Origin: Natrinema caseinilyticum
GTDB taxonomy: Archaea; Halobacteriota; Halobacteria; Halobacteriales; Natrialbaceae
Reading direction: 5' to 3'
Assembly: GCF_024227435.1 (NCBI RefSeq)
Contig: NZ_CP100445.1
Coordinates: 1,054,001 to 1,118,000 of the forward strand
DNA length: 64,000 nt
Shown piece by piece: positions 1 to 64,000 of the stretch. Below the pieces are notes generated by a model. That model ran no database searches and was not told where the DNA came from. It worked only from the letters and a program-made list of their open reading frames with translations. Within the stretch, counting starts at the first letter, position 1, and each line of letters opens with the position of its first letter. Position numbers and translations under genes: made by a program.

Positions 1-38
1 TCACCGCGTTAGAGCCGGATCCAGTCTGTGCCGAGCCC

Positions 39-326
39 TTAGCGTCTCGAGGCGGCTTCGTCGACGAGTTCGTTCGCCGTGTCTCGGAGTTCGGCGGTCA
101 TGTGCAGGCCGTGTTCGTCGAGACGACGGACGATAGCTTTCGCATCCGACTCGGGAAGCCCTTCCTCGGTCGCCCTGACGATCACGCCGATCGTGCCGGT
201 CACGGTCGCCCCGAGCCCTCGAGCGACGGTTCTCACGCGTCGGTCATCGGAGACGACACCATCACCGCCGAGGGCTCCGTTTTCTCGTGTCACGATCGCG
301 TCGACGGTTTCGGTACGCCTCCGCAC
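39..326 (-). pseudogene. C-terminal fragment of a PIN-domain (DUF3368/VapC-like) protein
   Basis: The readable 95 codons match the C-terminal half of the DUF3368 PIN family: a conserved acidic stretch (SDDRRVR), then an alanine-rich helix, the VTGTIGVIVRA motif and a closing helix with EEGLPESDAK. In intact members this follows an N-terminal half with the first catalytic Asp, which is absent; the sequence between 326 and about 480 does not supply it in any frame. Family proteins are Mg-dependent RNases, usually toxins of VapBC-type pairs. With half the active site missing and no antitoxin gene visible, this is most likely a relic. The alternative is a gene whose N-terminus was lost when the neighbouring hairpin region arrived. 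Confidence 0.6.
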
Positions 327-483
327 AATCGACTGATATCCCGTCCAGGAATTCGAAACCGGCCGCGATCGGACACGAACTCGTTCCTCTCGCAGAATCG
401 GCTCACAAACACCGAGTGAGGATCGTCACAGCTTCGGACGACTGTCGCTCGTTTTCGATTCGATCCCCAAATAATCGAACATA

Positions 484-581
484 TTTTAAAGTCTCATCCC
501 CCTAAGATGAGACTGCTCCCATCGGTGGGAGCTGCGTGAGGCACAGAAGGGGGACCATGACGGGTGTATCCCCCTTCTGTG
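484..581 (+). ncRNA. Possible structured RNA or transposon-end hairpin array
   Basis: A TATA-like TTTTAAA lies at about 484-490. Three perfect stem-loops follow in a row: GTCTCAT/ATGAGAC at 491-497 and 507-513; GCTCCCA/TGGGAGC at 515-521 and 526-532 with a 4-base loop; and a 13-bp stem CACAGAAGGGGGA at 542-554 pairing with 569-581 around a 14-base loop. No protein is encoded here. Such arrays suit a small RNA driven by the TATA box or the end of an IS200/IS605-type element whose other parts are gone. The structure is clear in the sequence; the identity is not. Confidence 0.35.
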
Positions 582-658
582 ACGCACATTTCAGTGCGCG
601 AGCGACTGTACCATGAACCCGATTATCAAACATTGGAATCTATCGGAAGTTTGCCACG

Positions 659-975
659 GTCAGGCGGTCCGATTCGAACGGCGACGGGCTTCCGGATCGG
701 GACGTCGACCGCGTCTACGACGCGTTACTCGAGGACGAGAGCGCCCGCCAGTACGTCACGAACGACCGGAGCGCGACGCGAATCGAGTTCCAAGTTCCCG
801 TCGACGCCGATCAAACCGCCGCAACGCTGGCTGCCAGGGAGATCGCGGCAGAGATGCACGTGGACGCGACGGCTTCTACGCCCACCTCACATCGGTCTTC
901 CTGCTACCGTCGGTGATCGTCGTGTGGGATCGATTCGAGCGGCGGTACGGATCGATCGGGAGTCGTGTCGCGTGA
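659..975 (+). pseudogene. Remnant of an RND/MMPL-family exporter
   Basis: Two adjoining pieces in different frames resemble one family. From about 668 to 873 the frame reads a periplasmic-loop segment typical of haloarchaeal RND exporters (SDSNGDGLPDRDVDRVYDAL, later FQVPVDADQ and a closing VDATA). From about 877 to 975 another frame reads the last transmembrane segment and tail (LTSVFLLPSVIVVWDRF, then a stop). In intact proteins these are separated by hundreds of residues of membrane domain, so an internal deletion plus frameshift has joined them. No start and no full transporter remain. The upstream extension of the next gene's frame covers this relic and is not part of that gene. Confidence 0.55.
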
Positions 976-1019
976 TGTGTATTGACATTCTTTTTCAGCC
1001 CGCATATCTAGTGAACGGT

Positions 1020-2279
1020 ATGCGTATCGACATCGAGAGAGATCGATTGGTGGAAACGATGGAAGACCAGGCCGAGATCGGTGCGATCGACGGCGGCGGT
1101 CTCGATCGGTTGACGCTAACGGACGCCGACCGCGAGGTCAGAGAGTGGTTCCGGGACCGGATGGAGGCAGTCGGGTTGGACGTCCGCGTCGACGAGATGG
1201 GAAACATGTTCGGACGGCGACCCGGAACCGAACCCGACGCGGGAACCGTCCTGCTGGGCTCCCACCTCGACTCACAGCCCCACGGTGGAATCTACGACGG
1301 CCCGCTGGGCGTCATCGGCGCGCTGGAATTCGTGCGGACGCTCGAGGACGAGGATATACAAACGGTCCATCCCGTCGAAATCGTTAACTGGACGAACGAG
1401 GAGGGGTCGCGGTTCCAGCCCGCCATGATGTCGAGTGGGGTCTGGGCCGGCGAGATTCCGCGTGAGGAGGCCTATCGGGCGGCCGACGACGAGGGCAAGC
1501 AATTTGTGGACGAACTGGAGCGAATCGGCTACCGGGGGGACGTTCCGGCCGAGCCACAGTACGAGTACGATTCGTATCTCGAACTCCATATCGAGCAGGG
1601 GCCGTCTCTCGACGAGAAGGACCGCGACGTGGGTATCGTGACCGGCATCGTCGGCCTTCGCTGGGGGGAAGTCACGTTCCGGGGGCAGGCCAATCACTCC
1701 GGGACGACACCGATGCACCATCGGAGCGACGCGCTGGTCGCGGCGAGCGACGTCATCACGCAGGTGCGACGCATCCCCGGTACACTCGGCGAACGAACCG
1801 CTGCCACGACCGGCGTCGTCGACGTCGCACCCGCATCGATCAATATCGTCCCTGCGGAAGTGCGGTTCACCGTCGACCTCCGCGACCCCGACGACGACGT
1901 CGCCGACGAGGCGGTCGAGCGCGTGAAAGACGAGGTTCGGGCCGCCGCCGCGCGCGAGGGCGTCGAGTGGGAGTACGAGACGCGGATGGAGGCGAAAAGC
2001 GTCGCCTTTGCCGACCGGTGTGTCGATGCCGTGCGGTCCGCGGTCACCACCCTCGGCTACGACGGCACGGAACTCGTCAGCGGTGCGGGCCACGACGCGA
2101 CGTATGCCGCCAACGTCTGCGATACCGGAATGGTGTTCGCAGTGAGCGAGGCGGGGAAGAGTCACACACCGGAGGAGTACACGAGTTGGGACGACTGCTA
2201 CAAGGCGGCGAATACGCTGGCGAATGCCGCCCTCGACCTCGCTGGTGTTGCCGACGCCGGGGCAAAGCGAACTGGATGA
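1020..2279 (+). CDS. M20-family amidohydrolase (N-carbamoyl-L-amino acid hydrolase/allantoate amidohydrolase type)
   Basis: A 419-residue cytoplasmic zinc hydrolase of the hydantoinase/carbamoylase (AmaB/HyuC) branch of peptidase family M20, whose members hydrolyse N-carbamoyl amino acids, allantoate or ureidoglycolate. Metal-site motifs are visible: HLDSQ at about 82-86, the bridging Asp in IYDG at 93, NEEG at 126-129, HIEQG at 190-194, and a late SGAGHDA (His near 358). A dimerisation/lid domain lies between. The length fits the family. The start is the ATG at 1020; the frame is open farther upstream but covers a decayed exporter gene. Substrate is not fixed by sequence. Hydantoinase-like genes at 41 kb form an acetone-carboxylase-type set, so a hydantoin pathway should not be assumed. 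An AmiS/UreI channel gene lies 2.1 kb downstream. Confidence 0.9.
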   Translation: MRIDIERDRLVETMEDQAEIGAIDGGGLDRLTLTDADREVREWFRDRMEAVGLDVRVDEMGNMFGRRPGTEPDAGTVLLGSHLDSQPHGGIYDGPLGVIGALEFVRTLEDEDIQTVHPVEIVNWTNEEGSRFQPAMMSSGVWAGEIPREEAYRAADDEGKQFVDELERIGYRGDVPAEPQYEYDSYLELHIEQGPSLDEKDRDVGIVTGIVGLRWGEVTFRGQANHSGTTPMHHRSDALVAASDVITQVRRIPGTLGERTAATTGVVDVAPASINIVPAEVRFTVDLRDPDDDVADEAVERVKDEVRAAAAREGVEWEYETRMEAKSVAFADRCVDAVRSAVTTLGYDGTELVSGAGHDATYAANVCDTGMVFAVSEAGKSHTPEEYTSWDDCYKAANTLANAALDLAGVADAGAKRTG

Positions 2280-2612
2280 GATCCACGTCGGTCGCTCCTG
2301 CTCCGGACGTGAAGAGCGTCCTCGATTCCGTCTGTGACACCGATCGCGAACGGAATCACCGCGAGGACGGACGGGTCATAGCGCCACAGCGCAGCCTCCC
2401 GCAGGGAAGGAGACGCGTGAGCTCCGTGTCGCACCCGCGACACCGCCTCCGATCGCCGTGATCTGTAAGTGGGCGCCTCCGGAATGTGGAGATCGACGAC
2501 AATCTCGGAAACTGTGGCGAGACCAGGGTACGAGATAGAGGCACCAATCAGAGCGAACGCCGGCAGTTCGAGGAGGCCGATGACGGTCGGGTGCTGTTGA
2601 ATCGGTGGTTAA
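2198..2612 (-). pseudogene. Truncated membrane-protein reading frame
   Basis: The minus strand is open from about 2611 to 2198 and encodes a hydrophobic segment (TVIGLLELPAFALIGASIS), a polar stretch and a second hydrophobic segment (YDPSVLAVIPFAIGVTDG). The frame has no initiator; it begins at a stop right beside the end of the IS630 relic, and its end runs antisense into the amidohydrolase gene. It looks like part of a multi-spanning membrane protein cut by the insertion. I do not recognise the family. Confidence 0.3.
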
Positions 2613-2619
2613 ATAGAAG

Positions 2620-3600
2620 TTAGAAATGATTGCTCACTTTGGGACGGAGAGAGGAGCAAGAGTGGTATCGATTGCCGTTATTACCTCGTCAAGTGAGTCG
2701 AAAACCGGTTGCTGAGAGCTGGTTGTTACTGTCGCTAGCACTCTTCGACAAGGGTCGAGTTCGGCGAACACGCCGGAAGTGTGCCGATTGCGAGGTCGTT
2801 ACGGTCCTGGCGGCCCTGCCGACCGATGCTTGAGCGTACGACGCCCCGACTCGAGTCACGACCAATACATATCTGTTTCTACAACATGACTCGAAAATTG
2901 AATGTTTCGCGCGATCGGCGATCACGGACTCCTCGGATCGAGAGAAAAAGCGATCACCGAGGACGGAGATCGAGCCCACGAAACACGTCCGGCCGCGTTG
3001 CCCGGACAATTCGATAGATAGTCGCGTGCCGCGAGAAACCACGCGGCACCGGCTCGATATGGACGGAGTTCCTGCTTCGATCGATACAGGCTACTCTTGC
3101 GTCCATCTTTCGCCGCCTCTTTTGCGTTCATCGCGGAACGGTTCCTGCGCGTCAGCAACCGATTCGACGGCTGTACGGTGCGGTTTTTGATAGCTCAATC
3201 CGGCTTCTTCGAGCAACCGCCGGCAGCTCGAGAGTGAGTACTCGCCATCGTCGGTTTCCTCAAGATACTGCTGGACGAGTGCCGGCGTCCACGCCGACGC
3301 GTCGAGACCCCCTCTTCGGGTGACTCGTGGGCAGTTTCGTCGAACTCTTTTTCTTTTTATCTGAGAGCTTTCATTTCCTCACAGAATTATGAGTGTTACT
3401 AACCGCTTTCTCGAGCCAGCTCGTCCGTCGCTGAACGTCGCACCACTCGGCGATTTCAGTCCGCGTAATGCCGTTTTTGTACGCGATTGCCGCTAAGAGA
3501 CGTTGAATCTGCTTCTTCCTCGCCACGTTTCCGAGGGCATTTTGCAAGTCCTGAACGGAGATGTCGTCGAGGTGATCCACTACGTTCAGCGAGATTATTG
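2620..3600 (-). mobile_element. Decayed IS630-family transposase
   Basis: Pieces of one IS630-type transposase appear in order on the minus strand but in shifting frames. The N-terminal HTH region is at 3371-3580 (starts MDHLDDISVQDLQNAL, includes TRTEIAEWCDVQRR). A middle segment at about 3170-3310 has the DAPAWTPAL-like and SCRRLL motifs. The catalytic segment (LSIELSGQRG, LGDRFFSRSEES) lies at about 2880-3040. The C-terminal part (LPACSP followed by VEEC) lies at about 2690-2830. Several stops and frameshifts interrupt it, so it is inactive. A second relic of the same family and orientation lies at 39928-40722. Intact haloarchaeal relatives are about 330-350 residues long, which fits the span. 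Confidence 0.8.
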
Positions 3601-3734
3601 AGTAGATAATTCTAACGGATAGTATAGCTCGACCGAGGGGGGAGAGTGTAACTTCTGAGTATAAATTCTGTCTGATTCGATATGAAATTTCCAGCAGTGA
3701 CGAAGAGATCGCAACCGGCCGTTACCTACCGGTG

Positions 3735-4271
3735 TCAACGTATAATCACGGCAGAATTCGCACCATCTGATTCCACTCCCTCTGCCTCGGAGAATTCTTC
3801 GTACAACCGGTCGTATGTCTCGTCCAACGCCTCCGCGACGACTTTCGTATTGGCTGTAGTGGGCATGAACGTCGTGTCGGACGTCCAACGAGGGACGATA
3901 TGGACGTGGAGATGGTCCTGGACAGAAGCGCCCCCGGCCTCTCCGATATTCATTCCGATGTTGTAGCCCTCTGGGTGAAGTGCTTTGTCGAGAACGTCGA
4001 TTGATTTACTGAGAACCGTCATTACGTCCATCATCACGTCGTGTTCCATTTCGGGAATCGAACTCACGTGCCCCTCTGGGAGCACGAGCAGATGGCCCGG
4101 TGTATAGGGTGATTTGTTCAGGACAACGTACGATCGTTCGTTTCGCGCCAAAATTCGGTGTTCTCGATCCGCGCCGAGCGATGGGAGGGTACAGAAGACA
4201 CAATCGTCGAAATCACTATTCGAATCGCGAGTTACCCAATCCATCCTCCAGGGGGCGAACAGCGACTCCAT
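3735..4271 (-). CDS. HIT (histidine triad) family hydrolase
   Basis: A 178-residue cytoplasmic HIT-fold protein. The triad is intact: HLHVH spans residues 120-124 (His120, His122, His124) within QDHLHVHIVPRW, and the upstream TPGHLLVLP strand is typical. An N-terminal CVFC pair (24 and 27) may bind zinc as in Ap4A-phosphorylase-like and HINT-like members. The family hydrolyses or transfers nucleotidyl groups from substrates such as diadenosine polyphosphates or adenosine phosphoramidates; the exact substrate cannot be read here. The ATG at 4271 gives the usual WRMDWV N-terminus of this subgroup. It is transcribed on the same strand as the downstream IS relic and the upstream AmiS/UreI-like gene, with no sign of a shared operon beyond proximity. 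Confidence 0.88.
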   Translation of the reverse strand: MESLFAPWRMDWVTRDSNSDFDDCVFCTLPSLGADREHRILARNERSYVVLNKSPYTPGHLLVLPEGHVSSIPEMEHDVMMDVMTVLSKSIDVLDKALHPEGYNIGMNIGEAGGASVQDHLHVHIVPRWTSDTTFMPTTANTKVVAEALDETYDRLYEEFSEAEGVESDGANSAVIIR

Positions 4272-4370
4272 ATTGGTATCAGTTCACATGGCCTCATAAA
4301 ACAGTTTTCCCCCAGGGTAATTCTCCACCACCGCTGATACCGATCGAAAAATCCATCGCTGTCCCACTGT

Positions 4371-4895
4371 CTACGTCGGCGTCCACAGCCAGAGGTCGAT
4401 GGCCATCAGGTAGCCAGCGACGGCGGTAATAATACCGATAACGATCGTGTACCACGCGATGGGAACCGTGTAGTCAGTTCGTTCGACCGCCAAGAGGATC
4501 CAGAAAGCGGCCCACAGCGAGCCCCACGCCCACCAGAGAATAGCAAGCCCCAGATCACCAGTCTGAAGCGACAGTAGACCCGTTGGGAGTGTAAATGCTG
4601 TTACGAGGATGCAGTACCACCCCAGTGAGCGCTGGTCGTCACGCTGCTGGTAGGCGTTGACGCCGACCCACAAATACGTAAACGCGAACAAAAGCGTCCC
4701 CGCCGCGTTGAACGGATCTCCTTCGGAATCACCGAACGCCCACCACATCGCTAGGACGAACGCGACTGCCCCCACAAATAGATTCAGCATGGCTGTATCG
4801 CGGTCGTCCCCTCGCCCGAGCAGCCACAGCCCATTGACCACTAAGACGGCGTCGATGAGCAGTAACGCCATTCCCAGCTCCGCGTAGAGGGACAT
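4371..4895 (-). CDS. AmiS/UreI-family small-amide or urea channel
   Basis: A 174-residue integral membrane protein with about six hydrophobic segments, matching AmiS/UreI topology and size (170-200 residues). Visible family features are the first helix (LGMALLLIDAVLVVNGLWLL), the WWAFGD loop, the aromatic FAFTYLWVGVN helix and the LWWAWGSLWAAFW helix. UreI is the proton-gated urea channel of Helicobacter, and AmiS accompanies aliphatic amidase operons. The family is a passive channel for urea or short amides, so uptake of a small amide or urea is likely. No amidase or urease is adjacent; the M20 amidohydrolase at 1020-2279 is the nearest C-N hydrolase. The start is ATG at 4895. Confidence 0.85.
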   Translation of the reverse strand: MSLYAELGMALLLIDAVLVVNGLWLLGRGDDRDTAMLNLFVGAVAFVLAMWWAFGDSEGDPFNAAGTLLFAFTYLWVGVNAYQQRDDQRSLGWYCILVTAFTLPTGLLSLQTGDLGLAILWWAWGSLWAAFWILLAVERTDYTVPIAWYTIVIGIITAVAGYLMAIDLWLWTPT

Positions 4896-5422
4896 AGTGT
4901 CGTGATATACGGTACCATACTTCGTTGGTAAATAATTGTTTTGCCACGACCTGGGACCAGTTCGTTCTGATAATTCTGACTATCACTGCACCAGTAGATC
5001 ACTTCAGTTCTAGATCGTACTGAAATCACGGACCGAAGGCGAGTACAGCTGCAGCTTTCAGGAGTAGTGAGGGTAGTTTGTTGGCGTTTCTGAATAACTG
5101 ACGCCCTGAGAGCTACTTCCGTACTCGCGAGTTGGCCACCGCGAAACGTGCTTCGGTACTTCGATCCGACGTCGTCGTAAAGCGTGGACTGATCAGCGCC
5201 GGAGGACAAGACCAGAGGGGCGTCGGATCCCCGTTCTAACTCGGCGGAGTCGCGCACGAAATACCGGGGACGAAGAAATTCTAATAAGTGAATGCCGACG
5301 CAGTTGATCGACGACAAGACGCTCCCGATCGAGATTCGGAGGCGGAGTCAGCACTATTTATCTGGTCAGAAACCACCGCTTGGCGGCCGAATTGCTCCGG
5401 TGCCGTGCTACTCCAATAACAC
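4896..5422. other. Non-coding stretch, nothing recognised
   Basis: About 530 bases between the AmiS/UreI gene and the frameshifted FMN reductase. The frames here have no family motif I recognise. The AmiS-side end is AT-richer and probably holds that gene's promoter. Confidence 0.4.
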
Positions 5423-5997
5423 TCAATTTTCACCATCGTTCAGCGAATACTCGTCGGTCGATATCGGTTCGATATACGCGTAGTTGACGACCATGCGGCC
5501 GAGTTTACGGACCTGTTCCTCAATATCGGGGTCAGTGAACGAGCCGTTCTCGAACTGAGATCCGGAGTTGATGATGCCAACGTCGTAGCGAACGGCCCAG
5601 CCGTGAAGTACGCGAACGCAGATTCGCATATGTTCGAGGGTCGTGCCACACATGCGACCACCAGCGACAGCGAGAACCCGACCGTTGTCTCTTCGAACGT
5701 CGATGGGTGGCAGTGGTCGAGCACGTTCTTTAGCGTCGCAGAGATCGTCCCGTGGCTGACTGGGGATCCAAGCAAGATCCCGTCGGCTTCTCGGATCTGC
5801 TCCGTTATTCGGTCACTCTCTCCCTGATCTTCGACGTCCGGATCGTGTAACGGCAGATCGTATTCCCGTGGGTCGACGAGTGTCGTCTCGGCGGATGCAG
5901 ATTGTGAGGCGTCTAAGGCGTGCTCCAACGCAACACGTGTGTGACTTCCCTCTCGGCGGCTACCGACGACTGCAGCAATGCGCGGTGGTGCGGGCAT
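5423..5997 (-). pseudogene. NAD(P)H-dependent FMN reductase, frameshifted
   Basis: A flavodoxin-fold NADPH-dependent FMN reductase (SsuE/ChrR-like) with a single frame break. The first part from the ATG at 5997 has the FMN phosphate-binding loop (GSRREGSHTR), the acidic DLPLHDPD loop and the GSPVSHGTISATLKN flavin-binding motif. At about 5670-5673 the frame slips: the continuation (VAGGRMCGTTLEHMR, then DIEEQVRKLGRMVVNYAY) is in another frame and ends at 5423. One missing base in the run coding GFS/LSL explains it. The full product would be about 190 residues, normal for the family. Enzymes of this kind pass reduced FMN to two-component monooxygenases, which fits the LLM genes nearby. Either the gene is dead or the read has an error. 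Confidence 0.75.
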
Positions 5998-6217
5998 ACA
6001 GGCCGACCCACTCCCGGATACAAAACAGGTGGCCTCTCGAGATGAAACTGACGTCTTCTTCCAAAATTACGGGTGGATACCCCGGAGGATACGAATATTT
6101 GTTGAAGACGGCGTACGGTTTCCGACTCCGCAATAAAATCCGCTATTTGATTCTACTTCAATAAAGGGTGGAATCCAGGATACGAAATGGGCGGAATCAT
6201 TCGGCTCTCATGTCCGG

Positions 6218-7009
6218 TCAGATAAGCGGCTCTGATCTTTCGACAAGTTCACTGTCGTGGTTAATGTACACCTCTGCATCTTCTTTCCGCGCGACATTTT
6301 TGAGTTTCCGTCGAGATTCATTGCCAATGGTGGTCGACCAATCGAACGACGTGGCGAGATCCTGCTCGAATCCTATCTGCGTGTGGGAGACGTCCATACC
6401 CAAGATAACAGTACCAGCGTCATCGAGTTCGATTTTCACCGACTGATGCCCCGGCGTATGACCCGGCGTTGGTATCGTCTCCACTCGTCCGTCACCGAAG
6501 ACGTCCACGCTCCCGTGTGCGACGGAAACGTCGAATTCAGGGGTACGAAGAACGCCGAAATCGCCCTCCTGGTAGAATCCGGCCTGGACAGGCTCGGGCC
6601 AGGACGCGTACTGTAATTCGTCGTGTTGGACGATGAATTCGGCGTCCGGGAAATCGGAAATGCCGCCCGCGTGGTCCATATGCAGATGGGACATGATTAC
6701 CGTATCCACTTCCGAAGGGGAGTAGCCGAGGTCCTCTAGCCTATGGATCGCCTTCTCGTTCTCGTCCATGTCGATGTTTTCGACGAAGTCCACCAGTCCC
6801 GGTGCCCCGTGGGGCCCATAGTTTTCGGGGTCTTCTACTAACTCGTAGCTCTGTCCCGTATCGACGAGCGCGACTCCCTCAGGGTGGTCGATGACGTAGA
6901 ACGGGAACGGAATTTCGACCTCCTTGCCGATGTCCGTTAGCTGTGCGAGCATGCTGTGGTCGAGCGTAACTCTACCGCTCTCTAGGGTGTGCACTTCTAT
7001 ATCTGGCAT
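6218..7009 (-). CDS. Metallo-beta-lactamase-fold hydrolase, N-acyl homoserine lactonase-like
   Basis: A 263-residue cytoplasmic binuclear zinc hydrolase. The motif HLHMDHAGG (His108, His110, Asp112, His113 by the chosen start), a downstream PGHTPGH and a late metal-ligand region (LGMDVSH, INHD) match the AHL-lactonase (AttM/BlcC/AiiA) branch, where the enzyme opens gamma-lactone rings. BlcC-type relatives hydrolyse gamma-butyrolactone, so a lactone substrate is plausible in this catabolic setting. The upstream in-frame codon at 7018 is TTG; I prefer the ATG at 7009 because a TATA-like TTTTTATT is centred about 27 bases upstream, as for leaderless haloarchaeal genes. It stands alone on the minus strand with 416 bases of non-coding DNA before the next gene upstream. 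Confidence 0.85.
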   Translation of the reverse strand: MPDIEVHTLESGRVTLDHSMLAQLTDIGKEVEIPFPFYVIDHPEGVALVDTGQSYELVEDPENYGPHGAPGLVDFVENIDMDENEKAIHRLEDLGYSPSEVDTVIMSHLHMDHAGGISDFPDAEFIVQHDELQYASWPEPVQAGFYQEGDFGVLRTPEFDVSVAHGSVDVFGDGRVETIPTPGHTPGHQSVKIELDDAGTVILGMDVSHTQIGFEQDLATSFDWSTTIGNESRRKLKNVARKEDAEVYINHDSELVERSEPLI

Positions 7010-7434
7010 GTGCGTCAAGCGCTACCATTGAACAGGCAATAAAAACTACCCTATGTATCAGAATTCAAATATGAACGGTCTGTGGAAGAACAGGGCATCG
7101 AATCCGAAACAATCCGGCAACCGGCAGAAGAGAGAAACGGCGGGCTCGTACGAACGACTTGAATCGCCGCTTGTCAACTCGAGGTTCGTCCGATCGCAGT
7201 AGCACCGTCACGGGTTTTCGTTCGTGGAACGTGACATTCCCGTCGTGACGGTCGGGTTCCTTCTTGGTTCGTCCCGGCCGGGTAAAGGACAGCCGACTGT
7301 GGCCGTAAGAGAACGAATTCGAGATGGTCCACCGAGAGAGACGCTATTCGGTCGACGACGAGGGAGCGATCAGTTCGACGTCTTGTCACTCCGACTCGGG
7401 CAAAGGGAGGAAAACGTAACCAGGTGGGGCGGCC
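7010..7434. other. Intergenic region with promoter of the lactonase-like gene
   Basis: About 425 bases between the lactonase-like gene and the end of the first LLM gene. A minus-strand TATA-like element (TTTTTATT, about 7032-7039) sits at leaderless distance from the ATG at 7009. I see no gene and no clear terminator. Confidence 0.45.
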
Positions 7435-8805
7435 TCAGTCGTCTGCGGCGGCGGCCATCGTCGGTGAGGGGAACTCTTCTTCCAAGTACGGAAGAACCTG
7501 CTCGCCGAACGCTTCGGCTTGCTCGTTAGCCACTTCGCCGCTGACACCGGGGACTTCGAACCAGCAGTTGAAGTTGAAATCTTCGTACCCACACTCTTCG
7601 GCGATCTGTGAGACCTTTTCTCTGTGTTCGTCAGCGTCACCGACGATGGCGACATCTTTGTCGATGAGCATCTCTGCGGTGACGTTCGTGCTCGGGTCGT
7701 ACAGCTCTTCGTCACCCTCAGCGAGGACCGAGGCGAAGCCGAATGGGCCGTAATAGGACCAGGCATTCTCTAATCCGAGTTTCCATTTCTCGAACGTCTC
7801 GTCGTCGTGAATTTCGGTGTTGAAGATGTTCCGACACGTGATGATCCCGCGGCCACGCTCCTCGTCCCATCCACGCTTGAACGGTTCGCCATCGTATTCG
7901 GGGCGGCGGTCAGGCCAGCCGGCTTCTTCCGCGGCCTCGTAGTAGAGGTCGATGTTCCCCTTGAGGCGCGAGTTCGGTTCGACGATGAAGTACCCATTGA
8001 CGCCGTTGCGTGCGGCCCACTTGATCGAACGGGGTGACGTCAGCGGCTGCCAGAGCTGTGGGTGAGGCTTCTGCTCCGGTTGTGGGAAGACCGCGATTTG
8101 CTTCAACGTGGTACCGCCAGAAACGACCGGGTTCCACAGGTCCGAGTAGAAGTCGCCCTCCTCGTCCCAGTCCATCATATCCTCCACCGTCTGCTCGGTC
8201 ACGTCGTCGCTGAAGTACGCGCGGTCGAGTTCGTGGTGCCACTTCGTGTGAGACGGGGGGATGTTGTGATACTCGCCCTGGTACTCGAACGCCTCTTCGG
8301 TCCACGCCTTCTTGATAATCTCGAACTTTTCTTTGAACGCCGCTCGATTTTGCTCTTGGTCTTGAACTGTGCCACCCCAGTACTGGCCCAGCACTTCGTT
8401 TTCACGCGGCTGATACCCTCGACCGATGCCGATTTCTGCACGGCCGTTGCTAATCGTATCGAGCAGTGACGTTTGCTCGGCGAACCGGACCGGATCGTGC
8501 CACGTGATGATGTTGGTGGCTTGGCACAACTTGATCGTATCCGTTTGAGCAGCGACCGCCATCTGGTTCATCAACGGATTCGGACTGTGTTCCGACCCCG
8601 TGGGTTGGAAGTGGTGTTCCGTGAAGAACGCCCTGTCGAATCCGGCATCTTCCGCGGCTACCGCGTGTCGAACCTGGTCGCGCATTACGTCGCGGACGTC
8701 ATCGTGCACCTCTTCGAGGCTCGCGTCTGGGTAAACGTTTCCTTCGTCGTCTTTTTTCTGTGGTAAGTTTGTCGTCCCGTTATGGAACACGCCAATTTGT
8801 ACCAT
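7435..8805 (-). CDS. LLM-class flavin-dependent oxidoreductase (luciferase-like monooxygenase) 1
   Basis: A 456-residue TIM-barrel protein of the bacterial luciferase-like family. It has the family strand opening (QIGVFHNGTTN), an EHHF motif at about residues 62-65, the NIITWHDPVRFAEQ barrel segment, and the cofactor phosphate-binding GIGRGYQPRE. FMN-dependent members use free FMNH2 from a separate reductase; some use F420 instead, which sequence alone does not decide. Extra flavin genes immediately upstream favour flavin. It shares full-length similarity with the protein at 24422-25789 (about 455 residues, same motifs), so the two arose by duplication. A TATA-like ATTTAAATATT lies about 28 bases before the ATG at 8805. 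The GTP cyclohydrolase III gene ends 110 bases upstream on the same strand. Substrate unknown; oxidation of a ketone or hydrocarbon is plausible. Confidence 0.9.
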   Translation of the reverse strand: MVQIGVFHNGTTNLPQKKDDEGNVYPDASLEEVHDDVRDVMRDQVRHAVAAEDAGFDRAFFTEHHFQPTGSEHSPNPLMNQMAVAAQTDTIKLCQATNIITWHDPVRFAEQTSLLDTISNGRAEIGIGRGYQPRENEVLGQYWGGTVQDQEQNRAAFKEKFEIIKKAWTEEAFEYQGEYHNIPPSHTKWHHELDRAYFSDDVTEQTVEDMMDWDEEGDFYSDLWNPVVSGGTTLKQIAVFPQPEQKPHPQLWQPLTSPRSIKWAARNGVNGYFIVEPNSRLKGNIDLYYEAAEEAGWPDRRPEYDGEPFKRGWDEERGRGIITCRNIFNTEIHDDETFEKWKLGLENAWSYYGPFGFASVLAEGDEELYDPSTNVTAEMLIDKDVAIVGDADEHREKVSQIAEECGYEDFNFNCWFEVPGVSGEVANEQAEAFGEQVLPYLEEEFPSPTMAAAADD

Positions 8806-8827
8806 GACAAGCGGTATTGTCCATCAT

Positions 8828-8840
8828 GCAATATTTAAAT
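8828..8840 (-). promoter_or_regulatory. TATA-like promoter element of LLM gene 1
   Basis: An AT-only ATTTAAATATT stretch, read on the minus strand, is centred about 28 bases upstream of the ATG at 8805, the usual spacing for leaderless haloarchaeal transcripts. It suggests the LLM gene has its own promoter even if the flavin genes upstream read through. Confidence 0.5.
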
Positions 8841-8915
8841 GTATGGGGTAGGAACGGCCCTCAGCCGCTTCTTATAACACGAATTCTACGGCAGAGGCCC
8901 ATGCCCTGATGGAAG

Positions 8916-9677
8916 TCAGGGAGCGATAGAAACGTCAGCCCCTTCCTCCCGACAGACTTCCAACGCGTGTTTAGCTGCCATTCCTGCTGTCTGAGCCGTT
9001 TCAGCGCGTCCGATCCCCACCTTCAGTTTCACGCCAACCTCCTGGTTTACGTGGTCGATAGCGTCCGCGTACTCGTCCTCGGTAAGAGCCGGACACACCG
9101 CGATGATGTTGTCACCGCCGACAAAAAACGAGAGCGAATCGTGTGTCCGTCGCATGTGACGCATGAGTTCCGCGTACCCTTGTTCAATCTCGATGAACGT
9201 ATCAAACGCGTTTAATTGATCGGTATACTTTCCGGTCGCGTCGTTCACATCGAAGTGTGCAATCTGGACGTCGCGGTCCGAACGGTTATCGCGGGAGAGA
9301 GGTCCCCCCAGAAGTTCCTCGGTACGGCCTCGGTCTTGAGCGCTGCCGGTAGCTTGGAGCTGATTCGTTGCGCCTCCAAGCGCCTCGACAGGTGACGATG
9401 CTGTGGCGATGCTCAGGCTCACTGTTACCGGGTATCTGTTGCCGACTGCTTCCTGGACTAACTCGTGTGCGGATCTACCCAAGCCGTTCGTGACGGCGAT
9501 CATATTATCGAACCGTGTGAAGAACACGTATCCCTCTCGATTGCCGATCAATTGCGAGAGATCCGCGTACAATCGTGACTGAAGCGTCTGTAGATCGACT
9601 TCCCGTTTCGGGTCCGGAGTAACAGTCCACGGTCCGTAGTTATCGATTTGAATGAGGGTGATCTGCGTGTTCGTCAC
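8916..9677 (-). CDS. GTP cyclohydrolase III
   Basis: A 253-residue archaeal GTP cyclohydrolase III (ArfA/Gch3 type), which converts GTP to 2-amino-5-formylamino-6-ribosylaminopyrimidinone 5'-phosphate. This is the archaeal entry step to riboflavin and to the deazaflavin of F420. The N-terminus ITLIQIDNYGPWTVTP is the family signature, followed by YVFFTRFDNMIAVTNG and a repeated second half with FFVGGDNIIAVCP, reflecting the two tandem ferredoxin-like palm domains. The GTG at 9677 is preferred because it gives the standard TNTQITLIQ start; the frame is open to 9731. M. jannaschii's enzyme is about 268 residues. It lies between ribB (124 bases upstream) and an LLM oxidoreductase (110 bases downstream), all on the minus strand. 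As an organism normally has one copy elsewhere, this looks like a dedicated extra copy. Confidence 0.9.
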   Translation of the reverse strand: MTNTQITLIQIDNYGPWTVTPDPKREVDLQTLQSRLYADLSQLIGNREGYVFFTRFDNMIAVTNGLGRSAHELVQEAVGNRYPVTVSLSIATASSPVEALGGATNQLQATGSAQDRGRTEELLGGPLSRDNRSDRDVQIAHFDVNDATGKYTDQLNAFDTFIEIEQGYAELMRHMRRTHDSLSFFVGGDNIIAVCPALTEDEYADAIDHVNQEVGVKLKVGIGRAETAQTAGMAAKHALEVCREEGADVSIAP

Positions 9678-9801
9678 AGTGGATCGTAGGCCGATATCGT
9701 AATTAAAACTTCGTGCTAACGGACTGTTCACGCGACGTGGAATTCTCGGCTGTGCCGTACTCGAGCGGGACGAAAACCAAGGAGATCCGACGAGAATTAC
9801 C

Positions 9802-10563
9802 TCAGTCCTGGGTACCCAGTACCTGCGTCGGGCGTTCGTCCGAGAACGGATACATTATCGAACCCGCTCCCCGATGTTCACCGGGCTCGAGTCGGGCGAC
9901 CGGTCCGAAGCGTTCCATCAGGATTGACCCGTCGATGAAGGGGATGTTGTGGTCGTGAGCGTACGAACGGGCTTGCTCTTTGCTGAGCGCGCGGCCCGAT
10001 CGATCGTCCAGCATCTCGCAGACGACGACGGCCGGTGGTGTCCCTGCTGCGTTCGCGAGCGTAATGCCGAACTCCGTGTGTCCACGCCTGTCGCTCAGTA
10101 GATTGGGTGCCGCTTTCAACAAGTGCACGTGTCCCGGCGAGCGGAACTCCGCGGGGAAGTCCACTTCCGTCGGAGCGGATGCAGCAGCGGCCAGTTCCTG
10201 GATGGTTTTCGACCGGTCTTCGTCGGTAATCCCGGTGAACGTGTCCCTGTGGTTGACCGTGAGAGAGAACGATGAGCGAGAATCGTAATCGAGGTCGTGG
10301 TCGCTGCTCGTCGGGTGGTCGATGGCCTCCGAGAAAAACGGGAGTTCGAATCGCTCAGCGGCGGCGTACGAAAGTGCCACGCAGACGAGACCGCCGGCGT
10401 CGTTGCGAAGACGCGCAACGTCGGCGTGCTCGACACCGTGTGCAGGATAGACTATGTCCGTTTCACCTTCACGACTATCGAAGTCGTGAATGAGAACCGG
10501 TTTCCCCTCGCGGAACGCCTGGAGTGCCGGGTCGAAGTCGGTAATCGGGTGCCGGTCACTCAT
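9802..10563 (-). CDS. ribB: 3,4-dihydroxy-2-butanone 4-phosphate synthase
   Basis: A 253-residue DHBP synthase, which converts ribulose 5-phosphate to formate and 3,4-dihydroxy-2-butanone 4-phosphate, the four-carbon precursor of the riboflavin xylene ring. Diagnostic segments are the acidic metal-binding loop (DSREGETDIVY, about 28-38), LRNDAGGLVCVALS, the FSLTVNHRDTFTGITDEDR motif, the FRSPGHVHLL strand and RRGHTEFGITLANAAG with the catalytic His. Haloarchaeal RibB proteins are usually 220-250 residues. It is monofunctional: no GTP cyclohydrolase II domain follows. It is probably the first gene of a minus-strand set with GTP cyclohydrolase III and an LLM oxidoreductase. A TATA-like TTTTTATC lies on the non-coding side near 10710. 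Confidence 0.92.
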   Translation of the reverse strand: MSDRHPITDFDPALQAFREGKPVLIHDFDSREGETDIVYPAHGVEHADVARLRNDAGGLVCVALSYAAAERFELPFFSEAIDHPTSSDHDLDYDSRSSFSLTVNHRDTFTGITDEDRSKTIQELAAAASAPTEVDFPAEFRSPGHVHLLKAAPNLLSDRRGHTEFGITLANAAGTPPAVVVCEMLDDRSGRALSKEQARSYAHDHNIPFIDGSILMERFGPVARLEPGEHRGAGSIMYPFSDERPTQVLGTQD

Positions 10564-10858
10564 GGCTGATAAACGCTCGTTCCGGAACGAAGTCGATGTC
10601 CATCCGCGTTTCGTTCGGCGCTTCGTCCGTTCGCTCGGGAGAACGACGTACTGAACGATTTCGATTCATATTGTTTCGTGGTATCATGCACCATGGCTGG
10701 GCATAAGTGTTTTTATCGATGGCAGAAACCGTACTTCTCGAAGTCGAACAAAGCGAATCTGTCCGTCGGTGTGCCTCTCGAATATTCCCTCGAGTTCGGG
10801 GTCCGCTGATACCGGCCACACCGCCCCGAAGACGAACTGAATTTCCTCGATAAGGATA
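10564..10858. other. Intergenic region upstream of ribB
   Basis: Just under 300 bases between the start of ribB and the end of the acyl-CoA ligase gene. It contains an AT-rich patch (about 10665-10720) with possible promoter elements for ribB; no gene is recognised. Confidence 0.4.
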
Positions 10859-12499
10859 CTATCCCAACAGGTAACGCTCGTACTCGTCGCGCAGTGCTTT
10901 TTTATCGTATTTCCCGGTTGACGTCTTCGGAATCCCTTCCACGAAGACGATGGCCTCCGGAACCCACCAGTCGGGAAATTCCTGTTCGTTGAGATAGCGT
11001 TTCAGTTCGTCCTCAGTTACTGAGTTATCTGTACGAACAACTGCAGCGAGGGGTCGTTCCTGCCACTTTGGGTGGTCGACCCCGACGACGGTCGCCTCCT
11101 CGACCGTGTCGTGAGCGATGAGGGCATTCTCCAGTTCAACGCTCGAAATCCATTCCCCCCCAGATTTCACGAGGTCTTTTTTTCGATCGACGAGATGAAT
11201 ATACCCTTCCTCGTCGACCGTGACGATGTCTCCCGTGTGGAACCAGCCGTCCCGGAACGTCTCTGCAGATTTCTCCGGTTCCTCGTAGTATTCATCGGTA
11301 ATCCACGGTCCTCGGAGAAGGATTTCGCCCATCTCCTCCCCGTTCCACGGGATCTCGTCGCCGTCATCATCGACTACCCTGAATTTCAACCCGGGCTGAA
11401 TCAATCCCTGACTCGCCTTGTAATCGTACTGCGTTTCCCGACTCTGCTCCTGAAGCGTATCTTTGATGGTCGTGATCGTGGCTAAGGGCGTCGCTTCGGT
11501 CATACCCCACGCTTGATAGACACGATCGACGCCGAACTCCTCCTCGTAGGCTTCGATCATCGACCGCGGGACTGCTTGGCCACCGGGCAGGAGACCGCGT
11601 AACGAATCGGTGCTATACGCTGATCCGTTTTGCAGTCGCTCGAGCACGGTAGACCACACGGTTACGGCGCCGCCCGTGAACGTCACCCCCTCTTCATCGA
11701 TTAACTGTAAGTAGTCGTCCGGCGTCGGATCCGGGCCGGGGAGGACCTGTCTCGCTCCGGACAGTAATGACATGTGAGGGAAGCCCCACGCATTGACGTG
11801 ATACATCGGCACGACCGGCATGACCGAGTCCGTTTCTCTTATCCCCAACGAACTGGCCAGACATCCGGAGAACGCGTGGAGGACCATCGCACGGTGAGTG
11901 TACGTGACTCCCTTCGGCTTCCCCGTCGTCCCGCTCGTATAGCACATGCCGCATTCGGTTTCTTCGTCGAGGTCGGGCCACTCGTACTCCGTCGGCTGGC
12001 GCCCTACGAGCGACTCGTACGCGTATACTGGGTCCAGCGACGTCTCCGGGAGCCCCTCTTCGTCCGTCAGAATCACGTACGCCTGCACGTCAATTTCGCT
12101 CTGGATTTCTTCGATATCGCTTACGAGTCCCGGTGAGACGAACAGGAGTTCGTCGTCTGCCTGATTGAGTATGTACTCGATATAACTCGGACGGAGCTGG
12201 ATATTGATCGTGTGTGTGACAGCCCCGTGGCACGGACCTGCCACGTACAGTTCCAAGTGCCGGTGCGTGTTCCACGCGTACGTCCCAACCTTGTCTTCCC
12301 GTTCGATATCGAATTCGTCGAGAACGTGGCCGAGTTGGGCGACACGGTCACTGAAGTCTGCGTACGTGTATCGATGGCGGCTACCGTCGGCCTCTCGGGA
12401 GACGATTTCCGTGTTCGGAAAGAGTCTCTCCGTTCGCCAAAGGAGTCGTGATAGGGTGAGGTCATCGTCCATCATTGGATGACACGGCCCCCGTACCAT
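10859..12499 (-). CDS. Fatty-acyl-CoA synthetase (AMP-forming ligase) 1
   Basis: A 546-residue ANL-superfamily ligase that activates a carboxylic acid with ATP to acyl-AMP and then acyl-CoA in the cytoplasm. The P-loop A3 motif YTSGTTGKPKGVTY lies at about 189-202; the A5 region reads YQAWGMTEATPL; the A7/A8 hinge is GWFHTGDIVTVDEEGYI with DRKKDLVKSGGEWIS; and the C-terminal catalytic Lys lies in PKTSTGKYDKKALR. The family resembles haloarchaeal medium/long-chain acid ligases (AlkK-like). Met codons at 12475 and 12472 would give the common MDDDLTLSRLL N-terminus and are equally likely starts. The gene is divergent from the zinc alcohol dehydrogenase gene, which starts 163 bases away. Substrate chain length cannot be read. 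Confidence 0.9.
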   Translation of the reverse strand: MVRGPCHPMMDDDLTLSRLLWRTERLFPNTEIVSREADGSRHRYTYADFSDRVAQLGHVLDEFDIEREDKVGTYAWNTHRHLELYVAGPCHGAVTHTINIQLRPSYIEYILNQADDELLFVSPGLVSDIEEIQSEIDVQAYVILTDEEGLPETSLDPVYAYESLVGRQPTEYEWPDLDEETECGMCYTSGTTGKPKGVTYTHRAMVLHAFSGCLASSLGIRETDSVMPVVPMYHVNAWGFPHMSLLSGARQVLPGPDPTPDDYLQLIDEEGVTFTGGAVTVWSTVLERLQNGSAYSTDSLRGLLPGGQAVPRSMIEAYEEEFGVDRVYQAWGMTEATPLATITTIKDTLQEQSRETQYDYKASQGLIQPGLKFRVVDDDGDEIPWNGEEMGEILLRGPWITDEYYEEPEKSAETFRDGWFHTGDIVTVDEEGYIHLVDRKKDLVKSGGEWISSVELENALIAHDTVEEATVVGVDHPKWQERPLAAVVRTDNSVTEDELKRYLNEQEFPDWWVPEAIVFVEGIPKTSTGKYDKKALRDEYERYLLG

Positions 12500-12631
12500 C
12501 GACTTACCCTAAGTGTTTTTCATTATGAAAAGTTCTGCCACGAACGGTTTGACCGGAACTGTTCCGTCTGTGAGCGCTTTCTCTTCGAAGGCCGCCGTCG
12601 GGCACTCATTTCACCGTGAGTCGTTCGCCAA

Positions 12632-12639
12632 CTCTTTTA
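12632..12639 (+). promoter_or_regulatory. TATA-like box of the zinc alcohol dehydrogenase gene
   Basis: CTTTTATA ends about 24 bases before the ATG at 12663, a good fit for a leaderless haloarchaeal promoter. It also supports that ATG over the longer open frame from 12513. A TGCCACGAAC partial copy of the recurring GTGCCAC motif lies about 90 bases farther upstream. Confidence 0.6.
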
Positions 12640-12662
12640 TAGCTGTTAGTGGTGGCGGCGGT

Positions 12663-13745
12663 ATGCAAGGACGAGCAGTTGTACAAACTGACACACGTAG
12701 CGTCGAGATCCAAGAATTCGACCTTCCGACTCCTGAACCGAGGGGCATCCTCACGGAGGTCGTCCGGACGAATATCTGTGGATCGGATCTCCACTTTTGG
12801 AAGGGAGATTTTCCGTATCGGGGCATCCTCGGACACGAAGCCGCGGTCCGAGTGAGCGAACTCGGCGAGGATGTCGAGACGGATTCCCGGGGGACCCCGA
12901 TCGAAGAGGGGGATCTGGTCGCTCCCGTCTATTTCATCCCGTGCGGAGCGTGTTACGCTTGCCAATCCGGCGAGTTTGCGGCCTGCGTAAACCAGGGCGA
13001 GAATATGATGCAACGGCCCGACGAGTCCCCTCATTTCCACGCTACATTCAGTACCCATTACTACATTAAGCCAGAACAGTATTTCTACAAAGTACCGGAA
13101 AACGTTCCGGAAGCGATCGCTGCAAGCGCCAACTGTGCTCTCTCACAGGTCGTCTATGGGTTCGATGAGGCCGGTGTACAGGCGGGCGACGACGTCGTCA
13201 TCCAGGGGGCCGGCGGCCTCGGCCTCCACGCGACTGCCGTCGCACGAGAGCGCAACGCGAATCCGGTCGTCGTCGAAGGTGTCGGAGAGCGTATCGAAAC
13301 TCTCGAGCAGTTCCGTCCGAGCCACATCATCGATATGCGTGAGTTCGAGACGGTCAAGGACCGGGTCGAGGAGGTCGAGCGGCTCACCGAGGGAAATGGA
13401 GCGGACGTGGCTCTCGAAGTTGCGGGTGTGGCGGACGCGTTCTCCGAGGGAATCCGCTTTCTCAAGAACACTGGAACCTACGTCGAAATTGGCAACATCT
13501 CCTTCGGAGAGAGTACCGAGTTTACGCCCTCTCGTCTGACCTGGAACAGTCGGACCGCAATCGGTGTCGCGTATTATCAGCCGTGGTACCTCGGGAAGGC
13601 CCTCGATTTCCTCTCGAAACACATCGACGAATACCCGTACGAGGAACTCACCGGCGCGGAGTTCACCCTCGACGACGTTACGGAGGCGATGCAGAAGGCG
13701 GCGAATCGGGAGGTCACTCGCGCAGCACTACTCCCCCAGAGGTGA
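12663..13745 (+). CDS. Zinc-dependent medium-chain alcohol dehydrogenase
   Basis: A 360-residue MDR-superfamily oxidoreductase. The catalytic zinc site is visible (NICGSDLHFWKG with Cys and GILGHEAAVRV with the His-Glu pair), as is a structural-zinc lobe with spaced cysteines (CGACYACQSGEFAAC). The NAD(P)-binding Rossmann motif is GAGGLGLHA. The enzyme interconverts an alcohol and a ketone or aldehyde. The start is the ATG at 12663, supported by the TATA box. It is divergent from acyl-CoA ligase 1, suggesting joint control of alcohol oxidation and acid activation. Its C-terminal part (ISFGESTEF, ALDFLSKH) matches the sorbitol/threonine-dehydrogenase-like branch, but substrate is not predictable. 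Confidence 0.9.
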   Translation: MQGRAVVQTDTRSVEIQEFDLPTPEPRGILTEVVRTNICGSDLHFWKGDFPYRGILGHEAAVRVSELGEDVETDSRGTPIEEGDLVAPVYFIPCGACYACQSGEFAACVNQGENMMQRPDESPHFHATFSTHYYIKPEQYFYKVPENVPEAIAASANCALSQVVYGFDEAGVQAGDDVVIQGAGGLGLHATAVARERNANPVVVEGVGERIETLEQFRPSHIIDMREFETVKDRVEEVERLTEGNGADVALEVAGVADAFSEGIRFLKNTGTYVEIGNISFGESTEFTPSRLTWNSRTAIGVAYYQPWYLGKALDFLSKHIDEYPYEELTGAEFTLDDVTEAMQKAANREVTRAALLPQR

Positions 13746-14050
13746 TCAACGAGAGCTGAGCGACCGCTCACTGGCCGGGCGGGAGTGTGATGGACCGAGA
13801 GTGGACCGCCATACCGACGGCAACCTCGAAGGACCGGTACCTGCCGCGGGTCGAGACCGAACGGGAGAGAGCGACACGCTATGGTGCGATAGATGTTCTC
13901 GAGTGACTCCACAGGTCCGAAGCCCGATGCCATATTCCTTCGTGCCGTGGATATCGGAGACGGCGGAAGGCTCGTTCGACTCCGAGAATCGATGGGGACT
14001 GTTTCTCTGTGACCGAAACCCACTCTGCCTGCGGTCTTCCCCCTTTGGTC
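13746..14050. other. Convergent intergenic region, nothing recognised
   Basis: About 305 bases between the ends of the alcohol dehydrogenase (+) and FAD synthase (-) genes. No gene, clear terminator or repeat is apparent. Confidence 0.4.
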
Positions 14051-14509
14051 CTACTCGTCACCGCTTCGGATGCTTTCGAATACTCCCTCGCCTTCCCGTT
14101 TTTTCACTTTTTGCTTGATATCACTCGAGGAGGTGATTCCCGGACCGTCATAGGCGGTAATGCGTACCAACCGAATACCTTCAAACCCGGCTTCGGCGAG
14201 TTCTCGCTCGAGTTTCTCGGGCTGAAACTGCTGATCGTGGCCGAGGGTAATAATATCGGGAGCTATCTCGTCGACCGTGTCGAAAATATCTCCTTCCGAT
14301 CCAAGAATCGCGTTGTCGACCATTTCCAAGGCGGCGACGATCTTCCGTCGACTCTCTTCGTCCATATAGAGATCCTTGTGCTCTTGCATCCGTGAGTCCC
14401 TTGCGATGACGACGGAGAGTTCACTACCCAGGTCGGCGCTCTCTCTAAAGTAGTGCAGGTGACCCGGATGGAGAATGTCGAACGTCCCTTGAGCCATTAC
14501 ACGAGCCAT
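14051..14509 (-). CDS. ribL: Archaeal FAD synthase (FMN adenylyltransferase)
   Basis: A 152-residue nucleotidyltransferase of the archaeal RibL type, which adenylates FMN to FAD. The HxGH nucleotidyl-transfer motif is intact in AQGTFDILHPGHLHYF near the N-terminus, a conserved acidic LGHDQQF segment lies in the middle, and an SSSDIKQKV segment replaces the ISSTxIR motif. The ATG at 14509 gives the standard MARVMAQGTFD start; the frame is open to 14671 without family similarity. Haloarchaeal RibL proteins are 140-150 residues. It differs enough from the usual haloarchaeal form to be a paralogue; the typical copy would be elsewhere. Other cytidylyl/adenylyltransferases share this fold, but the flavin neighbours favour FAD synthase. 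Confidence 0.82.
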   Translation of the reverse strand: MARVMAQGTFDILHPGHLHYFRESADLGSELSVVIARDSRMQEHKDLYMDEESRRKIVAALEMVDNAILGSEGDIFDTVDEIAPDIITLGHDQQFQPEKLERELAEAGFEGIRLVRITAYDGPGITSSSDIKQKVKKREGEGVFESIRSGDE

Positions 14510-15173
14510 ATCGGCAGTATGTTCCGTCTGTTCTAAACCGTTCGGGTCGTTTTCCTTTTTTCCACCGTTACGACCGGCCCTACTCGGTCGACCCCATGGC
14601 CGACCCCCTTTGACCCGCCTACTGAAACGGGCGCGTGTAACTGCCTTACCCTGCCGGATAATCCACTGCACGTTCGATGAAAGAGGTGGTTTCTCGAGTT
14701 TCGCAGAGATTCCCGACCATACAGAACGGATCTAGAAACGGAAGACTGGTAGTGTATTACCGTGTTCGCTGCCTTCGACGCTGTCCACGCTGCTCAGGTC
14801 CATTGCACCCGCCTACCAGGTCATATCCGTAAACGGCGAACGGTCAGAGCAAGTTGATGGCGCGTCGAGCTATCCTCCCTCTTCGACAGGAGCGTCACTC
14901 ATTCGCAACACATGACCATATTATTTTAGGAGTTTTACTATCCTTTTCTTGTATACTTATCTCGGTGAATAGTTTTCCATTCTACAATTATTGTTACAGT
15001 CGTATAGCTGTAAAGAACGTGCTATGGTAACAATACACTCGAATTGCGTCTAAGAAGTCGTTATATCTCGATGTCTGACGTATAGAAAATGCATTCGTCT
15101 CGATAGCACTCTCTCAGCGCAAGCGATAGAGATCGATCCATCAACAAGAGGCAAGCGAGCCGATCAGGGGTGG
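14510..15173. other. AT-rich intergenic region
   Basis: About 660 bases between the FAD synthase start and the flavin reductase end. The stretch around 14910-15060 is clearly AT-richer than its surroundings. I see no gene. It contains potential promoter material for ribL near 14520-14560. Confidence 0.4.
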
Positions 15174-15653
15174 CTAATCGACCGTTCCATACTGGCCCCT
15201 GAAGAACGTCAGTGGTTTTGCAGTGGCGTCTTCCAGCGATAGTTCCTCGACTTCGCCGAGGTAAATCGTGTGATCCCCACCGGGATAGCGTTCGGCGAGC
15301 GTGCAGTCGAGATACGCGATCGATCCCTCGATGATCGGTGCGCCGGTCGCAGCGGTTGTGATCGGGATATCCTCGAACGGATCGGCCATCTCGTGATGTT
15401 CTCCAGCAAACCGGTCGGAAATCCACTCTTGGTCTTCCGATAAGATGTTGACTGCATAATGATCCGCTTCGGCGACGTGATCGTGAGTATTTGTCTCCTT
15501 GTCTGCGTTGAAGAGGACGAGCGGTGGGTCCAGTGAGACCGATGCGAACGAATTGACGGTCATTCCGTGCGGTTCGTCAGCCCCGACGGTGACCACAGTT
15601 ACACCGGTTGCAAACTGCCCCGTTACGTTGCGGAAATCATCAGCGTCTACCAT
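15174..15653 (-). CDS. Flavin reductase-like domain protein
   Basis: A 159-residue protein with the split-barrel FMN-binding flavin reductase domain (HpaC/PheA2 type). Features are the N-terminal FRNVTGQFATGVTVVTV strand, the MTVNSFASVSLDPPLVLF flavin-binding motif, NILSEDQEWISDRFAG, and the C-terminal strand with HTIYLGEVE followed by PLTFFRGQYG. Such enzymes reduce free FMN or FAD with NAD(P)H and hand the reduced flavin to a partner monooxygenase, so this is the natural reductase partner for the LLM oxidoreductases of the island. It is the only intact reductase of this role in the window, since the FMN reductase at 5423-5997 is frameshifted. It is divergent from the riboflavin kinase gene, 243 bases away. 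Confidence 0.88.
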   Translation of the reverse strand: MVDADDFRNVTGQFATGVTVVTVGADEPHGMTVNSFASVSLDPPLVLFNADKETNTHDHVAEADHYAVNILSEDQEWISDRFAGEHHEMADPFEDIPITTAATGAPIIEGSIAYLDCTLAERYPGGDHTIYLGEVEELSLEDATAKPLTFFRGQYGTVD

Positions 15654-15896
15654 TTCGGTGATCCCTCGACGAGCCCATTCCAGACATACTCATTTAATGT
15701 TTACTCCCACACCAGATAGCGGTAGTCGTGCCGACTGCGATCGTTCGTGGACGATGCTCTGTGCAAGCCGAGTACAGACTGCACGAAGAACGCGTATTGC
15801 CTCACCTCAGAGGTCCTCTTCGCCTCGATCTAAACGCCGTCGCTGAGTAGAGGAAAGCACTAAATGAAATGGCGTGATAGGCGTTCACATCCGAAC

Positions 15897-16331
15897 ATGT
15901 CCCGCCCAGATCAGGAAGTAATACTCGGTGGTACGGTCGAAGAGGGGGAAGGAAAAGCGAGGGAATTCATCTCCCTTTCTGGATACATGGACCAGTTCAA
16001 AGAGGAACTCAGTTACGAACCGTATCCGGGAACGCTCAATATCAGCCTCGAAGCCGAGAGCGTCGAAGATCGGAAACGGATTCAACGGTGGGAGCCGATA
16101 ACGATCGACGGCTGGGAGACTGACGGAGGGTCTTTCGGACCCGTCTTCTGTTTACCTGCAACGGTATCGACGGAGATGCAGTCCGATACATACGAACAGA
16201 CACACATAATTTACCCCGATCGAACGGATCACGACCTCTCAACGGTCGAGCTTCTCGCACCGGTCCGGTTACGGGAACAGCTTTCTCTTTCAAACGGCGA
16301 CCAGGTGATGATCGAAGCCCAAAAACGATGA
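15897..16331 (+). CDS. ribK: CTP-dependent riboflavin kinase
   Basis: A 144-residue archaeal riboflavin kinase (DUF120 fold), which phosphorylates riboflavin to FMN using CTP. Visible landmarks are the glycine-rich start (ILGGTVEEGEGKAREFISL), the conserved PYPGTLNISL motif that binds the nucleotide, the middle segment with GSFGPVFCLPATV, and a C-terminal LLAPVRLREQLSLSNGD strand. Length and motif order match stand-alone RibK; many haloarchaea carry a version fused to an N-terminal HTH domain, which is absent here. The ATG at 15897 gives MSRPDQEVIL; an upstream in-frame ATG at 15864 adds 11 residues of no family pattern. With ribL and the flavin reductase it forms an FMN/FAD supply block. Confidence 0.9.
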   Translation: MSRPDQEVILGGTVEEGEGKAREFISLSGYMDQFKEELSYEPYPGTLNISLEAESVEDRKRIQRWEPITIDGWETDGGSFGPVFCLPATVSTEMQSDTYEQTHIIYPDRTDHDLSTVELLAPVRLREQLSLSNGDQVMIEAQKR

Positions 16332-16494
16332 AGCCCGTTCGGACGCGTCGCTCGATTCGAAAACGATGATCGACACACCGGAACCGAAATCTATCACCTG
16401 ACCACATCCTCCGACTTCAGTCCCGGCGGATCGAATCACGATTGTCGACAGGGCCGGCGCTGCCGGAGAAAACCACCGCAAGAGTGGTCAATCA

Positions 16495-16662
16495 CTACTC
16501 GTGAAGGTAGGCCGTCTGTGTTTCTACATCTGGATCGTAACATATCCACGTGTAGTCTTCTATCTTGATACTCTTTTCCGAGATGTTGGTCGTATCGTCG
16601 CACGGATTTCCACATACTTCGCACACTGGTGCAGCGTCCGTCTCTGTTTCATCTCGAGACAT
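16495..16662 (-). CDS. Small zinc-finger-like protein
   Basis: A predicted 55-residue acidic protein, MSRDETETDAAP followed by CEVCGNPC and a later WICY, giving up to four cysteines that could hold one zinc. The ATG at 16662 has a TATA-like TTTAT about 20-25 bases upstream on the minus strand, as for leaderless genes; the longer open frame to 16875 shows no family pattern. Haloarchaea carry many small CxxC proteins of this size. I do not recognise the specific family, and no function is claimed. Confidence 0.5.
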   Translation of the reverse strand: MSRDETETDAAPVCEVCGNPCDDTTNISEKSIKIEDYTWICYDPDVETQTAYLHE

Positions 16663-17528
16663 AGTCTGGGCTATCGATAAAGAAGATATTATCTTTTCGG
16701 GTTCGGCGATCGCGGCCACGCTGATTTCGGCTCTGTCGCCGAGTTGATCGTAGCAGGGAAAGTTACAGTGTTGGCTTCCGTTCCGACAATCGGGCCGAGG
16801 GGGCGAGTTTCTGGAGGAAACCGGAGATAGACATCTCGAGCATCGACCGGCACAGGGCCTGAACGAGAAGCTCACTGCGGAGGAAACTCGCCGACGCGAA
16901 GTTGGAGAGACGACACGGATACCAGGCGAAGGCTAGGATGGCGGTTCCCGGAGGGGAACTCCGGATTCGTGACGAAAACGGCAAGGAAGTACTCACGAAA
17001 ACGATCGGTGAGATCGAATCGCGGATCCTCGAGTGATCCGTGAGTATCACAACTGTCCCGGGGTAAAGCACAATCGTTTTCGGATGGCGGTTGGTCGAGG
17101 CCGGTGCACCGCGACGTTGGACGAGTGGGGCTGCATTGCCGTTGCAGACTAAATGAGCACCAGCAAAAGCGGGGGAAACGGATTCCCCGCTTCGTAAACG
17201 AACTCGCGGACGAACACCGGCAAATTCGACGGAGCGACGCTCAGAGAGCAGGACGACGTGCTCACGGAAGAAGCGACCGCTATGGAACTAATCCAAGCCC
17301 GCTCGGATATAGTGGCACGGGTTCCATATACGACCGGCAAGTGGCAATTCGGAACTGCACTCGTGGTGCAGACACACCCGCTTCGACGGATCGTGTCGGA
17401 GGTTGTGCCACGCCATCCGATTCCCCGGAAGCAGCTTCTATAGGCGCGGTTCCCGATCGGTTCAGGAGTACCCGGGCCGGGGTCATCTCCAGGCTTTAAG
17501 GTATAGGATAGTGACCGAACAGTGTACT
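16663..17528. other. Long intergenic region upstream of the CoA-transferase gene
   Basis: About 865 bases. Several frames are open over short spans but none shows a family motif. It contains GTGGCAC at 17312-17318 and GTGCCAC at 17405-17411, copies of the recurring motif, and a TATA-like TTTAAGGTATA at about 17494-17504 that positions transcription close to the GTG at 17529. Confidence 0.4.
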
Positions 17529-18695
17529 GTGCAACTCAATAGCATTCGGATCGTCGACTTGACTCGCCTCCTTCCGGGACCGTATGCCACCCAGCTGCTC
17601 AGCGACATGGGTGCCGAAGTGATTAAAATAGAGGATCCCGACACCGGGGACTACGCGCGGTTTATCGAGCCCATGGCGCCCAACGACGTCGGTGCCGTCT
17701 TCTCAGCGATCAACCGCGGGAAAAAGAGTGTCACACTCGATCTCAAAGACGATGAGGGCCGGGCGGCGTTCTACGAGCTGATCGAGGATGCTGACGTCGT
17801 CTTCGAGCAATTCCGACCCGGAGTGGCCGAACGCCTCGGTATCGACTACGAAACGCTCCGGGAGCGAAATCCGGACGTCGTCTACTGCTCGCTGTCGGGG
17901 TACGGCCAGGAGGGGCCGTACAGCGACCGAGTCGGTCACGACCTCAACTACGCCGGGTTCGCCGGCCTCGTCGATATGACTCGAGGCAGCACGGACGACG
18001 ACCCAGAGATACCGGGATACCCTATCGGCGATATGGCCGGTGGAACGTTCGCCGCGCTCAGCATCGTGAGCGCGCTACTGGACCGAGAGCTCTCGGGTGG
18101 CGGTGGGAACTACATCGACGTGTCGATGACCGATGCCGTGCTCTCGTTCTCACAGGCGGTTAGCTGCCTGGCGCTGTACGGCGATGATCCGCGTCCGGGC
18201 GAGACGGAACTGACCGGAAAATTTCCCTGTTACGATATTTACCGGACGGCGGACGATGAGTACGTAACGGTCGCCGCTCTCGAGCCCAAGTTCTGGCGGA
18301 ACCTCTGCGAGGCGCTCGGCCGCGAGGACCTGATCGATAAGCACCGAGCCGATGATGAAGCGACGCGCGAGGCCGTTCACGACGTGCTATCGGAAACGTT
18401 TGCGTCGAAGACCCGTTCAGAGTGGGAGGCCGAACTCGGGGAGAAAGACGTCATGCTCGGCATCGTAAAGAGTCCGAACGAGGCGCTAGCAGACCGCCAC
18501 ATCGAGAGTCGTGGGATCATCGAGGGTGCCGACGGGCCGCTTCCACGAATCGGGTATCCGGCCCAGGTCGAACGCGGCCTCGACGACGGTGATGAAACCG
18601 TTCCGGAGATGGGCGAACACACGAACGACGTGCTCGAGTCGGTCGGAATCGGCGAGGACGCTATCGAAGAGTTGCGCGAACGGGACGTCGTCTAG
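17529..18695 (+). CDS. CaiB/BaiF family CoA-transferase (class III)
   Basis: A 388-residue class III CoA-transferase, which moves CoA between acyl-CoA and free acids through an aspartyl-CoA thioester. The N-terminus has RIVDLTRLLPGPYATQLL, followed by the family strand AEVIKIEDP, and the catalytic Asp lies in GDMAGG (Asp168). The C-terminal part carries the family's PRIGYPAQV and MGEHTNDVLES segments. The GTG at 17529 gives the usual LNSIRIVDLTR opening and follows a TATA-like box at leaderless distance; a GTG at 17511 is an alternative. It is followed after 79 bases by acyl-CoA ligase 2 on the same strand. Closest roles in the family are formyl-CoA/carnitine, alpha-methylacyl-CoA racemase and succinyl-CoA:acid transfer; the acid is not known. 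Confidence 0.88.
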   Translation: MQLNSIRIVDLTRLLPGPYATQLLSDMGAEVIKIEDPDTGDYARFIEPMAPNDVGAVFSAINRGKKSVTLDLKDDEGRAAFYELIEDADVVFEQFRPGVAERLGIDYETLRERNPDVVYCSLSGYGQEGPYSDRVGHDLNYAGFAGLVDMTRGSTDDDPEIPGYPIGDMAGGTFAALSIVSALLDRELSGGGGNYIDVSMTDAVLSFSQAVSCLALYGDDPRPGETELTGKFPCYDIYRTADDEYVTVAALEPKFWRNLCEALGREDLIDKHRADDEATREAVHDVLSETFASKTRSEWEAELGEKDVMLGIVKSPNEALADRHIESRGIIEGADGPLPRIGYPAQVERGLDDGDETVPEMGEHTNDVLESVGIGEDAIEELRERDVV

Positions 18696-18774
18696 CGAAC
18701 GGTTCGGCCGTCAGCGGCTCCGATATCCTATTTCTGACGGGAAATATAAGTATTGCCACGATGACTGCTCTCCC

Positions 18775-20466
18775 ATGACGGATGACGTGCCATCAGTCGG
18801 CGAATTGACTCCATATCACTTTCACGAACGGGAGTGGGAGAGTTACGAAGCGCTCCGAGACGAATTCGAGTGGGAAATCCCGGATCGGATGAACATGGCC
18901 CAGTACGTCTGTGACCGACACGCGACGGACGAGGACACCGCCGGGCTGATTTACGAGGATAGTCACGGCCGTGAAGGGCAATACACGTTCGCAGAAATGA
19001 AAGCGGTGACTGACCGACTCGCGAACTACCTGACCGGCGCTGGCCTCGCCCGTGGGGATCGTGTTGCCATCTGCGTCCCGCAAAAGCCGGAAACTGCCCT
19101 CTCGCATATCGCTATTTGGAAGACGGGCGGTGTTTCCGTTCCCCTGTCGACGTTATTTGGCCCTGATGCGCTCCGCTACCGCCTCGACAACAGCGATGCG
19201 AAGATGGTGATCGTGGATGAAACGAACGTCGAAAACCTCCGGGAGGTCAAAGACGACCTCGACCAACTCGAGGAGATACTCGTGGTCGGCGACACCGAAC
19301 TCGAATCGGACGAATCCTCGTTCTGGACGGCCCTCCGGGAGAGTGCCGCCGAGTTCCAACCGGCGAGAACGACAGCAGAAGACGACGCCGTCATCATTTA
19401 TACGAGCGGGACGACGGGTGATCCAAAGGGTGTCGTACACGCACACAGAATGCTGCTCGGACAACTCCCCGGTTTCGTCTGCCTCTTCTGCAATGCGAGA
19501 CTCGAGGACGATGATGTCTTTTGGGTCGTCGCAGACTGGGCGTGGAAAGGATCGCTGTTCGACTTCGTATTTCCGGCGCTGTTCTACGGGAAGCCGGTGC
19601 TCGCATACGAAGAGCACGGTTCGTTCGATCCCGAAACGGCGTTCACGCTCGTCGAGCGACACGACCTGACGAGTCTGTATATTCCACCGACGGCGCTCCG
19701 TCGAATGATGAACGAAGTCGGTGACCCGGAAGAACGATACGATCCGCGCTCGGTTCGGGTTCTCGGAAGTGGCGGTGAGGCTCTCGGAAAGACGCTTCCA
19801 CGATGGGTCGAGGACGTCCTCGGCGCGACGGTACACGAAGGATACGGGCAAACGGAGGCATCGCCGCTGGTCGGCAACTGTGTCGAATACTTCGAGTACA
19901 AGCGTAACATCGGAAAGCCGCTTCCTGGCATCGAACTTGACGTTCTCGATGTAAACGATCGGACGTCGGTATCGGCCGGTGAAACGGGTGAAATTGCCGT
20001 GAAATCTAATTCCCCGAATCTGTTCAAGAGCTACTGGCGCAATCCCGAAAAAACGGAGTCTAAGTTCTACGGCGACTGGATGCTCACGGAGGACCTCGCG
20101 GTTAAAACGGAAGACGGCTATCTCGACTTCGTCAGCCGGAAAGACGACGTGATCATTTCGTCTGGGTACCGGATTGGACCAGAAGAAGTCGAAGACGCGA
20201 TCGCGAAGCACGAGGCCATCGCCGACGCTGGCGTCATTGGAGTATCCGACGAAAATCGCGGGAACATCGTGAAGGCGTACGTGACTGTCACGAAGGGCTA
20301 CGAACCGTCGGACGATCTTCGTCGGGCCGTCCAATCGTTCGTCAAAGATAATCTGGCGAGATACAAGTATCCGAGAGAGATCGAATTCATCGACGAACTG
20401 CCGAAGTCGACGACCGGAAAAATACGCCGGAGTTCCCTCCAAGAGATGGAAGAAAAAAGTCGATGA
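18775..20466 (+). CDS. Acyl-CoA synthetase (medium-chain/AcsM-like) 2
   Basis: A 563-residue ANL ligase activating a carboxylic acid to its CoA thioester. The A3 loop YTSGTTGDPKGVVH lies at about 208-221, the A5 region reads HEGYGQTEASPL, the hinge is DWMLTEDLAVKTEDGYLDFVSRKDDVI, and the catalytic Lys is in PKSTTGKIRRSSL. The N-terminal YHFHEREW segment and overall form match the acetyl/medium-chain acyl-CoA synthetase branch rather than the fatty-acid branch of ligase 1. It has strong full-length similarity to the product of 31699-33384 (same motifs and N-terminus), so they are paralogues. The ATG at 18775 is chosen since the frame upstream overlaps the CoA-transferase end. A likely operon with the CoA-transferase precedes the acyl-CoA dehydrogenase at 20688. 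Confidence 0.9.
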   Translation: MTDDVPSVGELTPYHFHEREWESYEALRDEFEWEIPDRMNMAQYVCDRHATDEDTAGLIYEDSHGREGQYTFAEMKAVTDRLANYLTGAGLARGDRVAICVPQKPETALSHIAIWKTGGVSVPLSTLFGPDALRYRLDNSDAKMVIVDETNVENLREVKDDLDQLEEILVVGDTELESDESSFWTALRESAAEFQPARTTAEDDAVIIYTSGTTGDPKGVVHAHRMLLGQLPGFVCLFCNARLEDDDVFWVVADWAWKGSLFDFVFPALFYGKPVLAYEEHGSFDPETAFTLVERHDLTSLYIPPTALRRMMNEVGDPEERYDPRSVRVLGSGGEALGKTLPRWVEDVLGATVHEGYGQTEASPLVGNCVEYFEYKRNIGKPLPGIELDVLDVNDRTSVSAGETGEIAVKSNSPNLFKSYWRNPEKTESKFYGDWMLTEDLAVKTEDGYLDFVSRKDDVIISSGYRIGPEEVEDAIAKHEAIADAGVIGVSDENRGNIVKAYVTVTKGYEPSDDLRRAVQSFVKDNLARYKYPREIEFIDELPKSTTGKIRRSSLQEMEEKSR

Positions 20467-20687
20467 CCGTATGCGCTGATACGCAGTGGACGATTCGGTA
20501 GGAATCAGACCGCCCGGGACCGATACCACTGTACCGTCTCTGATACCTCTGCATTATAGTATTCTACGCGTGCGCAAGTGACCGTAGCATCGCGCGTCCG
20601 GGCGCCCAAACAGGAGAGGCACCGCCTCAGTGGGTGTGGCAACCGCAAACATATATGTGAGTGGTGCCGAAAGGATGAGATCACCGT

Positions 20688-21920
20688 ATGGAGTACAACG
20701 ATTCTGAGCAAGCGCAAGCAGTCGCCCAGCGAATTCGCGAGTTCGTCGACGGGGTAGTCTTACCCATCGAGCGAGATCTCCCCGGCGGTGTTCCGGTGTC
20801 CCAGGAACTACTCGACGAACTACGGGCAGAAGCGAGAGCCCACGACGTGTTCGCCCCCCAAGTTTCCAAAGAATACGGCGGGCTCGGCCTCACTTTCCGA
20901 GATGCATTACCCGCTTACGAAGAAGGTGGGCGGAGCTTTCTCGCGATGCCGGCCATCCGAACTGATCCGCCGGACGAAGGGAACATCCATCTCCTCGAAT
21001 TGCTCGGAACGGACGACCAGAAAGACGAATGGTTGCGCCCCCTCGTGAACGGTGACATTTCATCGGCGTTTGCGATGACGGAACCGATGCAGGGCGGCGG
21101 CGCCGACCCGAAGATGATCGAAACGTACGCCGAGAAAGACGGTGACGAATGGGTGCTTACCGGTCACAAGTGGTGGATCACGAACGGAAGCGACGCGGAC
21201 TTCTTCCTCGTGATGGCACGGACCGATCGTGACGCTCACCCGTACAAAGGGTGTTCGATACTGCTCGTCCCGGCCGATTCGGACGGTATCGACATCGTCA
21301 GAGACATCCCTCACATGGGCGAGGAGACACTGTCTCGCGCACACACGGAGTTGATCTTTGACGGTGTTCGCGTGCCCGAAGAGAACATCCTCGGAACGGT
21401 CGACTCCGGGTTCCAGCACGCACAACAGCGGATGGTGCCAGCGAGGCTCACCCGTTCGATGCAATTCTCGGGGATGGCCGAGCGCGCTCTCGATATCGCG
21501 AAAGCGTTCATGAGCGAGCGGGAGGTGTTCGGCGAACCAGTGAGCGAGAAGCAGGGGCCGCGCTTCGACGTCGCTGACGCGAGAACACGGCTTCACGCCG
21601 CACGGACGATGGTCCGTCACGCCGCTGATGTATACGCAGGCGGGGATCAGGCTCGAATCGAGGCCGCCATGGCCAAGTATTTCTCGACGAACGTCGCTCA
21701 GGAGGTCATCGATACCGCTCTCCAGTTCTGTGGCGCTAACGGAATCGGTATGGATCTACCGCTCGCAGAATTCTATCAGGATGTCCGTATCATTCGTATT
21801 GCGGACGGCCCCGACGAGGTACAAAAGCGCGTCATCGCTCGTGACGCGTTCGAAGACATCGACGAGCGCGAAATCGAACACGTATCGCGATATATGGATC
21901 CGCGGACGAGACGTGACTGA
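20688..21920 (+). CDS. Acyl-CoA dehydrogenase
   Basis: A 410-residue FAD-dependent acyl-CoA dehydrogenase with the three-domain order: N-terminal helical domain (EYGGLGLTF), middle beta domain (SSAFAMTEPMQGGGADP with the FAD/substrate segment, then WVLTGHKWWITNG), and C-terminal helical domain (LTRSMQFSGMAERALDIA, then CGANGIGMDLPLAEFYQDVRI). Enzymes of the family form the alpha,beta-double bond of acyl-CoA in beta-oxidation; ACAD10/11-related members act with a kinase on 4-hydroxyacyl-CoA. A kinase of the ACAD10/11 type is encoded at 29060-30109, but this gene does not carry that domain. It sits 221 bases after acyl-CoA ligase 2, on the same strand. Confidence 0.92.
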   Translation: MEYNDSEQAQAVAQRIREFVDGVVLPIERDLPGGVPVSQELLDELRAEARAHDVFAPQVSKEYGGLGLTFRDALPAYEEGGRSFLAMPAIRTDPPDEGNIHLLELLGTDDQKDEWLRPLVNGDISSAFAMTEPMQGGGADPKMIETYAEKDGDEWVLTGHKWWITNGSDADFFLVMARTDRDAHPYKGCSILLVPADSDGIDIVRDIPHMGEETLSRAHTELIFDGVRVPEENILGTVDSGFQHAQQRMVPARLTRSMQFSGMAERALDIAKAFMSEREVFGEPVSEKQGPRFDVADARTRLHAARTMVRHAADVYAGGDQARIEAAMAKYFSTNVAQEVIDTALQFCGANGIGMDLPLAEFYQDVRIIRIADGPDEVQKRVIARDAFEDIDEREIEHVSRYMDPRTRRD

Positions 21921-22060
21921 GAAGAACGGTTCCATGGCTCGCTCACCGACGGCCGTTTCGGAAGATAACCGATACTATACCCCCAAAACACATTCATACT
22001 GATATATAATTATCTGTTCAATTAACTTTTTCTACCGTAGTGTAATTGTCGAGAGTGGTC

Positions 22061-23068
22061 ATGAGGCTTGGAATAGGCCCACTTACGACACAGATACCGG
22101 AGGATGATCCGCGGACTCCGGAAGAGAAATTACAAGAATCAGTCGCTCTCGCGAAAAAAGCCGAAGAAAAGGGGTTCGACTCAGTGTGGGTGTCCCAACA
22201 CCACCGCTCGGAGGATAATTACCTCTCTTCCCCGTTCATCTTGTGTTCGGCGATCGCCGAAGCGACCTCTGAGATCACTATCGGTGTCGGCGTCGCGCTG
22301 GCTCCGTTTTACGAGCCGCTCCAGCTAGCAGAGGATGCCGCCACAGTCGACGCACTTTCCGGTGGCCGGCTTCAACTCGGACTTGCGATCGGCTACCACG
22401 ATCCGGAGTTCGAACAGTTCGACGTGCCAAAGTCCGAACGCGTGCCACGTCTCATCGATTGCGTGGAAGTCTGCAGACGAGCATGGTCGGAGGGGCGGTT
22501 CTCGTACGACGGTCATACCGTCTCCTACGACGAGGCAGTCGTGAACCCAACACCGCCACAGGGAGACAATTTACCCATCGTACTCGGCGGATTGAGCGAG
22601 CCGGCCATACGACGGTGTGCAGAGATGGGAGACGCCTACATCGGCGGCCTCACATCGACGTTCACGGAAATAGAAGGAATCGCCGAGATACTCGAGGACG
22701 AGGGAGCTGATCTCGACGAATATCCGATGCACCTCCTTCGCGACGGGTTTATCGGCGACGACAAGGCGGATGCATGGGAGCGAATGCAGAATGGGTTATT
22801 GTACACGCAAAATATTTACGCGAAATGGTTTGCCGAATCCTCCGACTTCGAAGAGATGGAGGAGCCAGATGACCCTGAGGAGGCCTTCAAAGCGTTCTCA
22901 GTATATGGAGGAGCGGATGATCTCGTCGAAGAGATCCAGCGGTATGAGGGCGTGATCAACGATGAGAGCCACTTCATCATGCGGCTGGAATATCCGACGA
23001 TGGATCACGAAACGGCCGTCGAGGCAGTGGGACGGTTCGGCGATGAGGTGCTCCCTCAACTACGGTGA
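22061..23068 (+). CDS. LLM-class flavin-dependent oxidoreductase 2 (short form)
   Basis: A 335-residue luciferase-like TIM-barrel protein, the short single-chain form. Landmarks are the opening RLGIGPLTTQ, the SVWVSQHH strand, the TIGVGVALAPFYEP loop, and GRLQLGLAIGYHDPEFEQF for the cofactor phosphate. The ATG at 22061 starts this domain; the frame is open from a TTG at 22046. Members may use FMNH2 or F420; substrate is unknown. It is followed on the opposite strand by an alpha/beta hydrolase, giving an oxygenase/hydrolase pairing. Confidence 0.88.
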   Translation: MRLGIGPLTTQIPEDDPRTPEEKLQESVALAKKAEEKGFDSVWVSQHHRSEDNYLSSPFILCSAIAEATSEITIGVGVALAPFYEPLQLAEDAATVDALSGGRLQLGLAIGYHDPEFEQFDVPKSERVPRLIDCVEVCRRAWSEGRFSYDGHTVSYDEAVVNPTPPQGDNLPIVLGGLSEPAIRRCAEMGDAYIGGLTSTFTEIEGIAEILEDEGADLDEYPMHLLRDGFIGDDKADAWERMQNGLLYTQNIYAKWFAESSDFEEMEEPDDPEEAFKAFSVYGGADDLVEEIQRYEGVINDESHFIMRLEYPTMDHETAVEAVGRFGDEVLPQLR

Positions 23069-23236
23069 ACCAGGGTGATCGACCGTAGAACTGCCCGGCC
23101 ACGGCATTATTTTTCGATTTTCGATGGAGACGTGAAAGACGATTCCACCGGCGCTGTGGTGATGTGACAGACGGTTCCACCGACACCGTCTGTATCCAGT
23201 GCATGAAAGAACGCGGTTCCCGATCGCCGTCCGTCG

Positions 23237-24046
23237 TCAGAACGAATCGAGGAAGTCGCCGAAGTCTTCGTTGAACTGATCGGTGATTTCCCAGTGTGGG
23301 GTATGGCCCACGTCATCGTACTCGACGAGTTCGGCGTCGTCTATCTCCGCCGCCATCTCGCGGGCACCTTCTAGCGAACAGAACGCATCTTGGTTGCCCT
23401 GGAAGATCGTCGTCGGAACGTCGATGTTCGTGACGTCGTCGGTCATATCCTCTTCCATCAGCGCTTCGAACGAGGGAACACCGGCCCACGTCGGCGTCTG
23501 CATCGAGAGTTCCCACATGTACTGGTGGGTTGCATCGTCGACCTCGCGATGAACTGCCTGTTCGTAGACCGTATGTCTGTAGTCCGGACGATCGTTCTTC
23601 TCCATTTCGAGGAGCGGGAGGACCTCTTCCTCTGGAAGCCCGTGCGGGAAGTCCTCATCCTGAAGGAACTTCGGTGCGGCGGGCCCGATCAGTCCAAGCT
23701 GGCTGATATAATCTCCGAACGAACCTGCATACCTGGTTACGACGCCCCCGCCCATCGACCAGCCAACGAGTGTCGCGTCGTCCACGTTCAGTTCCCCCAT
23801 GAGGTGTTGCAAGTCCCGACACTGAGTATCGTAGTCGTAATCACCCGCCGGTTTCTCGGATTTCCCGTGTCCCCGGAGGTCGACCCCGATCATACGGTAA
23901 GAGTCGTTAAACGCCGCGATTTGGGGATCGAAAAACTCGTGGCTGGCACTCCATCCGTGAACCAGTACGACCGGGTGTCCTTCTCCTACGTCCTCGTAAA
24001 AGAGTTCGGTACCGTCGAATGATTCTACTGTGGGCATGTTACGCAT
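23237..24046 (-). CDS. Alpha/beta hydrolase
   Basis: A 269-residue alpha/beta-fold hydrolase with the oxyanion segment VVLVHGWSASHEFFDP, the strand DLRGHGKSEKP, the nucleophile elbow GWSMGGG (Ser about residue 96), a charge-relay Asp in FQGNQDAF and the final His in DDVGHTPHWE. Members hydrolyse esters, lactones, enol-lactones or epoxides. Beside LLM monooxygenases, hydrolysis of a Baeyer-Villiger ester or lactone product is plausible. Two start codons are present (24046 and 24037); the first is used. It is convergent with LLM gene 2, 168 bases away. Confidence 0.88.
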   Translation of the reverse strand: MRNMPTVESFDGTELFYEDVGEGHPVVLVHGWSASHEFFDPQIAAFNDSYRMIGVDLRGHGKSEKPAGDYDYDTQCRDLQHLMGELNVDDATLVGWSMGGGVVTRYAGSFGDYISQLGLIGPAAPKFLQDEDFPHGLPEEEVLPLLEMEKNDRPDYRHTVYEQAVHREVDDATHQYMWELSMQTPTWAGVPSFEALMEEDMTDDVTNIDVPTTIFQGNQDAFCSLEGAREMAAEIDDAELVEYDDVGHTPHWEITDQFNEDFGDFLDSF

Positions 24047-24421
24047 TCACACTTCATAACGGACGTACAAATACATTTGGGGAACCATAATCTGTCAGAT
24101 ATAAAAATGGGTTCGATCGCCCGCCACGAACCGTACAGGCGGCAGGACGGGTGTGCCGGAACTCGACTCGAGTTCGGAACGGATTCGGCACGTGAGGTGA
24201 AAGACATCCGCTTCGGTATCCGGGTGTCGTGGAACGAACGGAATCAGAGGAATCGTGTCCGAATCGTATCGGCGAAATTACTGATCGGTCTTCGCGGCTA
24301 TCGCACAGGCCCACGTGTGGCAGACAGGTTCGAAGATACGTTACGTCGGATAGTGCTGAGGGCTGGCGATAATCGGCACAGGAATCGAGGAACGCAGCGA
24401 TAAGAAGGAGCGGAATCGGCC
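24047..24421. other. Intergenic region, promoter of the alpha/beta hydrolase at one end
   Basis: About 375 bases. The end next to 24046 is AT-rich and should hold the hydrolase promoter (TATTTGT at about 24066-24072). The rest shows no gene. Confidence 0.4.
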
Positions 24422-25789
24422 TCAGTAGCCGGGATCTCCCGGACTCGGCCACTCTTCGCGCATCCAGGGGATGATGTTCTCACCGAAGTGCTTCAACTGG
24501 GCGTTCGCTTCCTCGGGTTTCATTCCGGCAACTTCGAACCACGCTTCAAAGTTGAAATCCTCGTATTCGAGCGTGTTCTTGAAGTCTGCAATCTTCTCCT
24601 TCAGTTCCTCCGTATCGCCAATCATCGCGATGTCACGCTCTATTAACATATCCGCCGTGACCGTGGTGTCTGGATCGATGGGGTCTTCGTCGACGTCTGA
24701 GAGAACGGCTGCGAATCCGAACGGGCCGAAATACGACCACCCGTGCTCGAGACCTGTTTTCCACCGCTCGAGCGTCTCGGCGTCGTGACCGGGGACGTCC
24801 GTGTTGAAGATAAAGCGGCCGACCATGCAGCCACGCTGACGGTTTTCGTCCCACCCGCGCTTGAACGGTTCGCCGTCGTACTCGGGACGTCGGTCCGGCC
24901 ACCCGGCCTCTTCGGAGAATTCCATGTACATGTCGATGTTCTGTTTCATCACCCTCGGTGGCTCGAGGGTAAAGAACCCGTTGAATCCATTTTTCGCCCC
25001 GTATTCGATGGTGCGTGGCGACGTCATCGGGAGCCAGATCTGCGGATACGGTTTCTGCTGGGGCTGCGGATAGACGGGGAACGATTTGAGCGTCGTTCCA
25101 CCCCCGATCACAGAGTTCATGGCGACCATGGAGTATTTCTCTTCTTCCTTCCAGTCCAGCATGTCGTCAACCTCGTTCTCAGTGACATCCGCTTCCAGCC
25201 ATTTCTTCTCCATCGAATGGTGCCACTTCGTGTGCTTCGGGGGGTAGTAGTGGTAGTTTCCGTGGTACGAGAACAGGTCTTCCGTCCAGGCCTTCTCGAT
25301 GATTTCCCACTTTTCCATGAACGATTGACGGTTCTCTTCCTGGTCTTGTACGGAGCCGGACCAAAATTGTCCGAGTACTTCGTTCTCACGGGGCTGGTAT
25401 CCCCGACCGACGCCGATTTCTGCTCGCCCATCGCTGATCAGATCGAGCATCGCTGCTTGTTCGGCAAACCGGACCGGTTCGTGCCACGTGATGATGTTTC
25501 CACCCTGCGCGAGTTTGATATCGTCAGTTTGAGCCGCCACAGCCATCTGGCTCATCATCGGATTAGGACTGTACTCCGGCCCGGGTGCTTCAAAATGATG
25601 CTCGGGCATCACGTACCGGTCGAACCCGTACTCTTCGGCGAGAACTCCCCATTCGACCTGGTGTTTGGTTACCTGCTTCAAGTCTTCGTGTACGTCGCGA
25701 ATGGAGCCGTCAGTGATCTGTGTTCCGTCTTCCAGTTCCAACGGATCCAAATTGGTTGTCCCGATATGGAATACGCTAACTTCTACCAT
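24422..25789 (-). CDS. LLM-class flavin-dependent oxidoreductase 3
   Basis: A 455-residue luciferase-like protein, a close paralogue of the one at 7435-8805: same length, the same start (VFHIGTTNLD against VFHNGTTNLP), EHHF, the NIITWHEPVRFAEQ segment, GVGRGYQPRENEVLGQFW, and similar C-terminal domains. The two share an unusually long form for the LLM family (most are 320-400 residues), with an insertion after the GxGRGYQ loop. They may be two subunits of one enzyme, as luciferase alpha and beta are, or separate enzymes with different substrates. A minus-strand TATA-like CTATAAG lies about 35 bases before the ATG at 25789. It is divergent from the SDR gene at 26022. Confidence 0.9.
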   Translation of the reverse strand: MVEVSVFHIGTTNLDPLELEDGTQITDGSIRDVHEDLKQVTKHQVEWGVLAEEYGFDRYVMPEHHFEAPGPEYSPNPMMSQMAVAAQTDDIKLAQGGNIITWHEPVRFAEQAAMLDLISDGRAEIGVGRGYQPRENEVLGQFWSGSVQDQEENRQSFMEKWEIIEKAWTEDLFSYHGNYHYYPPKHTKWHHSMEKKWLEADVTENEVDDMLDWKEEEKYSMVAMNSVIGGGTTLKSFPVYPQPQQKPYPQIWLPMTSPRTIEYGAKNGFNGFFTLEPPRVMKQNIDMYMEFSEEAGWPDRRPEYDGEPFKRGWDENRQRGCMVGRFIFNTDVPGHDAETLERWKTGLEHGWSYFGPFGFAAVLSDVDEDPIDPDTTVTADMLIERDIAMIGDTEELKEKIADFKNTLEYEDFNFEAWFEVAGMKPEEANAQLKHFGENIIPWMREEWPSPGDPGY

Positions 25790-26021
25790 TGTACTACGAA
25801 ATCACATGCCACACTACCACACTTATAGATTTGGGCACACTCTCTTTCCGAGTCGAAAGTCGGACAGGGAGAGGAGAGATTCTTCACTGGTCCTCGACGG
25901 CACATATTGTTCACTCGTTATCTGTGGTACCAGAAAATTGTACCCAGGGAAGAAAGAAAAGGTGGAGGTGAGGCAAAGGAGTGTAAGAAGAATATAAGAG
26001 ACCGGTCGTGATAGGTGGACC

Positions 26022-26822
26022 ATGGCGGACGAAATATTTAGCGTCGACGCTTCAACTGCGATTGTGACGGGTGGCTCCGGCGGGATCGGTGCATCGATCG
26101 CCGAGCGATTCGTCGAGAACGGAGCGAACGTCGTCGTCTGTTCGCGAGAGCAGACGCGCGTCGATGAGGTTGCAGAGACGATCGACGACCGCAATCTGTC
26201 GGGCGACATTCGTGCTGTCGAATGTGATGTCACGGACCGACCAGCGGTCGACGAACTCGTAGAAGCAGCGGTCGATCAGTTCGGCAGTCTCGACGTCCTA
26301 GTGAACAACGCTGGGGCGAGTTTCATGGCCCCGTTCGAGGAACTGAGCGAGAACGGGTGGAAGACGATCGTCGATATCAATCTTCACGGTACGTTCCACT
26401 GTACGCAGGCGGCCACGACTCGGATGAAAGAACACGGCGGGGGATCTATCGTAAATATCTCCAGCAGCGCCGCCATCCACGGCGCTCCGCTGATGACTCA
26501 CTACGGAGCGGCCAAGGCAGGAATGCTCAATCTCACCCGAACGCTGGCCTACGAACTGGCGGATCACGATATCCGCGTCAATTGCATCGCGCCCGGGATC
26601 GTCGTGACCGAAGGGATGGAATCGCAGATGGGGTTCACCGCCGATGATATCGACCGGATGACCGTCAAGCGACGAGTCGGGCTTCCGGAAGAGATCGCCG
26701 ACGTCAGCCGATTCCTCGCGAGTCCTGCAGCGTCGTATCTCACGGGAGAGACGATCACCGTTGGCGGTGTACCGCGAGTTGAAGAAACACACGAATTCTC
26801 TGACCCGTATGCGTGGTCGTAG
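26022..26822 (+). CDS. Short-chain dehydrogenase/reductase 1
   Basis: A 266-residue classical SDR. Features are the Rossmann motif TGGSGGIG near the N-terminus (about 19-26), the NNAGASF strand, the catalytic Ser in NISSSAA, Tyr-x3-Lys in YGAAKAG, and the C-terminal GETITVGG. It oxidises or reduces a hydroxyl/ketone with NAD(P). It is similar to the product of 27801-28553. The ATG at 26022 is 9 bases after the end of an AT-rich segment, and an upstream frame does not extend it. It is divergent from LLM gene 3. In this context it could supply the ketone for the LLM oxygenase. Confidence 0.9.
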   Translation: MADEIFSVDASTAIVTGGSGGIGASIAERFVENGANVVVCSREQTRVDEVAETIDDRNLSGDIRAVECDVTDRPAVDELVEAAVDQFGSLDVLVNNAGASFMAPFEELSENGWKTIVDINLHGTFHCTQAATTRMKEHGGGSIVNISSSAAIHGAPLMTHYGAAKAGMLNLTRTLAYELADHDIRVNCIAPGIVVTEGMESQMGFTADDIDRMTVKRRVGLPEEIADVSRFLASPAASYLTGETITVGGVPRVEETHEFSDPYAWS

Positions 26823-26933
26823 AGAGACGAGACATTCACCTTCGGTATGATAACTCATCGTTGAGTTAGACCGTGAACTTCGTCTTCGCTTCGACTCCGT
26901 GTCGTCGACCTGCGTACGGACGACGGTCCAAAC

Positions 26934-26942
26934 GATTATACC
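26934..26942 (+). promoter_or_regulatory. TATA-like box of the NTF2-like gene
   Basis: GATTATACC lies about 27-35 bases before the ATG at 26969, the position expected for a leaderless haloarchaeal promoter. It supports that start over the farther upstream in-frame codons. Confidence 0.5.
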
Positions 26943-26968
26943 GACGAGCATGGGAATGGGTGACGCGC

Positions 26969-27472
26969 ATGGGCACAGAAAAGTCCAAAGCTGACAACCT
27001 AGAGCAACGACTACGAACGCTCGAAGCCAAAGACGAGATCCGCGAACTCCGTGCGGAGTACTGTTTCCGGGCGGACGACCGTGATTGGGAGGGGTGGGCA
27101 GACACGTTCACCGAAGACGGACGAATCGAGGTCGATCAACTCGGAACCTACGAGGGCCGTGACGAGATCATCCAGTTCGGTACCGACGTCATCGCCGGCG
27201 AGTACCAGTGGTTCTCCCACATGGTTCACAACGGAGTCATCGACGTGGACGGCGACGAGGCGACTGGAAAGTGGTACTTCGAGGTTCCCTGCGTATCGAA
27301 AGCGACGCTGCTTAACGAGGGCGAAGCCGGTTGGTTACAGGGACGGTACGACGAGGAGTATCGGCGTGTCGACGGTGAGTGGAAAATTTCCGTAAGCAAA
27401 GCCGCGTTCCACTACGTCGCCGATTACGAGGAGGGATGGGGTGAGCAGATACTCGAGGGTATCTCGGAGTAA
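26969..27472 (+). CDS. NTF2-like (SnoaL-type) protein 1
   Basis: A 167-residue protein of the SnoaL/ring-cyclase NTF2-like fold. It has an N-terminal coiled start (LEQRLRTLEAKDEIRELRAEY), then WEGWADTFTEDGRIEV and the barrel strand YEGRDEIIQF. The family includes bile-acid dehydratases, limonene-epoxide hydrolase, ketosteroid isomerase and oxygenase small subunits; many members have unknown activity, so only the fold is assigned. The ATG at 26969 begins the conserved domain; the open frame to 26873 has no family match. It follows SDR1 by 146 bases and is convergent with SDR2 across 328 bases of non-coding DNA. Confidence 0.8.
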   Translation: MGTEKSKADNLEQRLRTLEAKDEIRELRAEYCFRADDRDWEGWADTFTEDGRIEVDQLGTYEGRDEIIQFGTDVIAGEYQWFSHMVHNGVIDVDGDEATGKWYFEVPCVSKATLLNEGEAGWLQGRYDEEYRRVDGEWKISVSKAAFHYVADYEEGWGEQILEGISE

Positions 27473-27800
27473 CGGGCGCGTTCGATCCGATACGGAGACC
27501 GTCGACCACGTACCCTCGCCACGCGGGTGACGTGATCGAAGTAGACCCAGTGTGCAGTCGGTTCACACGTGTGCCACTGACCAAGTCGATGGATGACTCC
27601 CGTGGCACTCGACTCTCAGCGGAAGTCAATTTCCCGAGGAACTCGTGGACCTGTTTACGGTTCGTGGCCGGACGCTCGTCTCTCCCACAGTTGATCAAGA
27701 TAGCACGGGTGTGCCACTGGCACTGTCAACCGAGATGACGATGGGTGCTGACTACAACAAATATGTACATATTCGGCTATCGAGCGTCGGCCTCCGCTAC
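27473..27800. other. Convergent intergenic region with GTGCCAC motifs
   Basis: About 328 bases. It contains GTGCCAC at 27571-27577, GTGGCAC at 27602-27608, and GTGCCACTGGCAC, a 13-bp palindrome with a central C, at 27711-27723. Both flanking genes end here, so these are not obviously in a promoter. No gene is recognised. Confidence 0.45.
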
Positions 27801-28553
27801 CTATACCTTCGTATATCCACCGTCAACGACGAGTGCTGCGCCAGTAACGTAACTCGCTGCATCGGAACCCAGGAACGCGACCGCGTTGGCGACCTCCTCA
27901 GGTTCCCCCATTCTGCCTACGGGCGTCATCTGAATACCCGCCTCGAGTTCCTCTTCGGTCGCTACCGCCTGCGGCGCCCCTGTGTCGATCAAGCCCGGGA
28001 TAATCGCGTTGATCGAAATCCCATCGGAGGCGAGGTCGAGCGCTGCACTACGGGTAAAACCGAGTACACCGCCTTTGCTGGCCGCGTAGTGTGAGAGATC
28101 ACCGGACCAACCGATCTGCCCGCCCGCGGCGGACGAGATGTTCACGATACGACCGCCACCCTGTTCCTTCATCACCGGATACACCGCGCTGGTGCAGTTG
28201 AAGGTCCCGTTGAGGTTGATATCGATCACGGTTCGCCAGTCGTCTTTCGTCATTTCCTCCAGCGTGTGCGTCGGGAAGATTCCCGCAACGTTGGCCAGGA
28301 TGTCGATTGAGCCGAATTCAGTCTGTGCCGCCTCTACGACGTCGTCAACCGCTGCTTCGTCCGTTACGTCCATTTCGTGGGCGAGCGCCGCCCCACCACG
28401 ATTCTCGACGTCGGCCGCTACTTGTTCGATCGAATCGACGATGTCGGTGATAACGACGTCCGCTCCGTTTTCTGCGAGCACTTTGGCGGTCGCTGCACCA
28501 ATACCGCCGCCCGCACCGGTAACGAGTGCCGTCTTGTTGGTTAGGTCTATCAT
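27801..28553 (-). CDS. Short-chain dehydrogenase/reductase 2
   Basis: A 250-residue classical SDR, paralogous to the one at 26022-26822. It shows TGAGGGIG (about 12-19), the NVAGIFP strand, the catalytic Ser in NISSAAG, Tyr-x3-Lys in YAASKGG, and the end GAALVVDGGY. Length and motifs match the 3-oxoacyl reductase-like group. It acts on a hydroxyl/ketone pair. The start is the ATG at 28553. The upstream 506 bases to the phosphotransferase gene hold its promoter. Confidence 0.9.
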   Translation of the reverse strand: MIDLTNKTALVTGAGGGIGAATAKVLAENGADVVITDIVDSIEQVAADVENRGGAALAHEMDVTDEAAVDDVVEAAQTEFGSIDILANVAGIFPTHTLEEMTKDDWRTVIDINLNGTFNCTSAVYPVMKEQGGGRIVNISSAAGGQIGWSGDLSHYAASKGGVLGFTRSAALDLASDGISINAIIPGLIDTGAPQAVATEEELEAGIQMTPVGRMGEPEEVANAVAFLGSDAASYVTGAALVVDGGYTKV

Positions 28554-29059
28554 CGCTGCAGGCCGGATTCAACAGGGCGACGTAAAGATGTATCTTTGAA
28601 TTCACCAGCTACATCGTCGAACAGAGCTACGTGGCGTCGTTCTGCTTTTGAGTCGGGAACCACGGGTTTCGATCAGTCCGGTGATCGCGGCTCCGTGAGC
28701 ACCTGTACGATCGTCTCCCGTCGGGATGGGGAAGATCGTGGCGTCGGACGTAACGGTACACGTCCGATTTCGAATGCGAACGATCGGTCCCGTCTCGAAG
28801 ACGGTTGTATCGACATACCCGATACGAGAACCGCCGGGACCGCCACAAAAGCGCGAGGCGAGGCTCGTATCGAGCGTCCGGAAGCCACCTATCGCGGACG
28901 ATCGACGGTTGAGCCGCACTGCGATTGTGTACGATCGCGAGTCCATAGCTCGGTTTGTATCAACCCAGGAAAATAAGTACGCCGCCATCGACGGGTGAGA
29001 CACGATGGGTGATAGCATCACTGACCGGCAGCGAGTCGAATCGACGGCAGGTGAGACCC
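28554..29059. other. Divergent intergenic region, nothing recognised
   Basis: About 506 bases between the SDR2 start (-) and the phosphotransferase start (+). Open frames here are shadows without motifs. It must hold promoters for both genes, but no strong TATA-like box could be singled out. Confidence 0.35.
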
Positions 29060-30109
29060 GTGGCAGATGACGTCTCCGTCGATGCAGCGACCCTCCGCAG
29101 TCACCTCGAGGAACAACTCGGCGAAGATCGGCCGATCGAACTCGCACCGATCGAAGCCGGACGGTCGAACGAGACCGTCAGCGTCACGTGGGGAGACCGG
29201 AAACTGATCCTCCGGAAGCCACCGAGCGGCGAGAGTTCCGAGGACGCCCACGACGTGCTCCGCGAGTACCGGATCATGGACGCTCTTCAGAAGACGGCCG
29301 TACCGGTTCCCGAGATGATCCTCGTGTGCGACGATCACGACGTGATCGGATCCGACTTTTACCTGATGGAATACCTCGATGGGCACGTCGTTCGCGGCGA
29401 AGAACCAGACGTATTCTCCGCGAGCGACTCCAGACGACGGTTTGGCGAAGAACTCGTCGAGACGCTCGCGTCGATCCACACCGTCGACATCGAAGGGGTC
29501 GGTCTCGGCGACCTCGGACATCCCGACGGCTTCACCGAACGGCAGGTCGAGCGATGGGGAAAACAGCTCGAGTGGGCGCTAGATCGGACGGAACGTCGCG
29601 ACGAACTCTCGGAACTGGAGGCGGTGGGTGACTGGCTCGAGGAGAACGTCCCGACCGCCACGCCACAAACGCTCGTCCACGGCGATTACAAGATCGACAA
29701 CGTACTGTTCGGCCCTGATCCACCGCCCGAGATCATCGGCGTCTTAGACTGGGAGATGGGAACCTACGGCGACCCGCTGACCGACCTGGGCTGGTTCTTG
29801 GTCCACTGGCACGACGGTGGGGATTCGGACCCGGTCTTCCCGACGGTGACGCCACCGTTCTTGGACGCAGAGGGATACGCTACTCGGCGGGAACTCGTCG
29901 AACGGTACGAACGCGAGAGCGGGATCGAGTTGACCGACGAACGGTTTTATCGTGCGCTGGCTGCGTACAAGGAAGCCGCAGCGTGCGAGGTGTTCTATGC
30001 GCGCTTCCTTCGGGGGGCCGAGAACCCGTTCTTCGAACAGATGGACGAGAAGGTGCCGGAGGCCGCCGTTCGAGCAAAACGGATCGTCGACGGAGAAGAG
30101 CGACTCTAG
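29060..30109 (+). CDS. Phosphotransferase-family kinase (APH/ACAD10-11 N-domain type)
   Basis: A 349-residue aminoglycoside-phosphotransferase-fold kinase. The Brenner-type catalytic motif LVHGDYKIDNVLF and the metal-binding segment GVLDWEMGTYGDPLTDLGWFL are both intact, with the N-lobe Lys in the RKPPSG strand region. This combination is typical of the kinase domain fused to acyl-CoA dehydrogenases in ACAD10/ACAD11 and of LvaA of the levulinate pathway, which phosphorylate a 4-hydroxyacyl-CoA so that a dehydrogenase can then eliminate phosphate. The GTG at 29060 begins the conserved domain; the frame is open upstream to 28955. No ACAD is fused, but one lies at 20688. Substrate is inferred only from relatives. 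Confidence 0.85.
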   Translation: MADDVSVDAATLRSHLEEQLGEDRPIELAPIEAGRSNETVSVTWGDRKLILRKPPSGESSEDAHDVLREYRIMDALQKTAVPVPEMILVCDDHDVIGSDFYLMEYLDGHVVRGEEPDVFSASDSRRRFGEELVETLASIHTVDIEGVGLGDLGHPDGFTERQVERWGKQLEWALDRTERRDELSELEAVGDWLEENVPTATPQTLVHGDYKIDNVLFGPDPPPEIIGVLDWEMGTYGDPLTDLGWFLVHWHDGGDSDPVFPTVTPPFLDAEGYATRRELVERYERESGIELTDERFYRALAAYKEAAACEVFYARFLRGAENPFFEQMDEKVPEAAVRAKRIVDGEERL

Positions 30110-30351
30110 ATCGCTCCGCGAACGTGCGAGACGTATTTTCTGCTGACGCCAAAAATTCAGTTCTCTACGACCGCTTGGACGTCGTCTACAGACGTTTCCG
30201 AGCATGCGGTCCTGTTCCTGGTGCCTCTCGATAGAGGCGGACCCTATCGTGCTTCGCATCACGTACGGTATAAGAGACGTCCTGGCCGTAGACGATGCTG
30301 CGAGAATCGACGTCGAGTAACTCGGGATGACTCGACACTTGCGGATCCGTT

Positions 30352-30367
30352 GTGGCACGCGTGCCAC
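30352..30367. promoter_or_regulatory. Perfect palindrome of the GTGCCAC motif
   Basis: GTGGCACGCGTGCCAC is a perfect 16-bp palindrome made of two copies of the recurring motif in inverted orientation. A dimeric DNA-binding protein could recognise it. It sits inside a long convergent non-coding stretch, not in an obvious promoter. Confidence 0.4.
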
Positions 30368-30654
30368 GCTTCCCGACGTTCTCGGCACCTGCGTATCGAG
30401 TAACGGTGCGAGCAGACCTCGACGATCACGTCTGCTCGTGGACACGTGCCACGGATCTCCCCTCCCGTTGCACTTACACCCATACGATTGTAAAGGCCGT
30501 GTGGCACTCCACATCCGATGATGCCACAGCCGGAATCCACATTCCACTCTCAGTCCGGCTGCTGTGGAGTCCGGATAAGCAACGTGATTCAAATTTTCAC
30601 TCGGAACGACGAACGAGGGGTTTGGTGAACCAGTGCTGGCTGCTCGAGTCACAG

Positions 30655-30798
30655 AGGTTGGTCCGCGAGATGAACGTCGGCGACGGCGATACCGCCTTGG
30701 ACGTCGGGTTTTCGCCGAAGTCTACGAGCGGGATCGATGATATACGGTCGCCCGCGCCGGCGTTCGACGGTCACACCCTCGGCGTCCTCTCCGAGTAG
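30655..30798 (+). pseudogene. C-terminal remnant of a CaiB-type CoA-transferase
   Basis: A short frame ends in a pattern typical of the tail of class III CoA-transferases: LVREMNV, VGFSPKSTSGIDDIRSPAPAF, then GHTLGVLSE and a stop, corresponding to the closing GxHTxEVL of the family. Nothing upstream in any frame gives the catalytic domain. It is not a copy of the intact gene at 17529-18695, whose tail differs. Confidence 0.45.
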
Positions 30799-31698
30799 CG
30801 GCTGGCGGAAGCTGGTGCGAAGAACGGTATCTGATTCTTGCGACGGCCGGTGGACGTCTGCCGGCCATCATCGACCCACTGACGGACGATCGGGTTCGAG
30901 CCACCCGTACCGGCGGCGATCTCGAGGGTGGACATCGTCGTGGACGAGTCGCACGCAACGGGGCGGCATCGCTCTGCTCGTGAGTAGGTTTATTACGGAA
31001 GATATTGGACACACGGGTAGCCGTGCCACCGGACAGGAATACGAGAACGTACGCGACTCACTCGATCGGAAGACGATACTCGAGTCGTGCGATCAGGGGG
31101 TCAACCGAGCGTTCCTCACGTTCAGCCGCTGCGGATCGACGATCCAGCTTCGGTCCGCGTTCACGTTCTCGACGCGAGGCTCACTGCCTGACAGGCGTAT
31201 GATCCTGCGAGACGCTCGACGACCCGGTGCGGATCAGGATCGGACACTGTCGACGGACCGTCAACGCAACAGTCCGTTCGTCGCGGGGCACCTGCCGTAT
31301 TAGTGAGCGTCCGTGATGACCACCTCGACCGGTCCGTCGTCGAGCCGACCCTCTTCCTGACGCTGTTGGGGTCTCTCATCGACGATTGAATTTCTCGTAT
31401 CCGCTTGAACGGCATCTCACCGTAGTTTATCGATACCGAATCGATTTTCAACCTGGTATTAACAACGGACGAATCACGTTAGCCAGCAGAAACTCGGGAA
31501 GACCAAACTACCAGACGGATTCGACGTCACCTCTACACGAGGAGATAAAGATACCCCCACTCCAGTGTTCGTCCGCACCGGTCGCCTCCAGTCCTCACCG
31601 GCCTTCCCAATGATCTCCAGGGTATCGCCCCAACGTATCACATTACTAATGGATTTTCGTCCACTCCTTTCGCCACATCTCCGTTAAAAAGCGGTGGT

Positions 31699-33384
31699 CT
31701 ACTGGCGGACGCCCTGGCGCTCCTCGAGAGAGGTGCGACGGATTTTGCCGGAGGAAGTCTTCGGGAGCTCGTCGATGAAGTCGATCTCCCGGGGGTACTC
31801 GTACTTCGCGAGGCGGTCGCGAACGTCCTGTCGCAGGGCCTCTTTGAGCTCCGCCGACGCCTCGTACTCGTCCGCGAGCACGACGAACGCTTTCGGTACC
31901 TCGCCGCGTTCGGCGTCGGGGACGCCGATGACGCCCGCGTCTGCGACCGCGTCGCTGTTCGCTAACGCTTCCTCTATCTCGACGGGCCCGATGCGATAGC
32001 CCGCGCTGATGATGACGCTGTCCGTCCGCGAGACGAACTCGAGATAGCCATCCTCGTCGAGACGGCCGAGGTCTTCCGTGAGCAGCCAGCCGTCTGGGAC
32101 TTTCTCGTCGGTCTCGTTCGGTTTGTTCCAGTACTCTTTAAAGCAGACCGGATCGCCCTCGTATCGGACGGCGATCTCGCCCACCTCGCCGGGTTCGACC
32201 GTCCGCTCGGCCGTCTCCGGATCGACGATCGCGATTTCGTGGCCCGGGGCTCGTCGACCGATCTTCCCCTCGCGAGACTCGGCGAGCGCTGTACAGTCAC
32301 CGACGAGCATATTGGCTTCGGTCTGGCCGTACCCTTCGTGGACAGCGGCCCCGTCGAATACCTCGTGGGCCCACTCGACGATCGTCTGGCCGAGCGACTC
32401 ACCGCCACTGGGAAGACATCGGATACTGGAAACGTCCCATCGGTCCGGGTCGTCCATCTGCTCCATCATTCTGAGGGCTGTTGGGGGTCCGAAGAAGATG
32501 GTGACGCCGTAGCGTTCGATGATCGCCATCGCCGTCTCGGGATCGAACTCTTCGTCGGCGGTGTAGGCGACGACCGGGCGGCCATAGAACATGGCAGGGA
32601 AGACGACGTCGAACAGCGTCGCCACCCAGGCCCACTCCGACGGCGTCCAGAAGACGTCGCTGTCCCGCAGTTCCATGTTGCAGAAGCCCGTGACGACCAG
32701 CGGCAGGTTTCCGAGGAGGACTCGGTGTGCGTGTCGGACACCTTTCGGATCGCCAGTCGTCCCCGACGTGTAAATGATGATGGCGTCGTCCTCGGCGTCG
32801 GTTCGCACGGTCTCGAACTCCCGGGAGTGAGCGTCGATCAGTTCCCGGAACGTAAACTCGTCGTCCCCGGAGTCGACGTCACCGACGGTGACGACGGTTT
32901 CCAGCGACGGCGAGTCGGGCGCCACGTCTCGGACCGTCTCGACGTTCGCGCCGTCGACGAAACAGGCGACTGCGTCGGCGTCGTTCAGACGGTAGGAGAC
33001 GGCGTCAGTGCCGAACAGCGTGCTCAACGGAACGGAGACCGCGCCCAGTTTCCAGCAGGCCACGTGCGCGATGACCGTCTCGGGCCGTTGGCGCGTGTTA
33101 ATGGCGACCCGGTCGCCCCGCTCGACACCTCGAGTACGCATGGCGTTGGCCAGCGCGTTGGCGACGTTTCTGAGCCGCCGGAACGTGTACGTTTCGCTCC
33201 CACCATCGCCGTCGTCGGCGAGTAGCGCGACGCGCCCTCTTTCATCCGCCCAGCGGTCGCACACGTGCGTCGCCATGTTGAACGTCTCCGGCACCTCCCA
33301 CTCGAACTCCTCGAGGAGACGATCGTAGTCCGCCCATTCGCGCTCGTAGAAGTGATACGCATCGAGCCTGTCAGTCGGACACAT
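31699..33384 (-). CDS. Acyl-CoA synthetase (medium-chain/AcsM-like) 3
   Basis: A 561-residue ANL ligase, paralogue of the one at 18775-20466: both start with a YHFxEREW segment, share YTSGTTGDPKG (about 203-213), VHEGYGQTEAN, GWLLTEDLGRLDEDGYLEFVSRTDSVI and the catalytic Lys in PKTSSGKIRRTSL. It differs by a higher GC content and a more acidic composition. The ATG at 33384 gives the conserved MCPTDRLDAYHF opening; the frame is open to 33516 without matching sequence. It probably activates a different acid from its paralogue. It stands alone on the minus strand between the non-coding 30-31.7 kb block and the protein at 33681. Confidence 0.9.
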   Translation of the reverse strand: MCPTDRLDAYHFYEREWADYDRLLEEFEWEVPETFNMATHVCDRWADERGRVALLADDGDGGSETYTFRRLRNVANALANAMRTRGVERGDRVAINTRQRPETVIAHVACWKLGAVSVPLSTLFGTDAVSYRLNDADAVACFVDGANVETVRDVAPDSPSLETVVTVGDVDSGDDEFTFRELIDAHSREFETVRTDAEDDAIIIYTSGTTGDPKGVRHAHRVLLGNLPLVVTGFCNMELRDSDVFWTPSEWAWVATLFDVVFPAMFYGRPVVAYTADEEFDPETAMAIIERYGVTIFFGPPTALRMMEQMDDPDRWDVSSIRCLPSGGESLGQTIVEWAHEVFDGAAVHEGYGQTEANMLVGDCTALAESREGKIGRRAPGHEIAIVDPETAERTVEPGEVGEIAVRYEGDPVCFKEYWNKPNETDEKVPDGWLLTEDLGRLDEDGYLEFVSRTDSVIISAGYRIGPVEIEEALANSDAVADAGVIGVPDAERGEVPKAFVVLADEYEASAELKEALRQDVRDRLAKYEYPREIDFIDELPKTSSGKIRRTSLEERQGVRQ

Positions 33385-33680
33385 AGGGTGACAGATTACG
33401 AGGGAGGTAATACGAGTTGTGGTGGGCTCTACCGTATCACTCTGACCGATCTGTTGCGATACGGCGGAGGACTGGCTGGTCGTGCCAGCCGGTACAACAT
33501 CCATCTCTGTCGGCACTTCGAGCTACGGTCGGCGGACCCTCCTTTCGGGAAGGGATGTCTAACGGAAACGGCCAGAGGTTCGTTTGGGACGACAAATGAG
33601 AGTGACGATCAGCAGCCATGTCCGCTGGCTCGCTCACCGGGGGAGGGACACGTCCGGCGCACGGTCGTGGACGAAACCGA
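33385..33680. other. Intergenic region upstream of acyl-CoA ligase 3
   Basis: About 296 bases. The first part is an open extension of the ligase frame without family match, so it is treated as promoter sequence. Nothing else is recognised. Confidence 0.35.
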
Positions 33681-34589
33681 TTAGGGCTCGTCCGACTGGC
33701 CGATCGCCGTCCAAATTCGATCTTCGATCTCCTCCCGAGTGACGGTCCGATTATTGACCGTCGCGAGCCGCCCTGTGACGAGGTCGAGGAGCCCCAGTTC
33801 CTGCAGTAGTTGTCTCGTTCGATCTGGATCTGTTTCGAGTCTCCGACGGGCTTCGTAAAGTGTGTTCGAGGACTGTACCACTTCGACGAGTTCTTCTATC
33901 GTAAGGTCCGCTGCAATGCCACCGTCTGGGAGAACGTTTTCTTGCGTATCGTCCGATTGCTGATGTGGGCGCTCATTCTCGGAGGTCGACGTAGTTCCTC
34001 TGACTTCGTCTGCCGCCTCTCCGTCTATCGCGTCGAGAGAGGCGGCGGATTTGGCTACCTCTTGTGCTTCTCCCTTCGACGAAACAGTATGGATGCCGTG
34101 GTTGATCATTCGGCGGCGTATCGTCTCCGGAGTGACGTCTGATCCCAGTGCGTCGCGCATTTCCCGGAACGACTCACACGCGTCGTATACTTCACGGAGC
34201 ACCTCGGGATCCTCGTCATCGGGCTGATCGTCGCCGCCGGACAGCACCGGTTCTGGACCGCTACTTTCCGTATCCGCTCCCCCAGACGGCCTCAACCTCG
34301 AATGTCTCGCATTGCCAGGGCTAGCATCGGTAAGTTCAGTCTTCGCCGTCACCTCGAGGCGGAGTAGTCCGTTCTCACCGTCTATCGCTGCTTCGTCGAC
34401 CGAGAACGCAATATCATCGTCGAGGCAGTCCCCGTCGAGTATTTGCTTGGTCATGGAAAACTCTACCGTGAAGTTCCCGCCCGGTGTGAACTCCGCTTCT
34501 CGAGTTGCAACGCTCGTGACGGTGGTTCCGTACTGTTCGAATGATTCGATTACGTTGGCTATTTTCTGTAGTGAACTTCCCACGGACAT
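33681..34589 (-). CDS. Uncharacterised protein with two HTH-like repeats
   Basis: A 302-residue acidic, probably cytoplasmic protein of unrecognised family. Residues about 1-85 form a predicted folded beta/alpha domain (SLQKIANVIESF, FTPGGNFTVEFSM). A charged linker (about 88-130) follows. Then come two similar helical modules: one about 130-165 (EVYDACESFREMRDALG, ETIRRRMINHG), and one about 225-270 (EVVQSSNTLYEARRRLE, DRTRQLLQELGLLD). Each resembles a helix-turn-helix unit, so DNA binding is possible. The stop at 33681 follows the tail EEIEDRIWTAIG. If it is a regulator it is the only intact candidate of its size within the island. No function is claimed. Confidence 0.7.
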   Translation of the reverse strand: MSVGSSLQKIANVIESFEQYGTTVTSVATREAEFTPGGNFTVEFSMTKQILDGDCLDDDIAFSVDEAAIDGENGLLRLEVTAKTELTDASPGNARHSRLRPSGGADTESSGPEPVLSGGDDQPDDEDPEVLREVYDACESFREMRDALGSDVTPETIRRRMINHGIHTVSSKGEAQEVAKSAASLDAIDGEAADEVRGTTSTSENERPHQQSDDTQENVLPDGGIAADLTIEELVEVVQSSNTLYEARRRLETDPDRTRQLLQELGLLDLVTGRLATVNNRTVTREEIEDRIWTAIGQSDEP

Positions 34590-35420
34590 TGTTTACCCCG
34601 TTTTTTGATCAGCAGTGTGGCCCTGTTCCCGCCAGCAATGGCAACGCAAAGCCTCACATCCACGGGCCGTGGAACGTCATACCATACCGTGGTAAATATA
34701 ATTACTGCTCCAATAAACTCTGCGTCCCTGTCATCAATCTCACCAACGGCCCAGCACACAGCGTTCCACGGAATCTACTGGCGACTCTTCGAGACGACCT
34801 CCTGGGAACTCCGTGAACGAGCAGTCAGAGAAGGAGAACTCGCAGAGCGCTTTCTGAGAGGCACGTGCTGAACGTGTGACCGCGAGAAACTAGTACTCTA
34901 TTTCTCCGTCGCTGCTCCCATCCTCCATCGGTGGGGGAGAGCGTGCTATCCCGCATTCCAAGTCTGGCGTTGAAACGCTACGAGAGAAATCGCCTCTCCT
35001 CCGAGTCAGTTCAGCAACTCCTCTGTCTCCTCAGTGGTCCGCATTTCGGGAGCATCGTTTCCGATTGTGATGATACCCACTACATTTACTACACCCATAC
35101 TACCTGGCGGAGTTTTGTGTCTTGTCGCTTGATGTTACAAGCATAGGTCTGTAACGAATGTGGAGTGCTGTCAACACTCATTCCGGAAAGCGTTTCGGTA
35201 CCAGTACTATGGTTCCCGCCTATCAGTTCCCACGGATGGTACATCTACAATGGCTTTCCGCCGACAGCGACTGGTATGGACGCGAACGTTCCTGGCCGAT
35301 GACTGGTGCCACGTCAACTTTCACGCGCGATACCGTCGGCTGTGCCACTCGTGCCACAACCTGAATTTACGGCGGACAAGGTAACAGTTAACACGAGCGG
35401 TGTGGACATCCCGATGACCC
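34590..35420. other. Long intergenic stretch with a hairpin and motif copies
   Basis: About 830 bases without a recognised gene. A short C-rich/G-rich hairpin (CTCCCATCCTCCATCGGTGG with GGGGAG following) lies around 34912-34938. GTGCCAC copies occur at 35306-35312, 35342-35348 and 35351-35357, the last two exactly 9 bases apart, 65-80 bases before the next gene. Frames around 34780-34870 read a short helical segment (WELRERAVREGELAERFL) I cannot place. Confidence 0.4.
35342..35357 (+). promoter_or_regulatory. Tandem GTGCCAC pair upstream of NTF2-like gene 2
   Basis: GTGCCACTCGTGCCAC is a direct pair of the recurring motif with a 9-base period, ending 64 bases before the ATG at 35421. That is upstream of where a leaderless promoter would lie, which fits an activator site. 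Confidence 0.4.
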
Positions 35421-35771
35421 ATGAATAGAGAGAACCGAAACCACCTGATCGATACCTACTTCGAGGCTATGGACGAAGACAACTTTGACGCGATGGAAGC
35501 CGCGGTTTCGGACAGTATCCAGTTCGAGTCCCCCGGCGGCACCGTTTCCGATGTCGATGAATTCCGCGAATACATCGAGGAGAGCCGTATTTTCACGCAC
35601 TCAGAGCACGACGTTACCCGTCGGGTCCATGGAGCAGCCAAATCCGTCTGCGAAGGAACGGTGTCCGGCCAGACCCCTGAAGGCCGTGTTGACGGTGAAT
35701 TCTGTGACGTCTTCGGGTTCGATGGCGACGAAGAACAGATTACGGACATCTCCGTGTATACGCGAATGTGA
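35421..35771 (+). CDS. NTF2-like (SnoaL-type) protein 2
   Basis: A 116-residue small NTF2-like protein: NHLIDTYFEAMDEDNFDAMEAAV, then IQFESPGGTVSDVDEFREYIEE and the C-terminal DVFGFDGDEEQITDISVYTR. The size and strand pattern match the SnoaL/limonene-epoxide-hydrolase-like fold. It is shorter than protein 1 at 26969 and belongs to a different subgroup. Activity is unknown. A tandem GTGCCAC pair is upstream. Confidence 0.8.
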   Translation: MNRENRNHLIDTYFEAMDEDNFDAMEAAVSDSIQFESPGGTVSDVDEFREYIEESRIFTHSEHDVTRRVHGAAKSVCEGTVSGQTPEGRVDGEFCDVFGFDGDEEQITDISVYTRM

Positions 35772-35959
35772 ACTGATAGCTCCACCGAGGGAGTGTGCCG
35801 TCGCTGACAGGGGAGTCGATCGCGCGGAATAGAGCGATGGCCTCCGAGCACACCCCACCGTAACTCTGACTCACACCCTCGGTCCTGGGTCGTCCCTCTG
35901 GGGCGTGCTGTCCGAACGAAAAGCTCCGATTGTTTCGGTTACAGACGGCCAGTGCGCAG

Positions 35960-37624
35960 TCAGTCGTCGGCCGGGGAGTACGAGCCGACTGCATCGTCGG
36001 GGACGGTCCCGTCATCGTTCCACCCCCGAAGCCGATAGTATTCAGCTATCGCGTCCTCGAGGCCGGGGAGGTCGTACGGGAGCTGATCGTCCGACCTATC
36101 CATTCCACGTTTGTTGTTGAAGTGGCGCTCCAGTTCGACGACTCGGGAACCGACGTCGAGTAGGTCGCTGTAATCCGCCTGGAAGAGTTCTTCGTACTGG
36201 TTTTCGTCGATATATCCGTCCGAAAACGCACAAACGATGGCGCTATCGCGGAACCCGCCGACGTTCTCACGGGTGATCAGGACTTCCGGTTTTCCCTCGA
36301 GCGTCTCCGGATCGATTTCACCACGGTATTCCGGCCCCTGCATACGAGCGTACATATGGTCCGCGCCGCGATTGGCGACGGCGTAGCTCAGACCCTGCCC
36401 GTGCAGCACTCGGCCGTCATGCGCAGCGAATTCGAGGCCCTTCACCGTCCAATTCTCGACACCGAGTTCGTCGTGGAACCGCTCGACGCCCTCCGCGAGG
36501 AGATCACCGACCCCGTCGCGATAGGCGATTTTCTCGGTCAGTTCGTGGATCAGATCGACGTTTCCGAACTCGTCTTCCGAATCGAGATACGCCGCGACGG
36601 CGTCGCCTGCGCTGATGGTATCGAGCCCGAGAGTGTCGCAGAGTTCGTTCGACTTCATTACCGCTACCATATCGTCGACCATCACGTTGCTTCCGAACGC
36701 GAACACCGTTTCGAATTCCGGTCCTTCCGTTTCGAGTCCCGTCTCCTCGTCTCTCGTCGGAAGCTTGCATGCGAACGCACAGACCGAACAGGCGCCCTTC
36801 CTGTACTTCTTCTCTGCGACGGCCTCACCACCGATGCCGTCGGCGCCGTCGAACGAGTGCTCCTTGAAATACCGAGTGGGGAGCGAAAACTGGTCGTTGA
36901 TGAACTCCGTGTAGCTCGTCGTGCCCCGTTCGCGCATCATGTCGTCCGCGGTCGCTGCGGCCTGATGGACCTCTTGCTGGACGTCCGGGACGTCGATCGC
37001 AGGTCGAGAGTCACCCCGAAACGAGACGGTCTTGATGTTCTTTGCGCCGAAGACGGCGCCGAGTCCCCCCCGTCCGAACGCGCGACTGTCGTACGTCATC
37101 ACCGATGCGAATCGGACCCGGTTCTCTCCGGCGGGCCCGATCGTCACTAAATTCTCGCTCTCGAGTCCGTGATTCTCGTCCATGTACTCCGTTACTTCGG
37201 GAACCAACGCCTGCTCCAACTCTGGAACGGACTCGAACTCGACGCCATCATCGCGGATGTGTATCGCCAGGAGATCGTCGCTCTCGCCGACGAACTCGAC
37301 GGCGCTGTAGCCTGTATCCGCGAAGTTTCGCGAGAGGTACCCGCCAGCGTTGGTCGAGAGAAGGCCGTCCGTGAGCGGCGAGAGGCCGGTTAGGCTCATC
37401 CGGCCGGTAAAGCTCATCTGTGACATCTGTAGCGGTCCTGTCGCGAGATACAGCCGGTTTTCTGGCCCTAGCGGAGGGGCGTCAAACGGAATGCGTTCGT
37501 GGGCAAGTTTCGTCGCGACGCCACGGCCACCGACGAAGGTTGCGAGTTCCTCGTCGATGGGGGTTTCAGTAACTTCTCGGGCCCCGACGTCGACTGTGAG
37601 GAGCGGGCCTTCTGCGTGGAGCAT
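35960..37624 (-). CDS. Tungsten-containing aldehyde:ferredoxin oxidoreductase family protein
   Basis: A 554-residue AOR-family enzyme, cytoplasmic, using a tungsto-bispterin and one [4Fe-4S] cluster to oxidise aldehydes to acids with ferredoxin. The N-terminal domain has LLTVDVGAREV and FVGGRGVATKL; the pterin-binding stretch includes NLVTIGPAGENRVRFAS and SRAFGRGGLGAVFGAKNIK. Cluster cysteines are CSVCAFAC (Cys279, Cys282, Cys286) plus Cys465 in SAIVCAFSDG. All four ligands are present. Subfamily length is slightly short of the 600-residue Pyrococcus enzymes. It is divergent from a MoaD-like gene, 319 bases away, a pairing usual for pterin-cofactor enzymes. It could oxidise aldehydes produced by the LLM enzymes or alcohol dehydrogenase. 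Confidence 0.9.
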   Translation of the reverse strand: MLHAEGPLLTVDVGAREVTETPIDEELATFVGGRGVATKLAHERIPFDAPPLGPENRLYLATGPLQMSQMSFTGRMSLTGLSPLTDGLLSTNAGGYLSRNFADTGYSAVEFVGESDDLLAIHIRDDGVEFESVPELEQALVPEVTEYMDENHGLESENLVTIGPAGENRVRFASVMTYDSRAFGRGGLGAVFGAKNIKTVSFRGDSRPAIDVPDVQQEVHQAAATADDMMRERGTTSYTEFINDQFSLPTRYFKEHSFDGADGIGGEAVAEKKYRKGACSVCAFACKLPTRDEETGLETEGPEFETVFAFGSNVMVDDMVAVMKSNELCDTLGLDTISAGDAVAAYLDSEDEFGNVDLIHELTEKIAYRDGVGDLLAEGVERFHDELGVENWTVKGLEFAAHDGRVLHGQGLSYAVANRGADHMYARMQGPEYRGEIDPETLEGKPEVLITRENVGGFRDSAIVCAFSDGYIDENQYEELFQADYSDLLDVGSRVVELERHFNNKRGMDRSDDQLPYDLPGLEDAIAEYYRLRGWNDDGTVPDDAVGSYSPADD

Positions 37625-37943
37625 GGTGGGGTGGTACCCTGTGATAGTTTATCAAAGTAGGGGGACGATGAGAGAGAATCGATACCCTCCACTGGCCTAT
37701 CGTTCTTTAGTAGTCGTTGAAACGATTTACTCACCGCTCGCAGTAAAACGGCCAGCGAAAGCTCGCTGGACGTGAATTCGTGAGCGGGGTGTGCACTGAC
37801 GTTCAACGACTGCTATTGCTCTCCGTCGATCGACCGGGACGGTTCACTGTCTGACTCCAACAGCGTACCGTCCAAGGGTCCGACGATCGGTGAGGATCGC
37901 TGGAACCTCGGTATTAAAGTAATTAGTCATCAGACCGTTAGAT
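37625..37943. other. Divergent promoter region between the AOR and MoaD-like genes
   Basis: About 319 bases. It holds both promoters; a TATA-like TTAAAGTAATTA lies at about 37914-37925, 20-30 bases before the MoaD-like ATG. No GTGCCAC copy was found in it. Confidence 0.4.
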
Positions 37944-38240
37944 ATGGAGGTAGAAGTCACCCTCTTTGGACCCCTTCGTGATCCCGTCGGCGAGAAATCG
38001 ATAACGCTTTCGCTTCCGGCGGACGCCACCGTCGAAGACGTACTAGATCAACTGACGGCGGACTTTCCGAGTATGCGCGACCCATTGTACGGAGATTACG
38101 GTTCGATCAGCGACAACGTCGTCCTCACGAAAAACAAGGTGAATATCGCCACCCTGGAGGGTGTCGAGACGAAGCTCAGCGACGGCGACACTCTTCGCCT
38201 TTCTCCCCCTGTGACCGGCGGCACGGGCGTCGAGCAGTAG
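37944..38240 (+). CDS. MoaD/ThiS-family ubiquitin-like sulfur carrier with a C-terminal extension
   Basis: A 98-residue beta-grasp protein of the archaeal MoaD family: VEVTLFGPLRDPVGEKSI, then ATVEDVLDQL, and a C-terminal strand with GDTLRLSPPVTGG. In working MoaD/SAMP proteins the chain ends in Gly-Gly, whose C-terminus is adenylated and thiocarboxylated to carry sulfur to molybdopterin. Here five more residues (TGVEQ) follow the diglycine at 92-93. It must be clipped, or act at an internal GG, or be inactive. Its position divergent from the AOR gene suggests service to the tungsten-pterin cofactor. Confidence 0.85.
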   Translation: MEVEVTLFGPLRDPVGEKSITLSLPADATVEDVLDQLTADFPSMRDPLYGDYGSISDNVVLTKNKVNIATLEGVETKLSDGDTLRLSPPVTGGTGVEQ

Positions 38241-38290
38241 CTCTTGAACACGTGCTCGTTCCAATCGGAATCGGCACGTCGATTTGCACC

Positions 38291-38297
38291 GTGCCAC
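38291..38297 (+). promoter_or_regulatory. GTGCCAC motif upstream of LLM gene 4
   Basis: One GTGCCAC copy, 80 bases before the ATG at 38377 and just upstream of the TATA-like TTATTTATT at about 38340-38348. This matches the position of motif copies before the NTF2-like gene 2, CoA-transferase and carboxylase genes. Confidence 0.35.
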
Positions 38298-38376
38298 GTC
38301 TCCCTTCTCGGCGGAACACGGTGTGCAATCTAGAGGTAGTTATTTATTCGTTTTTGATGAAGGCCGCGACGGAGCG

Positions 38377-39579
38377 ATGAACACAGCACTCGACTTCGGC
38401 ATCTTCCAGATGCCGGAAGTACGACCGGAGCGGAATTGGACGTTGTATTTCGATCAGATCGTCCAGGAAGCGCGGCTCGCTGAGGATCTCGGCTTCGACG
38501 AATACTGGGTCGGCGAGCACCACACGAAAGCTCACGAAACGGTTCCCGATCCGCTGATGATGCTCTCGCGAATCGCCGAGGCAACTGAACGGATCCGTCT
38601 CGGGCCAGCGACGGTCAATCTGACCTACGAGATCAACGACCCGTTCAACGTGGCGGAGAAACTGGCGTTTCTCGATCAGCTTTCGAACGGCCGTGCCAAC
38701 TACGGCTTCGGAGCCGGCGCACTCCCCCGCGACATGGCGATGTTCAACGTCGATGAGGAGCGCCAAAAGGACATCATGTGGGAAGCGATCGACGTCATCG
38801 AAACGTATACCGATGCCACCGAACTGACGGATTTCGACGGAGAGTTCTTCCAGTACGAGGATCGTATCGTCCAACTTCCACCCCTTCAAGAAGAGCCGCC
38901 GACAGCGGTCGCCGGGTTCACCTCGACCGGCTCGTACTCCGGCGCGATCGAAGGCGGACATCGGCCGCTCACTCTGCCGTTTTCGCCACTTTCCGCGCCC
39001 GATAATCCCGATGCGCTCGGCCTGAAGAGAATGGGGGAGACGATAGACGAAGCCGCCACTTCCCTCGGTCGAGACCCTCAAGCTGCTCGCCGAGAGTGGT
39101 CGATCGCCCGGGACGTTTACGTGACGGACAGCAAAGAGCAAGCGCTCGAAGAGATTCGAGAGGGCGCCGAGGAGTACTACGATTACATGCTCGGTCTCGG
39201 TGATGGTGGCCTTCTCCAGTTCGTGAAAACGGATCCCGAGCAAACCAGAGACGATCTCACCGTCGAGTGGTTAGTCGAGAATCTGCCGATGATCGTCGGG
39301 TCACCCGACGAGTGCATCAAACAAATCAGCGCCCTCCACCAGGAGGTCGGTGGGTTTGGAACGCTCATCGTCAACTCTCACGACTGGATGCTGCCGGAGC
39401 AGAAGTGGCGTGACTCGCTCGAGTTGTTCGCCCAGGAGGTCATGCCCGCTTTCCAATCACGCAAGGGCCCCAGAGAGATCGAAAAAGAACAGGTTCCCGG
39501 GTATGAGCCGGTCGAACTCGCAGCTGACGAAGATCCGTTCGCGATCGACTCGTCGAAAGTCATCGGTACGGGTGACTAG
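38377..39579 (+). CDS. LLM-class flavin-dependent oxidoreductase 4
   Basis: A 400-residue luciferase-like TIM-barrel protein. Landmarks are LDFGIFQMPEVRPERNWTLY, the EYWVGEHHTKA strand, the LGPATVNLTYEINDPF loop, and ANYGFGAGALPRDMAMF for the cofactor site. It differs in length and sequence from the 455-residue pair and from the short 335-residue form, so it is a third type in this island. The ATG at 38377 follows a TATA-like TTATTTATT at 30-37 bases and a GTGCCAC copy. Like the others it could use FMNH2 or F420; substrate is unknown. The MoaD-like gene ends 136 bases upstream. Confidence 0.9.
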   Translation: MNTALDFGIFQMPEVRPERNWTLYFDQIVQEARLAEDLGFDEYWVGEHHTKAHETVPDPLMMLSRIAEATERIRLGPATVNLTYEINDPFNVAEKLAFLDQLSNGRANYGFGAGALPRDMAMFNVDEERQKDIMWEAIDVIETYTDATELTDFDGEFFQYEDRIVQLPPLQEEPPTAVAGFTSTGSYSGAIEGGHRPLTLPFSPLSAPDNPDALGLKRMGETIDEAATSLGRDPQAARREWSIARDVYVTDSKEQALEEIREGAEEYYDYMLGLGDGGLLQFVKTDPEQTRDDLTVEWLVENLPMIVGSPDECIKQISALHQEVGGFGTLIVNSHDWMLPEQKWRDSLELFAQEVMPAFQSRKGPREIEKEQVPGYEPVELAADEDPFAIDSSKVIGTGD

Positions 39580-39927
39580 CTCTGTATCGGGTCGTGTGAT
39601 CTGTGAAATCCGGGATCGGGGACCGAGTTCGTCGTCGCAAGCGTCGGGCCGTCACTGTTAGACGCCACCGCTATTTCAGCTCCGCTCGGTGTCGAGTGGT
39701 TTGGACAAGCGGTGAATATCCTGGTGTGCTATCGAACGGCGGGAGTAGAGAGTATTGTCGGATTCACCCCCGGCCTGAAGGGGGGTTCTCCGTGAACTTC
39801 TGTAAGACGGGCGGCATCGTCGTGGCGGTAGGCGCCCGACGGCATCCCTCAACACCCGACCTGCTCGCCGGCTCGACTGTCGTCGATGCAGGCGCAGGGA
39901 GCGCCGTCGTCAACGGAGTACTAAGCT
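39580..39927. other. Intergenic stretch with a GC hairpin, perhaps a transposon end
   Basis: About 348 bases between LLM gene 4 and the IS630 relic. A short CCCCC/GGGGG hairpin with flanking TTCTCCGTGAA lies at about 39768-39800; the form recalls right ends of IS200/IS605 elements, but no transposase accompanies it. No gene is recognised. Confidence 0.3.
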
Positions 39928-40722
39928 TCAGAAGTAATCACTCATCGTGGCACAGAAGTTGTTCGACACCCGTCTCAATCGCTGTTGTGAGGTCGGTGAC
40001 TCGAAGAAGCGGTTGCCGAGTGCTTCTTGGAGTCGACACCAGCACTCTTCGCCCGAATTTCGCTCCGGCGAGCACGCCGGCAACGTCACGAAGCCGAGGT
40101 CGGCGCAGGCCACGAAGTCCGTGACGCCCGACGCCTCGAAACAGGGCGCTTCATCGAGCACACCGATCAACTTGTTTTCGAACTCGCTACATAAGCGAAA
40201 ATTATATATTTTTCGTCTTCGGCGGTCGCGTACTCTTCGGATCGAGAGAAAAAGGATCGCCGTCTTCGGTGACCACGTCAATCAGACGTGCCCACCCACG
40301 GTTTCCAGAGTTCAACCGCCGGCAACTCGAGATCGAGTACTCAGCATCGTAGTTTCGTCGGGAGACTGCTGGTGAGCGCCGGCGTCCACGCCGGTTCATC
40401 GATCCCAACGATCTCCGGTGGTTCGTGGAGAGTCCCTTCGAATCCTTTGCTATTTTTTTGATAGTTTTCATTTTCTCCCAGATAGATTATATTAGTGACG
40501 GCCTGCTCGAGCGACCTGTCACCGTCGAGTCGCTCGGGCCGGCTAGAGATCGTCGTCGCTGAACGGCGTACCGCTCGGCGAGTCCAGTCCGCGTACCGCC
40601 GTTCTCGTGCGAAATTGCCGCTACGTGCCGTTGTGTCGGCTTCCTTCCGCCACACTGTCGAGGGAATCGTGCAATTTCTCGATAGAGGTCTCGTCGGGAT
40701 GATTCACCGTGTTTAGCGACGA
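39928..40722 (-). mobile_element. Second decayed IS630-family transposase
   Basis: Same family as the relic at 2620-3600. At 40341-40655 the frame includes SLEQAVTN and a DEPAWTPAL motif; at 39928-40281 it reads the C-terminal catalytic part (VLDEAPCFEASGVTDFV, FVTLPACSPERN, then EECWCRLQEALGNRFF). The N-terminal HTH part and the central acidic segment are degraded or missing, and the end reads YF before the stop. It is clearly inactive. Both relics are on the minus strand and flank the 4-39.6 kb block. Confidence 0.78.
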
Positions 40723-40927
40723 TTTATGAGTTGATTATTCTAACTGGTACTGAAGCCCGCGAAGCCGAGCAGCGAGACGTTGTCTTTCGAATTTCTCGGC
40801 GAGTGGATGACGAAGTCTCCGGTGAGACGACGATCGAAGGTGCGAATCGAGTGATCTCGCTGTCGACGAAGCATCGTACGAAGGCTGGCCGAAAGGTACT
40901 GAAGGTCCATCCTATTCGATATCAGAA

Positions 40928-41100
40928 TTGACCGCCGATCACGTGATGACTCTGGAAGACGTATGCCGAATGGGGTACCTTCGTATCCCGCCAGCGGCGA
41001 CCGGAACGGACGTCTCCAAACGACTCGAGACCAGCCATTCGGCAGTCGTCGAGCGTCTCCGGTGGGCTGAGCGAAGTCCCGTTCGGCTCCGCAGAGCAGG
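40928..41100 (+). pseudogene. Remnant of a bacterio-opsin-activator-type HTH regulator
   Basis: A short frame matches the HTH (bat-type) C-terminal domain: VMTLEDVCRMGYLRIP, then AATGTDVSKRLETSHSAVVE and ERLRWAE. Haloarchaeal Bat-family regulators end with this module, in which YxxGYxxxP is followed by a winged helix. The N-terminal sensory domain is absent and the segment has no credible start. It lies just upstream of the carboxylase operon, where a dedicated regulator might once have stood. Confidence 0.5.
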
Positions 41101-41237
41101 TCGTCTTAAAAGGCCGATATATATCCCGGCGCTTCGTCCTAATCTAGTTATGTGACAACGTGGCACAGGGCCGTGCATGTTGTCGACAATCGAGGCCAAC
41201 TCGCCCGAAACGGGGCGAGCAAAGAGAGGAAGTGACG
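41101..41237 (+). promoter_or_regulatory. Leader of the carboxylase operon
   Basis: The segment has TATA-like TTAAAA and ATATATAT at about 41106-41122, a GTGGCAC motif at 41160-41166, and a Shine-Dalgarno-like GAGAGGAAG 5-13 bases before the ATG at 41238. A good ribosome-binding site and a long leader set it apart from the leaderless genes of the island. Confidence 0.45.
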
Positions 41238-43397
41238 ATGGCGGCTGAGGAGCAAAACGATCCTGAACTGCTGTCGCTCGACACGGGCGGTACGATGACC
41301 GACACGTTCGTCGTCGACCACGAGGGAAACTACACGGTCGGAAAGGCACAGACGACGCCGGAAGACGAGTCCGAGGGTGTGATTTCCTCGTTCGACGACG
41401 CACTCGGCTACTGGGGCACCTCGATCGAGGATTCGGCGGACACCCTTCGAGGGACCGTCTATTCCGGGACGGCGATGCTCAATCGCCTGCTCGAGCGGGA
41501 AGGCGAGGGGGATATCGGCGTCATCACGAACAGGGGATTCGAGGATACCCACCGGTTCGGTCGCGGCATCCAATCGTGGGTCGACCTCCCCTACTCCGGT
41601 CGGCTACACGCCCGCGAACACGAGCACCCCGACCCGATCGTTCCGCGCGAGAACATTCGCGGCGTCCGGAGTCGGATCGGGATGTCGGGTCAGGAACTCG
41701 TCCCGCTCTACGAGGAGGAAGCCCGTGAAGCGGTCGAAGACCTGCTGGATCGAGGCGTTCGCGTCATTTGCGTCTCGCTCGTGTACTCGTATCAGAATCC
41801 GGGACACGAACGGCGGATCAAGGAAATCGCCGAGGAGGTCATGGCCGAACGGAGTGTCGACGTCCCGGTCTGGCTGTCGTCCGAACAGAATCCCGTTCGG
41901 GGCGAACTGCCGCGAGTGAACAGCCTGATCCTCGAGGCGTACGCCGTCGATCCGTCGCGAGAGCAGCTCCACGGGATCGAAGAGGCGCTCGAGGAACAGG
42001 GCAACGACGCGCCGTTCCGGGTGCTGTCGTCCTCCGGCGGGACGATCTCGCCGGATCACGACTGGCTCGTCGAGACGATGATCTCCGGCCCGATCGGCGG
42101 AATCTTCGGAGCCGAGTTCCTCGCCGACGAACTCGGCATCGACAACCTCGTCTGTTCGGACGTCGGCGGGACGAGCTTCGACGTCGGGCTCATCACCGAG
42201 GGACACTATCCGACTCGCTGGGACCAGAGTCTCGCGCAGTTCATGGTGAACATCCCGATGACGGCGATGGACACGATCGGCTCGGGAACGGGGTCTTACG
42301 TCCGCGTCGACAAGGCGTCGAACCGTCTCGAGGTCGGGCCGGACTCCGCGGGCTATCAGGTCGGCGTCTGTAACGAGGAAAGCGGCCTCGAGACGCCGAC
42401 GGTGACCGACTGTACCGCGATGCTCGGCTATCTCAATCCGGACTACTTCCTCGGCGGGGACATCGACCTGAACGTCGATCGGGCCGAGGAGTTCATCGAA
42501 GAGAGAGTCGCCGGGCCGCTCGATCAGGACCCCTACGAGACCGCCCGCGGCGTGCTCGACATCGTCGAGCGCAACATGACGAACGAACTAAACGCGATGA
42601 TCCTGGGACTCGGCTACTCCCCGGAGAATTACCACCTCGTCAGCTACGGCGGCGGCGGGCCGCTGCACGCGGCCGGCTACACGAAGAACCTCGAGTTCCG
42701 CGACGTGCTCATTCCGGACTGGGCGGCCGCGTTCTCGGCGTTCGGCTGTGCGACGGCCGACTACGCCTACCGGTACGACCACTCGATGGACCTGCTGATT
42801 CAACCGGACCTGAGCAACGTCGACGCCGTTGCCACGGCGCTGACCGAGACGCTCCAGGAACTGCGCGACCAGGCCGAGGACGCCTTCGACCGGGACGGGA
42901 TCGAGATCGACGAGATGCAGTTCGATCCCGCCGTCCGGATGCAGTACACCGGCATGCTCGACGATCTCGAGGTGACGATTCCGCGGGAGATCTGGTCGGG
43001 CGAACTCACCGCCGAAGACGTCGTCGACGTCATCGACGTCTACGAGCGGGAGTTCGAGCGCGTGTTCCAGCGCGCCGCCCAGAGCCCCGAACAGGGATAC
43101 ACCGTCACGATGGCCGTCGGAACCGGCATCGCACCGTCGCCGAGTCCGACGCTCCCGGAAGAGGACCCGGTCGGCGAGACGCCGCCGGAAGCGGCCAGCC
43201 GCGGCGAACGAGAAATTTACTGGGACGGAACCTGGCACGACGCCGACCTGTGGGAGATGTCGAAGCTACAGGCCGGCAACGTCGTCGACGCGCCGGCGGT
43301 CATCGAGGCGCCCGCGACGACCACGCTCGTCCCGCCGGGATTCGAGGCACCGCTCGACAGAAACCGCATCTTCCACCTGCAGCAAACCGATCAATGA
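41238..43397 (+). CDS. Acetone-carboxylase-like beta subunit (hydantoinase A/AcxA family)
   Basis: A 719-residue HyuA-type protein, nearly the same length as AcxA of Xanthobacter (about 717). The ASKHA-like ATP-binding start is LLSLDTGGTMTDTFVVD; further parts are STGTAMLN-like (SGTAMLNRLLE), the middle PVWLSSEQNPVRGELPR, and the SDVGGTSFDVGLI phosphate loop. In acetone carboxylase AcxA activates substrates with ATP, while AcxB and AcxC form the rest of the (alpha-beta-gamma)2 enzyme, which carboxylates acetone to acetoacetate using Mn2+. Simple hydantoinases (HyuA) lack the gamma subunit found here at 45660. A strong ribosome-binding site precedes the ATG. The stop overlaps the next start (ATGA). 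Confidence 0.85.
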   Translation: MAAEEQNDPELLSLDTGGTMTDTFVVDHEGNYTVGKAQTTPEDESEGVISSFDDALGYWGTSIEDSADTLRGTVYSGTAMLNRLLEREGEGDIGVITNRGFEDTHRFGRGIQSWVDLPYSGRLHAREHEHPDPIVPRENIRGVRSRIGMSGQELVPLYEEEAREAVEDLLDRGVRVICVSLVYSYQNPGHERRIKEIAEEVMAERSVDVPVWLSSEQNPVRGELPRVNSLILEAYAVDPSREQLHGIEEALEEQGNDAPFRVLSSSGGTISPDHDWLVETMISGPIGGIFGAEFLADELGIDNLVCSDVGGTSFDVGLITEGHYPTRWDQSLAQFMVNIPMTAMDTIGSGTGSYVRVDKASNRLEVGPDSAGYQVGVCNEESGLETPTVTDCTAMLGYLNPDYFLGGDIDLNVDRAEEFIEERVAGPLDQDPYETARGVLDIVERNMTNELNAMILGLGYSPENYHLVSYGGGGPLHAAGYTKNLEFRDVLIPDWAAAFSAFGCATADYAYRYDHSMDLLIQPDLSNVDAVATALTETLQELRDQAEDAFDRDGIEIDEMQFDPAVRMQYTGMLDDLEVTIPREIWSGELTAEDVVDVIDVYEREFERVFQRAAQSPEQGYTVTMAVGTGIAPSPSPTLPEEDPVGETPPEAASRGEREIYWDGTWHDADLWEMSKLQAGNVVDAPAVIEAPATTTLVPPGFEAPLDRNRIFHLQQTDQ

Positions 43398-45655
43398 GTA
43401 AACCAGACCAACAACCGGATTTCGAAGAGACCCAGTACGAGCGGGTCGACCCCCCGATCGGGTGGGACGGCCAGACGCTCCACGAGATGCTCGCGGAGAG
43501 CGAACGCCTCCGCGAGGAGACCGAACGCTACTACGGTATCGAGGACCTCGAACTGAAAGAGGAACAGCCGTTCGAGTACGAACAGATGTACTCCCAGCTG
43601 CGCGGGGCGTTGGTGTCCGCACGGGAGACCGCACTGCACGTCAGCGCCTCGCCGATCGTCCGCGAGATCGGCGAGCTCTGTTTCCAGGTGTACACGCCGG
43701 AGGGCGACTGCATCGCGCTCTCGACGGGGATCATCGTCCACGTCCACACCGGTTCGCTGGCGATCAAGTACATGATCGAGCAGGACTACGAACACGACCG
43801 GAGCATCCAGCCCGGCGACATCTTCTGTAACAACGACAACGACCTCGGCAACGTTCACACGACGGACGTCCACACGATCGTCCCGATATTCCACGAGGGT
43901 GAACTCGTCGCGTGGGTCGACGGCGTCACCCACCAGGTCGACATCGGCGGGATGACCCGCGGCCACGACCAACTGGCCAGTACGACCCGGTACGAGGACG
44001 GGCTCTACGCCACCTGCGAGAAGATCGGCGAGAACGACAAGATATACCAGGACTGGCGCGACCGCGCACAGCGAGCCGTTCGGACGCCGATGTACTGGGA
44101 CTTAGACGAGAAGTGTCGCCTCGCCGGCTGCCACATGGTCCGGGACGCGGTCGAGTCGATGATCAACGACGTCGGCGTCGACACGTTCAAGCAGTTCTCC
44201 CGGGAGGCGGTCGAGGAGGGCCGACAGACCCTCCACTCGCGCGTCAAAGAGCGGTTCTTCCCCGGGACGTACCGCGACGCCAGTTTCATGCCCGTTCCGT
44301 TCGAGGACGAGGCCTGGAAACCCTCGGCCAAGCAGGACATGATGAACCACCTGCCGGTCGAGGTGACCGTCGACGAGGAGGGCGGTCTCGAACTCGACAT
44401 GGAGGGGGCGAGCCCGCCGGGCCCGCATCCGTACAATTGCGCGGAGGGGGCGATGGAGGGCGGTCTCTGGGTGTCGCTCACGCAGAGTATCCTCCACGAC
44501 GGGAAGGTCAACGACGGCTCGTACTTCGCCGTCGATACGAACTATCCCGACGGCAGTATCGTCAACCCCGACGATCCGAGCCTCTCGTACCACACGTCGT
44601 GGGGCTCACTGATGCCGGCGTACAACGCCTTCTGGAAGAACGTCTCGCGGGCCTTCTTCGCCCGCGGGTTCCGCGAAGAGGTGGTCAGCGGCTACTCCGA
44701 GACCGGCGACCCGGTACAGGGCGGCGGCCGGTACGAACCGATGGACGACTACTTCCCGGTGGCGCCGTTCGAACACTCCTGTCAGGGGCTGGGCGCCTCC
44801 GCCGTCCGCGACGGACTCGACTACGGCTACGCGATGTGGAATCCCGAGTCCGACATGGGCGACGTCGAGGAGTGGGAACTCATCGAGTGGGGTCTGCCGT
44901 ACCTCTCTCGACAGGTGAAACCCAACACCGCCGGGCACGGCAAGTACCGCGGCGGAACCGGCTGGGAGGGAATCAGAACCGTTTCCGACAGCGAGGACGT
45001 CTCCCTGTACAAACACGTCGTCCCCGGCGTCGGCTTTACGACATCGGGGATGGCCGGCGGCTACCCCAATTCGCTGAACTACTCGCTGCGCGCCCACGAT
45101 ACCGATCTGGACGAACGTCTCGAGAACGAGGACCCGTATCCGATCGGTGACTCGCCGACGGGGTCGTTCGAAGAGCAAATCGAGGGCGACGTAAAGCGCA
45201 GCCAGAAGGGGATGTTCTTCCCCGAAGAGTTCGAGAACGGAGACCTGCTCCACTACCAGATGGGCGGTGGCACCGGCTACGGCGACCCGCTGGAGCGACC
45301 GATCGACCTCGTCGTCGAGGACGTCGAGGAGGGCATCTACACGACCGATATCGTCGAGCAGGTGTACGGCGTCGTCGGCGAGTTCGACGAGGACAATCGC
45401 GAGTTCACGCTCGACGAGGAAGCGACCGACCGGCGCCGCGAGGAACTGCGAACGGAACGCCGGGAGGAGACCCGATCCTACGACGAGTTCCACGAGGAAG
45501 AACGCGAGCGACTCGAGGACGGCGACATCAGCGACCCGTCGAAGTGGATGTACGAGGGCGTGTTCGACCAGTCCGACGACTGGGCGGCGTTCTTCCGCGA
45601 GTTCTGGGACTTAGACGAGACGTTCGAATTCGACGCGGAACTGATGGAGGCGTAA
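43394..45655 (+). CDS. Acetone-carboxylase-like alpha subunit (hydantoinase B/AcxB family)
   Basis: A 753-residue HyuB/AcxB-family protein, close to the approximately 776 residues of AcxB. Family segments include the GDIFCNNDNDLGNVHTTDV region, GELVAWVDGVTHQVDIGG, the conserved HSCQGLGAS block and the QMGGGTGYGDPLERP motif near the C-terminus, where catalytic-metal ligands are found. The start overlaps the previous stop by four bases, typical of translational coupling. The family also covers acetophenone carboxylase and hydantoinases; presence of a gamma subunit and a ligase in the operon favours a ketone carboxylase. GC content and codon use are higher than in the flavin island, suggesting different origin. 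Confidence 0.87.
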   Translation: MSKPDQQPDFEETQYERVDPPIGWDGQTLHEMLAESERLREETERYYGIEDLELKEEQPFEYEQMYSQLRGALVSARETALHVSASPIVREIGELCFQVYTPEGDCIALSTGIIVHVHTGSLAIKYMIEQDYEHDRSIQPGDIFCNNDNDLGNVHTTDVHTIVPIFHEGELVAWVDGVTHQVDIGGMTRGHDQLASTTRYEDGLYATCEKIGENDKIYQDWRDRAQRAVRTPMYWDLDEKCRLAGCHMVRDAVESMINDVGVDTFKQFSREAVEEGRQTLHSRVKERFFPGTYRDASFMPVPFEDEAWKPSAKQDMMNHLPVEVTVDEEGGLELDMEGASPPGPHPYNCAEGAMEGGLWVSLTQSILHDGKVNDGSYFAVDTNYPDGSIVNPDDPSLSYHTSWGSLMPAYNAFWKNVSRAFFARGFREEVVSGYSETGDPVQGGGRYEPMDDYFPVAPFEHSCQGLGASAVRDGLDYGYAMWNPESDMGDVEEWELIEWGLPYLSRQVKPNTAGHGKYRGGTGWEGIRTVSDSEDVSLYKHVVPGVGFTTSGMAGGYPNSLNYSLRAHDTDLDERLENEDPYPIGDSPTGSFEEQIEGDVKRSQKGMFFPEEFENGDLLHYQMGGGTGYGDPLERPIDLVVEDVEEGIYTTDIVEQVYGVVGEFDEDNREFTLDEEATDRRREELRTERREETRSYDEFHEEERERLEDGDISDPSKWMYEGVFDQSDDWAAFFREFWDLDETFEFDAELMEA

Positions 45656-45659
45656 ACTG

Positions 45660-46175
45660 ATGGTAGAAACAGATCGCAACCAGATCGAGAAGCTCATCGA
45701 CGGCGACCTGCAGTGGGAAGAACTGCGAAACGACGTCCTTCCGGACCCGAAGGACGGCCAGCGGTTCGAGGTGACCCGCGAGATCCTCCTGGACCGCGTC
45801 GACTGGGACGACCCGATCCTCGTTCCGCTGAACGACCACCTCTTCGCCGTCGGTACGGACGACGGCCGGATCGTGAAAGCCGAGTGCGGCCACGAGTTCG
45901 GCCCGCTCGAGGACAACTGGAAGACCGAGTGTCAGGTCCGCGTTCGCGAGAGCGAAGACGAGATGCGGGATCTCTACCCCGAGTGGATGACGCCCGACCC
46001 CGACTGGACGTTCCAGCTTCGGGAGTTCTTCTGCCCGGAGTGTTACACGCTGCTGGACGTCGACGCCGTCCCGGCCGGCTATCCGGTGTTGAAGCCCTTC
46101 GATCCCGACGTCGACGCCTTCTACGAGGAGTGGCTGGGAGAACCGGCGCCGGACGCGACAGAGGTGAATCAGTGA
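45660..46175 (+). CDS. Acetone-carboxylase gamma-subunit-like protein
   Basis: A 171-residue protein of the acetone carboxylase gamma family (AcxC, about 168 residues). It has EITRDILLDR-like opening (EVTREILLDRVDW), a CGHEFGPLEDNWKTEC pair, and CPECYTLLDVDAVPAGYP. Its cysteines may bind a metal. Among hydantoinase-type complexes this subunit is specific to acetone-carboxylase-type enzymes and argues against a hydantoinase for the operon. It follows the alpha gene after four bases. Confidence 0.85.
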   Translation: MVETDRNQIEKLIDGDLQWEELRNDVLPDPKDGQRFEVTREILLDRVDWDDPILVPLNDHLFAVGTDDGRIVKAECGHEFGPLEDNWKTECQVRVRESEDEMRDLYPEWMTPDPDWTFQLREFFCPECYTLLDVDAVPAGYPVLKPFDPDVDAFYEEWLGEPAPDATEVNQ

Positions 46176-46182
46176 GGGTGCA

Positions 46183-47790
46183 ATGAGCGAACCAATCACG
46201 GTCGCGGGGACGACCGAACCCGGGACGACCCTGAAGGACGCCTTCGAGACCAGCCTCCGGAAGTACGCGGATCGAACCGCCGTCGTCGACGGCGATCGGT
46301 CGCTCACCTACCGAGAACTGGATCGGCGAGCCAACGCCGTCGCTCGCGGCCTCGTCGAACGCGGTGTCGACGTCGGCGATCGGGTCGCCCTCGTGATGTC
46401 GAACCGCCTCGAATACGTCGTCGCCGACCTGGCGGTGATCAAAGCGGGGGCCGCGAAGCTCCCGCTAAACGACATGCTCACGGCCGAGGAGTTCGAGTTC
46501 ATGCTCTCGGACTCCGGCGCCGAGACGGTCGTCTGCGGGCCAACGTTCACGGACACCATCGCGGCGATTCGAGAGGAGTTACCGACACTCGAGACGGTCG
46601 TCGGTATCGAGGACGCCTCGCCGGAGGGGTTCGTCCCGTTCGAGGACCTCGACGGGGACGAGCCCGACCCGCCCGACCAGTCACCCGGCGTCGACGACGT
46701 CGCCGGTCACTACTACACCGGCGGCACCACCGGCAAGCCGAAGGGCGTCGTCCACACCCACGACGGGATCACGACGAACGTCTACGCGCACATCGTGGAA
46801 CTCGGCGTGACGGGCGACGATACGCTCCTGTTGATGACGCCGCTGCCACACTCGGCGGGGATGTTCTGCTGGAGCGCCCTGCTGACCGGGGGGACCGCGA
46901 TCATCAGGGCCGGCTTCGATCCGGACGCCGCCCTCGAGTTGATCGAACGCCACGGGGTGACCTGGACCTTCATGGTCCCGACGATGATCTACCGCGTCCT
47001 GGATCGTCCGGACCTCGAGTCCGCGGACACGTCCTCGCTCGAGAGTCTGGTCTACGGCGCGGCCCCGATGACCCCCGCTCGGCTCCGCGACGGACTCGAG
47101 GCGTTCGGGCCGGTGTTCTTGCAGTTCTACGGCCAGACGGAGGTGCCGAACCTCATCACGACGTTCGGGAAGGACGAGCACCGGCGGGCGGTCGAAACCG
47201 ATCGCGACGAGCGGCTCTCGTCGGCCGGAAAACCGTGTCTGATGGCCGACGTGCGCATCGTCGACGCCGAAACCGGCGACCCCGAAGACCGGGTCGATAC
47301 CGGGGAAAGCGGCGAAATCCTCGCGAGGTCGCCGTACGCGATGGCCGAATACTACGAGCGGCCCGACGCGACCGCCGAGACGGTCGTCGACGGCTGGGTC
47401 AGAACGGGTGACATCGGTCGGATCGACGAGGACGGCTACGTCTACCTGCTCGATCGGGCGAGCGACCTCATCATCTCCGGCGGGATGAACGTCTACTCGA
47501 CGGAAGTCGAAGAAGCGCTCGACGAGCACGACGGTATCAGGGAGGTCGCGGTGATCGGCGTCCCAGACGACGACTGGGGCGAAGCGGTCGTGGCCATTGC
47601 GGTCCCCCGCGACGACGTCTCCCCCACCGAAGACGACATCCTGTCGTTCGCCGACGAGCGCCTCGCTGACTACAAGAAACCTAAGTCCGTCGAGTTTCGC
47701 GACGAGATTCCCAAAACCCCGTACGGGAAGATGGACAAGAAGGCCCTTCGGGAACCGTACTGGGAAGACGAGGATCGGGCCGTCGGCTGA
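46183..47790 (+). CDS. Acyl-CoA ligase of the carboxylase operon (possible acetoacetyl-CoA synthetase)
   Basis: A 535-residue ANL ligase: A3 loop YYTGGTTGKPKGVVH (about 176-190), where the usual Ser is Gly; FLQFYGQTEVPNL for A5; GWVRTGDIGRIDEDGYVYLLDR for the hinge; and the catalytic Lys in PKTPYGKMDKKALR. It begins 8 bases after the gamma subunit, so it is part of the operon. Acetone carboxylation yields acetoacetate, and this ligase may activate it to acetoacetyl-CoA; an analogous arrangement in Aromatoleum pairs acetophenone carboxylase with benzoylacetate-CoA ligase. Substrate remains an inference. Confidence 0.85.
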   Translation: MSEPITVAGTTEPGTTLKDAFETSLRKYADRTAVVDGDRSLTYRELDRRANAVARGLVERGVDVGDRVALVMSNRLEYVVADLAVIKAGAAKLPLNDMLTAEEFEFMLSDSGAETVVCGPTFTDTIAAIREELPTLETVVGIEDASPEGFVPFEDLDGDEPDPPDQSPGVDDVAGHYYTGGTTGKPKGVVHTHDGITTNVYAHIVELGVTGDDTLLLMTPLPHSAGMFCWSALLTGGTAIIRAGFDPDAALELIERHGVTWTFMVPTMIYRVLDRPDLESADTSSLESLVYGAAPMTPARLRDGLEAFGPVFLQFYGQTEVPNLITTFGKDEHRRAVETDRDERLSSAGKPCLMADVRIVDAETGDPEDRVDTGESGEILARSPYAMAEYYERPDATAETVVDGWVRTGDIGRIDEDGYVYLLDRASDLIISGGMNVYSTEVEEALDEHDGIREVAVIGVPDDDWGEAVVAIAVPRDDVSPTEDDILSFADERLADYKKPKSVEFRDEIPKTPYGKMDKKALREPYWEDEDRAVG

Positions 47791-48305
47791 GTACCCCGCT
47801 CGGTGCTCGGCCCCCTCGCCGACGGCGACGGAGTATCCGAAACCACGACGGCGGGGATCGCTTCCCCGACAACGAGCGTTGGGTCACAGAGTATCGAGCG
47901 GACATCGACGCAGTTTCGGATATCGCCGATCGCGGAGACCCGTCGAGAGAGCGCGTTCCGTGGAAACCGGAGCGGGACGACTCGTCACTGGAGAGGGACA
48001 CCTCGAGAGTGCCGCGGCCCACCGCGAGCTGAGATCGAAACCCACACAGACGACGCTTGCAGAGCGGGGCCGAAACCACATCGGTCAGATCAGCAGGCCA
48101 GGCCCCTCGTGCCGGGGAATTCCCCTCCGTTCAGACAGTGTGGATGTCGACAGTTTCAGTTTCACTCCGGTTGGCTCGATTATATACGAAACCCGGTCCT
48201 ACATCGGTAGGAGAGGGAGCAACTCGTGGGATCGCTTCGGTCCATCACGCACTCCCCCGACACACCACTTCCCCTACCCCAGGGACAGAAAACCGATCAC
48301 ACAAT
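47791..48305. other. Intergenic stretch, nothing recognised
   Basis: About 515 bases after the carboxylase operon. No repeated motif, hairpin or gene could be seen; GC remains high in the first half. Confidence 0.35.
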
Positions 48306-48455
48306 ATGTACGGACTGATTGCCCGATTTACGGGGCTTCTGAGTGAGGACGCACTCGTACACGAGTGCCGGCACTGTGGAACCTCCGTAGACGAAGGGAT
48401 ACGTTCTTGCCCTCACTGCGGGTCCGACGAGATCGCCCAGTACCAACTGTCCTGA
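48306..48455 (+). CDS. Small zinc-ribbon protein
   Basis: A 49-residue protein with two CxxCG knuckles: CRHCG (about 21-25) and CPHCG (about 35-39), a complete four-Cys zinc ribbon of the type common in haloarchaea. The N-terminus YGLIARFTGLLSEDAL is a short amphipathic helix. The ATG at 48306 gives the compact form; upstream in-frame codons lack any pattern. It may bind RNA or DNA or a protein partner; no specific role can be given. Confidence 0.7.
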   Translation: MYGLIARFTGLLSEDALVHECRHCGTSVDEGIRSCPHCGSDEIAQYQLS

Positions 48456-49761
48456 CGACTGTGGTGGCTGAGGACGGCTTTCCCCCAGCAGCAACAGGGT
48501 CTCACCGAACGTGCTTCACACGAGCGCCCGTAAATTTCGATTCCGGCAGGGTGGGGATACGCAGGCCTTTCGTGGCCCTGTTATTCCCTGCCGACCGGTC
48601 GGTGACCGGTCGTGTAAATCGTGTGTGAACGAGTACCAAATTGCTTCGGGACGAATATGCGACGTCGATACTCTATCCCGTCCAACTGTTCAGTGTCAGG
48701 TGCCTGGAAAGGCTTTGGGAGTCCGGCTCAAAGAGACAAACAACGCCAACGAGCGGATCAAGGTTCGGGGGGAGTCGTCCGTGACGACGACACGCTCGAA
48801 GTAGTGTCTCGAGATGCCCCCGTCTCATCAGTTCGTGTGGTTCGGCCAGTCCAGCCACGACGGACGGAAGATCACTTCGAAAATGGATGGTTGAGCGACA
48901 GCAAAAGAGGGATTGTCGGTTACTCCCACCACGGACCGCGCTCCGGGAACACGATGTTTGACCATCCCGTTGATACGATCGAGCATCGTCCATTATGCCA
49001 GTTCATCGACCGAAACGACCTTGCTACTTGCTTCCCAATTGATATCGAGATCGAGGTTTCGAAGGCGCTTACTCGGCGTCTTTTCACGACACCACGACTC
49101 TCCAGCCGTGGCTCTCTTCCTCTGTGACGGTGCATTCACACGCGTCTCGCTTGCACCTTCGCAAGCGCCGTCAGGGCGCGACCGAGACGCGCCAACTACC
49201 GAACCAACCAGCACCGCGCGTCGGTTCAACCGGAGCGTGCATCCAGTTTTCAGCCGTTTCGCGTCTGAGCGCGAGCGAAGACCGAAAGCGCGCTTAATAC
49301 TGGCCTCCGAAGCGTGCGAGCGAGCAGCGGGAGGAAGCCGCAAGCGGGGCGAGCTATTCCCCCGAAAAAGGGCCTCTGTTGTCTCCGATTGGAAGACTGC
49401 GTACAAATGACGATCGACAGTCCTACGGCGAGAGTGCCCCGGGATCGCCCGAAAGAGCTACGCTCGCTCGTGATCTGGCGAAACCGTTGGGTTCGCTGAC
49501 CTCGCGGAGCTTCGATCCGCTCGGTGACGAACGGTCACTGGCCTATCGAACCACTTGCCCCCGTGGTACTTCACGCCGCGGCCCAGCAGGCTCGCTGCGT
49601 ACTGAATGGGATCGAGAAAAGGCAGGGACGACCTGGAACCCGCTATGTTCACCGACGACGAGGTGGTCCGACCGGCCTCAAAAGTTCTCGACTTATCCAG
49701 TCACGGTATGGACCGATCCAATAGCGAAATGCGGTGGAAATACAGACGAGAGTTTTCGGAT
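48456..49761. other. 1.3-kb non-coding stretch
   Basis: No gene is recognised. The first half has short open frames with no family. A nested inverted-repeat structure lies at 49141-49191. Sequence at 49265-49360 is rich in GCGAGCG and AAGCG repeats typical of haloarchaeal intergenic filler. The last 350 bases precede the UspA-like gene end without clear features. Confidence 0.4.
49141..49191. repeat. Nested inverted repeat (three-stem structure)
   Basis: Outer 9-bp arms CGCGTCTCG (49141-49149) and CGAGACGCG (49183-49191) enclose two inner hairpins: CTTGC/GCAAG (49150-49154, 49161-49165) and CGCC/GGCG (49166-49169, 49175-49178). The whole would fold as a compact three-way junction in RNA or as a cruciform in DNA. 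Confidence 0.5.
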
Positions 49762-50172
49762 CTATACGACGATTAGATCGCCGTCCAACTGGTGTGAGAG
49801 GGCGGACTCGAGATCGGTGCCGATATCGAATCGGGCGGCGAGAAGTTGACGCCAACGCGACTGCGTCGATTCGCCGATGATGACGTAGTCCGCGTTCTGC
49901 AGGTCTGCCTCACCGAGAATCGCCTTTTCGATCAGGTACGCATCGCGGACGTAGCAGTTCGTATTGTCGGGGAGTCCTACTTCTTCGTCGAGAGCACAGC
50001 GGAGTTGCGTTCGATCGATTTCCTCCTTGCCGGTGTGGAGCAAATTCACGTGAACGATGACGAGCTGGGCGTCATCGAACTGATCGGCGCGAGCGATGGC
50101 GTGATCGAGAGTACGCACACTGGACGCTTTCAGTGGATAGCGAATCGGCACTAACAGTGTGGCTCCAGTCAC
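49762..50172 (-). CDS. UspA-like (universal stress) family protein
   Basis: A 136-residue protein with the UspA fold: ATLLVPIRYPLKASSVRTLDHAIARA, IVHVNLLHTGKE, then YLIEKAILGEADLQNADYVIIG and a final strand. It lacks the clear GxxG-9x-G ATP-binding motif of typical UspA, so nucleotide binding is uncertain. The GTG at 50172 is chosen because a TATA-like TTTATG is about 25-33 bases upstream; an in-frame extension to 50304 has no match. It probably acts alone. Confidence 0.72.
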   Translation of the reverse strand: MTGATLLVPIRYPLKASSVRTLDHAIARADQFDDAQLVIVHVNLLHTGKEEIDRTQLRCALDEEVGLPDNTNCYVRDAYLIEKAILGEADLQNADYVIIGESTQSRWRQLLAARFDIGTDLESALSHQLDGDLIVV

Positions 50173-50572
50173 ACGACTACTAGGTTTGGCTCGCACATAA
50201 ATCCGACTTCTGACAAGTGGAACGACATTGACGACGCCGTGCATGTCTCTGGGGGGTCGGCAGTCTGCTATTTCACGACGATTCGTTTCGCGCTGTTCTC
50301 TCACAATCGAGTAGTGAGCGACGGTACCTGATTACCGATCTTTGTCGCGGCGAAGACGCGAAATACGTCACCCCTATTCCGACTGAGAAACGGGAAAATC
50401 GACATTCATCGCTGGTTAAGGGAATCTGCAGGCGCACATATGATGAAAGAAGGGGCAGAGAACGTGTGATATTTCCTCGAGTCGGTGATCCGAAACAGCA
50501 GCAAGCCGCATCTGATGGGGGAATAATACGTAGTTGCAAAGATTTATTCCGCTTTGGGGCGATGAAACACTC
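50173..50572. other. Divergent intergenic region
   Basis: About 400 bases between the UspA-like gene and the first DUF7342 gene. It holds the UspA promoter and the operator of the toxin-antitoxin-like module at 50520-50550. No gene is recognised. Confidence 0.4.
50520..50550 (+). promoter_or_regulatory. Inverted repeat overlapping the first DUF7342 promoter
   Basis: GGAATAA at 50520-50526 pairs with TTATTCC at 50544-50550 around a 17-base spacer. The right arm overlaps the TATA-like GATTTATTCC, and the repeat is centred 38 bases before the ATG at 50573. The second DUF7342 gene has a palindrome at the same distance. A self-binding regulator would explain both. Confidence 0.55.
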
Positions 50573-51148
50573 ATGGACGAACCGCAGGACGAGCTCGAGG
50601 CAGATGCAGACGAACCGGGAGAGCCGCCGGATTTCGACGCGTTGACGTCGGCTGAAGAGGTCGTTCGCGGTGAACGGACACGCGACGACTTTTTCGATGC
50701 CGCCCTCGGGTTAGATAGCCCGGCAACGGCGAGTGAAGTTGCCGACCTCGCGGGCCGCGGCGTGGATGCTGCACGGGAGTACCTCGAGTGGTTCGAGCAG
50801 TTGGGGATCGTCACGCTAGTTACCGAATCGCCAGCGACGTACCAGCGCAATCAGGAGTATCTGAACTGGCGTCGCGTCCAGCGACTGAAAGACGAATACA
50901 CGTCAGACGAGCTCCTTGTCCTCCTGAAAAGAGAAACGGAGCGCGAAGAGGGGTTCACCGATCAGTTCGATGTCGGATCTCCCGATGCCGTCTCTATCAC
51001 GGCCCACGCATCTGCATCGGATCGGTCGGTAGAGGAGGTGTGGGAGGACGTTTCCGCGTGGAAAACAGCCCGCCGCCGAATCACACTGCTCGAAAGAGCG
51101 CTGACGACTGAGTCAGGCGATGCTGCGGATCAACGAACTGCCGTATGA
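50573..51148 (+). CDS. DUF7342-family HTH protein (probable antitoxin/regulator) 1
   Basis: A 191-residue acidic winged-helix protein: FDALTSAEEVV, then SPATASEVADLAGRGVDAAREYLEWFEQLGIVTLV (HTH), a long second half of helices with YQRNQEYLNWRRVQRL and the conserved SAWKTARRRITLLERAL. It is paralogous to 54801-55385. The ATG at 50573 is supported by a TATA-like box about 25 bases upstream. Its stop overlaps the TumE-like gene (ATGA), so the two are translationally coupled, as in type II toxin-antitoxin operons. The HTH and upstream inverted repeat suggest autoregulation. Confidence 0.75.
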   Translation: MDEPQDELEADADEPGEPPDFDALTSAEEVVRGERTRDDFFDAALGLDSPATASEVADLAGRGVDAAREYLEWFEQLGIVTLVTESPATYQRNQEYLNWRRVQRLKDEYTSDELLVLLKRETEREEGFTDQFDVGSPDAVSITAHASASDRSVEEVWEDVSAWKTARRRITLLERALTTESGDAADQRTAV

Positions 51149-51579
51149 CTCGCGGAGAAGACGACGGTGTGAGCGGTGCGCCCATCGATTTCGATCGGCT
51201 CGACATCATCAGAGGACGACTCTCTAGAGACGAGCGGTTCGTTCGAATCGACGAGCACTCCGAATTTGCACCGAATCGTCTGGTGTGTGTTTACGACAAC
51301 CGCTTCTATCCGAACAATATTCGAACGGCTCAGTTAGAGATCGTCTGGTTCGAAAACGGCGATTTCACACTGCACTATCACGAAGAGCAAGACACTGAGA
51401 CGTTCGATCACCGGTGGGATCGACACCCGTCGGACCACAATACGCGGGATCACATTCATCCCGGGCCCGATGCGCTCACGCCGGGCGAAGATGCGTCACA
51501 TCCGGCAGACTGGCGTGACGTCCTTTCCATGGCGCTCGTGGAAATCGAAGAACGCCAGCGTGGATTCTGGTCAGCGTGA
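51145..51579 (+). CDS. TumE-family (DUF6516) toxin-like protein
   Basis: A 144-residue protein of the TumE-like family. It carries the family core: APNRLVCVYDNRFYPN, TAQLEIVWFENGDFTLHYHE, then HRWDRHPSDHNTRDHIHPGP and the closing LVEIEERQRGFW. Its conserved His/Arg residues suggest an RNase or other nucleic-acid activity, but the mechanism is not established from sequence. It overlaps the upstream DUF7342 gene by four bases and should be its toxin partner. A second copy of this module at 54.4-55.4 kb has a frameshifted toxin. Confidence 0.75.
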   Translation: MTRGEDDGVSGAPIDFDRLDIIRGRLSRDERFVRIDEHSEFAPNRLVCVYDNRFYPNNIRTAQLEIVWFENGDFTLHYHEEQDTETFDHRWDRHPSDHNTRDHIHPGPDALTPGEDASHPADWRDVLSMALVEIEERQRGFWSA

Positions 51580-52446
51580 GTCGATACAGTTCCCGAATTC
51601 TCCGGATGGGTACACTCACGTTGTGCTGTCGAGATATACCCTCTATCGGGCTGCTTACTGTTCCACGTACCACGCGAGACCATTTTCACCAACCTCCACT
51701 GGCTCGGACAGGAGATGCAGTCGACGAAGCATTTCCGGACGACTTCTTCGACGTCGTAACTGCGATCCTCGCCGAGTGTCGATCTCGGCGAGGTGTGGGA
51801 ACACGCAAACGACGAGTGATAGCCCTGTTATCCAGTCGAAACCCGCTTCATGTTCGATATATGCCACGAGACGCAGGGATCACGCAGAATACGCTCCTTG
51901 CACGTCTCCCAGATGGAGGTCTAATTGACGGCTGCAAGAATGACAACCGCCCCGATTTCGCCGGGATCGAGGGTTCACCCCTCGATACCTGGCAAGGGGA
52001 GCTGGTAGATTACGTCTTCCGCTACGTCCTTCACGTCTGAGCCCGAAAGAACATCGTCCGGGCGAGGGATCTTGAACACATTCACTCAACCAGACATCTT
52101 CCTCATTAGATCACCGCTTTAGTTCCAGTTCTCATACCGGTTGGGAAGTACCGTCTATGGACGCCCAATCTGGTCGAACGAGCCATGGGTGACGTTTCGA
52201 AGCGGTGTATGAGTCGGTTGGTGCGATGGTCAGAAGCCAGGGTAGAGTCGTTCCCCCGGTAAATCTGGTGCAGTATGCCGATCCCGAGTCGTCCGCGGCG
52301 TTCGCCGGCGAACCGCTCGAGTAATCAGCGAAAACAGCCATTTCGATGGAAGCGTCGGTTGAGGATACCAGAGTCAAACACGAAACAATATTGCGGTGAA
52401 ACCAGTTACCCGATATAATTATCAGTCTTCGTGATCTATTTTTGGT
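51580..52446. other. Intergenic stretch, possible small genes not confirmed
   Basis: About 867 bases. A 71-codon minus-strand frame at 51655-51867 starts MAYIEHEAGFDWITG and ends LAWYVEQ; it resembles a winged-helix tail, but support is weak. Other frames are shadows or degenerate. The AT-rich end near 52420 probably holds the lipoprotein promoter. Confidence 0.35.
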
Positions 52447-53982
52447 ATGGATAGACGAACGATATTAGCGGGGACGGGACTTGCTTTCTCTGCTGCGTTC
52501 GCTGGCTGTTCCGAGCGCGAGACCGCCGCCGAAAACGAGAATGACGACACTCTCGATAATCAGGGGAACGATACCGACCAGGATAATGAGAGAAAAGCGA
52601 ATGACACCCAGGAAGAAGAGCGAACGGACGCCGAAGACGATGAGGACAATAAGCTGAAAGAACGGCCCGACATAATCCTTCCCGAGGAAGCTAAAGAGCA
52701 TCTAGACGTTCTCAATCACGAACTCGATTCGAACGGAACTGGGTGTGAGTTTCACGTGGAACTCGAGCGAGTGAGCAGCGACGACAAGTACCACGTCTCA
52801 TTTGAGACCGAGGTGACTCTCTATTCTGACGACGGTGAGACGATCGGAGAGCGCTCTGGCCCGAGTGTAGGTGGGGATAATCTCGAACAGGGGGAGAGCC
52901 GAATCTATTCGATTAGTTTCGACGACTGCGAGGGAGCCGATCAGTACACGTTCGAAATTGTGAATTTTAGCGTCGTCCTCTTCGCCGACGCGGTGAAGGC
53001 TGACGTCGAAATCCATCCCAATCTCGAGGACAAGCTCGAAGTCAGTCACGAGTTCAGTTGGGTGGGCGAACCTGGGAGTGGTCAATGCCGAATCACTATC
53101 CGTGCCAGAAACGTCACTCAGGATCACGTCATCAGTGCCACCGTGAACAGTGATGATCTCGATCTCGGGTTCACTGCCCTCGAGCCAGGTAAAGTCGATA
53201 CCAAGAAGATCGAGGGATCCTGTACGAATGATGTTGAGCGTTATCTGGTTCGGATCGGGACGTCGGACCACGAGATCGAAGAAAACGACCTGATCAACGA
53301 GTACCACGAGGAGATCGATGCAGCGGGAGAAGTGGTTCTCCCCGAGAACGCTAAAGAGCACTTAGTAGTTCGAGATCATGCGCTAGTCCGACGTAATCCG
53401 GACCAAGACGGATGTGAAGTTCGAGTCGAACTCAAGAAGACGAGTGCTGATAAGTACCATCTCTCCTTCGGTAGTGAGGTGGAGCTCCATTCCGACACCA
53501 GTGAGTACATTACGGGAAGACTCGGTTTTCGTGAACAGTACGCCCAGCTCGAAGAAAATGAGAGCCGAGTGTACTCGACTAGTTTCGACGGCTATGAGGG
53601 AGCACCGAAATATGGGGCCGAGCTTGTGCGTTTTGACGCATTCGTGCACGCCGATGATCTGAAACCCGACTTCGATCTGGACCCCGAACTCGAAGGAAAA
53701 CTCGAGATCACGGATCACTCGATCAGCTTTGAAGAGTCAAACGAGTACGCTCCGGTATACGATGCCGAGATGAGCCGCAAGTCTGCAACAGTGAAAAACA
53801 TCACTGAGAAGTATCGTCTCTCTGTTACAGGGCCGGATGGTGAATATCACGAGAAAACGGTCGATCTCGAACCGGGGGAAACGGCAGACTTTACGCTCAC
53901 GGGGTGGCAATACTCTGCCAACGACGAAACGTACGGTTTCAGTATTGAAGCGGTGAAAATCACCGAGATCAATAACTCGTAA
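52447..53982 (+). CDS. Lipoprotein with two tandem copies of one beta domain
   Basis: A 511-residue secreted lipoprotein. The N-terminus MDRRTILAGTGLAFSAAFAGC has two arginines, a hydrophobic stretch and a lipobox ending in the cysteine at residue 21; the twin Arg suggests Tat export. A strongly acidic disordered linker (about 25-75) follows. Two similar domains then appear: residues about 78-210 begin LPEEAKEHLDVLNH, and about 296-440 begin LPENAKEHLVVRDH; both share SxDKYH(V/L)SF, ESR(I/V)YSxSFDxxEGA and a LExKLE(V/I) segment. A final beta region ends the chain. The duplication has diverged but not been lost. Function is unknown; surface binding is plausible. Confidence 0.82.
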   Translation: MDRRTILAGTGLAFSAAFAGCSERETAAENENDDTLDNQGNDTDQDNERKANDTQEEERTDAEDDEDNKLKERPDIILPEEAKEHLDVLNHELDSNGTGCEFHVELERVSSDDKYHVSFETEVTLYSDDGETIGERSGPSVGGDNLEQGESRIYSISFDDCEGADQYTFEIVNFSVVLFADAVKADVEIHPNLEDKLEVSHEFSWVGEPGSGQCRITIRARNVTQDHVISATVNSDDLDLGFTALEPGKVDTKKIEGSCTNDVERYLVRIGTSDHEIEENDLINEYHEEIDAAGEVVLPENAKEHLVVRDHALVRRNPDQDGCEVRVELKKTSADKYHLSFGSEVELHSDTSEYITGRLGFREQYAQLEENESRVYSTSFDGYEGAPKYGAELVRFDAFVHADDLKPDFDLDPELEGKLEITDHSISFEESNEYAPVYDAEMSRKSATVKNITEKYRLSVTGPDGEYHEKTVDLEPGETADFTLTGWQYSANDETYGFSIEAVKITEINNS

Positions 53983-54445
53983 GGTACCACGGGGCTTCCT
54001 CCCATCGCTTCGCTGTGTTGGCGGCAGGCCTAAAAACGGGCCAGATGGCCGCAAGCGAATGCAGTTCCCCCGGACGTCCCGAGTGGGTCGTCTGGAAGTA
54101 CCACCCGAAAACCGGGTGTGTCCGTGAGGGGCGGCCGCTCCACCACGACCCGATCACGTCCGTCGTACCACGCCGAAGACGTGACTAGTGAGAGAGCCAC
54201 ATTCCTCCGCACCTATGCACAGGTGCGACGAAGTCCGATCGGTAACCCACACACCTGTATGATTCGGGACGATGGAACGGAACACAAAATATTACGCGAT
54301 TCACCCTCGGGGTCACGCACCGAGACGCTCTCGCTGTAACACTGTAGGATTTTACTGCGGTACATCCCTTTTTTGAGCATCACCGACCGGACGATCAAAC
54401 ACTTCAGCGTCACAGACGAGAAAACCGACGACAGTTCAGCCCATT
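53983..54445. other. Intergenic stretch with short degenerate frames
   Basis: About 463 bases. It contains a GC-rich run with imperfect inverted repeats near 54000-54130. Frames are short and unrecognised. The toxin remnant on the minus strand ends at 54446. Confidence 0.35.
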
Positions 54446-54804
54446 TTATGACGGATTTGAGAATTGGTTCAGTCGCCCGGAGTTGTCGTTTTCGTATGCC
54501 GTACGCCACCTCGCGTGCACCGTGCGCGTCACGAGTGATACCTCTTCGACGGTGATGCAGGACGGTTCGGCAGCAGTCGTCGCATCAGACGGTGGGTGGA
54601 ACTGTTTCTCCGGCGAGTGGGATTCGGATGCCGATCGAACCGCCAGTTCACGTCGTTGCTGTCGACGTAGTGAAACGAATACGCGTCCAGTTCACTCCAC
54701 TGGACGTCGAACCGGGCAGTATCTGCATCACCAATTCCGTCGGAGAGGTCGATACGGAGTTCAGTCTGAGAGACGACGTCGTCGTAAGACGGTTTCTCAG
54801 TCAC
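54446..54804 (-). pseudogene. Frameshifted TumE-like toxin gene (second module)
   Basis: The frame from the GTG at 54804 reads a TumE-like start (TEKPSYDDVV, WSELDAYSFHYVDSND, VNWRFDRHPNPTR). Near 54617 it slips, and the rest is in another frame (FHPPSDATTAAEPSC, ITVEEVSLVTRTVHARWRT) to a stop at 54446. One missing base restores the frame. The GTG start overlaps the DUF7342 stop (GTGA), the same coupled arrangement as in module 1. With a broken toxin the antitoxin alone may remain active, or the read has an error. Confidence 0.65.
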
Positions 54805-55385
54805 TGGTTCCAACTCGAGCCAGAGGGTGCGAATCCGCTCGAGTGCCGGAAGATAGATTGGCCCGAATTCGCCGGCCCGGTCCGTCCTCGTCGTGCCGCG
54901 AGTTGCTGGCTCGCTTCACCATAGGCCAGTGCAGCCTGTGCGACGGCCAAGTTCAGGCGCGTCGTCTTCCACGTAGAGAGGTCCTCCCACCCCTGGGCAT
55001 CATCGGCATCGAGTTCGCGCGTGAGCTCCTCGGGGGAGAGGACGTCGTATTTGTCTTCGAAACTGCGAATCTCCCGTTTCATTCGTTTGATTCCGTCGAG
55101 GAGGTCCTCACGCGTCGTTTCCCTTCGAAGTTCGCGATCGGAATTTCGTTTGTAGACCGTCGTCCGTCCATTCTGCTTGGTTTCGGCGAACCCCGTCTTC
55201 ACGAGTGTGTTGCAGTGCCGCCGAGCAGTGGGCTCACTGACGAGCGCTCGCTCGGCGATCTCGGCTGCGGACTGACCATCGTGAGTCTGTTCGACGATCT
55301 CATAGACGCGTTCGAACGGAGTCGTCTCTGCTTTCCACTCCGATTTAACGTGCTCGTTGATGTCTGCGTCCGTCTCGTTCGGCAT
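54801..55385 (-). CDS. DUF7342-family HTH protein (probable antitoxin/regulator) 2
   Basis: A 194-residue winged-helix protein, paralogue of 50573-51148. It has FERVYEIVEQTHDGQSAAEIAERALVSEPTARRHCNTLVKTGFAET (HTH; individual motifs QSAAEIAERALV and EPTARRHCN), a KRMKREIRSFEDKYDVLS coiled segment and the conserved STWKTTRLNLAVAQAALAYG. The ATG at 55385 fits the protein family; the frame extends to 55424 across the palindrome and is not used. A 39-bp palindrome sits 37 bases before the ATG. Confidence 0.78.
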   Translation of the reverse strand: MPNETDADINEHVKSEWKAETTPFERVYEIVEQTHDGQSAAEIAERALVSEPTARRHCNTLVKTGFAETKQNGRTTVYKRNSDRELRRETTREDLLDGIKRMKREIRSFEDKYDVLSPEELTRELDADDAQGWEDLSTWKTTRLNLAVAQAALAYGEASQQLAARRGRTGPANSGQSIFRHSSGFAPSGSSWNQ

Positions 55386-55402
55386 ACCTCGGACTACGAT
55401 AT

Positions 55403-55441
55403 TGAGGAAAAATAATTTCTTCAAGAAATTATTTTTCCTCA
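55403..55441. promoter_or_regulatory. Perfect 39-bp palindrome operator
   Basis: Two 19-base arms, TGAGGAAAAATAATTTCTT at 55403-55421 and its exact reverse complement at 55423-55441, flank a single central C (55422). On the minus strand the AT-rich part forms the TATA element of the DUF7342 gene about 30 bases before the ATG at 55385. Binding by a dimer would block transcription. It is the strongest autoregulatory site seen in the window. Confidence 0.7.
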
Positions 55442-55601
55442 GCGAGCTACTTGCCCGTTCAGATCGTGTGTGAATTTTCCTCCATAATTGAGCGTGCCTG
55501 CTGCGAATGCTACCGGTGATCCCCCGAGTCTAGTACACGGGGTGTTTCGTAGACCGCCTTCGATACGACGTGAAAATTCGAACAGCGAGACACCTGCAGG
55601 G

Positions 55602-57041
55602 TCACGTTGCCTCCGAGAGCACCGAACTGAGAGTGAGCCGCAACTGATCGCTTAGTACGAGGAGGACGACTCCATACGTGGCTGCGCCCACCGCAACGAG
55701 CGACCCGAGTACGAACCACGAGTCCACCTGCACGTTCATGCGTACGAGCGTGACGACGGCGAACATCGCGGCCCCGGCGAACACCTGTTCGAAGAGGAGC
55801 CGCGGGAACAGCGACACCTCCGGAACTCGGCGGTTCAGCGAGAGCGCACAGAGGACGTATCGCGTAGACTCGGCAAGTACCGTAGCGATGACGACGCCAA
55901 TAGGACCGTATTGAAGCGTTAGTGCGACTCCGACTACGAGGTTGAGCGCCAGTGTGGTTAGATCGATCATCATCCCAAGTTTCGGGAGGTCGAGTCCGTC
56001 GAGTCCCTGTCGGTATGGGTTCGACTGGGTGGCGAGGAGCTGATACAACGCGAGGCCGACTAGCAGAATTGCACCTGGTCGGTACTCCGCGCCAAACGCT
56101 GTGACAATGAGTCCCTCGGAGAGCGCGAGCGCGCCGAAGAACATCGGTACCGCGAGGATGCTGGCGAACGAGACGGTGTTAGTGATATCCGTCGCGACCG
56201 CCTCGCCACGGCTTTCGAGGTTGCTCACCTTGGCCATCAGCCCCGATCCCGCGACGTACGAGACGAACATAGCCGGAACGGTGAGCTTGAACGCTGCTTC
56301 GTAGTAGCCGACTGCAGTAGTCGTCGTAAGCCACCCCAGAACGAGGAGATCAAGTCGTTTGAACGTCTTCCCGATAAATCGGGCGACGATGCTATATCGG
56401 GCGTACTCCCACAGCGATCCGAGCGTCTCCACCGAGGGGACAACCGGCTTAACCCGGAGGAAGTAGTGAATGACCGGAACTGTGAGCAAGGTCGCAGCCG
56501 CCAGCCCATATCCCATCCCGGCCGCGCCAAATCCCGCTGCGACGAATCCGAGCTGGAGGCCGAGTGTCAGCACCGACCGGAGAGTGTCGTTCCACGTTTC
56601 AAGGCCGAGGTAACCGTCAGCTACCAGTAGCTGCTGGAAGGGATGGAAGAACACTAGCGTGGTAAAGAGGATCATGAACAGTGGTCCTGCGGCGTCAAAG
56701 CCGGTGAACCCCCCAAGCCAGTTACCCGCGACCGCGATGCCGACCGTGATGGTGCCGATGGCCAGCAAGTTCGCGAGCAGGAGACTGCCGAGGATTTCAC
56801 CTTTCCGCGCGTCGGCCTCGGAGAACCGCTTTTTGGCCGCGACGCCAATTCCCGCCAGCGGGCGGTCAGTCACCTGAACGAGGGTGAGAAGCAGGTAGAA
56901 TCCGCCGAGATCTGCTGGGCCGAGGACGCGCGCGAAGACGACTGTCCCGACAAATCCCAGTACTGCCTGTACCATCTTCCCGGAGACGCCCTTCAATGTC
57001 TCAAGTCCGAGACTCATACTGCCCGCGCCGTCGTCCGACAT
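55602..57041 (-). CDS. Polysaccharide/oligosaccharide flippase (Wzx-like, MATE-fold)
   Basis: A 479-residue integral membrane protein with about 12-14 hydrophobic segments, matching the polysaccharide-biosynthesis (RfbX/Wzx) family. Landmarks are GVSGKMVQAVLGFVGTVVFARVLGPADLGGFYL near the N-terminus (short motif ARVLGPADLGGFYLL), and YLRVKP-like loops further on. It would flip lipid-linked glycans across the membrane; haloarchaeal AglR is a relative. It is the first gene (lowest coordinate) of a minus-strand glycan cluster that continues to the window's end. Confidence 0.88.
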   Translation of the reverse strand: MSDDGAGSMSLGLETLKGVSGKMVQAVLGFVGTVVFARVLGPADLGGFYLLLTLVQVTDRPLAGIGVAAKKRFSEADARKGEILGSLLLANLLAIGTITVGIAVAGNWLGGFTGFDAAGPLFMILFTTLVFFHPFQQLLVADGYLGLETWNDTLRSVLTLGLQLGFVAAGFGAAGMGYGLAAATLLTVPVIHYFLRVKPVVPSVETLGSLWEYARYSIVARFIGKTFKRLDLLVLGWLTTTTAVGYYEAAFKLTVPAMFVSYVAGSGLMAKVSNLESRGEAVATDITNTVSFASILAVPMFFGALALSEGLIVTAFGAEYRPGAILLVGLALYQLLATQSNPYRQGLDGLDLPKLGMMIDLTTLALNLVVGVALTLQYGPIGVVIATVLAESTRYVLCALSLNRRVPEVSLFPRLLFEQVFAGAAMFAVVTLVRMNVQVDSWFVLGSLVAVGAATYGVVLLVLSDQLRLTLSSVLSEAT

Positions 57042-57295
57042 TTCTATTCGGCCGGGAGCACTTCCCCGAGGAGGTTAGTTACTTTGTTCTGTAGCTCTAA
57101 ATATCAAATATACGTGAAATGTGTCCTCGTCCCTCGAATCCCGTCGTGCGTTCGAGACTTACTTCGAACTGGCGACACAGCCGCCGTCGGTCGCGATGGA
57201 TATGCGTCCGGACACATCGCTACGAAGTACCATGAGGCATTGGAGATGCTTGGCCCGTGACCGTTGGCAATAAGGGTACTGCACGGCACGTCGGA
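57042..57295. other. Short intergenic region, promoter of the flippase
   Basis: About 254 bases. An AT-rich stretch (AAATATCAAATATACG) at about 57098-57113 is 57-72 bases before the flippase ATG and may hold its promoter. Nothing else is recognised. Confidence 0.4.
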
Positions 57296-58225
57296 TCAGA
57301 CGTACCCGAGATTTCTAAGCCGTTCGATGACCGCTTCGTCGTTCGTCTCAACCTCGCCCATCTGCGGGTCTGGGTCATAGTCTCCGGCATCGGCGGCCGA
57401 TGTGACGTACCACGGGACGCGGCGTATCGCTGGAATCGGGATGTTCGGAGGGTGGCCCCAGATTCCCCACTCGCCGAGTGCGTTGGCGTGGTCGGCGGTG
57501 AGTACGACGTGGTCAGCGTCGATACTCCTCAGTAGTGTCTCAGTGACCTCGTCAAGCACATACCGCAGGTTATCGAGGTAGGCCGTTTGGGCGGTCGCTT
57601 TGTCCACGTCGCCGTGGCGGATCCGCTCCCAGATACCGCGTTCCTCGCGGTTGGCGAACGTATCTGCGTCGTCGAATCCAGCCGCGAGGTCCGGTTTCGA
57701 GACGAACGGGCCGTGGGGTTGCATATAGTGGACGATCATCCTGTCGGGCGCGACCGTCCGCCAGACCTCGACGGCGTGATCGGTTATTGGCCGGGGGTGG
57801 ATCGTGCCGATCTCGGCATCCCAGCTGTACCGCCACGCCTCCCGAAGCGCGGCGAACTCGTCGTCTTGGACCGTCTCTGACGAGAACGGATTCCCCGTGA
57901 CGTACGCGGTACGGCGCTTCTGGTCGTCGTACTGCGGAGCGAAGTTGCGGTCCATCCACGACTTCGAGTACGAGGCGTTCGAGTAGATCGCCTCCCCGTC
58001 GAGACCGTACTCGACGGCGACGTCTCGCATCATGTCTGCCCGACAGGCGTCGAGTATCACGAGCACGTCCCACTCGCGATCGAAGATGGGGGTTCCGTAC
58101 TCGCACATCCCGTCCATCTGGCGGAGCGCACCGAGGTACAGTTGGTACGCCGACTCTCGGATACCGACAAACCCGTCCTGTTTCACGCGCGTTACCGTGT
58201 CCTGATACCAATCGCTAAGCGTCAT
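57296..58225 (-). CDS. Sulfatase/alkaline-phosphatase-superfamily protein A
   Basis: A 309-residue protein of the alkaline-phosphatase superfamily, haloarchaeal surface-glycan type. It has VLVILDACRADMM (Asp59), the paralogue-shared AYVTGNPFS block, HYMQPHGPF and LTADHANALGEWG, which holds the Asp-His metal ligands. The sulfatase CxPxR formylglycine motif is missing, so classic sulfatase activity is unlikely; phosphotransfer or phosphohydrolysis is possible. The ATG at 58225 overlaps the end of the GT4 gene by 11 bases. It is one of three tandem paralogues. Confidence 0.75.
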   Translation of the reverse strand: MTLSDWYQDTVTRVKQDGFVGIRESAYQLYLGALRQMDGMCEYGTPIFDREWDVLVILDACRADMMRDVAVEYGLDGEAIYSNASYSKSWMDRNFAPQYDDQKRRTAYVTGNPFSSETVQDDEFAALREAWRYSWDAEIGTIHPRPITDHAVEVWRTVAPDRMIVHYMQPHGPFVSKPDLAAGFDDADTFANREERGIWERIRHGDVDKATAQTAYLDNLRYVLDEVTETLLRSIDADHVVLTADHANALGEWGIWGHPPNIPIPAIRRVPWYVTSAADAGDYDPDPQMGEVETNDEAVIERLRNLGYV

Positions 58226-59240
58226 ACATCGCTTCCATCTCGGCTGCAACAGCAGTAAACGAGTTTTCGTTCCTGTACTCGGTCATCCGCTCGGCGAGTC
58301 GCCGTCGTCGCTCATCGTCTTCGAGAATTGCCCGAACCGTCTCCTCGAGGCCGTCGGCGTCGGTGAGTGCGACGCAACCGTACTCGTTCGCCAACCGCTC
58401 GAAGTACGGAATTCGCGTGCCGACCACAGGGAGCTGGTAGGTCGCACACCGATTAAACGTCCCGCTCTGATTGATGTCGCGGTACGGGAGTACTGCGAGA
58501 TCGCTGGCGGCAAACGATGCTTCGAACTTTTTGTCGCCAAGGACGCCCGTTATCCGGAGGTTAGCTGGCGCGCGTTCGTGGAGGCGATCTTCGAGGTTCT
58601 CGCGTCGACTCCCACCTGCGAGGAGGAACTCGTAGTCAGGCATGGCTTCGGCGAGATCGACGAACCGATCACACCCCTTCCGGTGGGCGAGGAATCCGTG
58701 GTGGGTTATTACGGTGTCGTCGGGGTCGTAGCCGAACGACTCCTTGGCGGCTTCCGGGGAGAGGTCCCTGCGCTCCGTCCTGACGCCGTGAGGCATGATT
58801 CGCGTGTCGGCCCTTGTGACGCTAGCGAGAAAGTCACGCTCGGCATTGGCCGAGAGGAACAACAGCTGGTCGGTACATCGGACCAGCGTTTCGTGGACGA
58901 GTCGGAGGTACGCATACTTGAGTCGGCTTTCGTCCGCGTCCGTGCGCTGCCAGACCTCGTGGACGGTCACGATTGTTGGACCGCGAGTGAACGCAAAGAC
59001 CAGCGGCAGGAAGAACAGCGTGAACGCGCCCTTCGGTCCGAACATCCCGTATACGTACTGGACGTGCGCCGCCGACGCGTGCCTCGCTCCGATGGCCGCC
59101 CGGAGGTAGCGAAGCGGGTTCAACCACTCCCGATTGACCGGTATCCTACGCACGTCCGCGTCGACGTGAGCGAGGAAATCGTCGGTGTACGCGCCGACAC
59201 CGCCGTGTGACCTCGGCGGGGCGAAGATGTGTACTGTCAT
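58215..59240 (-). CDS. Glycosyltransferase family 4 protein A
   Basis: A 341-residue GT-B fold glycosyltransferase. It begins TVHIFAPPRSHGGVGAYTDDFL with the glycine-rich N-lobe, then the linker HGFLAHRKGCDRFVDLAEAMPD, and the sugar-nucleotide site region (FAASDLAVLPYRDINQSGT). It would transfer a sugar from a nucleotide donor in the cytoplasm. The ATG at 59240 overlaps the stop of the neighbouring sulfatase-like gene, and its end overlaps the next start, so the genes are tightly coupled. Confidence 0.85.
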   Translation of the reverse strand: MTVHIFAPPRSHGGVGAYTDDFLAHVDADVRRIPVNREWLNPLRYLRAAIGARHASAAHVQYVYGMFGPKGAFTLFFLPLVFAFTRGPTIVTVHEVWQRTDADESRLKYAYLRLVHETLVRCTDQLLFLSANAERDFLASVTRADTRIMPHGVRTERRDLSPEAAKESFGYDPDDTVITHHGFLAHRKGCDRFVDLAEAMPDYEFLLAGGSRRENLEDRLHERAPANLRITGVLGDKKFEASFAASDLAVLPYRDINQSGTFNRCATYQLPVVGTRIPYFERLANEYGCVALTDADGLEETVRAILEDDERRRRLAERMTEYRNENSFTAVAAEMEAMYDA

Positions 59241-60163
59241 CACAGGTACCCGAGTTCTGCGAGGCGTTTCTGAACGCTTTCGTCGTCGGCGTTGGTCGGT
59301 TCGCTCTCGTCGAACGTGGGGGTGACCGACCCGGTATCGGTCGCGCTCGTCCGACACCACGGCACGCGTCGGAGTGCGGGCGCGAGGACCCCGTTCTCGT
59401 GGCCGTAGAGGAACCACTCGCCGAATAGGTTCCCATGATCCGAGGTAATCACGACCTCGGGGGCGTCCACGTTTTCGAGCAGTCGCTCCACGTCGTCAAG
59501 GACGTATCGGAGGTTCTCCCGGTAGGCGTCCCACGCGGCGTCTGGACCCACCTCACCCTCCCGAATCCGCTGCCAGACGTTCTTGCCCGGCTCGCCGGGG
59601 TTGTTTTTGCTTGGCCCTCCATCGAGCGGGTCAGCGACGAATGGGTGGTGGGGTTGCATGTAGTGAACGACCATCCGTTCGGGGTCGCGCTCGCGGTGGT
59701 GGTGAATGGCCCGATCCGTCAGCGTATTCGGCCGTATTGTCCCCGCCTCGTAGTCCCAGTCACGCTCCCACACCTCGTCGAGGAGAGCGAACTCGGCTCC
59801 GCTGAGGAGATTGTCCGAGAAGGGGTTACCGGTCACGTACGCCGTCCGGGCTACCTCGTCTCGGTAGCCGTCACCGAATGTCTTCCGAATCCACTCGCGG
59901 GAGGCACCGCCAACGGAGTAGCTGGACTCGACGCTCAGCCAGTCGTACTCATCCTCGACTTCGGTGGCGAGGTCGTACCGGCAGGCGTCGAGAACCACCA
60001 GCAGGTCCCACTCCTCGTCGTAGACGTGCTGGCCGTAGTCGTATACCCACTCGGTCCGCTTCCACGCGCCGAGGTACAATTGGTAGGCCGACTCCCCGAG
60101 GCCATCCCACCCTCGCTCGCGAACGTCGTCCGTGGACTCGCGCAGCCAATCTCGCAGCGACAT
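59240..60163 (-). CDS. Sulfatase/alkaline-phosphatase-superfamily protein B
   Basis: A 307-residue paralogue of proteins A and C: LLVVLDACRYDLA, AYVTGNPFSDN, MVVHYMQPHHPF and VVITSDHGNLFGEW. Both active-site metal segments are kept, yet no CxPxR is present. It follows GT4 protein A in the same operon with overlapping stop and start. Activity is not fixed by sequence; the gene may modify sulfo- or phosphosugars. Confidence 0.75.
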   Translation of the reverse strand: MSLRDWLRESTDDVRERGWDGLGESAYQLYLGAWKRTEWVYDYGQHVYDEEWDLLVVLDACRYDLATEVEDEYDWLSVESSYSVGGASREWIRKTFGDGYRDEVARTAYVTGNPFSDNLLSGAEFALLDEVWERDWDYEAGTIRPNTLTDRAIHHHRERDPERMVVHYMQPHHPFVADPLDGGPSKNNPGEPGKNVWQRIREGEVGPDAAWDAYRENLRYVLDDVERLLENVDAPEVVITSDHGNLFGEWFLYGHENGVLAPALRRVPWCRTSATDTGSVTPTFDESEPTNADDESVQKRLAELGYL

Positions 60164-61071
60164 TATAGGTAACCGAGGTCTCTAAGTTTGTCACTCACTG
60201 CGACCTTGTCTCGCTCGGGGACGATATCCGGGTCGTGTTCACCGGTGTCGGTCGCAGTCGTCACACACCATGGCACGTCCCGAACCGCCGAGAGAGGGAT
60301 GTCGCCGTGGCCCCACATCCCCCACTCGCCGAAGGCGTTGCCATGGTCGGCGGTGATGATGGCGCGGTCGGCGTCCACGTTCGCCAGCAGAAGTTCCACA
60401 TCGTCGAGTACGTACTGGAGGTTCTCCCGATAGGCGTCCCACGCGGCCTGGGGGTCAATCTCACCGTCGCGCAACTTGTCCCAGACGGGGCGGTCGGGAT
60501 TCTTGAGGTCGTGGCGGTTCATTCCAGAATCGAGTGGGGTTGGAACGAATGGGTGATGAGGCTGCATGTAGTGGGCGATGAGACTGTCGTGATCGTACTT
60601 GCGAGCCTGTTGGACGGTCACGTCGGTCACCGCCCTCGCGGGCACCGTGTTTAGCTCCTCGTCCCACGCATACTTCCAGACCTCCTCCATATTGCGGAAT
60701 GGCTGGTGGGACAGCATTTCGTCGGAGAACGGGTTTCCGGTTACGTACACCGTGTTTCGAATCTTGGAGTGAGGGTTCTCCACGAAGTTGCGCTTCATCC
60801 AGCGCTTCGATCCCCCGGCTAGCGAGGTCGTGCGTTCGGTATCCACGAAATCGTACTCGCCCGCAACCTCGGCCATAAGGTCAGCGCGGCAGGCGTCAAG
60901 AACCACCAACAGGTCCCAATCGCGTTCGTATATCGGGACTCCGAAGTTGTGAAATCTATCGACGCGGCGGAGGGCACCAACGTAGAGTTCATGCACCGAA
61001 CGTTTAACGCCGTCTCCTCCGTTTTCACTAATACGGCGTTTCGTGTCCGACATCCATTCGGCAAAGGTCAT
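60163..61071 (-). CDS. Sulfatase/alkaline-phosphatase-superfamily protein C
   Basis: A 302-residue third paralogue: LLVVLDACRADLM, VYVTGNPFSDE, HYMQPHHPFVPT and ITADHGNAFGEWGMWGHGD. The ATG at 61071 starts the conserved domain; the open extension to 61125 reads through a TA-repeat tract (61098-61112) without sense. It is closer to protein A in the LDACRAD and DHGN regions. It precedes the longer sulfatase family gene in the same direction. Confidence 0.75.
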   Translation of the reverse strand: MTFAEWMSDTKRRISENGGDGVKRSVHELYVGALRRVDRFHNFGVPIYERDWDLLVVLDACRADLMAEVAGEYDFVDTERTTSLAGGSKRWMKRNFVENPHSKIRNTVYVTGNPFSDEMLSHQPFRNMEEVWKYAWDEELNTVPARAVTDVTVQQARKYDHDSLIAHYMQPHHPFVPTPLDSGMNRHDLKNPDRPVWDKLRDGEIDPQAAWDAYRENLQYVLDDVELLLANVDADRAIITADHGNAFGEWGMWGHGDIPLSAVRDVPWCVTTATDTGEHDPDIVPERDKVAVSDKLRDLGYL

Positions 61072-61146
61072 CGTTGCGCTGGGTTTCGTAATGACTGATA
61101 TATATATATATATTTGCTCCCCCATGACCGTAGTCGTTCGGGACGA

Positions 61147-62526
61147 CTACTTCAGGTACCCCAGGTCCTTCATGTGCTGTTTGACCTGTACGCTGTCGGG
61201 GTCGATGGCCGTACTCTCGTCCGAGAGGGTCGCACACTCGTCGAGTCGCTCCGTGACGAAGGCACCTAGTCTATCATGGTCTAGACCGCCCTTGACGAGC
61301 GTCTCGTCGTAATCACCGTCGAGCGCCGCCTCGAACTCGGTGTCGAGGTAGGTATCCTCGCCGGCGTACTCGGTATTGAAACGCTTTACGCCATCCTCGC
61401 TGCGAGCGCCGTGGAATCCAAGTGTCCCATCGTAGAAGATGGTCTCGCGGCGTTCGTCACCGGCGACGACGTTGATCAGCGACTCGCCCATCACCAACTC
61501 GTTGGCCGAGACTTCGACGCCCACGAGGTCGAGGAGTGTCGGCATGAGGTCGATGAGCGAAACCTGCGAATCGACGGTCGTCGAATCGAGGCTGGGCGCG
61601 TCGATCACCAACGGAATTCGGGTACATTCCTCGTTGAAGAAGTTGCCATGGCCGAACTCGCCCCACTCATCGTATTCTTCGATGATCTCGCCGTGATCGC
61701 TGGTCACGACGAGTACGTCGTCGTCGGTGAACCATCCATTCGGTTCGAGGAAGTTCTCGACGAACGCTTCAATCTGGCTATCGAGATACTGACACTCTGC
61801 GTCATAGAGCCGAACTGCATCCCGAACCTCGGCGTCAGAACAGCCCACACCATCGTCCTGGCACACCCTCCGCGTGACGTTATTCGCCTCAGTCCGGTTG
61901 GAGACGACTTCGAGATCGTCGGGCATCCAGTCGGCGGGCGGTTCGTAGGGGTGGTGGCTGTCCATGTAGTGGAGCCATAGGTGGACTGAGTCCTCCTCAG
62001 GATCTTTGTCGGCGAGCCACGTCTTCGCCCGCTTGTTTATCTCTTCGGCCGTGGCGTAGTAGTGAGATTCCGTGAGCGCGTTCTTGACCCGTTGCCAGAC
62101 ATGCATGTAGCCCTTCTCCAGTAATTCGAAGAGGAGTCCGTCCTCGTCCACATACTTCCGGACGTTGTCCCGGAGATTGTCCTCGTAACTCTGTCCAGTT
62201 CCGTATCCGCGGTCGTAATTGTAATCGGCCCCAACGAACTTGTTGTCCGACCAGACGCCGCAGTCGTAGCCTGCCTGCGAGAGTTCCTCGGCGAGCGTGG
62301 TGACGCCACCATCCTCGGGGATGCCCACACCGTCGATGCTACTCGGGTATCGCGACGCCATCAGGGAAGGAAATGATCCTGGTGTAAACCCGGCGTTCGA
62401 GACGGCATTCTGGAAGTTTGTGGCTGTTTCGGCGGTCGAGGCGAGATAGGGCATCACGTTGTCGTCCATCGCACGGTCGTATCGTAAGCTGTCTCCGGAC
62501 AGGATAATGATATTCGAGTCGTTCAT
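61147..62526 (-). CDS. Long sulfatase-superfamily protein
   Basis: A 459-residue protein of the sulfatase superfamily. It has IIILSGDSLRYDRAM, the region FTPGSFPSLMASRYPS at the place of the sulfatase CxPSR motif, LHYMDSHHPYEPP, VVTSDHGEII and YDGTLGFHG near the C-terminus. The formylglycine Cys is replaced, as in phosphoglycerol- and phosphoethanolamine-transferase relatives with a Thr/Ser nucleophile, so it is more likely a phospho-group enzyme than a sulfatase. The ATG at 62526 starts the family; a long 5' open frame is not coding. It may modify surface glycan or lipid. Confidence 0.75.
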   Translation of the reverse strand: MNDSNIIILSGDSLRYDRAMDDNVMPYLASTAETATNFQNAVSNAGFTPGSFPSLMASRYPSSIDGVGIPEDGGVTTLAEELSQAGYDCGVWSDNKFVGADYNYDRGYGTGQSYEDNLRDNVRKYVDEDGLLFELLEKGYMHVWQRVKNALTESHYYATAEEINKRAKTWLADKDPEEDSVHLWLHYMDSHHPYEPPADWMPDDLEVVSNRTEANNVTRRVCQDDGVGCSDAEVRDAVRLYDAECQYLDSQIEAFVENFLEPNGWFTDDDVLVVTSDHGEIIEEYDEWGEFGHGNFFNEECTRIPLVIDAPSLDSTTVDSQVSLIDLMPTLLDLVGVEVSANELVMGESLINVVAGDERRETIFYDGTLGFHGARSEDGVKRFNTEYAGEDTYLDTEFEAALDGDYDETLVKGGLDHDRLGAFVTERLDECATLSDESTAIDPDSVQVKQHMKDLGYLK

Positions 62527-62590
62527 TCTGACCTCCGAGTGGGAAGGAGACGGGAATTCGTATGCATCCGTTCCGTGTGACGGTGGTAAA

Positions 62591-63718
62591 TCATTCGTTT
62601 GGCCATTCGTTCGGGTCGCAACCGTCATCGAAGAGAACTCGGCGTACTTCGTCGGAGAAGCGCTCCCGGCCGTATCGGTCGCGCGCTCGCTCGGCGATGT
62701 CGGTGTAATCGTAATCTGCTCTATCGAACGTTGCGACCGCTTGAGCGATTGCGTCCGTTGTTGGGTCGACTCGAACTCCATCGGTGTTGCCGACCATGCA
62801 CGTAGGGTTCGGCTCGTCGGCGACGATGAGTGGGGTACCCCAGCAGAGCAGTTCCGCGATGGCCATCCCGAAGTCCTCTTCCTCGGGGACAAACACGCCG
62901 CATTGTGCACAGCGCATAAGATCCTCCAGTACGTCCTCGTCGACGAATCCGCGGAACTCCACGTCGGCACCACGAGCATTGGCCAGTGAGGTCAGATTGC
63001 TCCGGAGCGGCCCATCGCCAGCGACGACCAGCCGTTGGTCGGTCTGTGCGAGTGCCTCGATAAGCGTTTCCAGACGTTTGCGCTCTCCGAGTCGGCCTGC
63101 ATAGAGAAAGTAGTCATCACGCTCGTCGCTCGACAGGACCGGGTCGTCAGAGTACGCAATTGGTGGATTGACCACGGTGGCGTCCCGGCGATAGTGGCGG
63201 CAAATCCGGGACCGGGTAGTCTCACTGTTCGCCAGTACAGTCTCGACTCGTTGCATCTCCAGCCAATCGACGTACATTCCGAATTTTCGCGTGGCGTATC
63301 GGAGATTGCCCCGAATTCCGTTCAGCGAGTCTCGTCCGAGCCACTGAGCGTACCACAGTGGCGGGTGGTGGGTGTAGTGGACGTGACGTTGGAACGATTC
63401 GGGCTGATAGAACTTCGCGGGGACGCCGCTAGTAACGACTGTATCGTACGCTGGCAGGTGGAGCTTCCCGGTTTGGTACGCGACGTTGGCGTCCCGTAGG
63501 AGTGCGGGGAGTCGGTTCGAGCGCGGCGAATAGACGGTTACTTCACGTGGCGCGTGCTCGGCGTACCAGTCCCGACACCCCGTGCGGCCGACGTATAGAT
63601 CGGCGTCGAGCACCTGCGCGAGTTCGACGCTCACCTTGGCGGCCCCACCGGGCGTCTCCTTGCACCCATCATGGATGACCGCAATTCGCTCGTCGGCTGT
63701 CACGCAACGGTCCTCCAT
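62591..63718 (-). CDS. Glycosyltransferase family 4 protein B
   Basis: A 375-residue GT-B glycosyltransferase. The N-lobe has IAVIHDGCKETPGGAAKVSVELAQVL; the hinge is AGRLGERKRLETLIEAL; and the C-lobe carries RGFVDEDVLEDLMRCAQCGVFVPEEEDFGMAIAEL with the catalytic Glu-x7-Glu-type motif. The ATG at 63718 is preferred over the one at 63739. It overlaps the gene at 63700 by about 18 bases and so is in its operon. It is distinct in sequence from GT4 protein A. Confidence 0.85.
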   Translation of the reverse strand: MEDRCVTADERIAVIHDGCKETPGGAAKVSVELAQVLDADLYVGRTGCRDWYAEHAPREVTVYSPRSNRLPALLRDANVAYQTGKLHLPAYDTVVTSGVPAKFYQPESFQRHVHYTHHPPLWYAQWLGRDSLNGIRGNLRYATRKFGMYVDWLEMQRVETVLANSETTRSRICRHYRRDATVVNPPIAYSDDPVLSSDERDDYFLYAGRLGERKRLETLIEALAQTDQRLVVAGDGPLRSNLTSLANARGADVEFRGFVDEDVLEDLMRCAQCGVFVPEEEDFGMAIAELLCWGTPLIVADEPNPTCMVGNTDGVRVDPTTDAIAQAVATFDRADYDYTDIAERARDRYGRERFSDEVRRVLFDDGCDPNEWPNE

Positions 63719-63936
63719 AACTCCTTGGTAGCCTCCCATGTGCCGTGGCCCTCGCCACGAAGGCGTTCGGTCATGGCGTGAAGGGGCGCCACCGCCGAGT
63801 CAAAAACCGGGTAGTGCGCTTGCCGGAGGCCGATTAGATCGTTTCGGCCTAACCAGACAAACTCGGCGAGTGATACCGGGATATCGAGTCCAGCGAGACT
63901 GGTGATAGCCGCTCCGGCCATAATCACGGCCAGCAC
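63700..63936 (-). CDS. Partial membrane-protein-like gene at the window edge
   Basis: About 78 codons. It has one hydrophobic stretch (LAVIMAGAAITSLAGL), then a soluble tail with FVWLGRNDLIGLR, APLHAMTERLRGEG and KELWRTVA. An in-frame stop lies at 63973-63975, so it is either complete with a GTG start near 63936 or frameshifted from a longer gene beyond the window. I cannot identify the family. Its end overlaps the glycosyltransferase start. Confidence 0.45.
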   Translation of the reverse strand: MLAVIMAGAAITSLAGLDIPVSLAEFVWLGRNDLIGLRQAHYPVFDSAVAPLHAMTERLRGEGHGTWEATKELWRTVA

Positions 63937-64000
63937 GCCGAGCGTGACAAACCACGGTGAGAGTAACCTGATTCACCAGTTGAATGGCAGGACTGGCCTC

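Follow-up and report, generated by a model that had tools for sequence, protein, structure and literature searches.

Acetone carboxylase (AC) is an enzyme type already known from bacteria, and there is said to be older work on acetone in Sulfolobus. A search of the open-licence PMC literature returned no paper joining AC with haloarchaea, though earlier work may exist, and no laboratory study of the AC sub-branch described below. AC appears as an annotation entry only in the available excerpts of PMC10547907 and PMC2670198, and the single paper that turned up linking AC with Lokiarchaeota, PMC8805636, concerns a deep-sea bacterium, for which its excerpts name AC together with acetoacetyl-CoA synthetase. 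On the mechanistic side, excerpts of PMC5543143 describe catalysis via phosphorylated intermediates and a channel, with His150, Asp153, His175 and Glu89 as the Mn/Fe ligands of the alpha subunit.

Against this background, the window (the whole stretch of 64,000 nucleotides that was analysed) contains at 41238-47790 four closely packed genes in the order beta-alpha-gamma-ligase; with the alpha, beta and gamma genes encoded together, the AC subunit set is complete. The features of the locus are as follows:

40883..41071, forward strand: probable regulator relic of the HTH_10 family, bacterio-opsin-activator type (PF04967 profile, tblastn)
41117..41124, forward strand: candidate TATA element ATATATAT (from a reading of the letters only)
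41225..41235, forward strand: putative Shine-Dalgarno-like purine-rich stretch AGAGGAAGTGA, just 5' of the beta ATG (read from the sequence)
41238..43397, forward strand: AC beta subunit, HyuA-type, 719 aa, the nucleotide-binding chain (ORF, Pfam, scores, tree)
43394..45655, forward strand: AC alpha subunit, HyuB-type, 753 aa, the Mn/Fe-binding chain (ORF, scores, Mn ligands)
45660..46175, forward strand: AC gamma subunit, 171 aa (PF08882, score against 5svb_C, cysteine columns)
46183..47790, forward strand: AMP-forming acyl-CoA ligase, 535 aa, a proposed acetoacetyl-CoA synthetase (PF00501/PF13193, PRK06187, ligase clade, adjacency to PF08882)

We consider it probable, judging from sequence, that this operon represents a functional-type AC of a Natrinema-like haloarchaeon, which would take acetone via acetoacetate to acetoacetyl-CoA. 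An earlier note, made from the letters of the DNA, had read it as an archaeal operon of the AC type, and scores, Pfam domains and tree bear this out. The best Pfam E-values of the four proteins range from 4.6e-36 to 1.6e-88, which excludes chance as an explanation for the four ORFs. Several layout details of that note also hold: the large subunits do have AcxA/AcxB-like lengths (window alpha/beta/gamma 753/719/171 aa versus 776/717/168 aa in Xanthobacter), the starts are coupled, with the beta stop overlapping the alpha ATG as ATGA (43394-43397), and the Shine-Dalgarno site corresponds to the putative stretch listed above. The alpha and gamma genes are separated by 4 bases and the gamma and ligase genes by 7, not by the eight that had been given; all four genes are probably co-transcribed. 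A gene for a luciferase-like monooxygenase lies near the operon at 38284-39579.

By score and phylogeny, the large chains of the operon are of the AC type, much closer to the Xanthobacter AC than to acetophenone carboxylase, oxoprolinase or hydantoinase. The beta chain scores 694 bits against 5m45_B (AC beta), as opposed to 394 against ApcC, 248 against 5-oxoprolinase and 230 against N-methylhydantoinase; the alpha chain scores 590 bits against 5m45_A and 148 against ApcD. In the beta tree, a 73-row AC clade with support 100 takes in the Xanthobacter AC and leaves ApcC, oxoprolinase and hydantoinase outside; the alpha tree, which includes the Xanthobacter alpha and uses three non-AC loci as outgroup, agrees with it on the AC grouping. 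The rows of these two trees do not include the AC of A. aromaticum. A grouping with hydantoinases or oxoprolinases, the outcome against which the earlier note had warned, is not seen in the beta tree. The Pfam domains of the beta chain (Hydant_A_N/Hydantoinase_A/Hydant_A_C) do bear hydantoinase and oxoprolinase names, as would suit a misannotated hydantoinase, oxoprolinase or lactamase pair; nevertheless, such a reading is scarcely credible in the face of the score difference, the placement of the window in the AC clade and a gamma subunit that aligns over nearly its whole length with AC gamma. We reject hydantoinase or oxoprolinase identity on the scores, the beta tree and the presence of gamma.

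At the metal site, the equivalents of His150, Asp153, His175 and Glu89 are all kept in the alignment of the window alpha chain. The window shares Glu89 with every one of the 82 further AC-type loci whose alpha could be read; in all six non-AC loci read the position is Asp, as also in ApcD and N-methylhydantoinase (read from the alignment). This bears on whether the operon might encode an aromatic-ketone (acetophenone-type) carboxylase with an Apc-Bal-like ligase, a reading that could draw on the same carboxylase-plus-ligase operon logic in apcABCDE-bal (excerpts of PMC4729919) and is very improbable. Besides having Glu and not Asp at position 89, the operon has one HyuA-type chain rather than two, its four genes leave none for ApcE (operon genes only), its proteins score far under the cut-offs of the Apc (ApcA-D) models, and its beta chain groups with AC rather than ApcC; on scores and subunit make-up we reject acetophenone carboxylase identity.

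Within the AC clade, the beta and alpha trees both place the window in a sub-branch apart from the Xanthobacter AC; its members come from haloarchaea, Lokiarchaeota, Sulfobacillus and others. The window and Xanthobacter enzymes differ at the gate between alpha and beta: the pair alpha-85/beta-578 is Arg/Asp in the window versus Glu/Asn in Xanthobacter. With the rows grouped by the beta tree, all 31 sub-branch beta rows carry Asp578, which is absent from the 42 AC rows outside the sub-branch (41 from loci and the Xanthobacter one). At alpha-85, 30 of the 31 sub-branch loci have a basic residue and L054 has Thr. Lys or Arg at alpha-85 is also frequent together with Asn578 outside the sub-branch, so that a charge pairing at the gate is not obligatory, and the notion of a strict compensating pair, from Glu85/Asn578 to Arg/Asp, finds partial support only. 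The channel mechanism that has been published could be tested naturally on this gate, with its Asp throughout the sub-branch.

The gamma subunit (PF08882, E 4.6e-36; 145 bits against 5svb_C, over nearly the full length) confirms the AcxC-like chain that the earlier note had placed after the large subunits. As a discriminator, gamma serves against the hydantoinase reading, as had been argued, but cannot tell an acetone carboxylase from an acetophenone carboxylase: a short PF08882-like subunit also occurs in acetophenone carboxylase and related clusters, so PF08882 is not diagnostic of AC alone. The two carboxylase types are told apart here, at the level of sequence, by score, tree and Glu89. 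The window gamma lacks a complete four-Cys Zn site, keeping three of the four Zn cysteines, with Ala in place of the first; this first Cys is replaced in 9 of the 14 haloarchaeal loci of the sub-branch (window included). Cysteine loss as a sign of decay is ruled out by seven bacterial AC loci whose gamma has none of the four. Further, A. aromaticum AC activity was restored without added Zn (PMC10865871), and the gamma Zn site is therefore not taken as defining the AC family.

The ligase (PF00501/PF13193, PRK06187 subfamily) matches generic FadD-like models only. It is a non-member of TIGR01217, the acetoacetate--CoA ligase equivalog (19.6 bits; cut-off 520.9), which is not among its best 25 of 108 NCBIfam families, and a profile search of the window's own genome found no protein over that cut-off. 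By tree and gene neighbourhood, it is a member of a FadD-like family whose genes frequently neighbour those of haloarchaeal ACs: together with ligases next to AC genes of other branches it forms a 27-row clade (support 100/99). Of 27 own-genome ligase rows without AC linkage of their own, this clade excludes 26, the exception being L110. Among nine close matches in 155 genomes of the class, six adjoin a PF08882 gene (window included) and three do not, one of the latter lying in the window's genome. The association is not universal: several AC-neighbourhood ligases fall outside the clade (e.g., the one that immediately follows gamma in L092 and, in L035-L037, the second ligase), and in 5 of 14 haloarchaeal sub-branch loci no ligase of this kind lies 3' of gamma (L040 offering only 1.9 kb to inspect). 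Thus, the built-in CoA ligase of the earlier note holds as far as its frequent place beside AC genes goes, though it is a separate gene and, by model, generic FadD-like.

Acetoacetate is the proposed substrate of this ligase. A ligase over the TIGR01217 equivalog cut-off lies directly 3' of the AC genes in five bacterial loci, after gamma in L053, L058, L075 and L107 and after alpha in L061, which supports the sequence acetone, acetoacetate, acetoacetyl-CoA. L053, L058 and L061 belong to the window's sub-branch and L075 and L107 to the other; no acetoacetate--CoA ligase was found in the other sub-branch loci searched, including L062 of the Sulfobacillus group (1.9 kb of room). The window's genome also encodes a CoA-transferase pair (PF01144) elsewhere, which leaves room for a route besides the ligase.

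Briefly, we advance the following plausible mechanism. With ATP, the beta chain would phosphorylate acetone, giving phosphoenolacetone, and bicarbonate, giving carboxyphosphate; by way of the internal channel the two products would reach the Mn/Fe site in alpha and be condensed there to acetoacetate, with gamma probably structural. The ligase would then form acetoacetyl-CoA from acetoacetate, CoA and ATP, and host thiolases, which are found in the window's genome, could split it into two acetyl-CoA. AC activity and acetone as its substrate are both presumed, and the ketone could differ because the sub-branch is not that of the characterised enzyme. The same chemistry might act on an aliphatic ketone larger than acetone, either butanone or a longer methyl ketone, the FadD-like ligase activating the longer 3-oxo acid; this separate sub-branch, the generic acyl-CoA ligase scores, a second, likewise ligase-equipped AC copy that would permit specialisation and a paper title that terms the A. 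aromaticum AC an aliphatic ketone carboxylase would all fit. We nonetheless regard a larger substrate as unlikely, given the acetoacetate--CoA ligase directly downstream in the three sub-branch loci named above; moreover, none of the Pfam-searched neighbours has a recognised longer-chain ketone role, with the luciferase-like monooxygenase as a possible exception.

As for the history of the operon, the four-gene unit is 78% DNA-identical to a Halovenus unit, and 28 congeners searched with gamma yielded no orthologue of that subunit, which together suggest lateral transfer; the block is sharply bounded against L030. The earlier note had already proposed a different history, on the ground of GC. 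The operon is indeed richer in GC (64.8%) than the window to its left (57.6%; to its right, 58.4%), but as a sign of foreignness this runs the wrong way round: against a chromosomal mean of 63.4%, median of 64.1% and range of 55.3-68.5% (20 x 5 kb, same chromosome), the operon is normal and the low-GC flanks are the atypical part. A different history is likely from phylogeny instead.

The regulator relic scores 26.5 bits against PF04967 (cut-off 23.1) and has a weak tblastn match to the L031 regulator (25% over 64 aa, E 8e-4). It lies where L030, L031, L033 and L034 keep intact HTH_10 genes directly 5' of beta. Further, a second AC with the order beta-alpha-gamma is present in the same genome (L003, G000:C1:618000-637000). 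Relic, sharp boundary, missing congeneric gamma and second AC would all suit a laterally acquired cryptic copy, its genes intact but poorly expressed, its regulator decayed and the second AC doing the work. This reading, compatible with the preferred one of a functional-type AC, is rather unlikely: all four frames are open, the active-site residues are kept, a Shine-Dalgarno-like stretch is present, and regulators are able to act in trans.

Somewhat in excess of even likelihood, we propose that the window represents a second major, yet uncharacterised, AC branch (haloarchaea, Lokiarchaeota/Jordarchaeia, Archaeoglobus, Sulfobacillus, Dehalococcoidia, Desulfarculaceae) with a rewired gate, a basic alpha-85 facing Asp beta-578, and that its haloarchaeal partner is a new co-travelling acetoacetyl-CoA synthetase of a non-AacS subfamily. 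If true, biotin-free ATP-dependent ketone carboxylation would be an archaeal trait, with a gene set directly testable in cultivable haloarchaea, and acetone use would be tied to acetyl-CoA metabolism in brines. The Lokiarchaeota assemblies with an AC of this sub-branch hint at ketone carboxylation in Asgard archaea.

Among known systems, AcxABC of Xanthobacter autotrophicus (PDB 5SVB/5SVC/5M45) resembles the window in its alpha/beta/gamma make-up, subunit lengths, His-Asp-His plus Glu89 site and near-full gamma alignment, but it sits in a separate sub-branch with Glu85/Asn578 at the gate; the window, in turn, lacks one of the four gamma Zn cysteines and has a FadD-like ligase after gamma. The Natrinema/Haloterrigena-type haloarchaeal AC operons (L017-L022, L077, L085, L103 and others) share ligases of the same family and, in 9 of 14 with gamma, the beta-alpha-gamma-ligase order; in contrast to the window they branch with the Xanthobacter AC, and in several of them the cluster also contains another alpha copy and an HTH_10 regulator. 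The second AC of the genome, L003, is alike in its beta-alpha-gamma order, at 48-51% identity, and differs in tree position, in the divergent orientation of its ligase and HTH_10 regulator and in an MFS transporter after gamma. A. aromaticum ApcABCDE with the benzoylacetate-CoA ligase Bal likewise has a carboxylase and a CoA ligase encoded within a single operon; unlike the window, it has two HyuA-type chains and ApcE (both points from excerpts of PMC4729919), Asp for Glu89 and low scores. Finally, AacS (TIGR01217) directly follows AC genes in some loci, with the same proposed reaction as the window ligase, yet belongs to a different subfamily.

We recovered a four-gene operon at 41238-47790, entirely on the plus strand, whose three subunits are, as judged by sequence comparisons, a complete acetone carboxylase (AC) set, followed by a CoA ligase. 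Per the Xanthobacter nomenclature (PDB names), the first chain is termed beta and the second alpha:

40883-41071, directly 5' of the carboxylase: probable relic of an HTH_10 regulator (weak match)
41238-43397, plus strand: beta, HyuA-type chain, 719 aa
43394-45655, plus strand: alpha, HyuB-type chain, 753 aa; its start overlaps the beta stop
45660-46175, plus strand: gamma, 171 aa
46183-47790, plus strand: AMP-forming acyl-CoA ligase, 535 aa, 7 bases past gamma

Compared with Xanthobacter AC beta, the window's first chain gives 694 bits; its scores fall to 394 for ApcC (acetophenone carboxylase gamma), 248 for 5-oxoprolinase and 230 for N-methylhydantoinase. For alpha the figures are 590 bits (AC alpha) and 148 (ApcD). 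Gamma aligns almost end to end with AC gamma at 145 bits and matches the short acetophenone carboxylase (Apc) subunit at 29.5. The earlier note had proposed AC-type large chains, naming in advance a grouping with hydantoinases or oxoprolinases as the contrary outcome. In the beta tree, made by a quick method from 84 rows with four references and rooted at the midpoint, the window instead falls within a 73-row AC clade including Xanthobacter AC (SH-aLRT 100), with ApcC, the oxoprolinase and the hydantoinase outside; the program marked several branches, that of Xanthobacter included, as long. The alpha tree (careful method, 55 rows) is consistent with this placement. The gamma, which the same note took as setting the operon apart from hydantoinases, is not exclusive to AC: Apc carries a short subunit resembling the AC gamma family PF08882.

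Both trees divide the AC clade into the window's part (support 97 with the beta chains and 100/100 with the alpha chains) and that of Xanthobacter AC. The former includes haloarchaea (among them Halovenus, Natronomonas, Halorientalis and Haloglomus), Lokiarchaeota, Jordarchaeia and Archaeoglobus, and, among bacteria, Sulfobacillus, an actinomycete, Dehalococcoidia, Desulfarculaceae and Kyrpidia; the latter, besides many bacteria, has a single Jordarchaeia locus, the window genome's own second AC and Natrinema-type haloarchaeal operons. These loci come from one genome-contig scan in which 80 of 145 matches were retained, a sampling biased to close relatives. No characterised enzyme was found in the window's sub-branch, Xanthobacter AC being the sole characterised AC reference compared. 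The nearest group to the haloarchaeal loci comprises Lokiarchaeota and Jordarchaeia gene sets (L044-L046, L048-L052, L054-L057, L060), complete except where cut by a contig end (L044, L048, L052); among open-licence PMC papers, the single one found to mention both Lokiarchaeota and acetone carboxylase deals with a bacterium. Haloarchaeal AC clusters frequently carry a second alpha copy lacking its own beta (L017-L022, L077, L079, L085, L096, L103, L108); that of Haloglomus (L037:9578-12292), between gamma and ligase, has a separate origin in the alpha tree.

The Mn ligands reported for AC alpha (His150, Asp153, His175 and Glu89; PMC5543143) are all conserved in the window alpha. Glu89 is shared with 82/82 other AC-type loci with readable alpha, whereas all six non-AC loci (L023, L024, L026-L029) have Asp there, as do ApcD and N-methylhydantoinase by eye in the printed alignment. 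The alpha-Glu85/beta-Asn578 contact, described as broken on channel opening (PMC5543143), differs from Xanthobacter AC: the window has alpha-Arg85 and beta-Asp578. Asp578 occurs in 31/31 beta rows of the window's sub-branch versus 0/42 other AC rows (grouped by the beta tree), and also in one Apc-like locus, L024. The window gamma retains three of the four Zn cysteines, likewise eight other haloarchaeal loci of the sub-branch, thus 9/14 readable ones (L042 readable in part). For the Aromatoleum aromaticum AC, activity restored without added Zn is reported (PMC10865871). Seven bacterial gammas (L080, L092, L093, L095, L097, L105, L107) lack all four cysteines, with the remaining chain conserved.

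By model the window ligase is a generic FadD-like enzyme (PRK06187, 483 bits; cut-off 476). In a 72-row tree, which includes 28 rows for ligase loci of the window's own genome, a single starred clade (27 rows, 100/99) unites ligases that neighbour AC genes from different branches of the carboxylase. It includes the ligase of the second own AC (L003, the same gene as L111) and an own-genome ligase away from AC genes, adjoining amidase and IclR genes (L110); the remaining 26 own-genome rows lie outside. Also outside are ligases near AC genes in L092 (straight after gamma), L107, L064 and L102, and the second ligases of L035-L037, which count against one dedicated ligase family. In a class-wide control of 155 genomes (E <= 1e-140), independent of AC-based sampling, six of nine close ligase matches, the window's included, abut a PF08882 gene; the other three (G133, G033 and contig C2 of the window's genome, G000) do not. 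Of the 14 PF08882 matches spread over 12 of these 155 genomes, 8 have no such ligase alongside. Such a ligase lies 3' of gamma in 9/14 haloarchaeal loci of the window's sub-branch, eight of them within 70 bases and L037's after the second alpha, and in 9/14 Natrinema-type loci having a gamma. The window holds three more acyl-CoA ligase genes (10859-12499, 18511-20466, 31699-33516), and the genome 48 ligase matches.

The second AC of this genome (three contigs, 4.77 Mb) lies at C1:618000-637000; its ligase and HTH_10 genes are divergently oriented, and an MFS transporter follows its gamma. PF08882 matches occur in 9/28 same-genus genomes: eight adjoin Natrinema-type or non-AC large chains and the ninth is a gamma fragment only (L025:9107-9361), 97% identical across 63 residues to the gamma of this second AC and probably a decayed AC locus. 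Gamma searches of these 28 congeners yielded no orthologue of the window operon. Window 41258-47791 shares 78% DNA identity with a Halovenus locus (L030), a similarity that ends with the operon, leaving aside weaker matches between the window ligase and L030's other ligase; this supports lateral transfer of the four genes as a unit. The higher GC noted earlier relative to the left stands (64.8 versus 57.6%), but it is the operon that has chromosomal GC (median 64.1%, 20 samples of 5 kb), both flanks being low (right, 58.4%). Left of the operon, genes for a ThiS/MoaD-like protein, a luciferase-like monooxygenase and, on the opposite strand, an aldehyde ferredoxin oxidoreductase (AFOR) lie side by side at 35960-39579.

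We propose the following probable pathway. In the mechanism published for AC, beta spends ATP to phosphorylate both acetone and bicarbonate, and the products condense at the alpha metal (PMC5543143); similarly, the window beta would phosphorylate acetone, the likely substrate, and bicarbonate with ATP, and the alpha metal site would condense both. That acetoacetate is the probable product is supported best by the occurrence of two unlike ligase families at the same place: in L053, L058 and L061 of the window's sub-branch the gene following the carboxylase genes encodes an acetoacetate--CoA ligase, well above the TIGR01217 equivalog cut-off, and L075 and L107 in the other part of the clade show the same arrangement (5/93 loci searched, including duplicates and non-AC loci). 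In L062, a close relative of L058, none was found in 1.9 kb downstream, and the window's genome has no TIGR01217 protein above cut-off. The window ligase probably acts on acetoacetate, and thiolysis of acetoacetyl-CoA would yield acetyl-CoA; 13 Thiolase_C matches occur in the genome, 12 of them above cut-off. A CoA-transferase pair is encoded as well, so the ligase need not be the sole route. Because only the weak HTH_10 relic was found upstream, regulation of the operon may be lost or act in trans. The apc-bal operon of A. aromaticum is a published precedent for a carboxylase with a ligase (PMC4729919), and the window operon resembles it in coupling a carboxylase to a CoA ligase.

Follow-up and report, generated by a model that had tools for sequence, protein, structure and literature searches.

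A palindrome over the promoter of a haloarchaeal DUF7342 gene: probable operator of an autoregulated toxin-antitoxin-like operon

TumE is a demonstrated translation-inhibiting toxin known to be paired with diverse, unrelated antitoxins (PMC10584680). In the TumE-TumA superfamily (PF20126, formerly DUF6516) the two genes are bicistronic, with an antitoxin-like DNA-binding protein encoded upstream and the toxin downstream; the passages of PMC10584680 consulted describe no operator for the pair. The locus analyzed here has the same arrangement, and the TumE motif YSYHW...RWDNAPHH...HxH is matched in its downstream partner by YSFHY...RFDRHPNTH...HFH. It differs in three respects: the partner, a putative toxin, falls below the Pfam cut-off for TumE, DUF7342 and not a tested TumA is encoded upstream, and the pair is archaeal. 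The bacterial type II toxin-antitoxin (TA) systems RelBE, MazEF, and HigBA are autorepressed; like the present locus, they have a palindromic operator over their own promoter, and a DNA-binding antitoxin-like gene precedes a toxin-like gene. In the present locus the promoter is archaeal, one operator half-site coincides with BRE/TATA, and the DNA-binding protein is a winged-helix DUF7342 protein, not one with an RHH, AbrB, or Xre domain. The winged-helix dimer repressors MecI/BlaI, MarR, and IclR/TtgV share with it a palindromic operator and the predicted fold (VIA-align Z 7-8.6 over DUF7342 residues about 18-97); sequence similarity to them is weak (Penicillinase_R E 0.021), and the C-terminal half of DUF7342 is unmatched. 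No mention of DUF7342 was found in the literature searched. In this study, we describe a palindrome upstream of a DUF7342 gene, which in our view very likely serves as operator for a two-gene TA-like operon under negative autoregulation.

DUF7342 relatives were searched for in 392 genomes of the archaeal order and were found in 205 of them (about half) at E<=1e-15; about 80 were close (59-77% identity), and many more were distant. Upstream regions were compared in 78 close matches, the window included, at 59-77% identity. A divergent set of 22 sequences, whose flanks were <55% identical to one another, was used for information content, and more distant clades were compared at about 39-52% identity. 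A fixed-width palindrome score alone recovered the element in some orthologues only, since several sites differ at two or three positions; an anchored alignment was required. The motif RATANTTTYCTSAGRAAAYTATTTG was sought in the 392 genomes at <=2 mismatches, with the reversed pattern as control.

The window, i.e. the whole 64-kb stretch of DNA analyzed, carries two DUF7342 genes, and the sequence-only reading had correctly assigned the palindrome to the second. The features are as follows.

50534-51148, plus strand: first DUF7342 gene of the window, a paralogue (profile); no comparable operator found upstream
51145-51579, plus strand: partner of the first DUF7342 gene, with an ATGA overlap and an RWDRHP...HIH motif as in TumE-like partners (sequence)
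54446-54894, minus strand: remnant of the TumE-like partner, without ATG and with a frameshift near 54622 after RFDRHPN (orthologue comparison; TumE similarity)
54801-55385, minus strand: DUF7342 gene, winged-helix and antitoxin/repressor-like, without seven residues of the orthologues and running about 23 residues past the usual end (profile, orthologue alignment, model)
54891-54894, minus strand: junction ACGA, which is ATGA in orthologues; the DUF7342 stop and the partner start codon are lost together (orthologue comparison)
55403-55441, no strand: perfect 39-bp palindrome, the proposed DUF7342 operator (sequence; simulation; single in the genome)
55405-55410, plus strand: outer half-site AGGAAA, one of four AGRAAA-like half-sites (sequence; moderate conservation in orthologues)
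55409-55415, minus strand: TATA-like box, reading TTATTTT in the gene's orientation and about 27-28 nt before the ATG (sequence; conserved distance; consensus in PMC4983044)
55411-55433, no strand: 23-bp core AATAATTTCTTCAAGAAATTATT, the orthologue-conserved part (AATArTTTyCTcAGrAAAyTATT) (orthologue comparison)
55416-55421, minus strand: inner half-site, reading AAGAAA in the gene's orientation and doubling as the BRE-like promoter element of the DUF7342 gene (sequence; haloarchaeal BRE consensus, PMC4983044)
55423-55428, plus strand: inner half-site AAGAAA, mirror copy (sequence; arm also conserved in 22 divergent orthologues)
55434-55439, minus strand: outer half-site AGGAAA (sequence)

The palindrome reads TGAGGAAAAATAATTTCTT-C-AAGAAATTATTTTTCCTCA; its 19-base arms mirror each other exactly and flank a single central base (19+1+19). 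It spans -18 to -56 relative to the start codon of the DUF7342 gene (minus strand, ATG at 55385). No other perfect palindrome in the window comes near it in length. In 40 simulated 64-kb sequences (first-order Markov, with the window's dinucleotide usage), arms never exceeded 11 bases, and even if local A+T is taken as 85%, chance would give only about 5e-4 such palindromes per 64 kb. Both the perfect symmetry and its rarity, as claimed in the earlier reading, were thus confirmed. A pattern search allowing <=3 mismatches found one copy of the palindrome in the 4.77 Mb genome; at the same tolerance the 23-bp core is also single-copy.

The surroundings were inspected by eye. In the window, a flippase-like gene (55602-57041) adjoins a gene group at 57296-61125 on the minus strand, which includes one glycosyltransferase-like gene and three related genes whose products carry an MQPHxPF motif and look sulfatase-like. 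In L017 and L024, the co-directional ORF ahead of the DUF7342 gene resembles a C-terminal (cyclin-repeat) fragment of TFB, and flanks similar to those of these two loci were seen in many orthologues.

The sequence-only reading was to fall if orthologues lacked comparable repeats upstream. The same element was found at the same place in 77 of the 78 close matches, each with at least 18 of 31 identities to the seed in the anchored alignment; the shuffled null had a mean of 13.8, and 0.3% of it reached 18. The distance from the element centre to the A of the ATG is 38 nt in 69 matches and 37 nt in 5; it is 37 nt in the window. The orthologue consensus is AATArTTTyCTcAGrAAAyTATTTGTTyCT. What orthologues conserve is an imperfect core of 21-23 bp with loose outer half-sites; the core of L060 is a perfect 23-bp palindrome. 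Exact 39-bp symmetry occurs in the window copy only, among the matches compared, and the weight first given to it is not supported. In the 22 divergent sequences, both arms mostly carry 0.9-1.9 bits/position and the farther upstream flank about 0; within the element the values dip at its midpoint and at positions 7 and -7. Their outer flanks are moderately conserved (purines GRGAAA at -18 to -13, TTyCT at +14 to +18), which suggests further half-sites on the outside, akin to the inner AGRAAA. In the window copy, the outer half-sites are exact mirror images of each other.

The haloarchaeal promoter consensus comprises a CGAAA BRE and a TTWT TATA box (PMC4983044). The gene-proximal arm (AAGAAATTATTTTT in the window; AGrAAAyTATTTG among orthologues) fits this consensus and contains both the BRE-like AAGAAA and the TATA-like TTATTT. 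This style of promoter, together with the relatives of the genome, points to a haloarchaeal host. The palindrome therefore covers the BRE/TATA-like core promoter, in agreement with its earlier placement over the probable TATA box. The short distance from this box to the ATG suggests that the DUF7342 transcript is leaderless.

The motif search returned 59 distinct sites, 56 of which lie directly upstream (<=250 nt) of a DUF7342 orthologue; the reversed control pattern gave zero sites in the 392 genomes. Such a distribution, one motif per gene and next to none elsewhere, marks a private autoregulatory operator and not a regulon. The site is thus conserved, palindromic, placed over the operon's own promoter, and specific to that operon, as is characteristic of an autoregulated operon. 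The operator function put forward by the sequence-only reading thus has strong comparative support and is the explanation we prefer. The remaining three sites (L139, L165, and L207) have no close DUF7342 gene downstream. At L165 (G132:C1:2435645), an orphan operator-like site with a distant DUF7342 gene nearby, the orthologue-type upstream flank is retained; the site may be a remnant left by loss of the gene pair.

Since each arm (AGRAAAyTATTT) resembles a BRE plus a TATA box, both arms could be kept as promoters, and the palindrome could be a symmetric bidirectional core promoter whose two outward BRE-TATA elements are read by TFB/TBP with no dedicated repressor. We regard this as unlikely, for there is no divergent gene in the window, where the gene upstream (55602-57041) is co-directional, and upstream neighbours vary among the orthologues inspected. 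The spacing of the arms is also fixed and the motif is gene-specific, whereas ordinary promoters would be everywhere.

The gene product was assigned to DUF7342 (PF24033) with E 3.6e-31 and 108.6 bits, against a Pfam curated cut-off of 31.6. A winged-helix fold is predicted by many HTH matches and by an AlphaFold model made for the L060 orthologue (pLDDT 77). In this model, the winged helix occupies residues 23-78 (helices 23-34, 40-47, and 51-63; strands 67-69 and 75-78), followed by long helices up to residue 170. The nearest solved structures are the winged-helix regulators IclR, MarR, ArsR, MecI, and TtgV, with Z 7-8.6. A Foldseek search of the PDB with the DUF7342 model gave nothing at E<=0.001 and many weak winged-helix matches; the DUF7342 sequence had two weak ArsR-type matches in the PDB. 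PADLOC yielded weak HTH matches only for DUF7342 and none for the TumE-like partner. The window's own genome has nine DUF7342 matches above the Pfam cut-off (L039-L047). Behind most of them comes a small ORF whose motifs are related, and a stop codon interrupts L045.

The half-site pair was not significant upstream of any of seven own-genome paralogues (the first DUF7342 gene of the window and six others). Among the more distant clades, inverted GAAAnnTAT half-sites were found in A, C, and D, with combined shuffle p values of 1.7e-7, 1.9e-6, and 5.7e-5, which overstate the evidence because the sequences are related. Clade B had no inverted half-sites upstream (p 0.36). The operator is thus not general to DUF7342, being absent from the window's first gene, the six other paralogues, and clade B. 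The recognition helix starts with SEP(T/S)(A/T)R in clades g1, A, C, D, and E and with S(P/S)TTAR in clade B; the first DUF7342 protein of the window has neither. In g1, A, C, and D, the SEP(T/S)(A/T)R helix occurs together with the inverted half-sites. This clade-wise match, which offers few independent contrasts, is consistent with DUF7342 as the binder. By eye, upstream regions of clade B (L106, L110, L113, L116-L121, L124, L127, and L128) have AATATACT...CCCACAGATTATTATACT in common, apparently a direct repeat with a period of about 20 bp rather than a palindrome, and possibly a different type of operator.

DUF7342 binding is a prediction and the genome encodes many winged-helix proteins, so the protein that binds could be a different winged-helix regulator, and the site could be the operator of a regulator unrelated to DUF7342. 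We judge an unrelated regulator to be very unlikely: one site per gene, with hardly any elsewhere in the 392 genomes, fits a private autoregulator, and the operator type tracks the DUF7342 recognition helix across clades.

An RNA element, either a hairpin in the 5'-UTR or the upstream gene's terminator, was considered as well, as the window palindrome folds at -20.2 kcal/mol (z -7) and a T run is present. In the 22 divergent sequences, however, mirrored columns show no clear excess complementarity over the column base composition, and pairing is usually missing at positions 3 and 7. The site of L021 folds no better than its own shuffles; the more symmetric site of L024 does fold better than its own. 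Moreover, the leaderless start expected here is downstream of the palindrome. The bases themselves are conserved, with no compensatory changes, which argues for a protein operator over an RNA hairpin. The RNA reading was rejected as highly improbable, since pairing is not conserved across orthologues. A non-regulatory origin, as the end of a mobile element or a solo insertion scar, brought to mind by the perfect inverted repeats that transposon ends can have and by the three motif copies away from any orthologue, was rejected with practically no residual likelihood on account of the single genomic copy and the nearly fixed distance to the ATG in 77 orthologues.

The operator reading is accompanied by a conserved gene pair. 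In nearly all orthologues, the DUF7342 gene (mostly 170-173 residues) ends in an ATGA that overlaps the start of a partner gene of about 150 residues; the operon is bicistronic with the antitoxin-like gene first, as in type II TA systems. TumE (PF20126) matched weakly in 25 of the 25 partner proteins scanned (best E 0.002), and the curated Pfam cut-off was not reached (15.4 bits for the L060 partner vs 23.4). When partners were compared with 17 archaeal TumE proteins by hhalign, probabilities over the conserved motif region were 80% (A2) and 91% (A4); a control DUF7342 profile gave 0.2%. By these comparisons the partner is a distant TumE relative, below the Pfam cut-off. Its AlphaFold model is poor (pLDDT 41.6; the TumE fold is two helices on a seven-stranded sheet), and its sequence had no match in the PDB.

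As to mechanism, DUF7342, with its winged helix and long C-terminal helical region, would bind, probably as a dimer, to two inverted half-sites of the AGRAAAyTATTT type. Because one half-site is the BRE/TATA core promoter, the bound protein would exclude TFB/TBP and silence the promoter. The DUF7342 gene and the overlapping downstream TumE-like gene would then be shut off together. The outer AGGAAA half-sites of the window copy could seat two dimers side by side. We infer the binding, the repression, the dimer or tetramer state, and the toxicity of the partner.

The window copy differs from its orthologues. Its operator and winged helix are intact, and the seven residues lost from DUF7342 lie just after the wing. 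The partner resembles a pseudogene: its start has changed from ATG to ACG, it is frameshifted, and the conserved HFH motif is QFH. As the partner gene is broken, the locus is probably no longer a working pair; the proposal of a toxin-antitoxin-like pair is supported for the orthologues, with their ATGA-overlapping TumE-like partners, and not supported for the window copy itself. The pair is probably decaying, with the repressor and operator outliving the toxin-like gene. Repression by the window's own DUF7342 protein may be altered, given the loss of a working partner and of the seven residues after the wing.

More tentatively, with slightly less than even confidence, DUF7342 and TumE-like partners may form an undescribed, widespread haloarchaeal TA family. 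Its operators would mirror the core promoter, a half-site being the BRE/TATA element, so that the repressor would read the same DNA as TFB/TBP, and the operator type would diverge with the recognition helix between clades. For a domain of unknown function, the present comparison gives DUF7342 a concrete candidate DNA target and a likely role. It would also extend TumE-type systems to another antitoxin-like family and provide a clean archaeal case of putative repression by occupation of BRE/TATA.
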